Under the pieces are notes generated by a model that worked only from the letters and a program-made list of their open reading frames with translations, did no database searches and was not told the origin of the DNA. DNA of 64,000 nucleotides from Methylococcus capsulatus (lineage in GTDB: Bacteria; Pseudomonadota; Gammaproteobacteria; Methylococcales; Methylococcaceae): contig NZ_CP104311.1 in assembly GCF_036864975.1 (NCBI RefSeq), positions 1,094,001 through 1,158,000 on the forward strand, written 5' to 3'. Made by a program: the position numbers and the translations under genes. Positions 1-64,000 of the stretch are shown here, piece by piece (the first letter of the stretch is position 1; the number at the start of each line of letters is the position of its first letter).

Positions 1-2
1 TC

Positions 3-458
3 CGTGACATCCATCTGCCGCCGCCGGTCGGCTGGTGGCCACCCGCGCCCGGCTGGTACCTGGCGCCGCTGCTCGTCATTGTGCTGGTTCTGCTCCTGTG
101 GATCGTGTGGCGACGACTCATCCGCAATCCGCTCCGCAAAGCACTGCTGCGCGAACTGGCCGCGATCGAGTCTTCGGAGGTACTCGAACCGGCCGAGAAG
201 ATCGGGCGGGTGTCGGTCCTGCTGCGGCGCGCCTGCCTCACGCTCTATCCGCGCCAGGAGGTGGCGGGACTGACCGGCCAGAACTGGCTCGAACGGCTGG
301 ACTCCGTGTTGGGTGGCCGGCATTTCCGCGATGGCCCCGGCCGTTGCCTGATCGACGGTCCCTATCGCCCCGGCGGCGCGGCACAACTGGATGATCTGTT
401 TGCCCTCTGCCGAACCTGGGCGCGCAAACTCCCCAGACCTCGGCACCACTCGCTCTGA
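3..458 (+). CDS. DUF4381 family membrane protein, 5' end missing
   Basis: The reading frame is open from the first bases and stops at 456-458, so the start lies upstream of the window. The N-terminal part has an IHLPPPVGWWPPAPGWY stretch, typical of DUF4381 proteins, followed by one strongly hydrophobic helix and a basic RRLIRNPLRK segment. The rest is a soluble, probably cytoplasmic, helical region. In many proteobacteria DUF4381 genes sit between a MoxR-ATPase/DUF58 pair and VWA-domain genes, and the next gene here is a VWA protein 11 bases downstream, so it belongs to a Bat/MoxR operon. Its biochemical role is not known. Family assignment rests on the motif and context. Confidence 0.8.
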   Translation, partial: RDIHLPPPVGWWPPAPGWYLAPLLVIVLVLLLWIVWRRLIRNPLRKALLRELAAIESSEVLEPAEKIGRVSVLLRRACLTLYPRQEVAGLTGQNWLERLDSVLGGRHFRDGPGRCLIDGPYRPGGAAQLDDLFALCRTWARKLPRPRHHSL

Positions 459-469
459 GCTTCGCCGCC

Positions 470-1456
470 ATGTTCGAATTCGCCTGGCCTCTGCTGTTTC
501 TCATCCTGCCTCTGCCGCTCATCGTGCAGAGGTTCTGGCAACCCGCGCCACGCGGCGGCGGGACCGCGCTGCGGGTTGCTTTCGCCGGCGAGTTCGCCGA
601 TTTGGGAACCGCGGGGAGCGCGGTGCCGGGTAGCCGCGCGCCGCTGATTCTGGCCGCGGTGGGCTGGCTACTGCTGGTGGCCGCCGCCGCCCGGCCGCAG
701 TGGCTGGGCGAACCGATCGAGCAAACCGTGAGTGGACGCGACCTGATGCTGGCGGTGGACTTGTCGGGCAGCATGGACATCGAGGACTTCGTAGTCGACC
801 GCGAGGTCTCCAACCGGCTCGAGGCGGTCAAGCGGGTCGCGAGCGCTTTCATCGAGCGCCGCAGCGGCGATCGGATCGGCCTGATCCTGTTTGGCGAACA
901 GGCCTATCTCCAGGTGCCGCTCACCTTCGACCGCAAGACCGTCGAGAAACTGCTCAACGAGGCGGTGATCGGCCTGGCCGGCGACAAGACCGCGATCGGC
1001 GATGCCATCGGCCTGGCGATCAAGCGCCTGCGCGACAATCCGGCCGGCCAGCGGGTATTGATTCTGCTCAGCGACGGTGCCAACACTGCTGGCCAGGTTC
1101 AGCCGCTGCAGGCTGCCGAACTGGCGGCGCGGGAAGGGCTCAAGATCTACACCATCGGCGTCGGTGCAGACGAAATGACCGTGCACGACTTTTTCGGCAC
1201 CCGCCGGGTCAATCCGTCCGAGGATCTGGACGAGGCCACGATGACCGCCATCGCGGAAAAGACGGGGGGACGCTATTTCCGCGCCCGCAACACCGAAGAA
1301 CTGGATCAGATTTACGCTCTGCTCGACCGGCTCGAGCCCGCCTCGCGTGATGCCCAGTATTTCCGACCCCGCGACGAACTCTATCCCTGGCCGCTGGGAC
1401 TGGCGCTGTTGGCTGGCGGGGGCGCCCTGTGGCTGCGTAGGAAGGACGCCGCATGA
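470..1456 (+). CDS. batA: VWA-domain membrane protein BatA-like
   Basis: 328 residues. An N-terminal hydrophobic helix (MFEFAWPLLFLILPLPL) and a second near residues 60-75 flank a short loop. A von Willebrand A domain follows with an intact metal-ion-dependent adhesion site: DLSGSMD at about residues 97-103 supplies the DxSxS motif, and LSDGANT lies further on. A last hydrophobic helix (LGLALLAGGGALWL) closes the protein. BatA-type proteins are inner-membrane partners of MoxR AAA ATPases, proposed to act in envelope complex assembly or stress tolerance. The stop overlaps the next VWA gene by 4 bases (ATGA), showing translational coupling. The methanol-dehydrogenase accessory proteins MxaC/MxaL are related, but the following TPR and BatD genes favour the general Bat type. 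Confidence 0.85.
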   Translation: MFEFAWPLLFLILPLPLIVQRFWQPAPRGGGTALRVAFAGEFADLGTAGSAVPGSRAPLILAAVGWLLLVAAAARPQWLGEPIEQTVSGRDLMLAVDLSGSMDIEDFVVDREVSNRLEAVKRVASAFIERRSGDRIGLILFGEQAYLQVPLTFDRKTVEKLLNEAVIGLAGDKTAIGDAIGLAIKRLRDNPAGQRVLILLSDGANTAGQVQPLQAAELAAREGLKIYTIGVGADEMTVHDFFGTRRVNPSEDLDEATMTAIAEKTGGRYFRARNTEELDQIYALLDRLEPASRDAQYFRPRDELYPWPLGLALLAGGGALWLRRKDAA

Positions 1457-3261
1457 TGGAGTTTCATTTCCTCCGCCCTCTGTGGCTGGCGGCCTGGATT
1501 CCCCTGCTGCTGGCGCTCGGCTATTGGCACCGCCGCCGGCAGGGGGAGGGCGACTGGGCCAAAATTTGCGACGCAGGTCTACTGCCGCATCTGTTGACCG
1601 GCGCACCGGGGCGAGACGGCAAACTGTCATGGTGGCTCGGCGCGATCGTCGGCATCCTGGCAATCCTGGCCGCGGCGGGCCCCACCTGGGAGCGCCAGCC
1701 GATGCCGGTCTTCCGGAACCAGTCGGCACTGGTGATCACGCTGGAGCTGTCCCCGGCCGTGGATGCGGCGGACCTTCAGCCCTCGCGCCTCATCCGGCTA
1801 CGCTATGCGGTCACCGACCTGCTGAAACACCGCAAGGACGGCCAGACGGCACTGGTCGTGTACGGCGGTGATGCTTTCACGGTCACACCACTGACCGACG
1901 ACGTCGACACCATCGACGCCCAGCTCCCGGCCCTAAGTTCCGACCTGGTGCCGGCCACCGGCCACGACATCGGGCGGGCTCTGGCACTGGCTGCGCAGCT
2001 CATGCGCGACGGCGGCTTTGGCCAGGGGGACATCCTGCTGGCCGCGGTGCAGGCGGACCCGGCGGCCGTGGACCTGGCAGCGAAACTGCACGGCGAAGGC
2101 TTCCGGATTTCGGTACTGGGGGTCGGTACCGAAGCGGGCGCCCCCATACCGCTGCGAAACGGCGGCTTCCGCAAGGGGGCCAGCGGCGAAATCGAACTGT
2201 CGCGCCTGGAGGCACCTGCGTTGCGCGAACTGGCCCGGCAGGGCGGCGGACGTTACCTCGAATTGAACGCCGGCGCCGCGGCCACCAATGCCCTCACCTC
2301 CTTCTTCGAGCAAAGCGCCCGCCGCAACGAGGACATGGAGGCCGCCATGAAGCTGGAACGGTGGGAAGACCGCGGTCCCTGGCTGCTGCTGCTGATCCTT
2401 CCTTTGGCGGCAATGGGCTTCCGCCGCGGCTGGCTGGCCGTGCTGGTGTTCGCTTTGCCTTGGCCGCACCCCGCCCAGGCGCTGGACTGGCGAGATCTCT
2501 GGAAGAGACCGGACCAGCGGGCCGCGGAAGCCTTCGAAGCCGGGCGCTTCGACCAGGCGGCCGCCGGCTTTCACGACCCGGCCTGGAAAAGCGCGGCCGA
2601 GTACCGCGCCGGCAACTACGAGGAAGCGGCACATGCGCTGGAAGGCCTGGACAGTGCCGACGCCGCTTACAACCGGGGCAATGCCCTGGCGAAATCGGGC
2701 AGACTCGAGGAGGCATTGGAAGCCTACAAACAGGCCGAACGGCTCGCCCCCGACGACGAAGACATTCGCCACAACCGTGAAGTGATCGAACAGGCGCTAA
2801 AGCAACGGCAGCAGCAGAAACAGCAGCAATCCGGTTACCGCGACCAGGAGCAGGAACCCAACGATCGCCAGCAACAGGACCCCAACGACGGCGGCAAAGA
2901 TTCCCAGGAACAAAAACCCGATCCGGACCCGTCTCGGCAACAATCCGGCGCGGACGAAAGGCCGCCCAGGCAACGACCCGGCCAGGAAAACGGGGCACAG
3001 AAGACTCAGAAGACTCAGGAGCCGGAGGGACCGGACCCGAGCCAATCCCCCTCGCCCGCCCCCCAGGCCAACGAGCTACCGGGACAAGACCAAGAAACCC
3101 AGGAGGAGCCTATGCAGCAAGCCGAATCCTGGTCCGAACACGAAAAGGAGCAGGCCACCGAACAATGGCTCAAGCGCATCCCGGACGACCCCGGCGGCCT
3201 GCTGAGACGCAAATTCCTCTACCAGTACCGGCAGCGCCAGCAGGGCACGGGAGGGCAGTGA
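1453..3261 (+). CDS. batB: VWA plus TPR membrane protein (BatB/BatC-like fusion)
   Basis: 602 residues. Order: N-terminal membrane helix (LWLAAWIPLLLALGYW), second helix at about 65-75 (AIVGILAILAAAGP), VWA domain at about 90-290, two closely spaced hydrophobic segments near 310-345, then a TPR region at about 370-455 (repeat core NRGNALAKSGRLEEALEAY). It ends in a long Gln/Pro/Asp/Lys-rich low-complexity tail to about 560 and a basic C-terminus. This combines what are separate BatB (VWA) and BatC (TPR) proteins in other bacteria. The first MIDAS motif reads ELSPAVD instead of DxSxS, so metal binding is doubtful. It overlaps batA by 4 bases and precedes batD by 2 bases. Confidence 0.85.
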   Translation: MMEFHFLRPLWLAAWIPLLLALGYWHRRRQGEGDWAKICDAGLLPHLLTGAPGRDGKLSWWLGAIVGILAILAAAGPTWERQPMPVFRNQSALVITLELSPAVDAADLQPSRLIRLRYAVTDLLKHRKDGQTALVVYGGDAFTVTPLTDDVDTIDAQLPALSSDLVPATGHDIGRALALAAQLMRDGGFGQGDILLAAVQADPAAVDLAAKLHGEGFRISVLGVGTEAGAPIPLRNGGFRKGASGEIELSRLEAPALRELARQGGGRYLELNAGAAATNALTSFFEQSARRNEDMEAAMKLERWEDRGPWLLLLILPLAAMGFRRGWLAVLVFALPWPHPAQALDWRDLWKRPDQRAAEAFEAGRFDQAAAGFHDPAWKSAAEYRAGNYEEAAHALEGLDSADAAYNRGNALAKSGRLEEALEAYKQAERLAPDDEDIRHNREVIEQALKQRQQQKQQQSGYRDQEQEPNDRQQQDPNDGGKDSQEQKPDPDPSRQQSGADERPPRQRPGQENGAQKTQKTQEPEGPDPSQSPSPAPQANELPGQDQETQEEPMQQAESWSEHEKEQATEQWLKRIPDDPGGLLRRKFLYQYRQRQQGTGGQ

Positions 3262-3263
3262 GC

Positions 3264-5018
3264 ATGGCGAAACGATGCCTGCTGGCAGGGAGCCCGGTCA
3301 TCCTCGGGCTAATGCTGTGGCTGGGCTTGAGCGGCGTCATCCTGGCGGCGGAGATTACCGTCACTGCCGACCGCGATCCGGTACCGGTCAGCGAATCCTT
3401 CAACCTCACTTTCAACACCGGAGAATCCCCTGACGATGAGCCGGACTTCACGCCGCTGAACCGGGATTTCCGAGTGCTGAGCCAAAGCCAGAACAGCCAG
3501 ATCTCGTTGGTCAACGGCAAGCTCAGCCGCACCTTCGAATGGACCGTCTCGGTCGTCGCCAAACAGGCCGGCAAGCTGACCGTGCCGCCCATCGCTTTCG
3601 GCGCCGACCGCTCCAGGCCCTTGACAGTGACGGTCACGGATCGGCCGGCGCCGGGACAGCCACGCAGTTCAGGCGATGACGACGCGCTGCTGATCGAAGT
3701 CGATGCCTCGCCGAGAAACCCTTACGTCCAGGCCCAGGCGATCTACACGGTGCGGGTACTTTACCGGACCAATCTAGGGCGGGCCCATTTGAGTCCCCTG
3801 GAGATTCCCGATGCGCTGATCCAGCAGCTGGGAGACAAACGTAATTACTCGACGGAACGCAATGGCAATACCTACTCAGCGACCGAAATCCGCTATGCGA
3901 TCTTTCCGCAGAAGAGCGGCGCCTTGCTCATCCCACCGTTGACCCTGGACGCCGAAGTGCAAGCCGGCGGACGGAGTGGCTTCAATCCATTCTTCGGCCG
4001 ACCGATGAAGACCGTCAGCCTGCTATCCGAGGCCATCGAGCTGCAGGTACGGCCCGCGCCCGCCGCATTTTCCAGCAGACACTGGCTGCCTGCGGAAAAC
4101 GTGACGCTGGAGGAAACTTTTTCGCCCGACGCCGGCCGGGTCGAGACCGGTCAGCCGCTCACCCGCACCCTAACGCTCAAGGCGCAAGGGACAACCGTAG
4201 GAGTGCTACCCGAACTGGGTCTAGCAGGACTACCGGCGGAAATCAGGCGCTATCCCGATCAGCCAGCTCTAGACGAGCAGCGGCAGGGTACCGGCCTCGT
4301 CAGCACCCGCCAGGAAAAGACCGCCCTGATCCCCGACAAACCGGGCCATTACACCCTCCCCGCGATCGAGGTGCCGTGGTGGAACATCAGGACCGAAAAA
4401 ATGGAAGTCGCACGTCTTCCCGAACGCGAGATCGAAGTCACGGCCGGTGCCGTGGCGCCGGTTCCACCGGTCCCGACTGCCACACCCGCAACCGCGAAGG
4501 AGGCGGAAATTACCGCCTCCGTATCCGCCCACGTCGGCGGTGCAAAAAGCGGCATGGCGGAATCGCCGCTGTGGTTCTGGCTCAGCCTGTCGTGCGCGGG
4601 AGGATGGCTGATCACGGCTGGCTTGTGGTGGCAAACGGCCCGGCGGAGCCGGAAGCAGATCGCAAAAAATCCGCCCGAATCCCGGAAACCTTCCGTCAAA
4701 CAGCCCATGCGCGAACTGAAGGAGGCCTGTGCCGCCAACGATCCGGACCGGGCCCGCAAGGCCCTGCTCGAGTGGGCCGAGCAGAGCTGGCCGGACTGCG
4801 GAACATCGCTGGAAGGGATCGCCGGACGCGCCGAAGGTGAGCTCAAGAACGCCGTCCAGGCGCTCAGCCGGGCGCTTTACGGGCATCCCCGCACGGAATG
4901 GAAAGGCGCCGCCTTGTGGGACGCGATCGTCACTACCGATCTCGGCAAAGGCAGAGCGGAGAACCGCGGTGTGGCCCCGATCGCCTCCCTGCATCCGCCG
5001 GCCCAGGCCAAGTCCTAG
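3264..5018 (+). CDS. batD: BatD family protein
   Basis: 584 residues from the ATG at 3264. An earlier in-frame start exists but lies inside the previous gene, and this start gives a clear signal sequence (LGLMLWLGLSGVILAAEI). The large periplasmic part has repeated beta-sandwich character, beginning ITVTADRDPVPVSESFNLTF, which is typical of BatD (oxygen-tolerance family). A membrane helix near 435-455 (SPLWFWLSLSCAGGWLITAG) leads to a cytoplasmic helical tail. It follows the VWA/TPR gene by 2 bases and is the last gene of the Bat operon here; its stop overlaps the stop of an opposing small gene. BatD is thought to form a membrane complex with BatA/B; the mechanism is unknown. Confidence 0.85.
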   Translation: MAKRCLLAGSPVILGLMLWLGLSGVILAAEITVTADRDPVPVSESFNLTFNTGESPDDEPDFTPLNRDFRVLSQSQNSQISLVNGKLSRTFEWTVSVVAKQAGKLTVPPIAFGADRSRPLTVTVTDRPAPGQPRSSGDDDALLIEVDASPRNPYVQAQAIYTVRVLYRTNLGRAHLSPLEIPDALIQQLGDKRNYSTERNGNTYSATEIRYAIFPQKSGALLIPPLTLDAEVQAGGRSGFNPFFGRPMKTVSLLSEAIELQVRPAPAAFSSRHWLPAENVTLEETFSPDAGRVETGQPLTRTLTLKAQGTTVGVLPELGLAGLPAEIRRYPDQPALDEQRQGTGLVSTRQEKTALIPDKPGHYTLPAIEVPWWNIRTEKMEVARLPEREIEVTAGAVAPVPPVPTATPATAKEAEITASVSAHVGGAKSGMAESPLWFWLSLSCAGGWLITAGLWWQTARRSRKQIAKNPPESRKPSVKQPMRELKEACAANDPDRARKALLEWAEQSWPDCGTSLEGIAGRAEGELKNAVQALSRALYGHPRTEWKGAALWDAIVTTDLGKGRAENRGVAPIASLHPPAQAKS

Positions 5019-5215
5019 AGCGGCGCGCGGCCACTGAATGTCCTGTCGATGATCCAGTAGATCGCATGGGTCAGAAGGAAACCCAGCATAAACCCGCCGA
5101 TGAAAAACTCCGAAGCATGATGGCCGAAATGCTCCCCGAGCGATTTGCCGACGAGGAAACCGACGAGCAGGGCCAGCCCCACGCGGAGGCGATGAAAAAT
5201 ATCCCGTGTGGTCAT
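5015..5215 (-). CDS. Small two-helix membrane protein, hypothetical
   Basis: 66 residues: MTTRDIFHRLRVGLALLVGF at the start, two predicted membrane helices (about 12-23 and 36-56) separated by a His-rich polar loop (GEHFGHHASE), and a short basic tail. A GGAG ribosome-binding site lies about 14 bases before the ATG. It is convergent with batD, the two stop codons overlapping by 3 bases, and divergent from argS. No family is recognised. Support comes from the ribosome-binding site, the coherent hydrophobic pattern and the fit to an otherwise empty interval; the long upstream extension of this frame runs antisense to argS and is not real. Confidence 0.55.
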   Translation of the reverse strand: MTTRDIFHRLRVGLALLVGFLVGKSLGEHFGHHASEFFIGGFMLGFLLTHAIYWIIDRTFSGRAPL

Positions 5216-5332
5216 GACGATTGATTTGTCTCCAATGGCGAAAGGCGCGCCCGTCGCATTGGGCAGCAGGCATGCCTTTATAGGATAATAATTCCTTTTT
5301 TCACCATTTTCCCTTTTTCCGGCTCCCCGTTC

Positions 5333-7093
5333 ATGAAAAAGCGTCTGGAAATCCTGCTCCGCAGCGCGCTGGAGCGACTCAAAACAGCCGGCGACCTCCC
5401 GGCCGACCAGGAAGTACCGCTTCAGATCGAACGCACCCGCGATCCGGCGCATGGCGATTTCGCGGCCAACACCGCCCTGCTGCTGGCCAAAACCGCTCGC
5501 TGCAATCCGCGTCAGTTGGCAGAAAAAATCCGCGCCGCGCTGCCCGAGGACCCGGCGGTCGTCCGCACCGAAATCGCCGGCCCCGGCTTCATTAATTTCT
5601 TCCTGGACCGTACCGCCCAGCACCGGGTCATCGCCGAGGTCCACGCCCAAGGTCCCGGCTTCGGCCGCAGCAGCATCGGAGGGGGGCGACGGGTACAGGT
5701 CGAATTCGTATCCGCCAATCCCACCGGTCCGCTCCACGTCGGCCATGGCCGCGGCGCCGCCTATGGTGCCGTCGTTGCCGACCTGCTCGAAGCGGCGGGT
5801 TTCGACGTACACCGGGAATACTACGTCAATGACGCCGGCCGGCAGATGGACATCCTGGCCGCCAGTGTCTGGCTGCGCTACCTGGAAGACTGCGGAGAGG
5901 TGCTGCCGTTTCCAGCCAATGGCTACCGCGGCGAATACGTCCGCGACATCGCGTCCGATCTTCACCGCACCCAGGGCGAGCGTTATCGAGCTTCCGCTGA
6001 CGCGGTTCTCACGGGACTGCCGCCAGATGAGCTTCAGGGAGGCGACAAGGAGGAATACATCGACGCCGTGGTGCGCAAGGCGAAAAACATCCTCGGCCCC
6101 GAGCGTTACCGCGAAGTGTTCACCGCCGGCCTCGACAGCATCCTGGACGACATACGCGACGATCTGGGCGAATTCGGCACCCATTATCAGGAATGGTTCT
6201 CCGAACTGAGCCTCACCGAAACCGGAGCCGTGGAACGGGCCTTGGAAAAGCTCAAAGCATCGGGCTACGTCTATGAGAAGGACGGGGCGCAGTGGTTCGC
6301 CTCCACCCGGCTGGGCGACGAGAAAGACCGGGTACTGGTGCGAGAGAACGGCCAGACCACTTATTTCGCCTCCGACGTCGCCTATCACCTGAACAAGCTG
6401 GAGCGCGGCTTCGACCGTATCGTCAACGTGTGGGGCGCCGATCACCACGGCTATATCCCCCGCGTCAAGGCCGCCATCCAGGCCCTGGGGGGCGATGCCA
6501 GCAAACTGGAAGTGCTGCTGGTACAGTTCGCCGTGCTGTACCGGGGTGCGGAGCGGGTGCAGATGTCTACCCGCTCCGGCGAGTTCGTGACCCTCCGCCA
6601 GCTCCGCAACGAGGTAGGCAAGGATGCGGCACGCTTCTTCTATGTGATGCGCAAATCCGACCAGCACATGGACTTCGATCTCAAGCTAGCCACCTCGCGA
6701 ACCAATGAAAATCCCGTGTACTACGTGCAGTATGCCCATGCCAGGGTATGCAGCGTGTTCCGCCAACTCGACGAAAAAGGCTGGGCACGGGATCTGGGGC
6801 GCGGGATGCGTCATCTGGAAAGACTCTGCGAACCGTATGAACTCACGCTGGTGGCCAGTCTCTCGCGCTACCCGGAAGTCGTGGAGCAGGCGGCGCTGCA
6901 ATACGCCCCGCATCACCTGGTGCACTACCTGCGCGATCTCGCCGCGGAATTCCACGGCTACTATAATAGTTGCCAGTTCCTGGTCGAGGACGGCGACCTG
7001 CGGGATGCCCGTCTGAATCTGATCGATGCCGTACGGCAGGTCATCGCCAACGGTCTCGGCTTGCTGGGCGTGTCCGCCCCCGAAACCATGTAG
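5333..7093 (+). CDS. argS: Arginine--tRNA ligase
   Basis: 586 residues, close to the usual class I ArgRS length. It charges tRNA-Arg with arginine in the cytoplasm. An N-terminal additional domain (about 1-110) is followed by the HIGH-type signature HVGHG (about residue 135) within [15 protein letters not shown]. The KMSKS-equivalent is replaced by QMSTRSG, as usual for ArgRS. The C-terminal DALR anticodon-binding region ends in [10 protein letters not shown]. The ATG at 5333 follows an AT-rich leader. The SPOR-domain gene starts 2 bases after its stop, an arrangement common in gammaproteobacteria. Confidence 0.97.
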
Positions 7094-7095
7094 CA

Positions 7096-7737
7096 ATGCC
7101 TAAGGATTACAAACACAGGATTCCCGCCTATCGCCGGGCACGGCATCGCCGCAAGCGGGGCTGGCTGGCGCTGGGCATCACTGCGGTATGCCTCGCAGCC
7201 GGAGGGGGAGCCTATGTCATCCTTTCCCAACAGGCCGAAACGGCCACGGCAACCCCTCCGCTGCAAACCAAACCCAATCCGGCGCCAGCCGGACCCACGG
7301 GAACCGAGACCGAAGCCAGAAGCCTGGAGACGCCCCTCCCCACGGCCGGCAACAAAGTCACCCACCCACGCTTCACCTTTTACAAGATTCTGTCGGAAAA
7401 GGAAGAAATCATCCCGGAAGCTGAGATCCGGACCATCAAGCGCGAGGAGGAACAGGGCAAGTCGCCACCGGGCGGCGGCTACATCGTCCAGGCGGGATCC
7501 TACCGCTCGCGGTCCGATGCCGAAAAAATACGCTCAGAGCTGGTCAAGCTCGGCGTCAAAGCCCGGCTGGAAAGGGTAAAAATAGAAAACGTCGAATGGT
7601 TCCGCGTCAAGATCGGACCCTATGGCAGCCTGGCCGAAGCCGATCGCCTGCGCTCGATCCTCAAGAAAAACGGCATCGACAGCGTGGTGCAGAAAATGAC
7701 GCCCCGCCACTCCCCCCCTCCTGCCGCGAAACGTTGA
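7096..7737 (+). CDS. SPOR-domain membrane protein (FtsN-like)
   Basis: 213 residues from ATG 7096. A short basic cytoplasmic N-terminus (HRIPAYRRARHRRKRG) is followed by one membrane helix (about 20-45), a Pro/Thr/Ala-rich periplasmic linker, and a C-terminal SPOR domain (about 130-200; GGGYIVQAGSYRSRSDAEKI and WFRVKIGPYGSLAEADRL). SPOR domains bind denuded peptidoglycan at the septum, so it likely acts in cell division. The position right after argS and the architecture match FtsN-like genes, but the essential FtsN motif near the membrane was not verified, so no symbol is given. Confidence 0.85.
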   Translation: MPKDYKHRIPAYRRARHRRKRGWLALGITAVCLAAGGGAYVILSQQAETATATPPLQTKPNPAPAGPTGTETEARSLETPLPTAGNKVTHPRFTFYKILSEKEEIIPEAEIRTIKREEEQGKSPPGGGYIVQAGSYRSRSDAEKIRSELVKLGVKARLERVKIENVEWFRVKIGPYGSLAEADRLRSILKKNGIDSVVQKMTPRHSPPPAAKR

Positions 7738-7744
7738 ACCGGCT

Positions 7745-9109
7745 TCAGGCGACCAGCCGGTAACAGGGTTCGTATTTCGTCCCCGGCAGCTTCATCCGTT
7801 TCTGCGCCACGAAGGTCGCGAGCAGTTCGTCCAGTGGATCGAGAATCGAACGCTCGCCGCGGATCTCGAACAGACCTTCTTGCTCGATCCGGCGGATGCC
7901 ATCCGCCTTGACGTTCCCCGCGACGATACCGGAAAAAGCCCGCCGCAGATTCGCCGCCAGAGCATGAGGAGGCTGGTTTCGGTGTAGGGCAAGGCCGGCC
8001 ATGTTTTCATGACTCGGCACGAAAGGTGTCTGAAAGTCCGGTTCAATGTGGAGCAGCCAGTTGTAGTAATAAGCGTCATCATGATGGCGCCGGAACTGCC
8101 GCACCAGCTCGATGCCCTCCTTCATCTGTCGGGCGACCTGCGCCGGGTCGCCGATCACGATCTCATAACGCTTCCGGGCTTCCTGCCCCAAGGTCGCCCC
8201 GATGAAGCGATCGATCTGTTCGAAATAGCCGGCGCTCTGGCGGGGACCGGTGAAGACCAGGGGAAACGGCAGATATTTGTTTTCCGGATGCATCAGGATG
8301 CCGAGCAGGTGCAAAATTTCCTCCGCCGTACCTACGCCGCCCGGGAACACCACGATGCCATGGCCCGTCCGGACAAAGGCCTCCAGGCGCTTTTCGATGT
8401 CGGGCATGATGACCAGTTCGTTGACGATCGGATTGGGCGGCTCAGCGGCGATGATGCCGGGTTCGCTGATGCCGAGATAGCGCGGCCTTCGGATACGCTG
8501 CTTGGCGTGGGCGATGGTGGCACCCTTCATCGGCCCTTTCATCGCACCCGGTCCACAGCCGGTGCACACGTCCAATCCCCGAAGCCCCAGTTCGTGACCG
8601 ACTTCCTTGGTGTACTCGTACTCGCCGCGGTCGATGGAATGACCGCCCCAGCACACCACCATGTTCGGCGGCACGTCGGGGATCAGGCCGTTGGCGTTAC
8701 GGAGGATATGGAACACCGCATCGGTGATGTGCCGCGATTGTGACAGATCGAATTTCGGATCGCCGACGATCTCGAAGCGGGTATACACGATGTCCCTCAG
8801 CACCGAAAACAGATGCTCGCGTATCCCGCGTATCATTTCACCATCCACGAAAGCACTCTGCGGCGGATCGATGAGTTGCAGGCGCACGCCGCGCGCCGTG
8901 GGAAGAACGCGGATGTCGAAATTGCGGTACTTCTCGAACACCTCCCTGCTGTCATCGACCTGGCCGCCACAGTTCAACACAGCGAGCGAACAATTGCGGA
9001 ACAGTTCGTGGAGAGTGCTCTCACTGCTATCGAGCAGCTTCCCGACTTCGAGTTTGGAAAGAACTTCGAGACTGCCTTCCGGGCTGACCTGGACATTCAT
9101 GGCTGACAT
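7745..9109 (-). CDS. ppnN: Nucleotide 5'-monophosphate nucleosidase PpnN
   Basis: 454 residues, the length of E. coli PpnN (YgdH). The central LOG-like Rossmann fold carries a glycine-rich GCGPGAMKGPMKGA segment and PGGVGTAEE, the sugar-phosphate-binding signature of the lysine-decarboxylase/LOG superfamily. Flanking N- and C-terminal regions are those of the longer PpnN form, which hydrolyses purine and pyrimidine monophosphates to base and ribose-5-phosphate and is controlled by (p)ppGpp in E. coli. It stands alone on the minus strand, convergent with the SPOR gene (7-base gap). The ATG at 9109 is upstream of MNVQVSPEGSLEVLSKLEVG, so a start 9 bases later is also possible. Confidence 0.92.
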   Translation of the reverse strand: MSAMNVQVSPEGSLEVLSKLEVGKLLDSSESTLHELFRNCSLAVLNCGGQVDDSREVFEKYRNFDIRVLPTARGVRLQLIDPPQSAFVDGEMIRGIREHLFSVLRDIVYTRFEIVGDPKFDLSQSRHITDAVFHILRNANGLIPDVPPNMVVCWGGHSIDRGEYEYTKEVGHELGLRGLDVCTGCGPGAMKGPMKGATIAHAKQRIRRPRYLGISEPGIIAAEPPNPIVNELVIMPDIEKRLEAFVRTGHGIVVFPGGVGTAEEILHLLGILMHPENKYLPFPLVFTGPRQSAGYFEQIDRFIGATLGQEARKRYEIVIGDPAQVARQMKEGIELVRQFRRHHDDAYYYNWLLHIEPDFQTPFVPSHENMAGLALHRNQPPHALAANLRRAFSGIVAGNVKADGIRRIEQEGLFEIRGERSILDPLDELLATFVAQKRMKLPGTKYEPCYRLVA

Positions 9110-9333
9110 GGGCTCACAGGGCGGATAACCTGTGGATAACTTTGTGGGAAAAATATGGGATATGGCTGGATCGCTTCGCCAACTGCCGCAGCATCCGCGT
9201 CCCCCGCCTCAAAATCCTTATAAAATTGCTTTTGATACATAGAGTTGGCGCACAATCTTCGGCATAGGCCACAGACCTTCAACAAACCTGGGCTAGCCGT
9301 GCGATTGTGCACAACTCGCAAATGAATGCCCAA
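9110..9333. promoter_or_regulatory. Intergenic region with one perfect DnaA box
   Basis: 224 bases between ppnN and the glycosylase gene. TGTGGATAA at 9131-9139 is a perfect DnaA box (TTATCCACA on the minus strand), 22 bases upstream of the ppnN start and followed by TTTGTGGGAA. TGTGCACAA lies near 9306-9314. The middle is AT-rich (TTTATAAAATTGCTTTTGATACAT). No convincing protein gene: the 78-codon minus-strand frame across it overlaps ppnN and shows no family feature. DnaA control of ppnN is only inferred. Confidence 0.4.
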
Positions 9334-9957
9334 TCAGGGTGCGGTCAAATCACACAGAGAATGCCACGCAGGATGGCTGTGAATGAGCGCCAGCGCCTGC
9401 GCGAGCAGACTCTTGCCCGGCTCGCGCCGATGCCACGTAGATGCACCGGATGGGTGCGGCAGCGGAATCAGATCCGCTCCCACCCCTCCGAGTTCGACGC
9501 GGTGCCGCTTCCCGACGATGTCGCAGAGCTGCCCGAACGCCAGAAACCGGCTCGCCGCGAGCTTTCCCACCGGAATGATCAAGGCCGGTTTGAGCAGATC
9601 AAGTTCGGTGTGCAGCCAGACCGAACACCGTTCGATCTCCTGCGGATCCGGGACGCGGTCTCCGCCCTTGGGGTTCTTACCGGGAAAACAGCGACATACC
9701 GCAGCCATGTAGACCCGCTCCCGGAAGGTTTCCTCCTCCAGACCGATACTCGCGAACCAGCGGAACATCGTCTTGCCCGCCGTCCAGGCGAACGGCTTGC
9801 CCAGCACCCCTTCTCTTGCGCCAGGCGCCTGTCCCACCAGGTACACCGGAGAGACGACCGGCTGACCCACGACCACCGGCGGCACCATGTCCGGGCAACG
9901 GTTGCACCGCCGCAACTCGGATTGATGCCGCTCTATCGCTTGCGTGACGTGCGTCAA
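9334..9957 (-). CDS. Uracil-DNA glycosylase family protein (family 4/5-like, Fe-S)
   Basis: 207 residues. VGQAPGAREGVLGKPF matches motif 1 of thermostable-type uracil-DNA glycosylases (GxAPG), and PLPHPSG near residue 170 matches the second catalytic motif. Cysteines at 18, 21, 88/90 and 111 are placed as in enzymes holding a 4Fe-4S cluster. It would excise uracil from DNA as the first step of base-excision repair. The family 4 CRPPxNR segment is replaced by CRCFPGKNPKGGDRVP, so the exact subfamily is uncertain. The start overlaps the opgH stop by 4 bases, so it is probably co-transcribed with opgGH although unrelated in function. Confidence 0.8.
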   Translation of the reverse strand: MTHVTQAIERHQSELRRCNRCPDMVPPVVVGQPVVSPVYLVGQAPGAREGVLGKPFAWTAGKTMFRWFASIGLEEETFRERVYMAAVCRCFPGKNPKGGDRVPDPQEIERCSVWLHTELDLLKPALIIPVGKLAASRFLAFGQLCDIVGKRHRVELGGVGADLIPLPHPSGASTWHRREPGKSLLAQALALIHSHPAWHSLCDLTAP

Positions 9958-11993
9958 TGGCTATCGCCCCGGCTCCAAGCGAGGGTGTGCAGCCGCATCA
10001 AGGTATCCGGATCGGAAATCAGGCTGCGCTTCTCTGCGCTGGAAAGTGTTTCCGGGCCTTCCTCCACCAATTGATACATCAGTGCATGCAGCTGGTGGCG
10101 CAGGCGCTTTTTCGGCAGCCGCTGCGGAAGCAATGCCGCATGCAGCGCACAGGCGGCAGGATCAACGATCTTGCCGTAGGCGCTTTCTTCCGCGCCGGAA
10201 TCGCGCTCGAGATTCTGATGCAGGAGTTCGATCACGCGGGGAGCCCTGGCTTCCTCCGGCGTCAAAAACAGCCCGAGCCGGCGGGCGAGGAGACCCAACC
10301 CGGCGCTACTGGAAATCATGGAAGTCGGGATGGCGAAAACTAGACCAGCGAGGACCGGCGTGAACCACCAGAAAAAGCTGGGCACATAGTAATAGCTGAG
10401 GGCACCGGCGATGATGCCGACCAATGTCTGTCCACCGTGGGCCAGAAGCGCTTCTTTGAAGCTCAAGCCGTGCGCATCGCGTTGTTGAGGTGGCCAGCCC
10501 ACACTCTTCCTTGCCAGAATGGAGATGACGAATTTGCTCTGGTAAAGCATCAGCACCGGCGCGGTGAAAATCGAGAACACGCTTTCGAAAAGCACGCTGA
10601 GCGTCACCCGGAAAACCCCGCCGAACGCCTCGAGTTTACGGCGGTTGCGTGTGAAAAGCAGGATGAGGCTCCACAGTTTGGGCAAAAACAGCATGGCCAG
10701 GGTGACGAGGAGGACTGTCGTCATTTCGACGGTGTAGGACTCCGGCCAGACCGGGAAGATGTTGTCGCCGAAAAAGTACACCGGCAGAGTCTGGCTTTGT
10801 ACATAGGCCTCGAAGCCGGTGATGAGCAGAAACAGCAGCCATAGCGGGGACGATAGGTAAGACATGATGCCCATGACCAAATGCAGCCGGCTGATGCCGG
10901 AGAGGCCACGGGCGAACACCATCCGGACATGCTGGAGATTGCCCTGACACCAGCGCCTGTCCCGTTTGGCATAGTCGATCAGGGTTGGCGGCAGCTCTTC
11001 GTAGCTGCCGGAAAGCTCGTAGGCCAGCCACACTTCCCAGCCTGCTTCCCGCAGCAGGGCAGCCTCGACGAAATCGTGGCTGAGGATTTCGCCACCGAAG
11101 GGCTCACGTCCCGGCAGCTTGGGCAGACCACAATGTTTCACGAATGGCTGCACGCGGATGATGGCATTATGGCCCCAGTAATTGCTGTCGGCGAGCTGCC
11201 AGTACGATGACCCGGCGGTGAAGATGTCCGAATACAGGCTGCTGGCGAACTGCAGGATCCGTGCGAACAGCGACTTCTGATTGACCGGGAGCGGCGGGGA
11301 CTGGATCAACGCGACGTTGGGATGCGCCTCCATCAGATCGACCATCCGCACCAGCGTCTCGCCGCTCATGAGGCTGTCGGCATCAAGCACGATCATGTAA
11401 CGATAGCGGTTGCCCCAGCGATGGCAGAACTCCTCGATGTTGCCACTCTTGCGGGCGATGTTCTTTTCACGATTGCGGTAGAAGATGCGCCCGTGACCCT
11501 CGAACTCCTCGCACAGCCGGTACCAGCGGGTTTCCTCCTGAAGCCAGATCTCCGGATCACGGGTATCGCTGAGGATGAACAGTTCGAATCCCTCGGAACG
11601 CCCGGTTTCCAACAGCGATTGCCAGATCGCTGCCAGGCCGGAAAACACCCGGTGCGGGTCTTCATTGTAGATCGGCATGACGATGGCCGTCCGCAGCGGC
11701 GTCGCCGCCGGTTCCAGCGATGCCATCGGCGGCAAACGGCTGATCGACTTGCTGTCGCCGCCGAACAGCAGAACCAGAAAGCCGATCGTCGCGGTCCAGA
11801 ATGACGTGCTGATCCACAGTATGAGCAGGCTATAGAGCAGCAGCAGCACCAATTCCTGGGGTGTCAGGCCGTTCTGCTGGAAGGCGCTGGTGATCATGAA
11901 CATGGCGGCGACGGTAGTCAGTGCCACCAGGGTCAGGAACACGGTTCGACGGAACAGCCTGGGCCGGCGGGGCATCGGCGAATGAACGGCCAT
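9954..11993 (-). CDS. opgH: Glucans biosynthesis glucosyltransferase H
   Basis: 679 residues. This inner-membrane GT2 enzyme polymerises UDP-glucose into the beta-glucan backbone of osmoregulated periplasmic glucans. Visible features: two N-terminal helices (RRTVFLTLVALTTVAAMFMI; LLLLYSLLILWISTSFW), a GT2 domain with VLDADSLMSGETLV (DxD), SHDFVEAALLREAGW, and the RDRRWCQGNLQH (Q/RxxRW) motif, then several C-terminal helices. E. coli OpgH is about 847 residues; the missing part is the N-terminal cytoplasmic region of roughly 140 residues that precedes the first helix. A separate 159-residue gene sits exactly upstream in its place. Order opgG-ORF-opgH. Confidence 0.93.
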   Translation of the reverse strand: MAVHSPMPRRPRLFRRTVFLTLVALTTVAAMFMITSAFQQNGLTPQELVLLLLYSLLILWISTSFWTATIGFLVLLFGGDSKSISRLPPMASLEPAATPLRTAIVMPIYNEDPHRVFSGLAAIWQSLLETGRSEGFELFILSDTRDPEIWLQEETRWYRLCEEFEGHGRIFYRNREKNIARKSGNIEEFCHRWGNRYRYMIVLDADSLMSGETLVRMVDLMEAHPNVALIQSPPLPVNQKSLFARILQFASSLYSDIFTAGSSYWQLADSNYWGHNAIIRVQPFVKHCGLPKLPGREPFGGEILSHDFVEAALLREAGWEVWLAYELSGSYEELPPTLIDYAKRDRRWCQGNLQHVRMVFARGLSGISRLHLVMGIMSYLSSPLWLLFLLITGFEAYVQSQTLPVYFFGDNIFPVWPESYTVEMTTVLLVTLAMLFLPKLWSLILLFTRNRRKLEAFGGVFRVTLSVLFESVFSIFTAPVLMLYQSKFVISILARKSVGWPPQQRDAHGLSFKEALLAHGGQTLVGIIAGALSYYYVPSFFWWFTPVLAGLVFAIPTSMISSSAGLGLLARRLGLFLTPEEARAPRVIELLHQNLERDSGAEESAYGKIVDPAACALHAALLPQRLPKKRLRHQLHALMYQLVEEGPETLSSAEKRSLISDPDTLMRLHTLAWSRGDSH

Positions 11994-12008
11994 GCGGGTC
12001 TTGATGAA

Positions 12009-12488
12009 TCAGACGGATTTGAAAAGAAAGAAGCGCAGCTTCTGCGGATGCATTGCCACCGGCGCCTCGGGCGGCTGGGGCCGGGGGAGGTGCTTGTACA
12101 GAAGCGATGCCAGTACCGAGTTGGCAGAGGCATTCAGGTAGAACTCGTCGGCACCGACCCCCAAGTCTCCCAGCAGCAAGGCTGCGCGCGCACCCGCGAT
12201 CAGCGACGGCTCGCGGCTGGCATTCACGCCCAGCGCCCGCGCCAGCGCCTGATCCAAGCTCCACTGGGCTTCCTCGATGGCGCGCCGCGACAGCTCAGCA
12301 GAGTCGAGTTTGGCGACCCGCCGACGCGCCCGCTCCACGCATTCCGAAGCCAGCCTCTCGATGAGAGCAGGGTCCCGGAACCGAAGGCGCCGGAGATAGG
12401 ATTTGACGGTTTCCCCGACTTCGGAAGCCCGATGCGCGGCCGTTGCCGCCGCCATGGCCGCGGCAACGGCCGCCGGCTCGGCGCTCAT
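12009..12488 (-). CDS. Hypothetical protein between opgG and opgH
   Basis: 159 residues from the ATG that overlaps the opgG stop by 4 bases (ATGA); an ATG 12 bases upstream is less well placed. The N-terminus is Ala-rich (AAVAAAMAAATAAHRASEVG); the middle is helical and charged (RRLRFRDPALIERLASECVE); the C-terminus is short and basic/hydrophobic (QKLRFFLFKSV). No signal peptide or clear membrane helix, so it is probably cytoplasmic. It ends 15 bases before opgH. Position and length suggest a stand-alone counterpart of the N-terminal cytoplasmic region that this short OpgH lacks. That is inference from layout; no sequence match was recognised. Confidence 0.75.
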   Translation of the reverse strand: MSAEPAAVAAAMAAATAAHRASEVGETVKSYLRRLRFRDPALIERLASECVERARRRVAKLDSAELSRRAIEEAQWSLDQALARALGVNASREPSLIAGARAALLLGDLGVGADEFYLNASANSVLASLLYKHLPRPQPPEAPVAMHPQKLRFFLFKSV

Positions 12489-14053
12489 TGGGCACTCCAC
12501 TGATATAGCCAGGTCTCGGTGAGCACATCCTTACCCGCGCGCAGCACCGCGCGCAATTCGACCGGGTCCTTGTCCTTCTCGGGCTCCAATTCGAAACTCA
12601 GGCGCCAGGCTCCGGTCTCGGTGTTCTTGTGGACCACGGTGTCCCGGATCAAGCCTGAAGAAGTGCCGACATCCGCTTCGATCTTCGCGTCTTCGCCGTA
12701 CAGTTTCAGGGTCTCGCTGGCGAAATCGACCACGAACTTGCGCCTGCCGGCTTCCTGGGCATTGGTGCCGCCCGCGCCGATCCGGGTCGCCTGGACCTTC
12801 CCGGATCGCGGCGCCATCAGCTCGTCGGAAGTAAAATGAAGCCGGTACGAGAAGGTCATTTCCTTTCCCACATCGGCCGGCTGATCCGGCACCCAGAACG
12901 CAACGATATTGTCATATTTTTCCGCATCACTTGGAATCTCGATGAGATAAACCGCACCGGGACCCCAATCGCCCACGGCTTCGACCCAGGAAGTGGGCCG
13001 GCGATGATAATTCGCCTCCAGATCCTGGTAATGATCGAATCCGCGGTCGCGCTGAAGCAGGCCGAACCCGGTGAGCTTCTCGTCCCGGAACACGCTGATC
13101 CGCAGATGGCGTGGGTTGTTCAGTGGACGCCAGATCCACTCACCGTTGCTGCGCGAGATCAGCAGACCGTCCGAATCGTGAACTTCGGGGCGGAAATCGT
13201 CCGCGAAACGGTCGGTGTTCTCGCCATGGAAGAACATGCTGGTCAGCGGCGCTATCCCCAGACGCTCGATCTTGCGGCGGAAATAGAGATGATGGGTCAC
13301 GTCCAAGGTGGTATCCAGCCCCGGCCGCAACACGAAGCGATAGGCGCCGGTGACGCTGGGGCTGTCCATGAGCGCGTGGATGACCAGTTCGGATCCGCCC
13401 GGCGGCGGTTTTTCGATCCAGAACTCCCGGAAAACCGGAAACTCTTCCGCCTTGGTGAGCCCGGTGTCGACCGCGAGGCCCCGGGCCGAAAGACCATACG
13501 TCTGGCCCAGACCCACCGCGCGGAAATAGCTGGCACCCAGAAAGACGGCGGCCTCGTCGAAAACGTCGTTGCGGCGCAAGGGATAATGGAACCGAACACC
13601 GGCAAACCCGAGGTCGGCATCGAGGGGCGCCGGCACCGGGTTCTTGCCGAAGTCGAACAATTCCGGCGAATACGCCAGGCGGGTCGCTTCGCCGTTGCTG
13701 ACCACGTTGATCACGACCCGGTCCTTGAACATGAATCCCCGATGGAACAACTGGACCTGGAATGGCAGCCCCTCCTCACGCCACAGCGCCTTGTCGGCTT
13801 TGAAGCGGATATCGCGGTATTGATCGTAATCCAGTTTGCTGAGGAATTCCGGCACGCCGCCGTCATCACGGACATAAGGCCGTGCCGCCAGGGCACGGGC
13901 CCGCCGTTCGACCAAATCGAAACCGAAAGGTCCGTCTTCCTCTGCGGGCGGCGGCTGGGGGATGGAACTCGGAAGCGGCACCGGGGCGGGCTGTCTCGCC
14001 GGGCCGGCGTGTGCAAAACCGCCGGCCCATGCCAGGCACAGATACAGGAGCAT
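12485..14053 (-). CDS. opgG: Glucans biosynthesis protein G (periplasmic)
   Basis: 522 residues from ATG 14053, close to the roughly 510 of the family. A secretion signal (LLYLCLAWAGGFAHAGPA) leads into the OpgG/OpgD beta-sandwich fold: FGFDLVERRARALAARPY at the mature N-terminus, then SYFRAVGLGQTYGLSARGLA and GVPEFLSKLDYDQYRDIRF, all OpgG-like. It acts in the periplasm on the glucan made by OpgH. The start is uncertain: a TTG at 14071 would add MNRRTG and give the signal peptide a positive n-region; neither start has a strong ribosome-binding site. The frame continues open to 14260 but that part shows no family sequence. Confidence 0.9.
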   Translation of the reverse strand: MLLYLCLAWAGGFAHAGPARQPAPVPLPSSIPQPPPAEEDGPFGFDLVERRARALAARPYVRDDGGVPEFLSKLDYDQYRDIRFKADKALWREEGLPFQVQLFHRGFMFKDRVVINVVSNGEATRLAYSPELFDFGKNPVPAPLDADLGFAGVRFHYPLRRNDVFDEAAVFLGASYFRAVGLGQTYGLSARGLAVDTGLTKAEEFPVFREFWIEKPPPGGSELVIHALMDSPSVTGAYRFVLRPGLDTTLDVTHHLYFRRKIERLGIAPLTSMFFHGENTDRFADDFRPEVHDSDGLLISRSNGEWIWRPLNNPRHLRISVFRDEKLTGFGLLQRDRGFDHYQDLEANYHRRPTSWVEAVGDWGPGAVYLIEIPSDAEKYDNIVAFWVPDQPADVGKEMTFSYRLHFTSDELMAPRSGKVQATRIGAGGTNAQEAGRRKFVVDFASETLKLYGEDAKIEADVGTSSGLIRDTVVHKNTETGAWRLSFELEPEKDKDPVELRAVLRAGKDVLTETWLYQWSAQ

Positions 14054-14230
14054 CCCAGTGCGTCTGTTCAATGGAATCGTTCTCGCCAAGAGAGTTGCAA
14101 AAAAGAGTTGCAAAAAAAAGTCTGAGTGCCGGCAGGCCGCCGGAGGGAGAGCTACGGATATGGCGACGCCCGTCAGAGCGCCCGGCGCATCATCATCACC
14201 GACGGCATTAGACACAAAAATGCTCACGCA

Positions 14231-14259
14231 TTGGCATATTTTGCCGTTCATAGTATACA
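14231..14259 (+). promoter_or_regulatory. Sigma-70-type promoter for sixA
   Basis: TTGGCA at 14231-14236 and TATACA at 14254-14259, separated by exactly 17 bases, match the -35 and -10 consensus well. The expected start of transcription near 14266 leaves a leader of about 55 bases with a CAGGAGAG ribosome-binding site before the TTG start at 14321. Confidence 0.6.
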
Positions 14260-14320
14260 ACGGGGCTTCAATTACCTGAACTTGAACCCCAACCAGCCAT
14301 CAGGAGAGAGGAAAAAGCTT

Positions 14321-14848
14321 TTGAAAGAACTGCTATTGATCCGCCATGCGAAATCCGCCTGGGACGACGCATCGCTCAGTGACCGCGACCGCCCGCTCAA
14401 CGAGCGCGGAAAACGCGACGCTCCCTTCATGGGGAGCCTGCTGCGGTTCAGAGGCGTGGAACCCGATTACATGGTGTCCAGCCCCGCCCGACGGGCGCGG
14501 AAAACCGCCCGGCTGATCGCCAGTGAAGTCGGCTACGACAAAGATGCCATCGTCATCGCGGACGAACTCTATCTCGGCGGGAGGCGGGCCATCGTGAGGC
14601 TGGTCCAGGCCCTGGACGACAAAAACGGGCGGGTTTACATGATCGGCCACAATCCCGACCTGTCAGAAGCCGCTTCCTGCCTGAGCGGCGAAAGTTTGGG
14701 AGAGATGCCCACCTGCGGTATCGTGGCGATCGAATTCCCGGTCGACCGTTGGTCGCATGTCATGGAAGGGGCGGGACGGCTGAAATTCTTCGACTATCCC
14801 AAAAAGCATCTCACACCGTCTCCCGCGACGGATGTCCCCGGTACCTGA
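14321..14848 (+). CDS. sixA: SixA-type phosphohistidine phosphatase (histidine phosphatase family)
   Basis: 175 residues from a TTG start. This start is chosen because CAGGAGAGAGG lies 10-20 bases upstream and the protein then begins with the family signature KELLLIRHAKSAWDD. LIRHAKS is the RHG catalytic motif (phosphohistidine acceptor), SSPARRARKTARL is the second conserved block, and MIGHNPDLSEAASCL holds the second catalytic His. SixA proteins dephosphorylate phosphohistidine, for example on phosphotransfer proteins. A C-terminal tail of about 20 residues (KKHLTPSPATDVPGT) is low complexity. It is monocistronic and convergent with nadC. Confidence 0.85.
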   Translation: MKELLLIRHAKSAWDDASLSDRDRPLNERGKRDAPFMGSLLRFRGVEPDYMVSSPARRARKTARLIASEVGYDKDAIVIADELYLGGRRAIVRLVQALDDKNGRVYMIGHNPDLSEAASCLSGESLGEMPTCGIVAIEFPVDRWSHVMEGAGRLKFFDYPKKHLTPSPATDVPGT

Positions 14849-14861
14849 GCCTCGAGACACC

Positions 14862-15704
14862 TCACCCGGGAACGGCGATACGCAGGGACAGATCGATGGC
14901 GCGGAGGTGCTTGGTCAATCCCCCCACCGAAATGAAATCGACGCCGGTTTCCGCCACGGCGCGAATACTGTCCAGATCGATGTTGCCGGACACTTCCAGT
15001 TCGGCACGGCCAGCGGCGACCGCGACCGCTTTGCTCAAAGCATCCAATTCGAAGTTGTCCAGCATGATCCGGTCGGCGCCGGCGGCCAAGGCCTGTTCGA
15101 GTTCCAGAAAGTTTTCCACCTCGACCTCGATCATGACGTCAGGATGCAGTCGTCGCGCCACCGCCACCGCCTCACCGATGGAGCCGGCGGCGGCGATGTG
15201 GTTTTCCTTGATGAGCATAGCGTCGTAGAGACCGGCGCGGTGATTGTGACAGCCGCCGCACCGCACGGCATACTTCTGGGCCAGGCGCAGGCCGGGAAGG
15301 GTTTTCCGGGTATCGAGGACCTTCACCCGCGTGCCGGCGACGGCCCGGGCGTACAGTCGGGCCACGGTCGCGGTGCCAGACAGGGTCTGAAGCAGGTTGA
15401 GCGCCGTGCGTTCACCACTGAGCAATGCCCTGGCGTTCCCTTCGATGTCACACAGGCGGTCGCCGGCGGAAGCTTCCGCGCCTTCCTCCACCGACCAGAA
15501 AATCCTCACAGCGGGGTCGAGCCGCTGGAACACGGCCTCGAACCACGCTTGCCCGCACAAGACCATGGGCTCACGGGTAATGACCTCGGCCCTGGCCGAA
15601 GCTGACGCCGGAACGATATCGGCCGTCAGATCGCCAGAGCCGAGGTCTTCCGAGAGATAACGCTCGATGTCGTCGAGGTTCAGCTCGACGGGACGCCGGT
15701 TCAC
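14862..15704 (-). CDS. nadC: Nicotinate-nucleotide pyrophosphorylase (carboxylating)
   Basis: 280 residues, normal for NadC. The enzyme converts quinolinate and PRPP to nicotinate mononucleotide, CO2 and pyrophosphate in de novo NAD synthesis. Motifs: ERYLSEDLGSGDLTAD at the N-terminus, SGTATVARLYAR, VLDTRKTLPGLRLAQKYAV with the PRPP/quinolinate-binding DTRKT segment, and GGCHNHRAGLYDAMLIKENH. The C-terminal part has IMLDNFELDAL and VSGNIDLDSIRAVAETGVDF. It starts 3 bases after the stop of the pstS-like gene, so the two are likely co-transcribed. Confidence 0.96.
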   Translation of the reverse strand: MNRRPVELNLDDIERYLSEDLGSGDLTADIVPASASARAEVITREPMVLCGQAWFEAVFQRLDPAVRIFWSVEEGAEASAGDRLCDIEGNARALLSGERTALNLLQTLSGTATVARLYARAVAGTRVKVLDTRKTLPGLRLAQKYAVRCGGCHNHRAGLYDAMLIKENHIAAAGSIGEAVAVARRLHPDVMIEVEVENFLELEQALAAGADRIMLDNFELDALSKAVAVAAGRAELEVSGNIDLDSIRAVAETGVDFISVGGLTKHLRAIDLSLRIAVPG

Positions 15705-15707
15705 CGC

Positions 15708-16859
15708 CTACCCGTGCGTCTTCCTGGACTCCTTGCTCTTGGCGGATTTGGCCTTGCCGGCCGGCTTGCTTTCCTTGTTTCCGGCTTTCTTTCCGTTCTT
15801 GACTGCCGGAGGTTCCGCCAAGGCCACGATTCCTTTCAACTTCTCCAGCTCGGTCTTACGCTCGGCGGATGGCATCGGGATCAAACCGTCGGCGATGAGA
15901 TAACCCTCGTCTCCCCAGGCCTTATCGCTAGTGAATTCCTTGAGATAGGCCTCCATGCCCGGTGCAAGGCCTAAATGCGCCTGTTTGATATACATGTAAA
16001 GGGGCCGCCCCACTGGATAGCGCTGGGATTTGACGGATTCATAGGTCGGCTCGATGCCTTCGATGGAAGCCGCGACCAGCTCGGAGCCGTGCTTGGCCAG
16101 GACGCCGAAATCGACGATGCCCAGCCCCTGGCCTGCTTCCACATGATCGATGATGCTGCTTTCCGGCTCACTCTCATAAACACCATCTTCGCGGATGGTC
16201 TGACAGAGTTTCTTGAACCTGGTCTCGTTGGCCAGCATCATCTGCTTCATCGCCGGAAAACTCGCGCAGCCCGCTTCGAGCACGTCCTCGGCAAAAGTAT
16301 CACGGCTTCCAGAACTCAAAGGCGGTCCCCAGACCACGATGGGCAGATCTGGCAAGGCGGGATTGACTTCGCTCCATTTCTTATATGGGTTCGGTACCAG
16401 CCGATCGCAGGACCCACTGCACCTGGGATCCGGGACCGTCTTGGCCAAGGCCAGGTAGAGGTCGCGGTTGGTCAGATTCAAAGGCTTGTCTTTACGCGAC
16501 TGCGCGATGACGATGCCGTCATAGCCGATCTTCAATTCGGTGATTTCGTTCACACCGTTGAGCCCGCATTCATCCCGCTCGACCTTTTTCATCATTCGGG
16601 ACGCAAGCACGATGTCGGGATAGTTCCGACCCGTCCCTTCACAGAACAGCTTGATGCCACCGCCGGTGCCGGTGGATTCGACTTTCGGCTTGCGTACTTT
16701 ACCCGAAGCCGACACATGGTCGGCCACGGCGCTGGCCAAGGGGAAAATCGTCGACGAGCCCGCGATCAAGAGATAAGGGCGTCCGAATTCCGCTTGCGCC
16801 GTTGCGGCATTAAAAAACAAGACTGAAGCGGCGGCGTATGCCGGAAATCTACTTAGCAC
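15708..16859 (-). CDS. PstS-like phosphate-binding periplasmic protein
   Basis: 383 residues from the GTG at 16859, which has GAGGGA 7-12 bases upstream; an ATG at 16925 gives no ribosome-binding site. The signal peptide reads VLSRFPAYAAASVLFFNAAT then AQA. YLLIAGSSTIFPLASAVADH and STGTGGGIKLFCEG are the phosphate-loop motifs of PstS-type proteins. Unusually for the family it ends in a roughly 30-residue Lys/Ala-rich tail (KNGKKAGNKESKPAGKAK). No PstC/A/B transporter genes are nearby, but phoBR lies 1.4 kb upstream on the same strand beyond ompA. It may sense or scavenge phosphate; transport function is not shown. Confidence 0.85.
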   Translation of the reverse strand: MLSRFPAYAAASVLFFNAATAQAEFGRPYLLIAGSSTIFPLASAVADHVSASGKVRKPKVESTGTGGGIKLFCEGTGRNYPDIVLASRMMKKVERDECGLNGVNEITELKIGYDGIVIAQSRKDKPLNLTNRDLYLALAKTVPDPRCSGSCDRLVPNPYKKWSEVNPALPDLPIVVWGPPLSSGSRDTFAEDVLEAGCASFPAMKQMMLANETRFKKLCQTIREDGVYESEPESSIIDHVEAGQGLGIVDFGVLAKHGSELVAASIEGIEPTYESVKSQRYPVGRPLYMYIKQAHLGLAPGMEAYLKEFTSDKAWGDEGYLIADGLIPMPSAERKTELEKLKGIVALAEPPAVKNGKKAGNKESKPAGKAKSAKSKESRKTHG

Positions 16860-16953
16860 CAAATATCCCTCGTGAATTGGTTGGACAAACAGCAATGGCG
16901 TTTCCCGGAAAGCAGGAATCGGCAAGCCGATTGTACTTCTTCGGTGCCCGCCG

Positions 16954-16981
16954 AAAAAAGCAAACCCGCGGGAAGGCGGGT
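16954..16981 (-). terminator. Rho-independent terminator after ompA (or at pstS 5' side)
   Basis: Read on the minus strand: stem ACCCGC/GCGGGT (plus-strand arms 16964-16969 and 16976-16981) followed by TTTGC and a run of six T (16954-16959). It lies about 50 bases after the ompA stop and before the pstS-like start, so it probably ends ompA transcription. A second GC stem (CCGGC...GCCGG) sits at 17011-17025. Confidence 0.65.
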
Positions 16982-17031
16982 CTGCGGGTCAGGCTAGGCA
17001 GTGGGGAAAGCCGGCCGAAGCCGGCCCCGCA

Positions 17032-18078
17032 TCAGTCGCCCATCCAGATCAGTTCCACACGGCGGTTCTTCTCGCGATCCGCCTCGCTATGCTCCGGAAC
17101 CAGCGGGTATTCCTCGCCGTAGCCCTTCGGGTAAAGCTGGTTGGTCACACCTTTGGCCTTCAGATAGTCAGCCACCGAATGCGCACGACGAATCGACAGG
17201 CGCATGTTGTACTCGTTGGTACCCTCGGTGCTGGTATGACCGGCGACCTCGATGTCGCGCTTCTCCGGGAACACGATCAGGTTTTCCGCCGTCTCGTCCA
17301 GGATGCGCTTGGCGCTGTCGGTCAGCTCGGCCGAATCGTACTTGAAGTTGACGCCATGCAGCTCGATACGGATCAAGCAGCCATCGCTGTCGACCTTCGC
17401 GCCCTTCATCGTGCCGGGGCATTTGTCGAGGCAGTCGTTCACACCGTCGCCGTCGGAGTCACGCGACTCACAGGTATCCTGGGCAACCTGAGCAACCGGA
17501 GCCGCTGCGTGGGGCTTCTCGCCGAACGGGACCATGAAGCCGACGTTCAATACCAGACCGTGCTGATCCCCGGGACCATTATTGTCCGCCAGCACATTGG
17601 CACGGTAGCGAAGGTCACCGCGGAGCAGGAAGTTGTCGTTCAACTCGTAGTTTGCACCGAACCCGGCTTCGCCCAGGAAGCGTGTAGAACGCTGATTCCC
17701 GTTAGGACCCCAGGTCGCGCCACCAGCAGCGATGACCGCATACGGCTGAAACGCGTCCCGCATGAAGTAATACTGGACGTCGACCACACCGCCGTACAGG
17801 TCCGCGTTACGGTTGTCCGGCCCTCCAACATTGGCCGTGTTGCCTTCGTAATGATTCCACAACGGCCGTACTTCGACGTTGAAATATTCATTGATGATCT
17901 TGCCGATGCCAAGACCTGCACCCCAGCCTTGTTGAAGGATGCCTGGACTACGGCCCGTATAGGTGTACTCGGCGACCGGTGCGATATACCAGCGGTCATC
18001 CATGAAAGTCTCTTCGGCCTGTACCGAAGCGGTCGCCGCGGCCACCATGCCCAGCGCTAACAGTGTGCGTTTAACCAT
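17032..18078 (-). CDS. OmpA-family outer-membrane porin
   Basis: 348 residues from ATG 18078, chosen because AAGGAG lies 8-13 bases upstream and a signal peptide follows (MVKRTLLALGMVAAATASVQA). Residues about 25-200 form an eight-strand barrel-like region. A calcium-binding thrombospondin-type linker follows (DSDGDGVNDCLDKCPGT), then a C-terminal OmpA peptidoglycan-binding domain (FKYDSAELTDSAKRILDETA, ending in NRRVELIW). It links outer membrane and cell wall. It has its own promoter and terminator. Confidence 0.92.
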   Translation of the reverse strand: MVKRTLLALGMVAAATASVQAEETFMDDRWYIAPVAEYTYTGRSPGILQQGWGAGLGIGKIINEYFNVEVRPLWNHYEGNTANVGGPDNRNADLYGGVVDVQYYFMRDAFQPYAVIAAGGATWGPNGNQRSTRFLGEAGFGANYELNDNFLLRGDLRYRANVLADNNGPGDQHGLVLNVGFMVPFGEKPHAAAPVAQVAQDTCESRDSDGDGVNDCLDKCPGTMKGAKVDSDGCLIRIELHGVNFKYDSAELTDSAKRILDETAENLIVFPEKRDIEVAGHTSTEGTNEYNMRLSIRRAHSVADYLKAKGVTNQLYPKGYGEEYPLVPEHSEADREKNRRVELIWMGD

Positions 18079-18134
18079 ACCCCGTCTCCTTAGCAAAAAT
18101 GCAACAAATCACGCGTGATAAAACAACAGGCCCA

Positions 18135-18164
18135 ATAGTAAAACAGCCTTACACGCGAGTGCAA
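18135..18164 (-). promoter_or_regulatory. Sigma-70-type promoter for the OmpA-family gene
   Basis: On the minus strand TTGCAC (plus positions 18159-18164) and TACTAT (18135-18140) are separated by 18 bases. The leader to the start codon at 18078 is about 50 bases and includes the AAGGAG site. Confidence 0.5.
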
Positions 18165-18273
18165 CCACAATCCCACCCCTTCTATAGAATTTTCTTGACA
18201 GGTGGATTTGAACCCGATTCAGCCGGTTTCAGTGCAAAATGACAAAAAGGGGTGGCGGAATGGAGTTTGCCGG

Positions 18274-19599
18274 TTACGCCGGCGACTCCGGTTTCCCCCC
18301 ATCCGTGCCGGGCACGACGCGGTTCGGCGGGAACAGACAGGTGAAACGGCTGCCTCTGCCCAGCTCACTCGCGATGAGCAATTCGGCATCATGCCGCGAC
18401 ATGACGTGCTTGACGATGGCCAGGCCCAGGCCGGTGCCCGATTTGTTCCGGCAGCCTTCGATTTCCACCCGATAGAAACGTTCGGTGAGACGGGGAATAT
18501 GCTCTTTCGGAATCCCCGGACCGGTATCCTCGACATCCAGCCGGGCAGCCCCCGATTCATCCTGGGACCAGCGCACCGTCACGATATCGGTCGGCCTGCT
18601 GTACTTGATCGCGTTGGAAATGAGATTGGCGAACGCACTGTGCAGATCGGTTTCGTTGCCCAGTAAGGACACCTGGGACTCGAGCATCAGCCGCACGGGC
18701 GTGTGGTCGCCCACCTGGACCACGTCGGCTTCCTTGCACAGCCGCTCCAACAGATCCGGAACCCGAACCACGGTCGCCGGTTTGAGCGGTCCCGATTCCA
18801 ACCGTGTGAGGGACAACAGATTGTCGACCAGGCTCTGCATCCGGCCGGTTTGCTCCACCATGCGCTGGACCATCTTTCGGTAGGCGGACGCGGGGAGATC
18901 TTGTCCGCCCTCGCTCAGTGTTTCCATGTACCCCTTCAAAACCGTCAAAGGCGTGCGGAGCTCATGAGAAACGTTCGCCACGAAATCGCTGCGCACCCGC
19001 TCCATGAAACGAAGCTGAGTGACATCCTGGGCGATTAGCAGCCTGGAGTCATCGCCATAGGGGACGATCCGGATTTCCAGCTGCATCGCTTCGTCCATCG
19101 GCGATGGGATGCTGACGGTCGCGTTATTCCTGGAATTCTTCAGGTGTTCGGCGAACTTTGGATAGCGCACCAGATTACCGATGTTCTGGCCGAGATCGCT
19201 CTTACGCAGGCCGAGGAGCCGGCAGGCGGATTCATTGAACCAGTCGATTTCGTCCCGCGCGCCTAGCACTACCGTGGCATCCGGCAAGGCGGAAGTGGCC
19301 GTCCGGAATCGTTCCAGCATGCGGATGAGCTGCTTCTTGCGCCGTTTGTTGCGGCGGCGCAGCTTGTAGATCAGGTAATAGATTTCTTCCCAGATTCCGC
19401 TACCGGCGGGGATACGCCCGCTTCGCCCGCCCCGCATCCAGACATACAGGCGGTTGGCATGGACCAGGTGATGAAGCAGGTATAATGCCGTGCCGAGCCA
19501 CAGGGCGAGACCGATGTCTTCGACGATAAGGCCCGTAACGACCGCGACCAGCACCACCCAGGATATCGTGAATAATTCAGAAGCCCAGGCCCGAAGCAT
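18274..19599 (-). CDS. phoR: Phosphate-regulon sensor histidine kinase PhoR
   Basis: 441 residues. Two N-terminal membrane helices (about 13-30 and 31-46), then a charged linker (KLRRRNKRRKKQ), a PAS domain at about 100-195 (ATVVLGARDEIDWFNESACR), a HisKA region with VANVSHELRTPLTVLKGY (phospho-accepting His about 212), and a HATPase domain with NLISNAIKYS, DTGPGIP and GTGLGLAIVKHV. The lack of a large periplasmic loop is typical of PhoR. It autophosphorylates under low phosphate and passes the group to PhoB. It begins 3 bases after the phoB stop, so the two form an operon phoB-phoR. Confidence 0.95.
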   Translation of the reverse strand: MLRAWASELFTISWVVLVAVVTGLIVEDIGLALWLGTALYLLHHLVHANRLYVWMRGGRSGRIPAGSGIWEEIYYLIYKLRRRNKRRKKQLIRMLERFRTATSALPDATVVLGARDEIDWFNESACRLLGLRKSDLGQNIGNLVRYPKFAEHLKNSRNNATVSIPSPMDEAMQLEIRIVPYGDDSRLLIAQDVTQLRFMERVRSDFVANVSHELRTPLTVLKGYMETLSEGGQDLPASAYRKMVQRMVEQTGRMQSLVDNLLSLTRLESGPLKPATVVRVPDLLERLCKEADVVQVGDHTPVRLMLESQVSLLGNETDLHSAFANLISNAIKYSRPTDIVTVRWSQDESGAARLDVEDTGPGIPKEHIPRLTERFYRVEIEGCRNKSGTGLGLAIVKHVMSRHDAELLIASELGRGSRFTCLFPPNRVVPGTDGGKPESPA

Positions 19600-19602
19600 G
19601 CG

Positions 19603-20301
19603 TCAGTCCGGCCGCGTGGAGAACCGATAGCCGAATCCGCGGACGGTCTGGATCATGTCTTCCCGGTTGTGTTCGGAAAGTATCTTGCGCAGCCTGCGAA
19701 TATGGACATCGACAGTGCGCTCTTCGATATAGGCACTGCGACCCCACACCTGATCAAGCAGCTGAGCCCGGCTGTATACCTTGCTCGGATGGGTCAGGAA
19801 AAACTCCATCAACCGGTACTCCGTCGGGCTGAGGTTCACCGACTCCTCGTCGATGCTGACCCTGTGTTCATCGGTTTCCAGCAGAATGCCGCCGATCTCG
19901 ATCCGCCCATCCAGCTTGGCCTGCCGGTTGCTTCGCCGCAGAACCGCCCGGATGCGCGCGATCAGTTCCCGTGGCGAAAAGGGCTTGGTCACATAGTCGT
20001 CGGCACCCACGTCGAGTCCTCTGATCTTGTCCTCCTCCTCGCCCCGGGCCGTCACCAGGATGAGCGGGATGTCGCCGTACTTCTCGTCCTTCTTCAGGCG
20101 ACGCGCCCATTCGACGCCGCTGACCCCGGGCAACATCCAGTCCAGCAGGATCAGATCGGGTTCCTGTTCGTCCATCCGGGTCAATGCCTGCTGGACATCC
20201 CCCGCGGTGTACACTGCAAAATCCGCCTGTTCGAGGACCAGGCTCAGCATCTCCCGGATGGCTTCCTCATCTTCCACTACCAGCACGTTGATATCGGACA
20301 T
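19603..20301 (-). CDS. phoB: Phosphate-regulon response regulator PhoB
   Basis: 232 residues. The receiver domain has acidic pocket VVEDEE (10-12), phospho-acceptor Asp54 in LILLDWMLPG, and the Thr/Lys switch residues in LVTARGEE and DDYVTKPFSPREL. The C-terminal OmpR/PhoB winged helix includes LSPTEYRLMEFFLTHP and YIEERTVDVHIRRLRKILSE. It activates phosphate-starvation genes. First gene of phoBR; 100 bases separate its start from the clpB stop, where the promoter should be. No clear full Pho box was found there. Confidence 0.96.
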   Translation of the reverse strand: MSDINVLVVEDEEAIREMLSLVLEQADFAVYTAGDVQQALTRMDEQEPDLILLDWMLPGVSGVEWARRLKKDEKYGDIPLILVTARGEEEDKIRGLDVGADDYVTKPFSPRELIARIRAVLRRSNRQAKLDGRIEIGGILLETDEHRVSIDEESVNLSPTEYRLMEFFLTHPSKVYSRAQLLDQVWGRSAYIEERTVDVHIRRLRKILSEHNREDMIQTVRGFGYRFSTRPD

Positions 20302-20401
20302 TCTTCGGATTCCAGCGTTAAAAAACCGCGTCTAATCTAATTACCGAAGATTACCGTCACGTTACAACTCCGAGTCAGGCCGGAGGGTTCGGCCAGCGAG
20401 G

Positions 20402-22981
<2,580 letters not shown>

Positions 22982-23164
22982 CGGTTCAAACCCCTCAAGG
23001 TCGTTTTCAATTGTCCGAGGTTGTGAGGGCGGGTGCGCCCATTTCAAGCATAGTCCCAGAGTACCCAAGGTTTGAGCCATGTGTGACAATAGCCACAGGG
23101 GAAAACACCCCGGACAATCGCTTGGCGATTCATGATGACTTTTCGCCCCAGCGTTGTCTAACCA

Positions 23165-23185
23165 ACGCATGCTTCGATCATGCGT
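23165..23185. promoter_or_regulatory. Inverted repeat upstream of the RiPP precursor gene
   Basis: ACGCATG (23165-23171) and CATGCGT (23179-23185) form a perfect 7-base inverted repeat with a 7-base spacer, 30 bases before the precursor start and between two divergent genes. Its size and place suit an operator for a dimeric regulator; the regulator is unknown. Confidence 0.4.
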
Positions 23186-23215
23186 GATTACTTACCTTGG
23201 AGGATTCAAGCTGCC

Positions 23216-23542
23216 ATGAGCAATAAATTCCAGAAAACGTCGCTGCCGACCGTCGTAGGCACCGCCCTCGCCACTTCCCTGGCTGCCGGTACCGTCGGCG
23301 CCGCCGAGAACCCCTTCGCCACCAAGGAACTGACGAGCGGCTACATGCAGGTCGCCGAAGCCGGCAAAGAGCAGAAGGAGATGAAGTGCGGCGCCGAAGT
23401 GATGAAAAACAACCCGGAGATGAAGTGCGGCGCCTCGATGATGCAGGGCACCGACACCAAGGCGATGGAAGGCAAGTGCGCCGGCATGAAGAAAGATGGC
23501 GCCTCCCCGGCTCCCGCCCCGACCGAAACCCCGAAACCCTGA
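23216..23542 (+). CDS. HvfA/bufferin-like RiPP metallophore precursor
   Basis: 108 residues from ATG 23216, with TTGGAGGA upstream (spacing about 12). The N-terminal 30 residues look like a signal peptide ([20 protein letters not shown]). The mature part holds only three cysteines, at 58, 71 and 88, in the repeated contexts KEMKCGA, PEMKCGA and MEGKCAG, spaced 13 and 17 residues, then a Pro/Ala/Thr tail. Signal peptide plus repeated E-x-K-C-G boxes next to a DUF692 enzyme is the pattern of HvfA/bufferin precursors, whose cysteines are oxidised by the MNIO enzyme into metal-binding groups. Copper or zinc sequestration in the periplasm is inferred. The E-M-K-C-G-A variant differs from the usual EGKCG. 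Confidence 0.75.
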
Positions 23543-23568
23543 ATCTCCGACGGACTGCGCCGCGCGGG

Positions 23569-24423
23569 ATGAGCAACCAACCCACCGGCATTTGCGGCGC
23601 GGGCTTGGGCCTTAGGCGCAGCTTCATCGAATCCGTTGCCGCCGATCCACCGGGATCGGTGAACTTTTATGAAGTTGCGCCCGAGAACTGGATGCGAATG
23701 GGCGGCCGCAATGGCCGCCTGTTCCGTTCCCTGACCGAACGCTTCCCCTTCGTCTGCCACGGACTGACGCTCTCCCTCGGCGGACCGGCACCGCTGGATA
23801 GGGCGTTTCTCACCGAACTCAAGACCTTCCTGGAACTCCATTCCATTTCCCTCTACAGCGAGCACCTGAGCTACTGCGGCGACGAAGGGCATCTCTACGA
23901 TCTACTGCCGATCCCGTTCACTGCGGAAGCGGTGCACTATGTCGCGGCGCGCATCCGTCGGGTCCAGGAAATCCTGGAGCGGCGCATCGCCATCGAAAAC
24001 ATTTCCTATTACGCCGCACCAGGCCGGGAAATGGACGAGATTGAATTCCTCAATGCCGTGCTCGCGGAGGCCGATTGCGACCTACTGCTCGACATCAACA
24101 ACATCTACGTTAACAGCGTCAATCACGGCTATGACCCGACGGCCTTCCTCCTGGCCCTGCCATCCCGGCGCATCGTCTATGCCCACATGGCAGGTCACTA
24201 CGTACAGGCCCCGGATCTCCTGATCGACACTCATGGCGCGCCGGTGATCGATCCGGTCTGGAATCTGCTCGGTACCGCCTATGAAGCCTTCGGCGTTTTC
24301 CCGACGCTGCTGGAGCGGGATTTCGACATTCCCCCTCTGGCGGAGCTGCTGGACGAAGTCGGCACGATTCGAACTCTGCAACAACGAACGGCCCAAGCTG
24401 AGCTACGGCTGCGCCATGGTTGA
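23569..24423 (+). CDS. DUF692 multinuclear non-heme iron oxidase (HvfB/BufB-like)
   Basis: 284 residues from ATG 23569, 26 bases after the precursor stop. It has the DUF692 TIM-barrel signatures: GAGLGLRR at the start, [65 protein letters not shown] and DTHGAPV. These supply the His, Asp and Glu ligands of the iron cluster. MNIO enzymes oxidise cysteine residues of a partner peptide; MbnB of methanobactin synthesis is a relative. A start upstream in the same frame would overlap the precursor gene and lacks family sequence. It overlaps the next gene by 8 bases. Confidence 0.88.
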
Positions 24424-25174
24424 AACCGGATTCGCCTTCCAACGTCTGCAACGGGCATTCACCTCCCACCTGCGGGACCCTGACCGCTTTCCGGCGCCGG
24501 CCGGGGTTCCCCCTGAGCGCATCGCGATCTATCGGGAATTGCTGTACAACAACATCGAAAGCTTCATCGGCAACGGCTTTCCAGTCACCAAGCGGATTCT
24601 GGGCGAAGAGCGCTGGAATGTGCTGGTGCGAGACTTCTTCGCCCGCCACGTTTGCACCACGCCGTATTTCTCCGAAATCGGCGAAGAATTCCTCGCCTAT
24701 CTCGAACAAGAGCGGGAAGCGGGCAGGGACGACCCTCCTTTCCTGTTCGAACTCGCACACTACGAATGGGTCGAACTTGCCCTGGCCGTCCATCCGGGCG
24801 AGGCGTTTTCGCGACCGATCGGCTTGCCGCTGGACTGGCTGGACCGCCGCGTCGAGATTTCCCCCCTGGCCTGGCACCTGGCCTACCGCTTCCCGGTCCA
24901 CCGCATCGGTCCGGATTTCATGCCGAATGTCCCCCCTCAGATGCCAAGCTTCCTCCTGGTCTACCGCGGCCGGGACGAACGGGTCCACTTTCTGGAGAGC
25001 CCACCATTGCTTTACCGCCTGTTCGAATATTTCGACGAAAGCGGGACCTCCCCGCTGAGGAAGCATATCGAACGGCTGGCGGCAGAAACCGGCGGCGATA
25101 CCCTGATGCTGAGCCGGCAGGTCGAGCCGGTACTGGCAGACCTCGACGAACGTGGCATTCTCCGCTTCGTCTGA
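24416..25174 (+). CDS. DUF2063 partner protein (HvfC/BufC-like)
   Basis: 252 residues from ATG 24416, overlapping the DUF692 gene by 8 bases. The N-terminal DUF2063 domain reads [20 protein letters not shown] and [23 protein letters not shown] (split here); the C-terminal part ([20 protein letters not shown]) is a winged-helix-like region. In methanobactin and bufferin systems this type of partner binds the MNIO enzyme and presents the precursor leader. No DoxX-like fourth gene is present; the next gene is on the other strand with its stop 7 bases away. Confidence 0.85.
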
Positions 25175-25181
25175 CAGCGGC

Positions 25182-28100
25182 TCAACTCAGGCTCAGCAGG
25201 GCAACGGCGTCGCCGTCGCCGGGGTTCAGCTCCACGTCGAGCAGATAAATCCTGTTCGGCTCGATTCCTTTCTGCATCAGATAGCTGCGTATCCCGGCGG
25301 CGCGTGCCTGCGCCAGACGGCGTAACTCGAATTCGCTGACGGAGCTGTCCTTCAATGCTTTCCCCCAAGCGCTTGCGAAAAGCGTTCCCGCCAGCACCCG
25401 CTCACCCTTCGGCAACTCGGCCCATTCCGCCGCGTCGGGATAACGTAGACGGTAGAAGTGGCTGAACAAGCGGCGGTAATCCCCATCGGACAGGGCTGGA
25501 GACCCGGCCGGTCCGCCGTCTGCCGACACTGGGCGCAATTCGATGGCTGTGGCGTTCTCCAGTTGTCGCCGCAACTGCTGTTCGGCCAGCGCGCTTGCAT
25601 CCCTGCCGCTCCGGGCCGTTCCACGGATTTCCAGGGAAAGCCCGGGACGCTCCGAAAGTGCAGTTGCCAGTCGGTCCAGCTTGCTCTTTTCCACACCGTC
25701 CAGTTCGAACGAACCAGGACGGAAACCGATCGCGCCGGCATCATCGCTGCCGCCGTCGAACAGCACCCCGATCGCCGAAAACGGTGATCTGACCACCTGG
25801 GCGATCACCCCCATCGCAGCTTTCGCCAACAACCCAGTGATGCTGAATCTAGGATCGTCCAGATTGCCGCTGATGGGCAGATCGATGTGGATCTTGCCGT
25901 CCAATCCACGCATCAGGGAGATTGCGAGTTTCACCGGCAAGGAAGTCGCCTCCGGGCTGTCGACACGCTCGCCCAAGGTCAGATGGTCAAAGACCATGTT
26001 GTTCTCCGCCAGCAGTTTCCGGTCGGAAAGCCGATAATGCAGGTCCAGATCGGCCTTGCCCTTGTCGATTCGATAACCGGCGAATCTGGCGGAGTAGGGC
26101 GAGAGCTCAGTGAGATCGACGTTCGTGAAACGCATGCTGAGGTCGGCGAAGGTGCCGATCCGGAAGGGGTTGATCCGTCCGCTGACGGTCACCGGCGAGG
26201 CATCGCTGATACTGCCTTTGATCGAGACTTCCGCCTTGGCGTCCGGACTGGAAGACAAGGACCGGATGACACCGGTCAGATCGTGAATATCGACGGAAAC
26301 GCTCGGTTGGAGACTGAGATCGGAAAAATCCGCGGAACCATCGCGAACCAGCAGGGAACCGACTGTGACCGCAAGCGGCCGGCTCACCTGACCAGGCGGA
26401 GTAGCGGCCTTCGAACGCGGCTGAAACAGGTTCTCGATCACATTGAGCGTGCGCTCCCGACTCACGACGATACGGGCATACGGCTTGTCGGCGATCAGTT
26501 CGCGTATGCTCAGCCGATTTGCGGCCGTTTCCAATGTCAGCCCTTCCGCGCGCAACGACCGCCAGTGGATGAAATCCCGTCCTTCCTTTTTATCCAAGGT
26601 AACCAGGCCGGCGATTTCGGCCATTCCGCTGAAACGAACGTCGTTCCTCATGGGGCGGTATGCCAAATCCCCCTTGAGATTGAGCCGTCCCTTGGCCAGA
26701 TCGATCCGGGCGAAACCGTCGAGATAGGATCTGAACGGCCGCAGACTGACGTCTTCCATTTGCAGGCGCAGATCGGCTTCCGGCGGATCGAAACTCCCTG
26801 AACCTTGCGCCGTGATCCTGCCCCGCCGGTCCACGCAGGATTCCAGACGGAGCGTGAACTTTCCCCGCCGGCTGTCCACCCCCTGGAGGTGGATTTCCAA
26901 ACCGTCGAGGACTATAGCAGCAGGCGGATCGGCACCATGATCGGCAAGGCTGAGCCGGTAGTTTCGGATCAGCCCTTCCTCCAGACTGAATGCCCAGCTT
27001 TCGTTCGTAGAACCGGTCCCTATCCCGGCGGGTCCGGCACCGATGAAACCGGGCATTTCCAATCCCTCATTCGCTGCAAGCCAAGCGCTGATTTCCGCGT
27101 CGGCCGAATCGAACTTCGCCACAGACAAAAACCTTTCCCCGAAATCGGCGCGCAGTTCCTCGGCCGATATTTTTCCGAAACGAATATCCCGTGGCAGGCC
27201 TGAAGTGGCGGAAGAATCCTGGAGCTTAATGCCGTCCAATCCGAATGCTTTCGCCGACAACACGTTTTCGTTCCATCCCAGGCCATTCAGTCGGATATTC
27301 GAAACCACAGCCTCCGTTCTGCCCGCCCCGCGTTCCTGGGTCAGGGTAACGTTATGGATGACGACGCTTCCGGCCTGCGCTGAAAACTTGGAAAAACCGA
27401 CTGATAGCTTTCCTATATCTACATTGCCAAGGCGGACATGGAGCCCTAGCGGACCAGGGATGGAAAGAGAATTGATATGGGCTTTGGCCAGTGTCGCCAT
27501 CGATTTTGCGCCGTCGTATTCCAATTCGTCGAGGCGGATCTCATCGACTTTATTATCGGCAGATGGACCGTTTTCCGCGCGCCATTTAACATCATGCCAA
27601 GTCAGATTCGATTTACCGAGAAAAAACACCGGTCCGTCACCGGTTGACTTGTATTCAAACGCCAGATTTCCTTTCATGCTGCCTTTCTGGAGCACGATTC
27701 CGATACCTTGGAGATAAGCCGAAACCGCCATCAAATCGAGGTTCTCCACATGGAGATCGGCATGTATCTGAACCGGAACAAGCGTGAGTACTGCAGTGCC
27801 ATCCAGTTTGGCTTGTCCGCCACCGGAACTTTTCAGTTCCAAGCGTGCGGGCCGACTCAGGTCCGGACCCAGATCGTAAAGATCGGCATTCACTTCCGAG
27901 GCGCTGAGCGTGACCTTGCCGCCTTCGTCCATGAAGTCCAAAGTACTGTTTTTGATAGAGAATACCCTGACCATGATGGGAACCTTCGGGGAAAGCGTCT
28001 CCCCGGTCTCGGCAATGAGCTTGGTCCAATTGGACATTCCTTTCGCATCCAGCTCGATTCGTATACTGCTACGGTCCGCCGTACCTTCCACGATCAGGCA

Positions 28101-28412
28101 TCTGCTTTTCAGGCTGGCCACCATGTCGATGTCGACAACGGCATGTTCCGCCGTCACAGCGGATTTGCCGTCCGGGGTATCCAGAGCCATCTGATCGAGC
28201 TCGAGCCTCCAGGAAAACGGATTGAACCTGACATCCGCCAACCGGAAGGAGCCTTGCAATCGTGCACCGGCTATCGCCGGTAACTCTGTTTTCAAGACAT
28301 AGGGGACGACCACGAAACCGATAGCCGCATACAAGACGGTGAGGAAAAAAATAGCCGCTGTCGGATAAATCAAGACGCGGGAATACTTATTACGAATGAA
28401 CTCGAAACGCAT
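25182..28412 (-). CDS. Large DUF748/AsmA-like envelope protein
   Basis: 1076 residues from ATG 28412 (the frame is open further but overlaps the nfeD gene). A basic N-terminus and one membrane helix (about 14-36, VLIYPTAAIFFLTVLYAAIG) anchor a very long periplasmic part rich in beta strands, with repeated AsmA/DUF748-type segments such as RLQGSFRLADVRFNPFSWRL and DVDLTELSPYSARFAGYRI-like blocks. The C-terminal 150 residues contain a short OmpA-like element (ARAAGIRSYLMQKGIEPNRI). Such proteins belong to the AsmA-like group that bridges inner and outer membranes and may move lipids. It is convergent with the DUF2063 gene. Confidence 0.8.
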   Translation of the reverse strand: MRFEFIRNKYSRVLIYPTAAIFFLTVLYAAIGFVVVPYVLKTELPAIAGARLQGSFRLADVRFNPFSWRLELDQMALDTPDGKSAVTAEHAVVDIDMVASLKSRCLIVEGTADRSSIRIELDAKGMSNWTKLIAETGETLSPKVPIMVRVFSIKNSTLDFMDEGGKVTLSASEVNADLYDLGPDLSRPARLELKSSGGGQAKLDGTAVLTLVPVQIHADLHVENLDLMAVSAYLQGIGIVLQKGSMKGNLAFEYKSTGDGPVFFLGKSNLTWHDVKWRAENGPSADNKVDEIRLDELEYDGAKSMATLAKAHINSLSIPGPLGLHVRLGNVDIGKLSVGFSKFSAQAGSVVIHNVTLTQERGAGRTEAVVSNIRLNGLGWNENVLSAKAFGLDGIKLQDSSATSGLPRDIRFGKISAEELRADFGERFLSVAKFDSADAEISAWLAANEGLEMPGFIGAGPAGIGTGSTNESWAFSLEEGLIRNYRLSLADHGADPPAAIVLDGLEIHLQGVDSRRGKFTLRLESCVDRRGRITAQGSGSFDPPEADLRLQMEDVSLRPFRSYLDGFARIDLAKGRLNLKGDLAYRPMRNDVRFSGMAEIAGLVTLDKKEGRDFIHWRSLRAEGLTLETAANRLSIRELIADKPYARIVVSRERTLNVIENLFQPRSKAATPPGQVSRPLAVTVGSLLVRDGSADFSDLSLQPSVSVDIHDLTGVIRSLSSSPDAKAEVSIKGSISDASPVTVSGRINPFRIGTFADLSMRFTNVDLTELSPYSARFAGYRIDKGKADLDLHYRLSDRKLLAENNMVFDHLTLGERVDSPEATSLPVKLAISLMRGLDGKIHIDLPISGNLDDPRFSITGLLAKAAMGVIAQVVRSPFSAIGVLFDGGSDDAGAIGFRPGSFELDGVEKSKLDRLATALSERPGLSLEIRGTARSGRDASALAEQQLRRQLENATAIELRPVSADGGPAGSPALSDGDYRRLFSHFYRLRYPDAAEWAELPKGERVLAGTLFASAWGKALKDSSVSEFELRRLAQARAAGIRSYLMQKGIEPNRIYLLDVELNPGDGDAVALLSLS

Positions 28413-28449
28413 TTCCAAGACCGAAAACACTCGATTCGAATGGCGGATA

Positions 28450-28893
28450 TCAGTCGGCGCGCTCGACCTTGAGGATGACACCCTCCACGCCGCACACCCT
28501 GATTTTCGTACCGGCGGGACAGTCCTCCCCATGAACCCGCCAAATCGAATCGTCTATACGGATTTTTCCCATGCCGTTGACGATGGGCTGCTCGAGCGTA
28601 AGGGTCCGCCCGATGTATTGCGCCGCCCGGCGGTTGAGCAATGGCCGATCGGAAGCGATGGGTTTGCGGCCAATGAACTTTTCGAATACGAAGATGCTGG
28701 CCAGGGAAAAGACGGAAAACACCAGCAGCTGGATTTCCCAGCCCAGCCAGGGAAGCAGCCAGAGTACCACTCCCGTCACCACCGCGGCTTCCGCCATCCA
28801 GAGGAAATACATGCCTGGAAGAAGGAGCTCGAGTATCAACAGCAAGGCGCCCAATGTCCACCAGTGCCAGAAAACCAGGGTAGACCCGATCAT
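28450..28893 (-). CDS. NfeD family membrane protein
   Basis: 147 residues. Three membrane segments (about 8-30, 35-50, 53-70) are followed by a small OB-fold domain ([20 protein letters not shown], then [20 protein letters not shown]) typical of short NfeD proteins. Its start overlaps the stop of the upstream SPFH gene by 4 bases; NfeD and SPFH/stomatin proteins are commonly paired and likely form one membrane microdomain complex. This is the membrane-only form without the ClpP-like protease domain. Confidence 0.9.
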
Positions 28894-29819
28894 TTGCGGA
28901 CCTGGGATTCGCCGAAGGTCGCCCGGGCCAGTTCGCCGATACCTCCCAAGGAACCGAGCAGACTGGAGGACTCCAGTGGCATGAGGATGAGCTTGTTGTT
29001 CGGCGCCGCGGCCACATCGCGTAGAGCTTCGACGTATTTCTGGGCGACGAAATAGTTGACGGCCTGGATGTCGCCTTCGGCGATGGCCTGGGAAACCAGT
29101 GCCGTCGCTCGCGCCTCGGCTTCCGCCAGCCTTTCTCGGGCTTCGGCATCGCGGAAAGCCGCTTCACGCCGTCCTTCGGCTTCGAGGATCGCCGCCTGTT
29201 TTTCGCCCTCTGCCTTAAGGATTTCGGCCTGGCGATGACCTTCCGCTTCCAGGATGGCGGCGCGCTTGTCCCGCTCGGCCTTCATCTGCCTGGCCATCGA
29301 ATCCACCAGGTCCTGCGGCGGAGCGATGTCCTTGATTTCGATGCGCGTGACCTTGACGCCCCAGGGGGTAGTGGCATCGTCCACGACAGTGAGGAGACGT
29401 GCGTTGATTTCATCCCGCTTCGAGAGCAATTCATCCAGGTCCATCGATCCCATGACAGTGCGGATATTGGTCATGGTGAGCTGCATGATAGCGAACTGGA
29501 GGTTGCTGACTTCATACGCGGCCCGCGCCGCGTCAATGATCTGGTAGAACACCACCCCATCCACCCGGACCATGGCGTTGTCCCTGGTGATCACTTCCTG
29601 TGAAGGAACGTCCAGGACTTGCTCCATCATGTTCAGTCGGGCGCCGATCTGATCAATGACTGGACGAATCCAGTTGATGCCGGGACTCAGCGTCCTCGTG
29701 TATTTGCCGAAGCGTTCCACCGTGTATTCGGTTCCCTGGGGAACGAATTTGACGCTAAGCACCACCAGTATGATGCAGAGGATAAAGAAAAACAGAACGA
29801 ACAGTGCAAAGCCGGACAT
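28890..29819 (-). CDS. qmcA: SPFH/stomatin-family membrane protein (QmcA-like)
   Basis: 309 residues from ATG 29819; an ATG 6 bases upstream lies too close to the CAGGAGAG ribosome-binding site. One N-terminal membrane helix ([20 protein letters not shown]) precedes an SPFH/Band 7 domain ([60 protein letters not shown]). A coiled-coil with Ala/Glu repeats follows (about 185-240, [20 protein letters not shown]). It oligomerises on the inner membrane and is coupled to NfeD by a 4-base overlap. Confidence 0.92.
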
Positions 29820-29859
29820 GTGCATCTCTCCTGGAAGCCGGGGAATCAGGCGCAATTAG

Positions 29860-30100
29860 GATAGCTTGATCGCTCATCGGTCCACATGGCCAAATGCAGA
29901 AAGTTCTTGGAAGAAAGAGATTTGATTTACGATTGACCTGGAACAAAACTGTGGGTAACGCATTTTTTTTATATAAATCATATGATTAGGTGGGTATCAA
30001 GGATGTTGGCAAAAGAAGGCTGACATGTCGATGGATTGTGGATAACTTGATCTCAGCCGGGCATCGTGAGGGACAGCACACGTTATGCACAGGGAACGAC
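29860..30100. other. Candidate chromosomal replication origin (oriC)
   Basis: A stretch of 322 bases without a gene (29820-30141). It has a perfect DnaA box TGTGGATAA at 30037-30045, a second TTATGCACA at 30083-30091, and a one-mismatch box TGTGGGTAA at 29950-29958. Next to that last box is an AT-rich run at 29961-29989 (TTTTTTTATATAAATCATAT) that could be the unwinding element. Genes from 7.7 to 29.8 kb are mostly on the minus strand and those from 30.1 kb on are all plus, i.e. away from this site. The mnmG-rsmG-parA-parB-atp block is often next to oriC in gammaproteobacteria. No dnaA gene is in the window. Confidence 0.45.
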
Positions 30101-30141
30101 CCGGTTTTCCCCTCCCCACTTCGCCTCCAGGAACCGCGCCG

Positions 30142-31614
30142 ATGTTCGAAGTCGCAGAGCTCAAATCAAGGCTCGATAAAACCTCCTATGCCGCCCAGGT
30201 TCCCGATCTCCGAATGCAACTTCTGGATTTGCAGCAGATGATTGAACCGGCGGGGATCCCGGTCGTGTTTCTGGTGGCGGGTCTGGATTGCGCGGGAAAG
30301 GGAGACATCATCCACACGCTGAACGAATGGATGGACCCGCGCTACATGGAAACCCATGCCTTCGGGAGGCCTTCGGAAGACGAACGGGAGCGTCCGAACC
30401 ACTGGCGTTACTGGATGGCCCAGCCGCGGCGGGGCCGGATCGGGATTTTCTCGGTCGGCTGGTACGGACCGCCGCTTGCGGACCGGCTGTATTCGCGTAT
30501 CGATGAGGCGGTTTTTCTGGCCGAACTGGCCCACATCAACCGCCTGGAAAAAGCCTGGACCAACGATGGCGCCGTGGTGGTCAAATGCTGGCTGCATCTG
30601 AGCAAGAAACAGCAGCGCAAAATCATCGAAAAGACCGAGAACGATCCCGAGACCCGTTGGAAGATCACCGAAACCGAGCACGAGCACCTCAAGCTTTACG
30701 ACGAATTTCTCGTGATCGCGGAGAAGGCGCTACGGGCGACCAATACCCCGGAGGCCCCGTGGTTCCTGGTCAACGGCTACGACTCGCATTACCGGCGGAT
30801 CGCCGTCGGCCGTCATCTGGCCCAGCGCATCACCGCCCGCCTCGAAGGTGTCCGGGAACAACGTGTCAAACCTGAACCTCCGGTTTCGAGCCCCGGGCCC
30901 AGCATCCTCGGTACGGTGGATCTAAAGGTCAAACTCGGGAAAAAAGCGTATCGGGACGAAAAAACGGCCTTTCAGTCCAAGATCAGCCGCCTCACCCGAT
31001 TGGCACGCCAGCAGAAGCGTTCGGCCATGCTGGTGTTCGAGGGCTGGGATGCGGCAGGCAAGGGGGGCGTCATACGCCGTATCACGCCGGCGATGGATGC
31101 GCGCAACTACCGGGTCATTCCGATCCAGGCGCCGAGCGACGAGGAAAGGGCGCATCACTATCTCTGGCGGTTCTGGCGGCATCTCCCGCGCGATGGCAAC
31201 GTCACTATCTACGACCGGAGCTGGTACGGCAGGGTGCTGGTAGAACGGGTGGAAGGTTTCGCCAGCGACGAGGAATGGCATCGTGCCTATTCGGAAATCA
31301 ATGACTTCGAGGAGGAACTGACCGGCCATGGCATCATCCTGCTCAAGTTCTGGCTGCACATTTCCAAGGACGAGCAGGCCAGGCGGTTCCGCGAGCGCGA
31401 GCAGACCCGTTATAAGCGTTACAAGATCACCGCGGAGGATTTGCGCAACCGGGAGAAATGGGATGCCTATGAACAGGCGGTGAACGACATGGTGACTCAG
31501 ACCAGCACCACCTATGCGCCCTGGCACCTCATCGCTGCCAATGACAAATACCATGCACGCGTCGAAGTGTTTCGTACCCTGTGTAAGGCGTATCAGCGGG
31601 CGCTGAACTACTAG
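30142..31614 (+). CDS. pap: Polyphosphate:AMP phosphotransferase (two-domain PPK2)
   Basis: 490 residues from ATG 30142. Two tandem PPK2 kinase domains: the first with Walker [10 protein letters not shown] (about residue 46), the second with [10 protein letters not shown] (about 298), each followed by its lid region ([32 protein letters not shown]) and Walker B-like segment ([25 protein letters not shown]). Two-domain PPK2 class II enzymes phosphorylate AMP to ADP with polyphosphate. The first domain has diverged ([10 protein letters not shown] in place of YDRSWYGR), as usual for the inactive half. It lies between the candidate oriC and mnmG. Confidence 0.9.
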
Positions 31615-31697
31615 ACTTGCCTAACGGCATGAAAAATCTGGTAAACTTCGCCCCCCTCATAGCATTCCCAGCCGGACCGAAGCCGGCGGAGTCCCCG

Positions 31698-33584
31698 ATG
31701 TTTTTCCACGACGAATTCGACGTGATCGTAGTCGGCGGCGGACACGCCGGCACCGAGGCCGCTCTGGCCGCGGCGCGGACGGGCGTGCGCACCCTGTTGT
31801 TGACGCAGAATGTCGAGACCCTGGGCCAGATGAGCTGCAATCCGGCCATCGGCGGCATCGGCAAGGGGCATCTGGTGAAGGAAATCGATGCCATGGGCGG
31901 TCTCATGGCACGGGCGGCGGACCGGGCAGGTATCCAGTTCCGCATCCTCAACGCGAGCAAGGGGCCCGCTGTGCGGGCGACCCGGGCGCAGGCGGATCGC
32001 AGCCTCTACCGCAGGGCGGTGCGCGAGGGACTGAGCGTCCAGGAAAACCTCAGCCTGTTCCAGCAAACCGTGGTCGACTTGATCGTCGAAGGTGGCAGAG
32101 CGGCTGGCGTCGTCACCCAGATGGGACTCAAGTTCCGTTCCCGCTGCGTGGTGCTCACGGTCGGGACGTTCCTGGCCGGACGCATCCACATCGGCCTGGA
32201 AAACTACGAGGGCGGCCGGGCGGGCGATCCGCCGGCGACCGATCTCGCGCGGCGCCTGCGAGATCTGGGATTCAAGGTCGCGCGGCTGAAGACTGGCACC
32301 CCCCCGCGCATCGACCGCCGCAGCGTCGACTTCAGCCGGATGGTGGAACAGCCGGGCGATGATCCAACGCCGGTGTTTTCCTTCCTCGGCAGGCGCGAGG
32401 AGCACCCGCCTCAGGTGTCGTGTTACATCACCCGCACCAACGAACGTACCCATGAGCTGATTCGAGCCGGTCTCGACCGGTCGCCGATGTTCACCGGCGT
32501 GATCGAAGGCATTGGCCCGCGCTACTGCCCTTCCATCGAAGACAAGGTGGTGCGCTTCGCCGAGCGCAATTCGCACCAGATTTTCGTCGAGCCGGAAGGT
32601 CTCGACAGCCTGGAAATCTATCCCAACGGCATTTCCACCAGCCTGCCCTTTGACGTCCAACTTGCCGTGGTGCGCTCGATCCAGGGGTTCGAGAACGCCC
32701 GGATCACCCGCCCCGGCTATGCGATCGAATACGATTTCTTCGACCCGCAGGATCTCCGTTACTCGTTGGAAACGCGCCACATGGAGAACCTGTTTTTCGC
32801 CGGCCAGATCAATGGCACCACGGGCTACGAGGAGGCCGCCGCGCAGGGGTTGCTGGCTGGTTTGAACGCGGCGCGCAAAGCGCGTGACTTGGAACCCTGG
32901 TGGCCGAGCCGGGGCGAGGCCTACCTCGGTGTGCTGGTCGACGACCTCATCACCCGCGGCACGTCCGAACCGTACCGTATGTTCACCAGCCGCGCCGAGT
33001 ACCGCTTGGTGCTGCGCGAAGACAATGCCGATCTGCGCCTCACTGAAACCGGCCGTGCCCTGGGATTGGTGGACGATGCGCGCTGGGCGGCATTCGAAGC
33101 CAAGCGCGAAGCCATCGAGACGCTGGGCGGGCGTCTTGCCGCGCGGCGTATCCGCCCCGACAGCAGTCCAGCCGAAAGCCGGAACGCGCTCGCCGCGATA
33201 CCGCTGCAGCGCGAAGCCAGTCTACTGGATCTGCTCAGGCGCCCGGATGTCGGCCTGGAACTTCTCGCCGGCTATGCTCCGGAGCTGTTCGAAGGTATGG
33301 ATGGGGCGGTGCGGGAACAGGTGGAAATCGCAGCCAAGTACACCGGCTACATCGAACGCCAGCAGGCCGAAATCGAGCGCGTCCGGCGCTACGAGGCTTG
33401 GCAGTTGCCGGACTCCATGGATTACGGCAAGGTCGTCGGGCTCTCCAACGAAGTGCGGGAAAAGCTCGGCCGGGTCAAGCCCGCCACGGTCGGGCAGGCG
33501 GCGCGTATTCCCGGCATCACCCCGGCGGCGATCTCGCTGCTGCTGGTGCATTTGCGCAGAACCGGCGCAGCGCAATGCCCCTGA
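31698..33584 (+). CDS. mnmG: tRNA uridine-5-carboxymethylaminomethyl modification enzyme MnmG
   Basis: 628 residues from ATG 31698 with GGCGGAG upstream, matching the family length and its usual N-terminus ([20 protein letters not shown], the FAD-binding GxGxxG). Further signatures are [29 protein letters not shown] and [14 protein letters not shown]. With MnmE it modifies the wobble uridine of several tRNAs. Earlier in-frame ATGs (from 31617) precede no family sequence. It overlaps rsmG by 10 bases. Confidence 0.97.
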
Positions 33585-34207
33585 ACGCGATGCTCGAGCG
33601 GGGTTTGAGCGAACTGGGATCGACGGCCGGGTGCGGTCAGCGCGAACGTCTGCTCCAATTTCTCGAACTATTGCGCCGATGGAACCGGGTGTACAGTCTC
33701 ACGGCCATTGAAGACCCCCGCGAAGGCGTGCGGCTGCACCTTCTGGACAGCCTTTCGATCGCATCCTTCCTTTATGGCGAGCGGGTACTCGACGTGGGGA
33801 CCGGCCCGGGACTGCCCGGCATTCCCTTGGCGATCATGCAACCGGATCGGCGGTTCGTCTTGCTCGACTGCAACGCGAAGAAGATCCGTTTCGTCCGGCA
33901 GGCGGTGATTGAGCTGGGCCTGGTCAACGTCGTGCCGGTGCAGGCGCGGGTCGAATCTTTCACCGACCCGGCGGGTTTCGACTGCGTGCTGGCGCGGGCC
34001 TATGCCTCGCTGGCGGAAATCTGGGCCGATGCGAGCCGTCTGCTCAAGACCGGCGGCTCTGTGCTGGCCCTCAAAGGACGCCGGCCCGAGACCGAACTCG
34101 GTGATCTTCCGGCCGGCGTCGCGGTCGGCATCCATCGGTTGCGAGTGCCCGGCGTTGACGCGGAACGGCATCTTGCAGAACTGAGGCCGACAGGGCAGGA
34201 TTCGTAA
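33575..34207 (+). CDS. rsmG: 16S rRNA (guanine527-N7)-methyltransferase RsmG
   Basis: 210 residues from ATG 33575 (alternative ATG 33590). [29 protein letters not shown], the SAM-binding motif [17 protein letters not shown] and [14 protein letters not shown] are all RsmG signatures. It methylates N7 of G527 in 16S rRNA. It overlaps mnmG by 10 bases and its stop touches the parA start (TAAATG). Confidence 0.95.
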
Positions 34208-34996
34208 ATGGGCAAGGCAAAGATCATCGCAATCGCGAATCAGAAAGGGGGGGTCGGCAAGACCACGACCGGTGTCAACCTGGCGGCATCGCTCGCGGTC
34301 ACGAAAAACAGGGTGTTGCTGATCGATCTCGATCCCCAGGGCAACGCAACCATGGGATGCGGCGTCGACAAGCGAACGTTGCGCCGGTCGAGCTACCAGG
34401 TGCTGATCCGGCAGGTGCCGGCGGCGGATGCGATCATTGAACTCGACGGACCGGGTTTCGATCTCATTCCCAGTAATTCGGATCTGGCAGCGGCACAGGT
34501 CGACCTCCTCCAGATCGAAGGGCGCGACCGGTGCCTTGCCGAGGCCCTGGAACCCTGTCTCGGTCGTTACCGGTTCGTCCTGATCGACTGTCCGCCCTCG
34601 CTGAACATGCTGACGATCAACGCCCTGGTGGCAGCCGACAGCGTGCTGATCCCTATGCAGTGTGAGTACTACGCGCTGGAAGGACTGTCCGATCTGATGG
34701 ATACCCTGGGCAAGATCCGCGCGACCGTGAATCCCCGCTTGGCGGTGGAAGGTCTGCTGCGCACCATGTACGACACCCGTAGCCGGCTTGCCAACGAGGT
34801 GTCCGAGCAACTCTTAGAGCATTTCCCGGACCGGGTATTCCGCACCGTCATCCCGCGCAACATCCGGCTGGCTGAAGCGCCGAGCCACGGCGTGCCGGTC
34901 ATGTACCACGACAAAAGTTCCAAAGGGGCGCTGGCCTATCTGGCGCTGGCGGGTGAAATCGTCCGGCGCAATGAGCGTAGTACCGCCGCCGCGTAG
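34208..34996 (+). CDS. parA: Chromosome-partitioning ATPase ParA
   Basis: 262 residues. Deviant Walker A ANQKGGVGKTTTGVNLAASL at the N-terminus, VLLIDLDPQGNATMGCGV, VLIDCPPSLNMLTINALVAA and SHGVPVMYHDKSSKGALAYL are the chromosomal ParA/Soj signatures. With ParB it segregates the origin region, which fits its place 4 kb from the candidate oriC. It is directly after rsmG and 21 bases before parB. Confidence 0.97.
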   Translation: MGKAKIIAIANQKGGVGKTTTGVNLAASLAVTKNRVLLIDLDPQGNATMGCGVDKRTLRRSSYQVLIRQVPAADAIIELDGPGFDLIPSNSDLAAAQVDLLQIEGRDRCLAEALEPCLGRYRFVLIDCPPSLNMLTINALVAADSVLIPMQCEYYALEGLSDLMDTLGKIRATVNPRLAVEGLLRTMYDTRSRLANEVSEQLLEHFPDRVFRTVIPRNIRLAEAPSHGVPVMYHDKSSKGALAYLALAGEIVRRNERSTAAA

Positions 34997-35017
34997 AAAA
35001 CGAGCGAACCGACGAGC

Positions 35018-35866
35018 ATGAAGAAACCCGCCTTGGGCAGGGGCCTGGAAGCCCTACTGGGAGACACCGGGCTGGATACGAAGCAGGAGTCCGTGCGGAA
35101 ACTTCCCATCGAGCACCTGGAACCGAGTCCGTTCCAGCCGCGCAAGGATTTCGACCCGGCCAAACTGCGCGAACTCGCCGATTCCATCAGCGCCCAGGGT
35201 ATCGTCCAGCCGATCGTGGTGCGTTCTTCGGGGGCGGGGCGTTACCAGATCGTTGCCGGCGAACGGCGCTGGCGCGCCGCCCAGCTCGCCGGCATCCGCG
35301 AAGTGCCGGTCGTGGTGCGCGAAGTGCCGGACCAGGCCGCCCTCGCCATTGCGCTGATCGAAAACATACAGCGCGAAGACCTGAATCCGCTGGAAGAAGC
35401 CGAAGCGATCCAGCGCTTGCTGGAAGAGTATCGGATGACCCATCAGCAAGTGGCCGATGCCCTCGGCAAGTCCCGCGTAACCATTACCAATCTCAACCGA
35501 CTCAATGAGTTACATGCCGATGCCAAGGCGTTGCTGCGCGCCGGGGACATCGACATGGGCCATGCCAGGGCCTTGCTCGCCCTCCCTTTCAGCGAACAGG
35601 GGGAAGCCGCTCGGCGGGTGGCCGAAAAGCGTTTGAGCGTGCGGGAAACCGAGTCTCTGGTGAATGGCCTGTTGAAAGCCGCCGAAGCCGGTCCGAAACC
35701 GGCCATGGTCGTCGATCCCGACATCGCCCGGCTGGAGCGGCGTATGGCCGAGCGGCTGGGCGCCGGTGTCCGGATTCAGCATGGTGCGAAAGGGGCGGGC
35801 AGGCTCGTCATCTCCTATGCCAGCCTGGAACAACTCGAGGGTTTGCTGGCGCGCTTCGAACGCTGA
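35018..35866 (+). CDS. parB: Chromosome-partitioning protein ParB
   Basis: 282 residues. It starts KKPALGRGLEALLGD, followed by the ParB/Sulfiredoxin CTPase region (PIEHLEPSPFQPRKDFD; QIVAGERRWRAAQLAGI, with GERRxRA) and LIENIQREDLNPLEEAEAIQ. The helix-turn-helix (QVADALGKSRVTITNLNRL) and a C-terminal dimerisation domain follow. It binds parS sites and loads onto DNA with CTP. No consensus parS site was recognised in this window. Confidence 0.96.
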   Translation: MKKPALGRGLEALLGDTGLDTKQESVRKLPIEHLEPSPFQPRKDFDPAKLRELADSISAQGIVQPIVVRSSGAGRYQIVAGERRWRAAQLAGIREVPVVVREVPDQAALAIALIENIQREDLNPLEEAEAIQRLLEEYRMTHQQVADALGKSRVTITNLNRLNELHADAKALLRAGDIDMGHARALLALPFSEQGEAARRVAEKRLSVRETESLVNGLLKAAEAGPKPAMVVDPDIARLERRMAERLGAGVRIQHGAKGAGRLVISYASLEQLEGLLARFER

Positions 35867-35872
35867 ACCGGT

Positions 35873-35901
35873 TTGATCTTTGGAAAACCCGCTGCTATGA
35901 T
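35873..35901 (+). promoter_or_regulatory. Sigma-70-type promoter for the atp operon
   Basis: TTGATC (35873-35878) and TATGAT (35896-35901) are separated by exactly 17 bases, 21 bases before the atpI start. A strong consensus match at the parB/atpI junction. Confidence 0.65.
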
Positions 35902-35921
35902 GCCGCGGCGTTTGTGCGGGG

Positions 35922-36299
35922 ATGCCTGAAATGTTAGGCGGGCGTTTGTACGGGGGGGTACGACGGATCATCCGCTGGCAACTCGTCGTGATGGTTGTCT
36001 GCGGAGCGATTGCCTACGTCGCAGGCGGATGGAAAACAGCAATATCGGCATCTGCAGGGGGGCTGATCGCGTTCTTACCGAATGCGTTCTTCGCACTCCG
36101 TTTCGGCTTCTTCGACCCGACCCGGAGCGCCCGCGACATCGTGCGGGCCTTCTATGTCGGCGAGTCCATGAAGCTCGTCTTGACCGGCGTCCTGTTCTTC
36201 CTGGCATTTCAATTCCGCGAACTAGAATTTTTGCCGCTTTTCTCCGGATTTATAGGGGCACTCGGGGTGTATTGGATCGCCCTGCTGCAACGAATTTGA
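35922..36299 (+). CDS. atpI: ATP synthase subunit I
   Basis: 125 residues with four membrane segments (about 18-32, 36-56, 75-95, 99-120), e.g. WQLVVMVVCGAIAYVAGGW and AGGLIAFLPNAFFALRFGFF, the AtpI/ATP synthase I pattern. AtpI assists assembly of the c-ring and is the usual first gene of the operon. The start could also be the ATG 9 bases later. It lies 21 bases before atpB. Confidence 0.88.
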   Translation: MPEMLGGRLYGGVRRIIRWQLVVMVVCGAIAYVAGGWKTAISASAGGLIAFLPNAFFALRFGFFDPTRSARDIVRAFYVGESMKLVLTGVLFFLAFQFRELEFLPLFSGFIGALGVYWIALLQRI

Positions 36300-37100
<801 letters not shown>

Positions 37101-37140
37101 GGGATGCTCCCGGTTCTTTTTTCTAAATCACTTTAACTGA

Positions 37141-37401
<261 letters not shown>

Positions 37402-37463
37402 GCTGACCCTTCGCATACGGTTGAAACCTTAGCGAAAGCACTCAAGCAAGTGAGGACAGCGCC

Positions 37464-37937
37464 GTGAACATCAATGCCACGCTATTCGGGCAAATGGTCA
37501 CATTCGCGCTTCTGGTGTGGTTCACCATGAAGTACGTCTGGCCGCCCCTATTGCAAGCTCTGGAAGAGCGCAAGAAAAAAATCGCCGAAGGTCTGGCTGC
37601 GGCCGAAAAAGGCAAACATGAGATGGAGCTCGCCGAAAAGCGGGCGACCACCGCTTTGAAGGAAGCCAAGGACAAGGCTGCGGAGATCGTGAACCTGGCT
37701 CAAAAGCGCGCCAACGCCCTGGTGGACGAATCCAAGGAGGCGGCCAAGATCGAGGGTGAGCGTATCCTCGCGAATGCCCGGTCCGAGATCGACCGTGAGC
37801 TGGAAAATGCCAAGGAAGAGCTCCGTAAACAGGTTTCCGTGCTGGCGATCAGTGCCGCCGAGAGAATCCTGCAGCGGGAGGTCGACCAGAATAAGCACAA
37901 GGAAATCCTCGCCGGACTCGGCAAGCAGTTGGGCTAG
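37464..37937 (+). CDS. atpF: F0F1 ATP synthase subunit b
   Basis: 157 residues. One N-terminal membrane helix ([20 protein letters not shown]) then a long charged coiled coil (about 30-150), as in the dimeric peripheral stalk. A single b gene, not the b/b' pair of phototrophs. 6 bases before atpH. Confidence 0.96.
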
Positions 37938-37943
37938 ACACCG

Positions 37944-38480
37944 ATGAGCGAACTGACCACCCTGGCCCGCCCCTATGCCGTCGCCGTATTCAAGGCGGCC
38001 AAGGAAGCCGGCAACACGCAGGAATGGGCCGATATGCTCGAATTCCTGAAGCACGTCATGGCCGATCCCCTCATGCAGCGGGCCGCCAGCGATCCGAAGG
38101 TAGGCAAGGACAAGTTCATCGCCAACTTCCTGGACCTCTGCAAAGGCCATGTCACTCCGGAAGGCGAGAATTTCATTCGTCTTCTGGCGAGCAACGGCCG
38201 CCTGGGGCTGGTCGGGGCGATCGCCGACATGTTCGCCGAATTCCGGGCGGAGGAGGAAGGTTACGTCGATGTCGACGTCATTACCGCCTATCCGCTCGAA
38301 GAGAGCGAAAAAACGAATCTCAATGCGTTGGTGGAAAAGTGGATGTCGCGTAAGGGGCGCCTTCACGTCACCGTGGATGAATCCCTGATCGCCGGCGTCA
38401 TCCTGCGCGCCGGCGGCCGGGTCGTCGATGCTTCCATCCGTGGCCAGCTCCAGCGACTGGCGAAACGACTCTCCAATTAA
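37944..38480 (+). CDS. atpH: F0F1 ATP synthase subunit delta
   Basis: 178 residues. ARPYAVAVFKAAKEAGN at the N-terminus and LIAGVILRAGGRVVDASIRG near the C-terminus are delta/OSCP signatures. It joins the peripheral stalk to the F1 head. Confidence 0.96.
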   Translation: MSELTTLARPYAVAVFKAAKEAGNTQEWADMLEFLKHVMADPLMQRAASDPKVGKDKFIANFLDLCKGHVTPEGENFIRLLASNGRLGLVGAIADMFAEFRAEEEGYVDVDVITAYPLEESEKTNLNALVEKWMSRKGRLHVTVDESLIAGVILRAGGRVVDASIRGQLQRLAKRLSN

Positions 38481-38494
38481 AATGAGACAGTATC

Positions 38495-40036
38495 ATGCAA
38501 TTGAACGCGTCTGAAATCAGTGAACTCATCAAGCAGAGGATCGGGAAGTTCGATCTCGGCGTTGAGTCACGCAGCGAAGGAACCATAGTCAGCCTGACTG
38601 ACGGCATCGTCCGCATCCACGGTCTGCAAGACGTGATGCAAGGGGAAATGGTGGAGTTTCCGGGCAGCACTTACGGTATGGCGCTGAATCTGGAGCGCGA
38701 CTCCGTCGGTGCCGTGGTGCTCGGTTCCTACGAGCATCTTTCCGAAGGCGACACGGCCAAATGCACCGGGCGCATTCTGGAAGTGCCGGTGGGTGAGGCG
38801 CTGCTCGGCCGTGTGGTCGACGCGCTGGGCAACCCGATCGACGGCGCCGGGCCGATCGATGCGAAGGCGTTCTCGCCGATCGAGAAGATCGCGCCGGGCG
38901 TCATCTCGCGCCAGTCCGTGAGCCAGCCGCTGCAGACCGGTCTCAAGGCCATCGACTCGATGATCCCGGTGGGCCGGGGTCAGCGCGAGCTGATCATCGG
39001 TGACCGTCAGACCGGCAAGACCGCCATAGCGATCGACGCCATCATCAATCAGAAGGGCACCGGCGTTAAGTGCATCTACGTCGCCGTCGGCCAGAAGCAG
39101 TCCTCGATCGCCAACGTGGTGCGCAAGCTGCAGGAGCATGGCGCGATGGAGCACACCATCGTCGTATCGGCCTCGGCTTCCGAATCCGCAGCGCTGCAGT
39201 TCATCGCCCCTTATTCCGGTTGTGCGATGGGCGAGTATTTCCGCGACCGCGGCGACGATGCGCTCATCATCTATGACGACCTGACCAAGCAGGCCTGGGC
39301 CTACCGCCAGATTTCGCTGCTGCTGCGCCGTCCCCCGGGCCGTGAAGCGTATCCGGGCGACGTGTTCTATTTGCATTCGCGCCTGTTGGAACGCGCATCG
39401 CGGATCAACGCGGAAGAGGTCGAGCGCCTCACCAAGGGTGAGGTGAAGGGCAAGACCGGCTCACTGACCGCCCTGCCCATCATCGAAACCCAGGCCGGCG
39501 ACGTTTCCGCCTTCGTGCCGACCAACGTGATCTCGATCACCGATGGCCAGATCTTCCTGGAAACCAATCTGTTCAACGCAGGCATCCGTCCGGCCGTGAA
39601 CGCCGGTTTGTCGGTGTCGCGCGTCGGCGGCGCGGCGCAGACCAAGATCATCAAGAAACTCGGTGGCGGCATCCGTCTCGATCTCGCCCAGTACCGCGAA
39701 CTCGCGGCTTTCGCTCAGTTCGCATCCGACCTGGACGAGGCGACCCGCAAGCAGATCGAACGCGGCCAGCGGGTCACCGAGCTGATGAAGCAGAACCAGT
39801 ATTCGCCGATGAGCATCGCCCAGATGGCCGTTTCCCTGTTCGCCGCCAATGAGGGTTATCTGGACGACATCGAGGTCAGCAAGGTGCGCGACTTCGAGGA
39901 TGCCCTGCAGGAGTACATGAAGTCGCAGTGTGCCGAACTGTTGAAGTCGATCGACGCCACCGGCGATTACAACGACGCGATCCAGGCCGGCTTGCACGAA
40001 GCGATCAAGAAGTTCAAAGCGACTCACGCCTGGTAA
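38495..40036 (+). CDS. atpA: F0F1 ATP synthase subunit alpha
   Basis: 513 residues, the E. coli length. Walker [16 protein letters not shown], the [11 protein letters not shown] (VGGSAQ-type) signature and the alpha-specific [14 protein letters not shown]-like segment (here [14 protein letters not shown]) identify the non-catalytic subunit. The start [16 protein letters not shown] is standard. Confidence 0.98.
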
Positions 40037-40046
40037 AGGTGCAGCC

Positions 40047-42328
<2,282 letters not shown>

Positions 42329-42353
42329 CCGGTCGCCATAGGAGGTAACTGAG

Positions 42354-42776
42354 ATGGCCATGACGATGCATGTGGACATCGTGAGTGCGGAAGGCGAGAT
42401 CTTTTCCGGGCAGGCCGAGCTGGTCGTGGCGCCGGCCCAGGAAGGCGAGGTCGGTATCGCCGCCAGGCACGCGCCTTTCCTGTCCCCGCTGAAGCCGGGC
42501 GAGGTCCGGGTCAAGAGCGAGGGGCAGGAGCCGTTGTCGTTCTACGTCTCCGGCGGCATGCTGGAGGTGCAGCCGTACCTGGTGACGATCCTTTCGGAAA
42601 CCGCGGTGCGCGCAAAAGACATCGACGAAGCCGCGGCGCAGGAAGCCAAGCGGGCGGCCGAGGAAGCGCTGGCAGACCGCTCCGGCCGCCTGGAATACGC
42701 CAAGGCCCAGGCGCAGTTGGCGGAGGCGGTGGCGCAGCTGCGGACACTGGAGAATTACCGCAAGGGCCGGGCTTAA
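42354..42776 (+). CDS. atpC: F0F1 ATP synthase subunit epsilon
   Basis: 140 residues. An ideal GGAGGTAACTGAG precedes the ATG. The N-terminal beta sandwich ([40 protein letters not shown]) and C-terminal helical hairpin ([13 protein letters not shown]) are those of epsilon, which couples rotor and head and can inhibit hydrolysis. Last gene of the atp operon, followed by a terminator. Confidence 0.96.
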
Positions 42777-42798
42777 TCGGCCCTCCCGCGGTCAAAGG

Positions 42799-42842
42799 CC
42801 CGGTAAAGGTGATGATATGCTTCATCTTTGCCGGGTTTTTTT
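42799..42842 (+). terminator. Rho-independent terminator of the atp operon
   Basis: CCCGGTAAAGGTGATGA (42799-42815) pairs with TCATCTTTGCCGGG (42822-42834) with small mismatches, followed by a run of eight T at 42835-42842. It sits 23 bases after the atpC stop and before glmU. Confidence 0.85.
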
Positions 42843-42890
42843 GTTGGCGAAAAAACCCGCTTTTTCGTTGATCCTCGTGAGGAGACCTGA

Positions 42891-44276
42891 GTGGAAGTCA
42901 TTGCTCTCATTCTGGCGGCGGGCCAGGGGACGCGCATGCGTTCCGCTAGGCCGAAGGTTCTGCACCGGATTGGCGGCCTTTGCCTGCTCGAGCATGTCTA
43001 CCGGCTGGCGGCGGCGCTCGAAGTCCGCGAAACGGTCATCGTTTACGGCCACGGCGGTGAGCAGGCGCTCGCCACGCTGGGGCATTTGCCGGCGACCTGG
43101 ATCGAGCAAAAGGAGCGCAAAGGGACCGGCCACGCCGTGATGCAGGCCGTGGATCGGATCGGTGACGATTCGAAGGTCCTCGTTCTGTACGGCGATGTCC
43201 CGCTTCTGAAAAGGGAAACGGTGGAAACCCTGCTGCACCATGCCGGTGAAGGGAGCCTAGGGCTTTTGACGGTCGAGCTGGACAACCCGACCGGTTACGG
43301 CCGCATCATTCGGGACGCCACCGGCAAGGTGCTGCGCATCGTCGAGGAGAAGGACGCCACGCCGGAAGAACGTGCCGTCCGCGAGGTCAACACCGGCATC
43401 CTGGCGGTCGAAGGTGCAGCGCTGAAGCGTTGGCTGAAATCCTTGCGGAACGACAACGCCCAGGGCGAGTACTATCTCACCGATATCATTGGCATGGCGG
43501 TAGCGGAAGGTTATTTCGTCGATGCGACGCATCCGGCCAGCCCGGACGAAGTGCTCGGCGTGAACGATCGCCGGCAACTGGCCGAATTGGAGCGAATCTT
43601 TCAGGGACGCCAGGCGCATGCGTTGATGGAGCGGGGCGTGACCCTGCACGACCCGGCGCGTTTCGACTTGAGAGGTGAAATCGTCGAACTGGGTCGTGAC
43701 GTGGAAATCGACGTCAACGTGATTCTCGAAGGAAGGATCGCCTTGGGCGACGAGGTGCGCATCGGTCCCAACGTTTATCTGAAGGACACTGTGATAGGAC
43801 CGGGCGTGGTGGTCCTCGCCAACAGCGTGATCGAGGGCGCGGTGATCGGTGCGGGTTCCAGGATCGGACCTTTCGCCCGGCTGAGGCCGGAATCCGTGCT
43901 CGCCGAGGAGGTCCATATCGGCAATTTCGTGGAAGTGAAGAAATCCGACATCGCCTCCGGCTCCAAGGTCAACCATTTGAGCTACATCGGCGATGCGAGC
44001 ATCGGCGGCGGTGTCAACGTCGGTGCCGGCACCATCACCTGCAACTATGACGGGGTCAACAAGCACCGGACCATCATCGAGGACGGCGCGTTCATCGGCT
44101 CCGATACCCAGCTCGTCGCCCCGGTCCGGGTGGGGCGAAATGCCACCATCGGCGCCGGTTCCACCATCACCCGGGATGCCCCGGAAGACTGCCTGACGCT
44201 CAGCCGTGCCAGACAGCTCAGCGTGGAAGGCTGGAAACGTCCGGAAAAAGCGAGGAAAGAACCATGTGCGGAATAG
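42891..44276 (+). CDS. glmU: Bifunctional UDP-GlcNAc pyrophosphorylase/glucosamine-1-P acetyltransferase
   Basis: 461 residues from a GTG start with GAGGAG about 8 bases before it. The N-terminal uridylyltransferase has [20 protein letters not shown] and VLYGDVPLL; the C-terminal left-handed beta-helix (about 250-440) has hexapeptide repeats and [20 protein letters not shown] with the acetyltransferase residues. It makes UDP-GlcNAc for peptidoglycan and lipopolysaccharide. It overlaps glmS by 13 bases. Confidence 0.97.
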
Positions 44277-46096
44277 TCGGCGCGGTGGCGCACCGCAACG
44301 TCACCCCGATACTGCTGGAAGGTCTGCGGCGGCTCGAATACCGCGGCTACGATTCCGCCGGCATCGCGGTGATCGCCGCGAACGGTTCGCTGGAGCGGTT
44401 GCGCCGTCCGGGCAAGCTGCGTGAGCTGGAAGCCGCACTCGAATCCGCTCTGGTCGAAGGCGAAACCGGTATCGCTCACACCCGCTGGGCCACCCACGGC
44501 GTGCCGTCAGAGCGCAACGCCCATCCGCATGTCTGCCGCGAGCGGGTCGCCGTGGTCCACAACGGCATCATCGAGAACCATGACGCACTGCGGCGGCAGC
44601 TCCAGCAGAAGGGTTACGAGTTTCTGTCGGAGACCGATACCGAAGTCGTGGTCCACCAGGTCCATGATTTCCTGGAACAGGGGTTCACCTTGCTGGAGGC
44701 GGTGCGGGCCACGGTCGGCGTCCTGGAAGGCGCGTATGCCATCGGCGTCGTCAGTGCCGGTGATCCGGGCCGGCTGATAGCCGCCCGCAAGGGCAGTCCG
44801 CTGGTGGTCGGCCTGGGGGCAAGCGAAAACTTCATCGCGTCCGACGTCTTCGCCCTGGTCGGCGAAACCCAGCGCTTCGTCTTCCTGGAAGAAGGCGACA
44901 TCGCCGAATTAACCACCGAATCGGTCCGGATTTACGGCATGGATGGCGCGCGGGTGGAGCGCCCGGTCCACGAAACCCGGCTGGCTCCGGATTCGGTGGA
45001 ACGCGGCAAATACCGCCATTACATGCAGAAGGAGATCCACGAACAGCCGGTCGCTGTCGAAAAGACCCTGAGCGGCCGCATCCAGCGGGGCAAGGTGTCG
45101 CCTTCGGCATTCGGCGAACGGGCCGAGGCCGCGTTCGAGCACGTCAAGGCGGTGCAGATCGTCGCCTGCGGAACCAGTTACCATGCCGGCCAGGTGGCGC
45201 GTTACTGGTTCGAAGCGCTGGCCGGCCTGCCCTGCAGCGTGGAAGTGGCCAGCGAGTTCCGCTACCGCAAGCAGGTCGTGCGGCCCGGCACGTTGTTCGT
45301 CACCATTTCCCAGTCCGGCGAGACCGCCGATACCTTGGCCGCGCTGAAAGCCGCCAAGCACCTCGGTTACACGCATACCCTGGCCATCTGCAACGTGCCG
45401 GAAAGCTCGATCGTGCGCGAATCAGACTCCAGCCTGATGACACGGGCCGGTCCGGAGATCGGTGTGGCCTCGACCAAGGCTTTCACCACTCAGCTGACCG
45501 CCCTCCTGCTCCTGGTGCTGGCGCTGGGCCGCCGCCATGCCTTGGCCGCCGAACAGGAGGCGAAGATCGTCCGCAAGCTGGAGACCCTGCCCGCGCAGAT
45601 CCGGCATGTGCTGCAGCTCGAGACCGAAATCGCGGCCTGGGCCGAGCTGTTCGGCGACAAGCACCATGCGCTCTATCTCGGCCGCGGCGTGCAGTATCCG
45701 GTCGCCATGGAAGGGGCGCTCAAGCTCAAGGAAATCTCCTACATCCACGCCGAAGCCTACCCCGCGGGTGAACTCAAACACGGGCCGCTGGCGCTCATCG
45801 ACGACGAGATGCCGGTGGTCGCCGTGGCGCCCAACAACGAGCTGCTGGAAAAGCTCAAATCCAACCTGCAGGAAGTCCATGCACGCGGCGGCGAGCTCTA
45901 TGTGTTCGCCGATGCCCAGGCGCCGATCGAAAACGTGCCCGGCGTCCGGATTCTCCGGGTGGCGGAGACGGATGATGTCGTTGCGCCCATCGTCTACAGC
46001 GTGCCGCTGCAGCTCTTGGCTTACCACGTCGCCCTGATCAAGGGCACGGACGTCGATCAGCCGCGCAATCTGGCCAAGTCGGTGACGGTGGAGTGA
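44264..46096 (+). CDS. glmS: Glutamine--fructose-6-phosphate aminotransferase (isomerizing)
   Basis: 610 residues. It starts [13 protein letters not shown] with the catalytic Cys after Met; [15 protein letters not shown] and HTRWATHG belong to the glutaminase domain. Two SIS domains follow ([40 protein letters not shown]). It makes glucosamine-6-phosphate, the entry to UDP-GlcNAc, and is coupled to glmU. No glmS ribozyme is expected or seen because the gene overlaps glmU. Confidence 0.97.
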
Positions 46097-46183
46097 GCAG
46101 GGCGGCCCGAGTGCTCGCCGGAGCCGCCGCGGTCGATTATGGGATAATGACCTATTCGATCCTTTTCCCAGTTCTTCGTTTCC

Positions 46184-48247
46184 ATGACCAGCCAGCGAAA
46201 AATCCTCGTCACCAGCGCCCTGCCCTATGCCAACGGCCCGATCCACCTGGGCCATCTGGTGGAATACATCCAGACCGACATCTGGGTGCGTTTCCAGAAG
46301 ATGCGGGGCCACGATTGCCGCTACGTCTGCGCCGACGACACCCACGGCACCCCCATCATGCTGCGGGCGGAGCGGGAGGGGATCACGCCGGAGGCGCTGA
46401 TCACCCGCGTCCATGCTGAGCATCTGCGCGACTTCACCGGCTTCCACATCGAGTTCGACAACTACTATTCGACCCATTCGGAGGAAACCCGCGCCCATGC
46501 GGTCGAGATTTACAGCAGGCTCAAGGCCCGCGGCCTGATCGAATCGCGGGCGATCGAGCAGTATTTCGACCCGGTCAAGGAAATGTTCCTGCCCGATCGT
46601 TTCATCAAGGGCGAATGTCCCAAGTGTCGCGCCAAGGACCAGTACGGCGATTCCTGCGAAGTCTGCGGCAGCACCTATTCGCCCACCGACCTGATCAACC
46701 CTTACTCCGCGGTATCCGGCGCCACGCCGGTGCGCAAGGAGTCTGTACATTATTTCTTCAAACTGGGGACCTGTACTGAATTCCTGAAGTTCTGGACCCG
46801 TTCCGGTCATTTGCAGGCCGAGGCCGCCAACAAACTCAACGAATGGTTCGAGGCCGGTCTTTCGGATTGGGATATTTCCCGTGATGCTCCCTATTTCGGT
46901 TTCGAGATTCCGGATGCGCCGGGCAAATATTTCTACGTCTGGCTGGACGCCCCCATCGGTTACATGGGCAGTTTTCAGAATCTTTGCGATCGCCTGCGGC
47001 TCGATTTCTCGGAGTACTGGAACAAACATACCGAAACCGAGCTGTACCATTTCATCGGCAAAGACATCCTCTATTTTCATGCGCTGTTCTGGCCGGCGAT
47101 GCTGGAATATTCGGATTTCCGGCTCCCGACCAAAATATTCGCCCACGGTTTTTTGACCGTGAACGGCGAGAAAATGTCCAAGTCACGGGGCACTTTCATC
47201 ACCGCCCAGAGTTATCTCGACCATGGCCTCGATCCGGAATGGCTGCGCTATTACTATGCCTGCAAGCTGAACGGCACGATGGAGGACATCGACCTCAGCC
47301 TGGAAGACTTCGTCGCCCGGGTGAACAGCGATCTGGTGGGGAAGTACATTAATATCGCCAGCCGGTGCGCGGGTTTCATTACAAAGTATTTCGATGGTCA
47401 ACTACGGCATCCGGATAAGCGTTTCGAAGAAGCCTTGACAGAGCGCGCGGTGAGCGAAGGTATCGCAATCGCCACTTACTATGAAAACAGGGATTACTCC
47501 AAAGCCATCCGTGAAATTATGCGGCTGGCCGACGAGATAAATGTAGCCATCAATGACCGGAAGCCCTGGGAAGTGGCCAGGGATTCGAGTCGTTTGGCGG
47601 AGCTGCAGGAAATCTGCTCCCACGCTTTGGATTCGTTCTATGTGCTGTCGGTGCTGTTGGCACCGATTCTTCCCCATCTGACCGGACAGGTCGCGAAAGA
47701 GTTGTTCGGTTTGGACCGGCCGTTTCGTTGGAGCGATTTGTCCGAACGGCCGAGGCGTATTCATGCCTTCAGACACCTCATGACCCGCATCGATCCGAAA
47801 CGGATCGATGCCCTGATCGAAGCCAACCGCCAAAATCTGCAGGCGGCGGCCGGGTTGCCGGAACCGCATTCCCAGGTGCGCCACGCCGAGCACCAGCAGC
47901 ACGAAATACATCCGATCGCCGAGACGATTTCCATCGACGATTTCGCGAAGGTCGATCTGCGCGTCGCTCGCATCGTCAACGCCGAGCACGTCGAGGGCGC
48001 GGACAAACTGCTGAAGCTGACACTGGACCTGGGCGGCGAGACCCGCACGGTGTTCGCTGGTATCAAGTCAGCCTATGCACCCGAAAACCTGATCGGCCGG
48101 TTGACCGTAATGGTCGCCAACCTGGCACCGCGCAAGATGAAGTTCGGCCTGTCCGAAGGCATGGTGCTGGCAGCGGGGCCGGGAGGCGCCGACATCTTCC
48201 TCCTTTCGCCGGACGAAGGCGCCCGGCCCGGCATGCGAGTCAAGTGA
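46184..48247 (+). CDS. metG: Methionine--tRNA ligase
   Basis: 687 residues, the long dimeric type. HIGH motif in [14 protein letters not shown], a zinc knuckle ([18 protein letters not shown]), KMSKS in [12 protein letters not shown] (about residue 330), the anticodon-binding helical domain, and a C-terminal tRNA-binding OB domain (about 585-687, [20 protein letters not shown]). The preceding 87 bases hold no gene. Confidence 0.98.
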
Positions 48248-48254
48248 AGCGGGT

Positions 48255-49610
48255 ATGACATCCGCCAGCCGCGAATGGATGGAGCGCGATCTCGCGGTGC
48301 TCTGGCATCCGTGCAGCCAAATGAAGGACCACGAGTCGCTGCCGCTGATCCCGATCCGGCGCGGCGAGGGTGTCTGGCTGGAGGATTTCGACGGCAGACG
48401 TTATCTGGATGCGATCAGCTCCTGGTGGGTCAACCTGTTCGGGCACTGCCATCCCGCGATCAACGCCGCCCTGGCCGATCAGCTCGGGCGGCTGGAGCAG
48501 GTGATCTTCGCCGGCTTCAGCCACGAGCCGGGCATAAGGCTGGCGGAACGCTTGGTTGCGCTGATGCCGCCGGGGCTGGAGCGCTGCTTCTACGCCGACA
48601 ACGGCTCGGCGGCGGTCGAGGTGGCGCTGAAGATGAGCTTCCACTATTGGCGCAACCTGGGCCGCCCAGGCAAGACCCGCTTCGTCACCCTGGAGAACAG
48701 CTATCACGGGGAGACTCTGGGCGCGCTGGCGGTGGGCGACGTTCCGCTGTACAAGGAGACCTACCGGCCGCTGCTGATGGAGGCCGTAGCCGCGCCCAGT
48801 CCCGACGCCTGGGGACGCGAGCCGGGGGAGAGCGAAGCCGGCTATGCCGAGCGGCGCTTCCGTGACATGCTGGCGATTCTGGAGCGCGGCGCCGATGAAA
48901 TCTGCGCCGTGATCGTCGAACCGCTGGTGCAATGTGCTGGCGGCATGCGCATGTACGATCCGCATTACCTTCGTCTGCTGCGTGAGGCTTGCGACCGCCT
49001 GGGCATTCACCTCATCGCCGACGAGATCGCGGTCGGTTTCGGCCGCACCGGCACCTTATTCGCCTGTGAACAGGCCGGCATCAGCCCGGATTTCCTGTGT
49101 CTGTCCAAGGGCCTTACCGGCGGCTATCTGCCGCTGGCAGCGGTGCTGACCCGCCCGGAGATCTACGCCGCCTTCTACGACGACTACGGTACGCTGAGAG
49201 CCTTCCTGCATTCCCACAGCTACACCGGCAACCCCCTGGCCTGCCGGGCGGCTTTGGCGACGCTGGATTTGTTCGAGCAGACTGACGTGCTGGGGCGGAA
49301 CCGCGAACTGGCGCGCTGCCTGGCGGATTCCGCGGCGCGTTTCCAGGAACATCCCCATGTCGCCGAAGTCCGCCAGCGCGGGATGATCGTGGCGATCGAA
49401 ATGGTGAAGGACAAGGCGGCCCGCGACCCCTATCCCTGGCAGGAGCGGCGCGGCCTTCGGGTCTACCGGCATGGGCTGGAGCGTGGCGTGTTGCTGCGCC
49501 CCTTAGGCAATGTGATCTATTTCATGCCGCCTTACGTCATCACCCCCGAACAGATTCGCCTCATGGCGGAGGTGGCCTGGGAAGGATTGCTGCTGGCGAC
49601 GGAGGACTGA
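48255..49610 (+). CDS. bioA: Adenosylmethionine--8-amino-7-oxononanoate aminotransferase
   Basis: 451 residues. WHPCSQMKDHESLPLIPI at the N-terminus is characteristic of BioA. SSWWVNLFGHCHPAIN, ENSYHGETLGALAVGD, LIADEIAVGFGRTGTLFACE and the PLP-binding Lys in CLSKGLTGGYLPLAA (about residue 285) follow. It transfers the amino group of SAM to KAPA to form DAPA in biotin synthesis. No other bio gene is here. It starts 7 bases after metG and ends 5 bases before rsmE. Confidence 0.93.
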   Translation: MTSASREWMERDLAVLWHPCSQMKDHESLPLIPIRRGEGVWLEDFDGRRYLDAISSWWVNLFGHCHPAINAALADQLGRLEQVIFAGFSHEPGIRLAERLVALMPPGLERCFYADNGSAAVEVALKMSFHYWRNLGRPGKTRFVTLENSYHGETLGALAVGDVPLYKETYRPLLMEAVAAPSPDAWGREPGESEAGYAERRFRDMLAILERGADEICAVIVEPLVQCAGGMRMYDPHYLRLLREACDRLGIHLIADEIAVGFGRTGTLFACEQAGISPDFLCLSKGLTGGYLPLAAVLTRPEIYAAFYDDYGTLRAFLHSHSYTGNPLACRAALATLDLFEQTDVLGRNRELARCLADSAARFQEHPHVAEVRQRGMIVAIEMVKDKAARDPYPWQERRGLRVYRHGLERGVLLRPLGNVIYFMPPYVITPEQIRLMAEVAWEGLLLATED

Positions 49611-49615
49611 GGGCC

Positions 49616-50347
49616 ATGCGCATTTCCCGTCTGTATCTGCCGGTGCCGCTGGCATCGGGTGCCGATGTCGTGCTGGACGAGGAGCGCGCCCATTACCTCC
49701 GCACGGTCCTGCGGCTCAAGCGCGGTTTCGAGCTCACCTTGTTCAACGGAGAAGGCGGCGAGTTCGCCGCGCGGATCGAAACCTGTCACCGGGAGGCCGT
49801 GAGTCTGACGGTAGGCGAGCACCGGCCGGACGACCGCGAATCCCTCCTCGACGTGCGGCTGGGGCTGGGCATCTCGCGCGGCGAGCGTATGGACCTGGCG
49901 ATCCAGAAGGCGGTGGAACTGGGCGTTGGCGCCATCACTCCCTTGTTCACCGAACGCTGCGTGGTGCAGCTCGATGGCGAACGCAAGGCGCAGCGCCTGG
50001 AGCACTGGCGCCGGGTGGTCTGGGCCGCCTGCGAGCAGAGTGGGCGCAACCGGGTGCCGGAAGTGCTGGAGCCTTTGTCCCTGGGTGCGTGGCTGCCGAC
50101 GGCCGCGGGTCTTCGGATCTTCCTCGATCCCCATGCCTCCCGTGGCCTGCGCGATCTGGTACCGCCCACCGGTACGGTGACCCTGCTGTCGGGCCCGGAG
50201 GGCGGGTTCAGCGATGCCGAGCGTGATATGGCGATGGCGGCAGCGTTCACCCCGGTCCGCCTCGGCCCGCGCGTGCTGCGCACCGAAACCGCCGCCCTGG
50301 CTGCCTTGGCGGCAATCCAGACGCTGTGGGGCGACTTGGCGGTTTAG
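49616..50347 (+). CDS. rsmE: 16S rRNA (uracil1498-N3)-methyltransferase RsmE
   Basis: 243 residues. MRISRLYLPVPL, HYLRTVLRLKRG, QKAVELGVGAITPLFTERCV and the knotted SPOUT C-terminus (LLSGPEGGFSDAERD, RLGPRVLRTETAALAALAAI) are RsmE signatures. Last housekeeping gene before the BREX locus, which starts 50 bases downstream. Confidence 0.95.
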   Translation: MRISRLYLPVPLASGADVVLDEERAHYLRTVLRLKRGFELTLFNGEGGEFAARIETCHREAVSLTVGEHRPDDRESLLDVRLGLGISRGERMDLAIQKAVELGVGAITPLFTERCVVQLDGERKAQRLEHWRRVVWAACEQSGRNRVPEVLEPLSLGAWLPTAAGLRIFLDPHASRGLRDLVPPTGTVTLLSGPEGGFSDAERDMAMAAAFTPVRLGPRVLRTETAALAALAAIQTLWGDLAV

Positions 50348-50397
50348 TGGCTCTAGATGAATATTGAAGCATTCTGTGAGTCGTCGGAAACCAGGAA

Positions 50398-50937
50398 ATG
50401 CTGTCGCGGCTTGATTCTCTTGTTGATGAAACTGGTGCACTACAAAGCAAGCTGATCCTGCTTGTTGGGCGCCCTGGGTGCGGCAAGACCCGACTGCTGG
50501 CAATGCTTGCCAATCGGCGCGGTGCGAAGGTCATGAATGTCGGAGCCGCGCTGGGAAAGCGCCTCGCGGCGTTGCCGCTGCGGCAGCGGGCACTCCAGGC
50601 CAATGTCGTCATGCGGGAGCTGGCCCAGAGTTACGCGAGCGGCGATCTGCTCCTGCTCGACAACATCGAGCTGCTGTTCGACCAAATGCTCAAGCTCGAT
50701 CCGCTGGATCTGCTCAAGCGCCACGCCAAAGCCCTTCGTGTTGTGGCGGTGTGGCCGGGAGAGCTACGTGATGGCCGCCTGATCTATGCGGAAATGGGGC
50801 ATCCGGAATATCAGGACTACGGCCTCGATGGCCTGGTCCCGTTCGAAATTGACAAATTCGCCGGGAGCGAATTTGGACGCACGGAGTGCGGCCCGCAGGG
50901 CGAACCCCAGGGAGGGGGTGAGCAAACGGTGAAGTAA
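50398..50937 (+). CDS. brxF: BREX type 3 P-loop protein BrxF
   Basis: 179 residues. Walker A GRPGCGKTRLL (24-34) and Walker B-like DLLLLDNIELLF (about 83-94) make a small ATPase; BrxF is the marker of type 3 BREX. Residues from about 151 to the stop (EIDKF then AGSEFGRTECGPQGEPQGGG) are encoded by a dispersed palindromic repeat, so the original C-terminus was probably shorter or different. It lies 50 bases after rsmE and 13 bases before brxC. No clear promoter was seen in the gap; read-through from the housekeeping genes is possible. Confidence 0.85.
   Translation: MLSRLDSLVDETGALQSKLILLVGRPGCGKTRLLAMLANRRGAKVMNVGAALGKRLAALPLRQRALQANVVMRELAQSYASGDLLLLDNIELLFDQMLKLDPLDLLKRHAKALRVVAVWPGELRDGRLIYAEMGHPEYQDYGLDGLVPFEIDKFAGSEFGRTECGPQGEPQGGGEQTVK
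50851..50921 (-). repeat. Two-hairpin palindromic repeat, copy A (in brxF)
   Basis: AAATTCGC (50854-50861), spacer of 5, GCGAATTT (50867-50874), then GC-rich sequence with GCCCGCAGGGCG. Its reverse complement shares a block of about 28 bases with copy C (61443-61469) and resembles copies B, D and E. Orientation minus relative to B, C and D. It supplies the last part of brxF. Confidence 0.75.
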
Positions 50938-50950
50938 AGGGGGAAAACGC

Positions 50951-53900
50951 ATGCGCTACGGGGATCTCATTCAGTTCGAGCCGATCGAGTCGGTCATTCA
51001 GCTGCTCGACGCCAATCGGCCCGATGAGGCAAAGAAGCTCGTCGCCACCTACGTCATCTCCGACGACATGGCCGAGCGGATCACCAAGCAGATGATCCCG
51101 CAGCTCTCGTTCGACGAATCGGTCGACCACAAGGGTGTGCTCGTGGTCGGCAACTATGGCACCGGTAAGTCGCATTTGATGTCGGTGCTGTCGCTGATCG
51201 CCGAGGACGCCGCCTACGTCCCCATGATCCGCCACCCCAAGGTCGCCGAGGCTGCCGGTGCGATCGCCGGCAAGTTCAAGGTGCACCGGATCGAGATCTC
51301 CAGCCAGATGTCCCTGCGCGACATCATCACGCAGGAGCTCGAGATTTTCCTGGAGAACCAGGGTGTTAGCTATTCCTTCCCGCCGGCCGACAAGGTGGTC
51401 AACAACAAGGCCGCCTTCGAAGAGATGATGGCCGCGTTCGACGAGGTGCACCCCAACCACGGCGTCCTCCTCGTCGTTGATGAATTCCTTGAATACCTGC
51501 GCTCCCGCAAGGACCATGATCTGGTGCTGGATCTGTCCTTCCTGCGCGAGATCGGCGAGGTCACCAAGCACCTGCGCTTCCGCTTCGTGGCCGGCGTGCA
51601 GGAGGCCATCTTCGACAGCAGCCGCTTCCAGCACGTGGCCGACAGCCTGTATCGCGTGAGCGAGCGCTTCACCCAGGTGCTGCTTGCCCGCCATGACGTG
51701 AGCTTTGTGGTGGCCGAACGCCTGCTCAAGAAGTCGGCCGACCAGCAACACAAGATCCGCACCTATCTCACGCCCTTCGCCAAGTTCTACAGCAATATGA
51801 ACGAGCGGATGGATGAGTATGTCCGCCTTTTCCCCGTTCACCCGGACTACATCGGCACCTTCGAGCGGCTGATCTTTACCGAAAAGCGTGGCGCGCTGGT
51901 CACCCTGCGCGACCAGATCCAGGCTCTCCTGGATGAGGAGGTGCCGACCGATCGCCCCGGCTTGATCGGCTACGACAAGTTCTGGGACACGGTCACCTCC
52001 AACTCGGTGCTGCGCTCAGACCCGAATATCGGCCCGGTGTTGAAGGTTGCGGAGGCGCTGGGCGAGCGCGTGCAAAAGGCCTTCACCCGTCCGCCCTACA
52101 AGGCGATGGCCATGCGGGTGATCAAGGGGCTGTCCGTACACCGCCTGACCACCGGCGGCGACATCTACGTGCCGGTGGGCCCAACGGCCGAGGAACTGCG
52201 CGACACGCTTTGTCTGTACCAGCCCGGCATCGAGGACATGGGCGGCGAGCCTTCCGACGACCTGCTGACCGCCGTGCAGACGACGCTGCGCGAGATCGTC
52301 AAGACGGTCAACGGCCAGTTCATCTCCAAAGCGCCAGATACCGAGCAGTACTACCTCGATCTCAAGAAGGACGTCGACTACGACGCCCAGATCGAAAAGC
52401 GCGCCGAAGCGCTGTCCGACGACGCCCTGGATCGTGCCTACTACAGCGCCATGATGCAGCTCATGGAATGCACCGATGAGCATGCCTACGTTACCGGCTA
52501 CAAGATATGGCAGCACCAGGTCGAGTGGCAGGACCGCCGCGTGGAGCGCAACGGCTACCTCTTCCTAGGGGCGCCCAACGATCGGCCGACCGCCCAGCCC
52601 GAGCGCGATTTCTACATCTACTTCATCCAGCCGTTCGAGCCGCCCCGTTTCCGCGACGACAACAAGACGGACGAGGTGTTCTTCCGACTGAAGGGGCTGG
52701 ACGACGCCATCAAGCGCCATCTGGCGTTCTACGCCGCTGCCCAGGAACTTGCTTCCACGGCCAGCTGCGCGGCAAAGGCCGTCTACCTGGACAAGGCCCG
52801 TCGCGCCTTAAGCGACATGAGCAAGTGGCTGCAGGACAAACAGATGACCGCCTTCGAGGTCACCTACCAGGGCAAGACCCGACGCCTTTCGGAATGGGCC
52901 AAGGGCGTGTCGATGCGCGACAAGCTCCGATTGGGCCCGGACGAGCGCGCCAACTTCCGCGACATCGTCAACGTCACCTCAGGTCTGGCTCTCGGCACCC
53001 ATTTCGCGGATCTTGCGCCGGAATATCCGACCTTCTCTGTCCTGGTCACCGAATCCAACCGCAAGCAGCTCATCACCAACGCCCTGAAGGCGCTGGCGGG
53101 TGGAACGCGCACCAAGGACGCCATCGCCATCCTGGACGCGCTGGAGATGTTGGACGGCGACCGCATCGAGCCCACGCGATCCAAGTACGCCCAGGAAGTG
53201 CTCAACCGGCTCAAGGCCAAAGGCCACGGGCAGGTGCTCAACCGCAGCGAGCTGCTCGTTCCGGTTGCTGGAGACATCGAATATTTCTACCCAACCAAGT
53301 ACAGACTGGAGCCAGACCTTCTGATCATCGTGCTGGGCGCGCTGGTCTACTCGGGCGACATCGTGCTGGCGATTACCGGCGACAAGATCGACGCCGGCAA
53401 GCTCTCGCTCCTGGCCGAACGATCCCTGGACGACCAGATCCAGTTCAAGCACATCGAGCCGCCCAAGGAGATCAATGTCGCCGTCCTGCGCGCGCTGTTC
53501 GAGCTGCTGGGCCTGCCGTCCGGCCTTGCCCAGATGGCGACGCAAGGCAAGGAAGAACCGGTCAAGAAACTGCTGGATGCCGTGGCCAAGCTGGTACAGC
53601 GTGTGCTCACGGTCGGCACCGACCTGCAGAACCGCCTCAGCTTCTGGGGCCAGTCCCTGCTGCGCGAAGAAGAGCTGCGCGATTGGCGCACACGGCTGGA
53701 AGCGCTCAAGGGCTTCCTGGAAGGACTGTCGCCCTACAACACTGTCGGCAAGCTCAAGAACTTGCGCATCACCCAGGACGACATCGAGACTCAGAAGAAG
53801 AACCTCGATGTGCTTGCCGCAGTGGAGAGACTGCGTGACCTGGTTGCCGAGCTGGGCAATGTTGCCGCCTACCTCTCCCAAGCCGAAATGGTGCTGCCCG

Positions 53901-54679
53901 GCGACCATGCCTGGGTGCAGCAGGCCCAGGCTGCCCGCAAGGACATCCTCGACAAGCTCGCCGAGGACCGCAGTGCGCAGCATGCCGCCGAGTATCGCCA
54001 GCGCCTGGCCACGCTCAAGAAGGACTACATCACCGCCTACGTGGCGCAACACAGCAAGGCCCGGCTCGGCGTGGCGGAAGACAAGACCAAGTCCGCATTG
54101 CGCCGTGACCCGCGCATTGTGACCCTGCGCGCCCTGGCCGGCATCTCCCTCATGCCCACCGGCCAGCTCACCACCTTCGAAGACAAGCTGGACAAGCTCA
54201 AGAGCTGCGCGTCCCTGGTGGAAAGGGAGCTGGAAGCCAGCCCGGTCTGTCCGCACTGCGGCTATCGCCCCGCCAACGAGCAGGGCGATTGGCTTCCGGC
54301 GGCCAACGTCCTCAAGGCGCTGGACGACGAGCTCGACCGCTTGGTCCAAGGTTGGCAACAGACGCTGGTCGACAACCTGGAAGACCCGATCATCCAGGCC
54401 AACTTCGAGCTGCTGAAGGCCACGCAGCGCGACCTGATCCAGGGCTTCCTGGCCTCGAAGGCCTTGCCCGACCCGGTAACTCCGGAGTTCGTTGCCGCCG
54501 TACAGGAGGCGCTGTCCGGCCTTGAGAAGATCGTGGTCACCGGCGATGACATTAAGAAGGCCCTGCTCACTGGCGGCTCGCCGGCGACGCCTGACGAATT
54601 GCGCCGCCGCTTCGAGTCGTTCATGAACGAGCGCTGCAAGGGAAGGGATGCGAGCAAACTGCGGTTCGTGGTGGAGTGA
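50951..54679 (+). CDS. brxC: BREX type 3 ATPase BrxC (PglY-like, DUF6079)
   Basis: 1242 residues. Walker A GNYGTGKSHLMSVL at 67-80 and Walker B HGVLLVVDEFLEYL (about 170-182) near the N-terminus, followed by a very long helical body with charged coiled stretches, typical of BrxC/PglY. One CPHCG near residue 1102 could be half a zinc site. BrxC forms a complex with PglX/PglZ that blocks phage DNA replication in other BREX types. ATG 50951 is preceded by AAAGGGGG. This gene carries no in-frame palindromic repeat, unlike brxF, brxHII and pglZ. Confidence 0.88.
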   Translation: MRYGDLIQFEPIESVIQLLDANRPDEAKKLVATYVISDDMAERITKQMIPQLSFDESVDHKGVLVVGNYGTGKSHLMSVLSLIAEDAAYVPMIRHPKVAEAAGAIAGKFKVHRIEISSQMSLRDIITQELEIFLENQGVSYSFPPADKVVNNKAAFEEMMAAFDEVHPNHGVLLVVDEFLEYLRSRKDHDLVLDLSFLREIGEVTKHLRFRFVAGVQEAIFDSSRFQHVADSLYRVSERFTQVLLARHDVSFVVAERLLKKSADQQHKIRTYLTPFAKFYSNMNERMDEYVRLFPVHPDYIGTFERLIFTEKRGALVTLRDQIQALLDEEVPTDRPGLIGYDKFWDTVTSNSVLRSDPNIGPVLKVAEALGERVQKAFTRPPYKAMAMRVIKGLSVHRLTTGGDIYVPVGPTAEELRDTLCLYQPGIEDMGGEPSDDLLTAVQTTLREIVKTVNGQFISKAPDTEQYYLDLKKDVDYDAQIEKRAEALSDDALDRAYYSAMMQLMECTDEHAYVTGYKIWQHQVEWQDRRVERNGYLFLGAPNDRPTAQPERDFYIYFIQPFEPPRFRDDNKTDEVFFRLKGLDDAIKRHLAFYAAAQELASTASCAAKAVYLDKARRALSDMSKWLQDKQMTAFEVTYQGKTRRLSEWAKGVSMRDKLRLGPDERANFRDIVNVTSGLALGTHFADLAPEYPTFSVLVTESNRKQLITNALKALAGGTRTKDAIAILDALEMLDGDRIEPTRSKYAQEVLNRLKAKGHGQVLNRSELLVPVAGDIEYFYPTKYRLEPDLLIIVLGALVYSGDIVLAITGDKIDAGKLSLLAERSLDDQIQFKHIEPPKEINVAVLRALFELLGLPSGLAQMATQGKEEPVKKLLDAVAKLVQRVLTVGTDLQNRLSFWGQSLLREEELRDWRTRLEALKGFLEGLSPYNTVGKLKNLRITQDDIETQKKNLDVLAAVERLRDLVAELGNVAAYLSQAEMVLPGDHAWVQQAQAARKDILDKLAEDRSAQHAAEYRQRLATLKKDYITAYVAQHSKARLGVAEDKTKSALRRDPRIVTLRALAGISLMPTGQLTTFEDKLDKLKSCASLVERELEASPVCPHCGYRPANEQGDWLPAANVLKALDDELDRLVQGWQQTLVDNLEDPIIQANFELLKATQRDLIQGFLASKALPDPVTPEFVAAVQEALSGLEKIVVTGDDIKKALLTGGSPATPDELRRRFESFMNERCKGRDASKLRFVVE

Positions 54680-54700
54680 ATATTTCTGCATTAAAATGAC

Positions 54701-54716
54701 CAGACTGACTAGTCTG
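54701..54716. promoter_or_regulatory. Inverted repeat before the antitoxin gene
   Basis: CAGACT (54701-54706) and AGTCTG (54711-54716) with a 4-base spacer, 16 bases before the antitoxin ATG. Phd-type antitoxins repress their own promoter through such short palindromes, so this is a likely operator; TTAAAAT at 54691-54697 may be part of the promoter. Confidence 0.45.
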
Positions 54717-54731
54717 TTTGTGGAGGTTTCC

Positions 54732-54983
54732 ATGCGTGAATGGGCATTGCAAGACGCCAAAGCGCGTTTGAGTGAAGTCGTGCGGCTGGCGATGGAGCAC
54801 GAACCGCAAGAAATAACCTTGCGCGGTGAGCCGGCGGTGGTGGTGCTTTCGCGGGAGGACTACGACCGTTTGACCCAGCGGCGCGAGTCACTCGTGGAGT
54901 TCATGCGGTGTTCTCCGCTCTATGGCGCGGATGACGTCGAATTTTCACGCGACCAGAGTCTGACGCGCGAGGTCGAGCTTTGA
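54732..54983 (+). CDS. Phd/YefM-type antitoxin
   Basis: 83 residues from ATG 54732 with TGGAGG upstream. The N-terminus WALQDAKARLSEVVRLAMEH and ITLRGEPAVVVLSREDYDRL is the DNA-binding Phd/YefM fold; the C-terminal 30 residues (FMRCSPLYGADDVEFSRDQS) would wrap the toxin. It overlaps the toxin start by 4 bases (TTGA). It stands 52 bases after brxC inside the BREX operon with its own likely operator. Confidence 0.88.
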   Translation: MREWALQDAKARLSEVVRLAMEHEPQEITLRGEPAVVVLSREDYDRLTQRRESLVEFMRCSPLYGADDVEFSRDQSLTREVEL

Positions 54984-55402
54984 GCTATCTCATCGACACC
55001 AATGCGCTTTCCGAACTGAAAAAACGACAACCTCACCCGGCGGTGGTGGGCTGGTTCACCGAACGGCCGGCCCCATCGCTCTACCTTTCCGTACTCACGC
55101 TGGGAGAATTGCGCAAGGGGATCGAAGCGATCGCGGAAGGCACGCGTAAGACGGCCTTTCTTGACTGGCTCGAAAACGACCTGCCGCAGTATTTCGCGGG
55201 ACGCATTTTGCCGATCGATGCGCGCACCGCCGACCGTTGGGGGCGGCTCTGCGCCATGGCCGCGCGTCCACTACCCGCCATCGACAGCCTGCTCGCCGCT
55301 ACCGCCCTGGAACATGGCTTGACCCTGGTGACCCGCAATCTGGACGATTTCGATCTGCCCGGGATTCGCGTCATCAATCCTTGGAAGGAAAACCAGCCGT
55401 GA
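54980..55402 (+). CDS. VapC/FitB-type PIN-domain toxin
   Basis: 140 residues from a TTG start that overlaps the antitoxin stop. PIN-domain acidic residues are in YLIDTNALSELKK (Asp), LTLGELRKGIEAI (Glu), LPAIDSLLAATALEHGL (Asp) and VTRNLDDFDLPGI (Asp), as in FitB-like VapC ribonucleases. It would cleave RNA when the antitoxin is lost. Its stop overlaps the pglXI start (GTGA), so toxin and methyltransferase are translationally coupled. Confidence 0.9.
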   Translation: MSYLIDTNALSELKKRQPHPAVVGWFTERPAPSLYLSVLTLGELRKGIEAIAEGTRKTAFLDWLENDLPQYFAGRILPIDARTADRWGRLCAMAARPLPAIDSLLAATALEHGLTLVTRNLDDFDLPGIRVINPWKENQP

Positions 55403-58178
55403 ACGACATCTTCCAGGAACAACCTCGAACCGCCTCGGGCCCCGTCGAGTGTTTGGGGCAGGTTTTTCCAAGCGACAAGGCGCGTCGCGAACATTACCTA
55501 AAACTGCTGGCCGATAAGCTGAAGGACCCAGAATTCCGCCAGCAGGAAGGCTTCCCGCAGGGGACGGATGAGGCGATCCTGGCCATGTCCGATCCGCCGT
55601 ACTACACGGCATGTCCGAATCCGTGGTTGGCAGAGTTCATCAAGCACTACGGCACGCCCTATGACCCAGCGGTGAAGTATTCGCGTGAGCCGCTGGCCAT
55701 CGACGTCTCGGTCGGCAAGACCGATCCGATCTACAAGGCGCATTCCTACCACACCAAGGTGCCGCACCTGGCCATCGTGCCGTCGATCCTGCATTACACC
55801 GAACCTGGAGATCTCGTGCTCGACGGCTTCGCGGGATCCGGCATGACCGGCGTGGCCGCAGCCTGGTGCGGCTGCGCGCCGGATGCTTACCGGCATGAAC
55901 TGGAGATCGAATGGAAGAAGCAAGGCAAGCCAGCGCCCAAGTGGGGCGCGCGTCGCGTCATCCTCAACGACCTGTCGCCGGCGGCCACCTTCATTGCCGC
56001 CAACTACAACCTGCCGTTCGACGTGGAGGCCTTCGCCCGCGCAGGCAAACAACTGCTCGATGAGGTCGAGCAGGAAATCGGCTGGATGTACGAAACCATG
56101 CACACCGATGGCAAGACCAAGGGCGGATCGAGTACACGGTGTGGAGCGAAGTCTTCACCTGTCCAGAGTGCGCTGGTGAGGTGAATTTTCTGGATGAAGC
56201 ACTGGACGAGGAAAGCAAGCGGGTCCGCGATGCTTTTCCGTGCCCACACTGTGGCGTGGAGTTGACGAAGAAGAAGCTTGAGCGGCTCTATGTTTCGAAG
56301 CTCGACCGCGCCACCGGAAAGACGCTTTCGACCCCGAAGCGCGAGCCGACGCTGATGTCCTATCGAATTGGCAGCTCCCGCTACGAGAAGAAGCCCGACG
56401 CCAATGATCTGGCCTTGCTAGCGAAGATTGACGCACAGTCATTGCCACCCGAAGTTCCCGTCGTTGAATTTCCCTATGCTGACATGTGGGAAGCGCCGCG
56501 TATGCGTGATAAGGGCATCACCCATACACACCACATGTTCCTGCCCCGCGCTGCGCAAGCCATGGGCAGGCTGTGGGAGAAGGCGCGCTCCCACCCCGAT
56601 GCGCGCCTCCGGGCGTTTCTGCTGTTCATGGTGGAGCAGGCGATTTGGGGTTTCTCAGTTCTAAATCGTTATCGTCTGCGAGCGTACTCACACGTCAATC
56701 AATATCTAACAGGCGTGTACTATGTGCCAGCACAATGTGCCGAGCCATCCCCGAATTACAACCTCGGAGGAAAGCTGGATCGGCTAGTCAAGGCCTTCCG
56801 CAACTTGAAACCCGGCGCTGGCGAAACGGCAGTGTCCACCGGCAGCGCGGCCCGGCTGCCGCTGCCCGACGACGCGGTGGATTACATCTTCACCGATCCG
56901 CCCTTCGGCGAGAACCTGTCCTATGCTGAGTTGAATTTCCTGGTCGAGGCGTGGCACGGCGTGATAACGCAAGCCAAGCTGGATGCCATCGTAGATCGCG
57001 CAAAGGAAAATCGAGCCGCTCAGAAGTCGGTGGACGACTACCGCAAGCTGATGGCTGATTGCTTCAAAGAATATTTCCGCGTTCTCAAGCCCGGCCGCTG
57101 GATGACCGTGGTGTTCTCAAACACGCAGGCTGCCGTGTGGAACAGCCTACAAACCGCCATGCAGGAGGCGGGCTTTGTCGTTGCCAATGTGTCAGCTCTC
57201 GATAAGCAGCAAGGTAGCTTCAAGGCTGTCACAACGGCGGTGGCCGTCAAGCAAGACCTGGTGATCTCGGCCTACAAGCCCAACGGCGGGCTGGAACAGC
57301 GCTTTGCCGAGCGCGGTGCGTGCGAGGCTTCGGCCTGGGATTTCGTGCAGACGCATCTCAAGAACCTTTCGGTGACCAAAGTCAAGAATGGCGCGCTGGA
57401 ATTCATCATCGAACGCGACCCGCGCATTCTTTTCGACCGCATGGTGGCCTGGTTCGTGCGGCACAATACACCGGTGCCCATGTCATCTCAGGAGTTCCAA
57501 TCTGGTCTTGCTCAACGCTTTGTCGAGCGCGACGGCATGATCTTCCTACCCGAGCAGGTGGCCGAATACGACAAGAAGCGCGCCCAGATGGCGCAGGCGC
57601 CGCAGATGGAGCTGTTCGTCTCCGACGAGCGCAGCGCCATCGATTGGCTGGCTGACTTCCTCAAGCGACGTCCTTCGACCTACCAGGAACTGCACCCCGA
57701 GTTCATCACCCAGCTCGGCGCCGGCTGGAAGAAGCACGAGAGCAAGCCCGAGTTGGCCGCGCTGCTGGAGGACAACTTCCTCAAGTACGACGGCACCGGC
57801 GACGTGCCCAGCCAGATCCACGCTTACCTTTCGTCGAACTTCAAAGAGCTGCGCGGTTTGGAGAAGAACGACCCGCGTCTGGTCGCCAAGGCCAAGGATC
57901 GCTGGTACGTGCCCGATCCGAACAAGGCGCAGGACCTGGAGAAGAAACGCGAGAAAGTGCTCAAGGAGTTCGATACCTACCTGGCCGCCACCGGGCGCCG
58001 GCTCAAGGAGTTCCGGCTGGAGGTGCTGCGCGCCGGCTTCAAGGCGGCCTGGGCTAGGCGCGACTACCAGACCATCATCAAGGTGGCCCAGAAGATCCCG
58101 GACGAGGCGCTGCAGGAAGACGAGAAGCTGCTGCTCTGGTATGACCAGGCGCTGACAAGAATGGAGAGCGGACTATGA
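55399..58178 (+). pseudogene. pglXI: BREX type 3 DNA methyltransferase PglXI, split by a one-base deletion
   Basis: Start GTG 55399 (overlaps toxin stop). The first part (261 codons, stop at 56182-56184) has DPPYYTACPNPWL, LDGFAGSGMTGVAAAW (SAM motif I) and LNDLSPAATFIAANYN. The second part lies in the -1 frame from about 56124 and continues without a break: RIEYTVWSEVFTCPECAGEV, a zinc ribbon with CPHCG, the catalytic TDPPFGENLSYAEL, MTVVFSNTQAAVWNSL, and a long C-terminal region. Joined length would be 926 residues, a DUF1156-type adenine methyltransferase. Adding one C in GGGCGGATC (to GGGCCGGATC, 56121-56129) restores the frame. Could be a sequencing error, an inactivating mutation or a phase-off state; there is no homopolymer and no -1 slippery heptamer. 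Confidence 0.85.
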
Positions 58179-59209
58179 GCAAGATCAACCACGTCAGGCT
58201 GGAAAATTTCACGGCCTTTGCCAAACTGGACCAAGCGCTATCGCCAGGGGTCAATGTCATTATTGGTGCCAACGGCACGGGCAAGACCCATTTGCTCAAG
58301 ATCCTCTATGCCGCGACAGCGATTACCACGGGTGAAGATCAGGAAAAGGGTTTCGCCCGCAAGCTGCTTGGCGTCTTCAATCCCTACCAGGCGCGCATGA
58401 CACGTCTAATACGACGACAGCGGGGCTTGCCCGCCGCCGAGATCACAGTCACGCGAGATGATGGCGCCAAGCTCAAGGCGGTCATCGACAACCAGAAAGC
58501 CGACGTGGAGGATGTGCGTGTCACGGGTGAAACGAAGTGGCGGGGAGCCGGATTGGAATCCGCCTACATTCCGGTCAAGGAAATGCTCGCACATGCTCCC
58601 GGTTTTCTCGCTACAGCCTCGAAACGGGAAATTGCCTTCGAGGAAGTCTATGTCGACATCATCAAGAAGGCCTTTCTTCCGACGCTAAAGGGCCCTATCG
58701 CTGCGAACCGCCAACGGCTGTTATCGACGATTCAAAAGGCCATGGAAGGCAAGGTGGTAGCCAAGGGCGAGCACTTTTTTCTAAAGAACAGCCAAGGCGA
58801 GTTGGAGTTCACCTTACTCGCCGAAGGTATGCGCAAGCTCGCGCTGGTTTGGCTATTGATCCAGAACGGCACGCTGCTGTCTGGCTCTGTTCTCTTCTGG
58901 GATGAGCCGGAAGCCAACCTGAACCCATCCCTCATGGGCGATGTCGTCGAAATCATCCTGGAACTGCATCGTCTTGGGGTTCAGGTCTTCCTGACCACGC
59001 ACAATTACGTGCTGCTCAAGGAGTTCGACTTGCGTCAGAAAAAGGGCGATGCCATCCGCTATATCTCCCTGTATCGCGACGCACAGAAGGCGGTCGTGGC
59101 TAACGCCAGCGACAGCTACACCGGTATCGACCCCAATGCGATCGCCGGGACATTCAGCGATCTCTACGACCGCGAACTGAAGCGCAGCCTTGGAGGGTTG
59201 GTCGAATGA
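58175..59209 (+). CDS. AAA/SMC-like ATPase embedded in the BREX operon
   Basis: 344 residues; the start overlaps the pglXI stop (ATGA). ABC/RecF-like layout: N-terminal strand KINHVRLENFTAFAKLDQ, Walker A GANGTGKTHLLKIL (31-44), signature-like LLAEGMRKLALV (214-225), Walker B VLFWDEPEANLNPSL (D243 E244) and an H-loop LTTHNYVLLKEF (His276). Between Walker A and the signature is a middle segment of about 170 residues without a long coiled coil. It resembles the AAA15/21-type ATPases of OLD- and PARIS-like defence pairs and is coupled to a nuclease-like gene. It is not one of the core BREX type 3 genes. Confidence 0.8.
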   Translation: MSKINHVRLENFTAFAKLDQALSPGVNVIIGANGTGKTHLLKILYAATAITTGEDQEKGFARKLLGVFNPYQARMTRLIRRQRGLPAAEITVTRDDGAKLKAVIDNQKADVEDVRVTGETKWRGAGLESAYIPVKEMLAHAPGFLATASKREIAFEEVYVDIIKKAFLPTLKGPIAANRQRLLSTIQKAMEGKVVAKGEHFFLKNSQGELEFTLLAEGMRKLALVWLLIQNGTLLSGSVLFWDEPEANLNPSLMGDVVEIILELHRLGVQVFLTTHNYVLLKEFDLRQKKGDAIRYISLYRDAQKAVVANASDSYTGIDPNAIAGTFSDLYDRELKRSLGGLVE

Positions 59210-59715
59210 CGATTCTGGCCGAGGGGGATTTGCAGATCGCCTTGCCGGCTAATGCAGTAGGGCGAAAGTTCGATGACGAGGCAAGCCACGGCCTGAGCCA
59301 CTGCATGAAAGCGGTGGATTTCATCGTGGAACTGGATGACCGGGTTCTGTTCATCGAGTTCAAGGACCCGGAACATCCTGCGGCGCAGCCCAAAGATCAG
59401 AAGAAGTTCCTGCAAAAGTTCCTTAGTGGAGCGCTGGATGCCGATCTGAAAACGAAGTACCGGGACTCTTTCCTGTACGAATGGGCATCAGGTCAAGCGA
59501 CGAAGCCCATTTACTACTTGGTGCTGATCGGCGCGAGCACTTTGTCCGATGCCGATTTGTTGGCCCGGACCGACGCACTGAAACGGCAGATTCCAACAAC
59601 CGGCCCGGACGACAAGCCGTGGGAAAGGTCGTTCGTGGCTGGTTGTGCTGTCATGAATATCAAGACGTGGAACAAGGCCTTGCCCCAGTATCCTGTCAGC
59701 CGACTCAGCACATGA
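59206..59715 (+). CDS. Small PD-(D/E)XK nuclease-like protein paired with the ATPase
   Basis: 169 residues; start overlaps the ATPase stop by 4 bases and stop overlaps the brxHII start by 4 bases. AVDFIVELDDRVLFIEFKDP places Asp38, then Glu51 and Lys53 (E-F-K) on adjacent strands, the core of a PD-(D/E)XK nuclease, with a Glu at 25 as possible first acid. The rest is helical (QKKFLQKFLSGALDADLK; LVLIGASTLSDADLLARTDA). Nuclease activity is inferred from the motif alone. With the ATPase it forms a two-gene effector-like module between pglXI and brxHII. Confidence 0.65.
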   Translation: MTILAEGDLQIALPANAVGRKFDDEASHGLSHCMKAVDFIVELDDRVLFIEFKDPEHPAAQPKDQKKFLQKFLSGALDADLKTKYRDSFLYEWASGQATKPIYYLVLIGASTLSDADLLARTDALKRQIPTTGPDDKPWERSFVAGCAVMNIKTWNKALPQYPVSRLST

Positions 59716-62700
59716 ATGCTTGGGACATCGGTGACTGGTGCTGGCACGCCCGACAGGCGTCACCCTGCCGGGTGATCGACCGAGAGGCACTGTGGGGCGA
59801 GGTCGTCTTCCGCGTCTGGCTACCGGCCAAGGATGCCGTGGTGCGCGCCCGCGCGCAGGATCTTGGCGCGCTGACCAGCGTGCGCCCGACCGTGGAGCAG
59901 ATTCTGCATACAGCAGCGGCGGCCAAGCTGCTGGAAGCGATGGAAGACAACCTGCTGCTGGCGCCGATGCAGACGAGCGTCAAGCCGCTGCCGCACCAGC
60001 TCTACGCGCTAAACCGAGCCATGAGCCAAAACCGCATCCGCTACCTGCTGGCGGATGAGGTGGGACTGGGCAAGACCATCGAGGCGGGCTTGATCCTGCG
60101 CGAGTTGAAGCTTCGCGGCATGGTACGTCGGGTGTTGGTGGTGGCGCCGAAAGGCCTGGTGCGCCAGTGGCAGATGGAGATGCGGCTGCACTTCGGCGAG
60201 CACTTCCGCTTCATCGAGCCATCTGAACTCACCGCCTTCCGTTCCTTTTCCTCCCCTCTCCCTCTGGGAGAGGGGCCGGGGGTGAGGGTGAACGACGAAA
60301 ACCTCTGGCGCATGCACGACCAGGTGATCTGCTCGCTGGATTCGGTGAAACCCATCGAGGGCCGGCGCGGCTGGAGCCTGGAGCAACTCGCCACTTACAA
60401 CCGCGAGCGCTTCGAGGACCTGATCTCGGCCGGTTGGGATCTGGTGATCATCGATGAGTCGCACCGTCTCGGCGGGAGTACCGAGCAGGTTGCCCGCTAC
60501 AAGCTGGGTGCCGCCCTGGCCGAGGCCGCGCCCTATCTGCTGCTGCTGTCCGCTACGCCGCACCAGGGAAAGACGGACCAGTTCCTGCGGCTGATGCAGT
60601 TGCTGGATCGCGAGGCGTTTCCGGACGAAAGCAGCATCAACCGTGACCGGGTACGCCCGTTCGTGATCCGCACCGAGAAGCGGGCCGCCATTGACGCGGA
60701 AGGCCAACCGTTATTCAAGCCCCGGTCCACCCGGCTCCAGGCCGTGGCGTGGCAGGACAGGCATGCCGCCCAGCAGCGGCTCTACGAGGCGGTGACGGAC
60801 TACGTGCGGCACGGTTACAACCAGGCGATGGCCGCCAAGCAGCGGCACATCGGCTTCCTGATGATCCTGATGCAGCGGCTGGTGACGTCCAGTACAGCCG
60901 CCATCCGCGCCACCCTGGAAAAACGCCTGGCCCTGCTGGATGCGCCTGCTGCGCAGGCGAACCTGCTGCCGGATCCATCCCTGAACCCGGCCCCTTCGGG
61001 GCCAGCCTGGCGGCTGTCCAAAATCGCTCCAAGCGATTTTGTCGAGGCGGTTGACCCGGATGAGTGGGCAGAGCTCGACGGCCAATCCCAGCTCGACATC
61101 GCCGTGCAGGCCAGCGGCTGGGAGCGGGAGAAGTCGGAAGTCGAGATGCTGTTGGAGCTGGCTCGCGAAACCGAGCGACAAGGAACGGATGCCAAGGCGG
61201 AAGCGCTGTTGGAGTTGATCTACAAACTCCAGCAGGAAGAGAACGACCCGCAGCTCAAGGTGCTGGTCTTCACCGAATTCGTGCCCACCCAGGCCATGCT
61301 GGCGGAGTTCCTGGAAAGACGGGGCTTTTCGGTGGCGCTGCTCAACGGCGGCATGGACCTGGATGCGCGCACCCGTGCGCAGCAGGCCTTTTGCGGACTC
61401 CATCCCCGGAGTCCGTCCCTTCGGGACCAGCCTGGCGGCTGTCCAAATTCGCTCCCGGCGAATTTGTCACGCGGTGCTCAAATACTGGTCTCCACCGACG
61501 CCGGCGGTGAGGGACTGAACCTCCAGTTCTGTCATGTCGTCGTCAACTTCGACATGCCGTGGAACCCGATGCGTTTGGAGCAGCGCATCGGCCGCGTGGA
61601 CCGCATCGGTCAGCCTCATGTCGTGCGCGCCATCAACTTCGTGCTGGAAGGCACGGTGGAGCACCGGGTGCGCGAGGTGCTGGAGGAAAAGCTCGCTGTC
61701 ATTGCCCAGGAGTTCGGCGTCGACAAGGCGGCCGATGTGATGGACTCGGTGGAGGTGGAGCCGATCTTCGACGAACTGTTCCTGCACGGGCTGCAAGATC
61801 CAGCATCGATCGACAAGGAATGCGATGCGGTCATCGACCAGATTCGGGAGAAGGTGGCAGCCAGCCGCAAAGGCATCGATCTGCTGAACGAAGAACACGC
61901 GCTGAAAGCCGATGATGCCCGCAAATGGCGGGATCATCCGGCGCAGTACTGGTTGGAGCGCGCGATCACCGCCGGGTTGCCTCTGCGTGGCGGCATGGCT
62001 GTCAGAGAAGGGGATGGTTGGCGAATTCGTTGGCCGGATGGGGTAGGGAGCGACGAATCGGCAGGATTGCCGATTTGCGCGCCGAAGGCGCCCCTTGGGG
62101 CGAGCGGCATGGATGTCGCGAGTGAATCTCCCCGTGTCTGCTTCGACGCGCGCACCGCCGAACAGAACCCTGAGATGGAGTGGATCACGCTGGAAGATCC
62201 ACGCGCCCGCGCAGTCATCAGCGAGCTGCCGCGCTGCGTGGCGGGCCAGCCGCTGCCGATTGCAGCGGTGACCGGCCTGCCCGATACGGTGCATGGCGTG
62301 TGGTCGCTGTGGGAGATCAGCATCAGCGCGTCCAATCTCTCCGAGAGCTTCAACCAGCGGCGATTCCTGCCCGTGTTTGTCACCGACGATGGCCGCGCCT
62401 TCGTGCCGACCGCCAAGCGGATATGGGATTTGCTGCTGACCGAGAACGTGACGCTCGCACCAAAGGTCGAGGTGGAGAACGCCTTGGCCTGCTTCGAAAC
62501 GTCGTTGGCTGCGGCCAAAGTGCAAGGGGAGAGGCTCTTCAGGGATCTGCTGGAGGAGCACCGCACCTGGCTCGCCGAAGAGCGCGAACGGGCGCGCTAC
62601 GCCTTCGAGGCGCGTTACCAGGCGATCGGCCGCATAGGCCTTCCCGCGGTCAGGGAGCACCGCCGCAAACGGCTCGAAGCTGAGTTTGATGCGCGTATGG

Positions 62701-62789
62701 CAGCGCTGGCGATTGCTGCAGCCTGCACGCCGGATCTCAACGCGGTGCTAATGCTTCGCATTGGTCACCCGGGAGGTGCGCCAGCATGA
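59712..62789 (+). CDS. brxHII: BREX type 3 SNF2-like helicase BrxHII
   Basis: 1025 residues from ATG 59712, which overlaps the preceding stop (the frame is open further upstream but inside the nuclease gene). RecA1: LADEVGLGKTIEAGLILREL (114-133), DESH box in VIIDESHRLGG (about 245), SATPHQGKTDQF. RecA2: LVFTEFVPTQAMLAEFL, ILVSTDAGGEGLNLQF, RLEQRIGRVDRIGQPH. It has four extra in-frame stretches that match DNA repeats: about 181-193 (SPLPLGEGPGVRV), 420-443, 562-585 and 780-801. Where the RecA2 one (copy C) sits is a loop just before ILVSTDAGGEG. Its stop overlaps the pglZ start (ATGA). Helicase function is inferred from family motifs. Confidence 0.88.
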   Translation: MNAWDIGDWCWHARQASPCRVIDREALWGEVVFRVWLPAKDAVVRARAQDLGALTSVRPTVEQILHTAAAAKLLEAMEDNLLLAPMQTSVKPLPHQLYALNRAMSQNRIRYLLADEVGLGKTIEAGLILRELKLRGMVRRVLVVAPKGLVRQWQMEMRLHFGEHFRFIEPSELTAFRSFSSPLPLGEGPGVRVNDENLWRMHDQVICSLDSVKPIEGRRGWSLEQLATYNRERFEDLISAGWDLVIIDESHRLGGSTEQVARYKLGAALAEAAPYLLLLSATPHQGKTDQFLRLMQLLDREAFPDESSINRDRVRPFVIRTEKRAAIDAEGQPLFKPRSTRLQAVAWQDRHAAQQRLYEAVTDYVRHGYNQAMAAKQRHIGFLMILMQRLVTSSTAAIRATLEKRLALLDAPAAQANLLPDPSLNPAPSGPAWRLSKIAPSDFVEAVDPDEWAELDGQSQLDIAVQASGWEREKSEVEMLLELARETERQGTDAKAEALLELIYKLQQEENDPQLKVLVFTEFVPTQAMLAEFLERRGFSVALLNGGMDLDARTRAQQAFCGLHPRSPSLRDQPGGCPNSLPANLSRGAQILVSTDAGGEGLNLQFCHVVVNFDMPWNPMRLEQRIGRVDRIGQPHVVRAINFVLEGTVEHRVREVLEEKLAVIAQEFGVDKAADVMDSVEVEPIFDELFLHGLQDPASIDKECDAVIDQIREKVAASRKGIDLLNEEHALKADDARKWRDHPAQYWLERAITAGLPLRGGMAVREGDGWRIRWPDGVGSDESAGLPICAPKAPLGASGMDVASESPRVCFDARTAEQNPEMEWITLEDPRARAVISELPRCVAGQPLPIAAVTGLPDTVHGVWSLWEISISASNLSESFNQRRFLPVFVTDDGRAFVPTAKRIWDLLLTENVTLAPKVEVENALACFETSLAAAKVQGERLFRDLLEEHRTWLAEERERARYAFEARYQAIGRIGLPAVREHRRKRLEAEFDARMAALAIAAACTPDLNAVLMLRIGHPGGAPA
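60253..60290 (+). repeat. REP-like palindrome read in frame in brxHII
   Basis: CCCCTCTCCC (60253-60262) and GGGAGAGGGG (60266-60275) with a 3-base loop, then CCGGGGGTGAGGG. This CCCTCTCCC...GGGAGAGGG...GGTGAGGG form is a widespread intergenic palindrome in proteobacteria. Here it is translated as SPLPLGEGPGVRV within brxHII. Confidence 0.8.
60973..61043 (+). repeat. Two-hairpin palindromic repeat, copy B (in brxHII)
   Basis: Hairpin 1 GGCCCC-TTC-GGGGCC (about 60989-61003); then CCAGCCTGGCGGCTGTCC identical with copy C; hairpin 2 AAAATCGCT (61020-61028), CCA, AGCGATTTT (61032-61040). The altered hairpin 2 arms (AAAATCGCT against AAATTCGC) have changed together, keeping the pairing. Encodes about residues 420-443 of brxHII. 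Confidence 0.8.
61399..61468 (+). repeat. Two-hairpin palindromic repeat, copy C (in brxHII)
   Basis: CATCC start at 61401; hairpin 1 GTCCC-TTC-GGGAC (61415-61427); CCAGCCTGGCGGCTGTCC; hairpin 2 AAATTCGC (61445-61452), 5-base loop, GCGAATTT (61458-61465). It is read in a different frame from copies B and D, giving PNSLPANLS where they give xFAPGELV-like residues. Confidence 0.8.
62053..62115 (-). repeat. Two-hairpin palindromic repeat, copy E (in brxHII)
   Basis: Hairpin 2 AATCGGCA (62056-62063), GGAT, TGCCGATT (62068-62075), then hairpin 1 CGCCCC-TT-GGGGCG (62089-62102) and GCATGGATG. Same order as copy A, i.e. minus orientation. Stem sequence differs from the other copies but pairing is perfect, so the structure is conserved rather than the bases. 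Confidence 0.65.
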
Positions 62790-64000
62790 CTGCCTGGGTT
62801 GACCGCATCCTCAAGGAGTTTCCCGTCGATCTGGCCCGGCTCTGGATCGTCGCCGACCCGGACGATGTGCTGCTGCAGAGCCAAGTGTTGTCGGGACTGC
62901 GCGAGCGTGGCTTTGAGGTATTGCCCTTCGAGGACAGCATCACTTTCCGGGCGGAGTACGAAGAGCGCTATCGGGCGGCGTGGGATCGCGGTGAGCCGGG
63001 GCCATCCCGCGCCTTGATCCTGCATCTGCCCGGCACGAACGTCAGCGACTTGCCTTGGGACTACCTGCGTCAGGCACGGAAGCTCTCTTTAAGTCTCGCC
63101 GAGTTGCTCCCCAAGCTGAGCTATGCCGTGGTGAGGCAACTGGGTAGCGAGATGCTGCCCTCCTTGTTCGAAGCGCAGGCGCGGCACGCCCATCAAGCGC
63201 TGGGCGAAGCCGCGACCAAGGAGTTCGTGCTGACGCACATCTTTCGCATCAGCCCTCACCTGATCACGCGCCCGGAGGACTTTTGGCGTGAGCTCCTTCG
63301 TCTGCACTACCGCGAGGCGGCCCTTCCACCCGTGCTCGCGCAGCACGTGGGGCAAGTGGTCGGTGAGCATGACGCGTTGCGGACACCATCCCTGGCATCC
63401 GCCCCTGACGGGGCCGCCGTTCCGGCATCCCAATTCGCTCCCGGCGAATTGGTCAAAGGCATACCTATCGCCGAGTTGTTTGCAAACAAGAGCATCACCA
63501 TCCGTGTCGTGCAGGAAGCCTGGTTTCGCTATCTCACCAGGCTGGGAGTCACTGGAACCCGCACGGGTGAACCCACACCGCCCGATTACGTCGCAAAACT
63601 CGACCTGCCTTTCGACCACCATGACGTCCGCGTGATCGTCGACTCGATGTTCCTGGACGGCACGCTGCACCCGCTGGTGGTGCAGGGCGTGCCGGCCACC
63701 CTGCCGGAATGGGCCAAGGCCGGTGTCGTGCAGGACCCGGCGGCGATGCGGAACCTGGTACTCGAAGGCATCAAGAACCTGAAGGCGGAAATGCCGACCA
63801 TCGAGTCCCCACACCGCGACTGGACCCATTTCTCGCGTCGGCTCGGCGAAGTCATCTCGCGTTTTCATGGATTGGATGCGGCCCGGGCGGAAAGCATCAA
63901 GGACTCGATGCGAGACCTGGTTAGCTCTGCCGACGATTGCTTGCGTGAATGGGTAGGGAAGCATTACGCGGATCTATTGTCCTTGCCGGCCTTCACGCGG
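62786..64000 (+). CDS. pglZ: BREX type 3 phosphatase-like PglZ, 3' end missing
   Basis: 405 codons from ATG 62786 to the window edge with no stop. The start overlaps the brxHII stop (ATGA). N-terminal sequence MTAWVDRILKEFPVDLARLW, then LWIVADPDDVLLQ and a long helical region match the N-terminal part of type 3 PglZ proteins; the alkaline-phosphatase-like PglZ domain with its metal ligands should lie beyond the window. Residues about 200-224 (SLASAPDGAAVPASQFAPGE) come from palindromic repeat copy D. brxA, the usual last gene, would be downstream. Assignment rests on synteny plus N-terminal similarity by eye. Confidence 0.8.
   Translation, partial: MTAWVDRILKEFPVDLARLWIVADPDDVLLQSQVLSGLRERGFEVLPFEDSITFRAEYEERYRAAWDRGEPGPSRALILHLPGTNVSDLPWDYLRQARKLSLSLAELLPKLSYAVVRQLGSEMLPSLFEAQARHAHQALGEAATKEFVLTHIFRISPHLITRPEDFWRELLRLHYREAALPPVLAQHVGQVVGEHDALRTPSLASAPDGAAVPASQFAPGELVKGIPIAELFANKSITIRVVQEAWFRYLTRLGVTGTRTGEPTPPDYVAKLDLPFDHHDVRVIVDSMFLDGTLHPLVVQGVPATLPEWAKAGVVQDPAAMRNLVLEGIKNLKAEMPTIESPHRDWTHFSRRLGEVISRFHGLDAARAESIKDSMRDLVSSADDCLREWVGKHYADLLSLPAFTR
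63386..63455 (+). repeat. Two-hairpin palindromic repeat, copy D (in pglZ)
   Basis: CACCATCCCTGG start; hairpin 1 GCCCC-TGAC-GGGGC (63401-63414); hairpin 2 CAATTCGC (63431-63438), 5-base loop, GCGAATTG (63444-63451), then GTCA. The outer pair has changed from A-T to C-G on both arms relative to copies A and C, a compensatory change. Confidence 0.8.

Follow-up and report, generated by a model that had tools for sequence, protein, structure and literature searches.

Palindromic elements of four hairpins inserted in frame in BREX genes of Methylococcus capsulatus: a probable mobile family found mainly in Gammaproteobacteria

Here we report that a family of short palindromic repeats, each copy of which carries four hairpins, interrupts several BREX genes of Methylococcus capsulatus in frame and recurs in and between unrelated genes, mainly of Gammaproteobacteria. 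With a probability that we put at roughly 0.8, these copies represent a non-autonomous mobile element which inserts whole and precisely, is passively tolerated in frame, is mobilised in trans and travels with the BREX locus.

Results

Repeat unit and copies in the window

All positions are given in coordinates of the window, the whole 64,000-nt stretch that was analysed (M. capsulatus NZ_CP104311.1, positions 1,094,001 to 1,158,000). The repeat unit is 72-75 nt long and folds into four hairpins in a row, so that the two hairpins per copy described in the initial annotation were an undercount. The five stretches (A to E) that it had located were recovered at approximately the same coordinates, within stop-free frames of brxF, brxHII (three copies) and pglZ, in both orientations and in different reading frames:

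Copy A, 50853..50924, minus strand: 72-nt four-hairpin unit in brxF near its C-terminal end; covariance model 63.8 bits, E 4.1e-14
Copy B, 60967..61041, plus strand: 75-nt unit in brxHII; covariance model E 7.7e-21
Copy C, 61392..61466, plus strand: 75-nt unit in brxHII, just before what we take to be helicase motif V; covariance model E 2e-23
Copy E, 62042..62119, minus strand: 78-nt divergent insertion in brxHII with hairpins; covariance model 15.7 bits, E 0.027
Copy D, 63378..63452, plus strand: 75-nt unit in pglZ; covariance model E 2e-14

The covariance model was trained on 8 sequences, with B and C among them and A and D independent of it, and was searched over the window with filters off. 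Copies A-D are strong matches. Copy E scores below a 19.5-bit match at 31709-31777, and the model alone cannot set it apart from chance; judged instead by its hairpins and by a 78-nt gap in homologues, copy E is a putative degenerate relative of the 72-75-nt unit. The 19.5-bit match, which by eye falls in an mnmG-like gene, is the best in positions 1-50,000 and was taken as chance rather than as a family copy; the initial annotation had noticed none in some 50 kb of housekeeping sequence. The bases shared by A and C and the linker shared by B and C are likewise real, with their sizes corrected from about 28 to 29 identical bases and from 18 to 21 bases, respectively.

The two ends of the unit (TGCGG... 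and ...AATTTG) do not form an inverted repeat. Among intergenic copies, lengths of 71, 73 or 74 nt and still shorter units are frequent, so that the keeping of frame within genes is partly a matter of selection.

Filled and empty sites

Alignment with insertion-free homologues, a check proposed in the initial annotation, gave exact gaps at B, C, E and D. Exactly 75 nt (B), 75 nt (C) and 78 nt (E) are missing from brxHII in 6/6 aligned homologues, five of which share 84-91% identity with the window protein, and exactly 75 nt are missing at D from pglZ in 5/5 (L130, L097-L099 and L155); the homologues aligned at copy A included none with an empty site. In a Halieaceae MAG (L130) the B site is filled and the C and E sites are empty, while the sites of A and B are also filled in a second species of the genus (G003). 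The comparison also works in the opposite direction, since G003 carries clean insertions of 72, 75, 75 and 75 nt in brxC, at the start of pglZ, within pglZ and in brxA where the M. capsulatus locus is empty; the brxA site was confirmed in a separate comparison. The initial annotation had held its reading open to refutation on two points, and both were decided in its favour: the compared homologues lack the elements, and the element recurs elsewhere.

Ten filled/empty junctions were tabulated by hand-picking (nine from BREX loci, one from E. coli, with A, E and a compound insert at the pglZ end left out), and in these the cut is followed by TC in 8 and by TG in 2, with neither terminal inverted repeats nor target site duplication, the hallmarks of MITEs, in any. 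At the 3' junction the unit end TTTG is followed by T at flank position +1 in 146/151 cases, and at position +2 there are 108 cases of C and 39 of G. The insertion site is N^TC or N^TG, without target duplication. The compound insertion (180 nt, at the pglZ/brxA end) carries a repeated host stretch of 30 nt, which we read as a later duplication rather than a target duplication.

The BREX locus

PADLOC identified brxF, brxC, pglXI (in two open pieces), brxHII and pglZ in the window, with brxA lying beyond it. BREX type 3 has the gene order brxF, brxC, pglXI, brxHII, pglZ, brxA, and the locus, which follows this order, is of that type. As the window pglX is split into two frames, the BREX of this locus may be impaired. 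The host genes and the empty sites of the G003 copies, the latter from the filled/empty comparison, are as follows:

50398..50937, plus strand: brxF, host gene of copy A (PADLOC BrxF, 5.3e-43)
50951..54679, plus strand: brxC (PADLOC BrxC), with no copy in the window; the G003 orthologue is filled with a 72-nt copy
53684..53685, no strand: empty site in brxC of the 72-nt G003 copy
59727..62789, plus strand: brxHII, which hosts B, C and E (PADLOC BrxHI/BrxHII, E 0)
62786..64000, with the frame running to 65005 past the window, plus strand: pglZ, which hosts D as well as copies at the 3' end of the gene (PADLOC PglZ, 3.1e-110)
62788..62789, no strand: site directly behind the ATG of pglZ, empty here and filled by a 75-nt copy in G003
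63037..63038, no strand: site within pglZ, empty here and filled by a 75-nt copy in G003

A copy is also present at the pglZ start of L130, and four further copies lie at the pglZ/brxA junction immediately past the window.

Selection on hosts and inserts

In the comparison G000-G003, dN/dS of host codons was 0.124 for brxHII, 0.160 for pglZ, 0.134 for brxC and 0.465 for brxF. Six pooled inserts showed 27 nonsynonymous against 11 synonymous changes, compared with about 158 against 288 in the host codons of brxF, brxHII and pglZ, an excess of amino-acid change in the inserts with an odds ratio of 4.5 (P 3e-5). Judged from these substitutions, the host genes remain under selection while the peptides encoded by the inserts look close to neutral. 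The AlphaFold model of brxHII (mean pLDDT 54.7) is too poor to place inserts B, C and E in surface loops; that they fall in some of its lowest-confidence stretches decides nothing.

Distribution of the family

The covariance-model search of the genome, also proposed at the outset, recovered a genome-wide family, with 29 matches at E<=1 and 23 at E<=1e-5 (150/1144 candidates scored). Matches were found in 110/369 sampled genomes of the class, and the spread is mainly within Gammaproteobacteria. Copies also occur in NuoG, TgpA, TldD and Sfp-type genes, at the N-terminus in the first three according to predicted starts, and tandem arrays are built of 72- or 75-nt units. A search of a phage collection with the consensus gave no match; two Klebsiella phage records in that collection matched a partial query.

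Pairing at the DNA level

That stem bases change while pairing is kept, as first noticed by inspection, is borne out by paired changes in all four helices. Paired cells make up 93.3%, a level reached by 0/500 shuffles, and 23/26 stem pairs have changes on both sides, although the alignment was fitted to the covariance model and the counts therefore lean towards it. G.T is no commoner than A.C (35 vs 37 among 2349 cells), and the paired changes together with this lack of G.T preference show that pairing is maintained as DNA. No Rfam match accounts for the copies in L059, L060, L061, L130 and L177; one of the L060 copies is overlapped by a match to a group II intron at 6308-6478 of that sequence.

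Of the intergenic copies, 15/54 have all six frames open, against 13% in dinucleotide shuffles, and in a comparison with pair-keeping shuffles the figures were 26% vs 4.7%. We do not claim a built-in openness of six frames, as the copies share ancestry, and the scarcity of stops may be a trace of one ancestral sequence.

Discussion

We propose that the element enters whole and in either orientation, directly before TC or TG and usually after T, with no target duplication, as seen at the junctions. The pairing kept at the DNA level suggests that the element moves in the form of a folded single strand, with a transposase or recombinase probably supplied in trans. Because the unit is mostly 72 or 75 nt long and poor in stops, insertion in a gene usually adds 24-25 residues in frame, which the host protein would take as a passive linker, given the selection on the host gene and the little on the insert; such tolerance would let copies persist. 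Tandem expansion may follow, either through slippage or when new units insert at the T^TG end of a copy, and the sites shared between genomes suggest that copies are carried from one lineage to another together with the BREX locus.

A narrower version of this explanation, in which a RAYT-like transposase (Y1/HUH) moves a REP-type element along a single-strand route, is somewhat doubtful. The lack of target duplication, the short target, the DNA hairpins and the tandem units would all fit such a route, and Y1 genes are present in 37/41 genomes, with a weak rank correlation between copy number and Y1 counts (rho 0.37). Genome size, however, correlates with copy number no worse (rho 0.43), 2/41 genomes have copies without a Y1 hit and 11 have Y1 without copies. 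Furthermore, no copy lies within about 1.5 kb of any of 33 Y1-transposase loci (30 among many hits in the 41 genomes, plus the three of M. capsulatus itself), the latter three sit by eye amid other inverted repeats, and GTAG was found at the unit ends of none of the 19 copies listed.

It is also conceivable, and in our view unlikely, that no dedicated enzyme is involved and that copies arise by template switching during replication or by single-strand capture at short T-rich junctions. Such an origin would be in line with the lack of any enzyme found, with the one-base (T) ambiguity at junctions, with arrays in which units of 72 or 75 nt follow one another in tandem and with the 30-nt host stretch repeated together with a copy. 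Copying errors should leave variable ends, whereas the same complete ends recur at the ten tabulated junctions, an argument weakened by truncated copies that occur elsewhere.

The initial annotation had tied the elements to a defence operon, and one might suppose that they are selected there, with peptides or hairpins tuning BREX as regulatory RNA or protein adaptation. Several sites are common to G000, G003 and L130, and the first BREX locus (about 15.5 kb) holds 8/23 of the copies in its own genome, as the BREX locus of G003 holds 11/57, against 0.10 and 0.24 expected; this enrichment is inflated by shared descent and tandem units. A special tie is not supported: of 100 copies examined, 57 lie between genes and others in unrelated genes, and a second BREX locus of the same genome, with brxHII pieces of 89-91% identity, has 0 copies in 20 kb searched. 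With the excess of amino-acid change in the inserts and, in the absent G.T preference, no sign of RNA-level constraint, we regard tuning of BREX as quite improbable. That the copies are ordinary conserved parts of BREX proteins in which hairpins arose by chance, a reading for which we found no supporting point, is ruled out by the exactly empty sites in homologues as close as 84-91% identity and contradicted by copies in different frames, on both strands and in unrelated genes.

A mobile four-hairpin element shares features with several known repeat systems. Rickettsia palindromic elements (RPEs) are palindromic repeats lying in frame within unrelated protein genes and tolerated by the protein (PMC2229807, PMC10969869), with lengths of 105-146 bp and a 12-bp terminal inverted repeat (PMC2229807). 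The likeness to such Rickettsia palindromes drawn in the initial annotation is supported by in-frame copies exactly missing from the compared homologues; the present unit differs in its 72-75 nt, its four hairpins, the lack of any terminal inverted repeat seen and its distribution mainly in Gammaproteobacteria. REPs of the GTAG and CGTC groups are 20-40 bp long, often dimers and in some cases within genes, the CGTC group having no dedicated transposase (PMC3733652). Short palindromes, also inside genes, are common to both, as is the lack of a dedicated transposase in the CGTC group, whereas the present unit has four hairpins, mostly 71-75 nt and a TTTG end before its TC or TG target. The MITEs ERIC, RUP, Correia and YPAL are similarly small, non-autonomous, folded and sometimes in frame in genes, but have target duplications and, except for YPAL, terminal inverted repeats (table in PMC2229807). 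Among the open-licence papers searched, no description of this family in BREX, NuoG or Methylococcus was found.

Relatives in enterobacteria extend the comparison. The model matches a 71-nt unit in E. coli (L73; 53.2 bits, E 1.3e-11) and a 69-nt unit in Klebsiella (45.8 bits, E 4.8e-10), both of which split an ERIC-like repeat, taken by us to be ERIC, at an identical position (GGGGAT^TCACT). Interruptions of ERIC by about 70 bp, at a fixed internal site, occur in enterobacteria and were reportedly described by Cromie et al. in 1997 and by Wilson and Sharp in 2006. The two units resemble them in size and fixed internal site; to our knowledge such units are known only as ERIC interruptions, whereas members of the present family are found both within and between genes in many genera. 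The panC flanks of E. coli L73 and K-12 gave no clean alignment, the entire ERIC-like repeat being absent there from K-12 by eye, and for this reason uninterrupted repeats elsewhere served for comparison. Among the matches listed for the uninterrupted stretch all five rows are full-length and in one piece, and 5375/5426 genomes have places where at least 80% of the query is covered, joined pieces possibly included.

Whether all of these form one superfamily of four-hairpin elements across Gammaproteobacteria, which a trans-acting enzyme moves in folded single-stranded form at T^T(C/G), uniting ERIC interruptions with protein-inserting palindromes and serving as a natural inserter of in-frame linkers (24-25 residues; BREX components, NuoG), is to our mind an evenly balanced question. 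The element joins scattered observations, among them ERIC interruptions and intragenic REPs, into one family that can be tested, and gives the search for the missing enzyme a clear aim. Its natural insertions mark permissive sites in BREX proteins. In-frame palindromic insertion in protein genes was first described in Rickettsia, and filled and empty sites between close relatives now reveal the repeated extension of conserved protein genes by a fixed peptide outside that genus, with a complex I subunit apparently among them. Within the genus of M. capsulatus, four species have arrays of a 24-residue unit at the NuoG N-terminus, on predicted starts, comprising 1, 2, 3 and at least 5 units.

Architecture and genomic copies of the element

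The palindromic repeat carried by the BREX genes of the window (copy A in brxF, B, C and E in brxHII, D in pglZ) is a real, recurring insertion element and a new variant among protein-inserting palindromic repeats. From a reading of the five stretches and their relatives, the standard unit starts with TGCGG, ends with AATTTG and measures 72-75 nt. It consists of four consecutive hairpins, where the initial annotation had described two per copy:

H0: stem of ~8 bp around CATCCCTG
H1: stem of 4-5 bp, frequently with a TTC loop
H2: stem of 5 bp
H3: stem of 9 bp around a TCCNG loop

By BLAST, copy C has 26 matches in its own genome (3.43 Mb, one contig), the last few of them chance-like. The genome search with a covariance model that the initial annotation had proposed, carried out with a model built from eight copies (R1), returned at least 29 matches at E<=1, at least 23 of them at E<=1e-5. 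In an unfiltered search of the window, only A, B, C and D scored clearly above the rest; copy E reached 15.7 bits, lower than one chance match in the window, and its membership therefore rests on its exact 78-nt insertion and its hairpins.

Filled and empty sites

The proposed alignment with homologues confirmed insertion into protein genes through exact empty sites: precisely 75, 75 and 78 nt are absent at B, C and E in all six brxHII homologues aligned, and precisely 75 nt at D in all five pglZ homologues aligned. These four copies are insertions. In a Halieaceae MAG (L130), site B is filled too, a private 75-nt copy lies elsewhere in brxHII, and another copy lies at the pglZ start. The BREX locus of a second species of the genus (G003) is collinear with that of the window, its main blocks being ~85-93% identical in DNA sequence. 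It carries A to E as well, together with four copies at sites that are empty in the first locus (72 nt in brxC; 75 nt each in brxA, at the start of pglZ and further inside that gene), all multiples of three in length.

Ten junctions hand-picked from the alignments place the cut before TC in eight cases (N^TC) and before TG in the other two (N^TG), and the target is not duplicated in any of them. Among 151 flanks, position +1 is T in 146, while position +2 is C in 108 and G in 39. The pglZ/brxA end of the first locus is an exception to simple insertion, being a compound of 150 + 180 nt with 30 nt of host sequence repeated along with an element copy (L059 2214-2348, 105-nt period); the Halieaceae MAG has one 75-nt copy there.

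Pairing, movement and relation to known repeats

An alignment of 100 matches, of which 94 rows are distinct, has 93.3% of its cells paired, a result favoured by its having been fitted to R1. Both-side changes occur in 23 of the 26 stem pairs, with contributions from all four helices; none of 500 shuffles reached the observed pairing values, and shifting the partner by one column reduced pairing to below 47%. Among the remaining cells, G.T and A.C are about equally frequent (35 vs 37). Constraint on an RNA would be expected to enrich G.U, so it is apparently at the DNA level that the palindrome is held, through either a single-stranded DNA function or palindrome repair.

The element combines precise insertion at a short target, freedom from target duplication, DNA-level pairing and presence/absence differences between close relatives. 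We suggest that it would move as a folded single strand, through an enzyme acting in trans. For this role one would look first to an enzyme of the RAYT type, but none of the 33 Y1 loci scanned had the element nearby. One study (PMC3733652) describes CGTC repeats, which similarly have no dedicated transposase, as well as intragenic REPs, so that this kind of element is already known; no description of the unit itself, its spread, or its BREX and NuoG insertions was found in the open-licence literature searched.

Effect on host genes

Between the two species, host-codon dN/dS was 0.124 for brxHII, 0.160 for pglZ, 0.134 for brxC and 0.465 for brxF. When six shared insert stretches were pooled, nonsynonymous changes outnumbered synonymous ones (27 vs 11); in the host codons of brxF, brxHII and pglZ the balance was the reverse (~158 nonsynonymous vs ~288 synonymous; odds ratio 4.5, P 3e-5). 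The host genes therefore remain under constraint with inserts present, most weakly in brxF, and the insert sequence is itself close to unconstrained.

The BREX setting and genes beyond it

PADLOC models identified brxF, brxC, pglXI, brxHII and pglZ in the window, with brxA directly beyond its end; together these make up a BREX type 3 set. The window pglXI (55237-58178) is split over two overlapping reading frames, so this locus may be impaired and perhaps not fully working; in the second species, pglX is a single frame in a locus with 11 R1-matching copies. A HEC-02 candidate defence pair (PADLOC) and a Phd/PIN toxin-antitoxin pair are nested in the operon, together spanning 54648-55402 and 58175-59715 of the window.

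This first BREX locus holds 8 of the 23 copies of its own genome, and its counterpart 11 of 57, both far above expectation, although sites held in common and units in tandem do not count as separate events. A wider view does not support a special tie to defence operons. By a purpose-built simple gene finder, 40 of 100 matches, mostly from the genus and with copy D entered twice, lie inside predicted genes, 57 between genes and 3 across gene borders. The second BREX locus of the genome has no element copy within the 20 kb searched, nor was one found in the BREX locus of M. capsulatus Texas (L098), and among 80 brxHII loci in named genomes only 3 have a copy (the Halieaceae MAG, an uncultured Methylococcaceae, L144, and Thiobacillus, L097). 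The BREX link probably stems from the element having multiplied locally and been tolerated, not from a function.

Unit length is divisible by three in 30 of 37 copies inside genes vs 30 of 54 between them (P 0.014; identical sequences removed, only loci with gene predictions). Twenty proteins with copies were checked against Pfam, several having no match. In four species of the genus, the predicted NuoG N-terminus carries 24-residue units in tandem directly after MPD, numbering 1, 2, 3 and at least 5 (L061, L194, L209, L178); by sequence, this complex I subunit would thus contain a repeat of variable number. Another genome (G007) has copies at the predicted TgpA and TldD N-termini and in an Sfp-type transferase, and two more (G009, G013) at predicted PglZ N-termini; in G013 (L265), the peptide suggests one element nested within another. 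Elsewhere, the remnant of a group II intron, which includes a reverse transcriptase gene, has four copies grouped around it (L060 4578-6489).

Spread

R1 matched 28 of 41 genomes (own plus 40 relatives) at E<=1e-3, at least 110 of 369 in a class-wide sample at E<=1e-6 (at most 12 candidates scored per genome listed), and at least 35 of 398 in a phylum sample (11 candidates scored per genome listed). The phylum-sample matches comprise 25 inside the class, own genome included, and 10 outside, nine of these from one family. Named carriers include the Thiobacillus, Methylococcaceae and Halieaceae loci. High-scoring copies (93-101 bits) in two genomes of other families (G165, G211; L259, L260, L261, L262) have genes nearby that match ParB-like proteins and DNA methyltransferases; a search of both genomes gave no match to the window brxHII.

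Among Pantoea agglomerans plasmids, 21 records match, one confirmed with R1. Klebsiella carries a relative of the element, and 604 of 5426 E. coli genomes match the Klebsiella copy. In the one E. coli locus read (L73), a 71-nt unit interrupts an ERIC-like repeat at GGGGAT^TCACT, and the uninterrupted stretch has full-length, one-piece matches elsewhere in E. coli among the five matches listed. Interruptions of ERIC by ~70 bp at fixed sites were reportedly described in the 1990s and in 2006.

Other repeats

A second palindromic repeat, CCCCTCTCCCTCTGGGAGAGGGGCCGGGGGTGAGGG (peptide SPLPLGEGPGVR; window 60240-60300), unrelated to the element, takes the place of part of brxHII and makes it longer while keeping the frame; the G003 orthologue aligns with it there too. 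The genome's three Y1/RAYT-type genes (L027, L028, L029) lie, by eye, among other inverted repeats unrelated to the element: GGTGGATAAGCGAAGCGCATCCACC, for example, stands on both sides at L027, and a repeat similar to CCCCTCTCCCTCTGGGAGAGGGGCCGGGGGTGAGGG was seen, likewise by eye, at L029.
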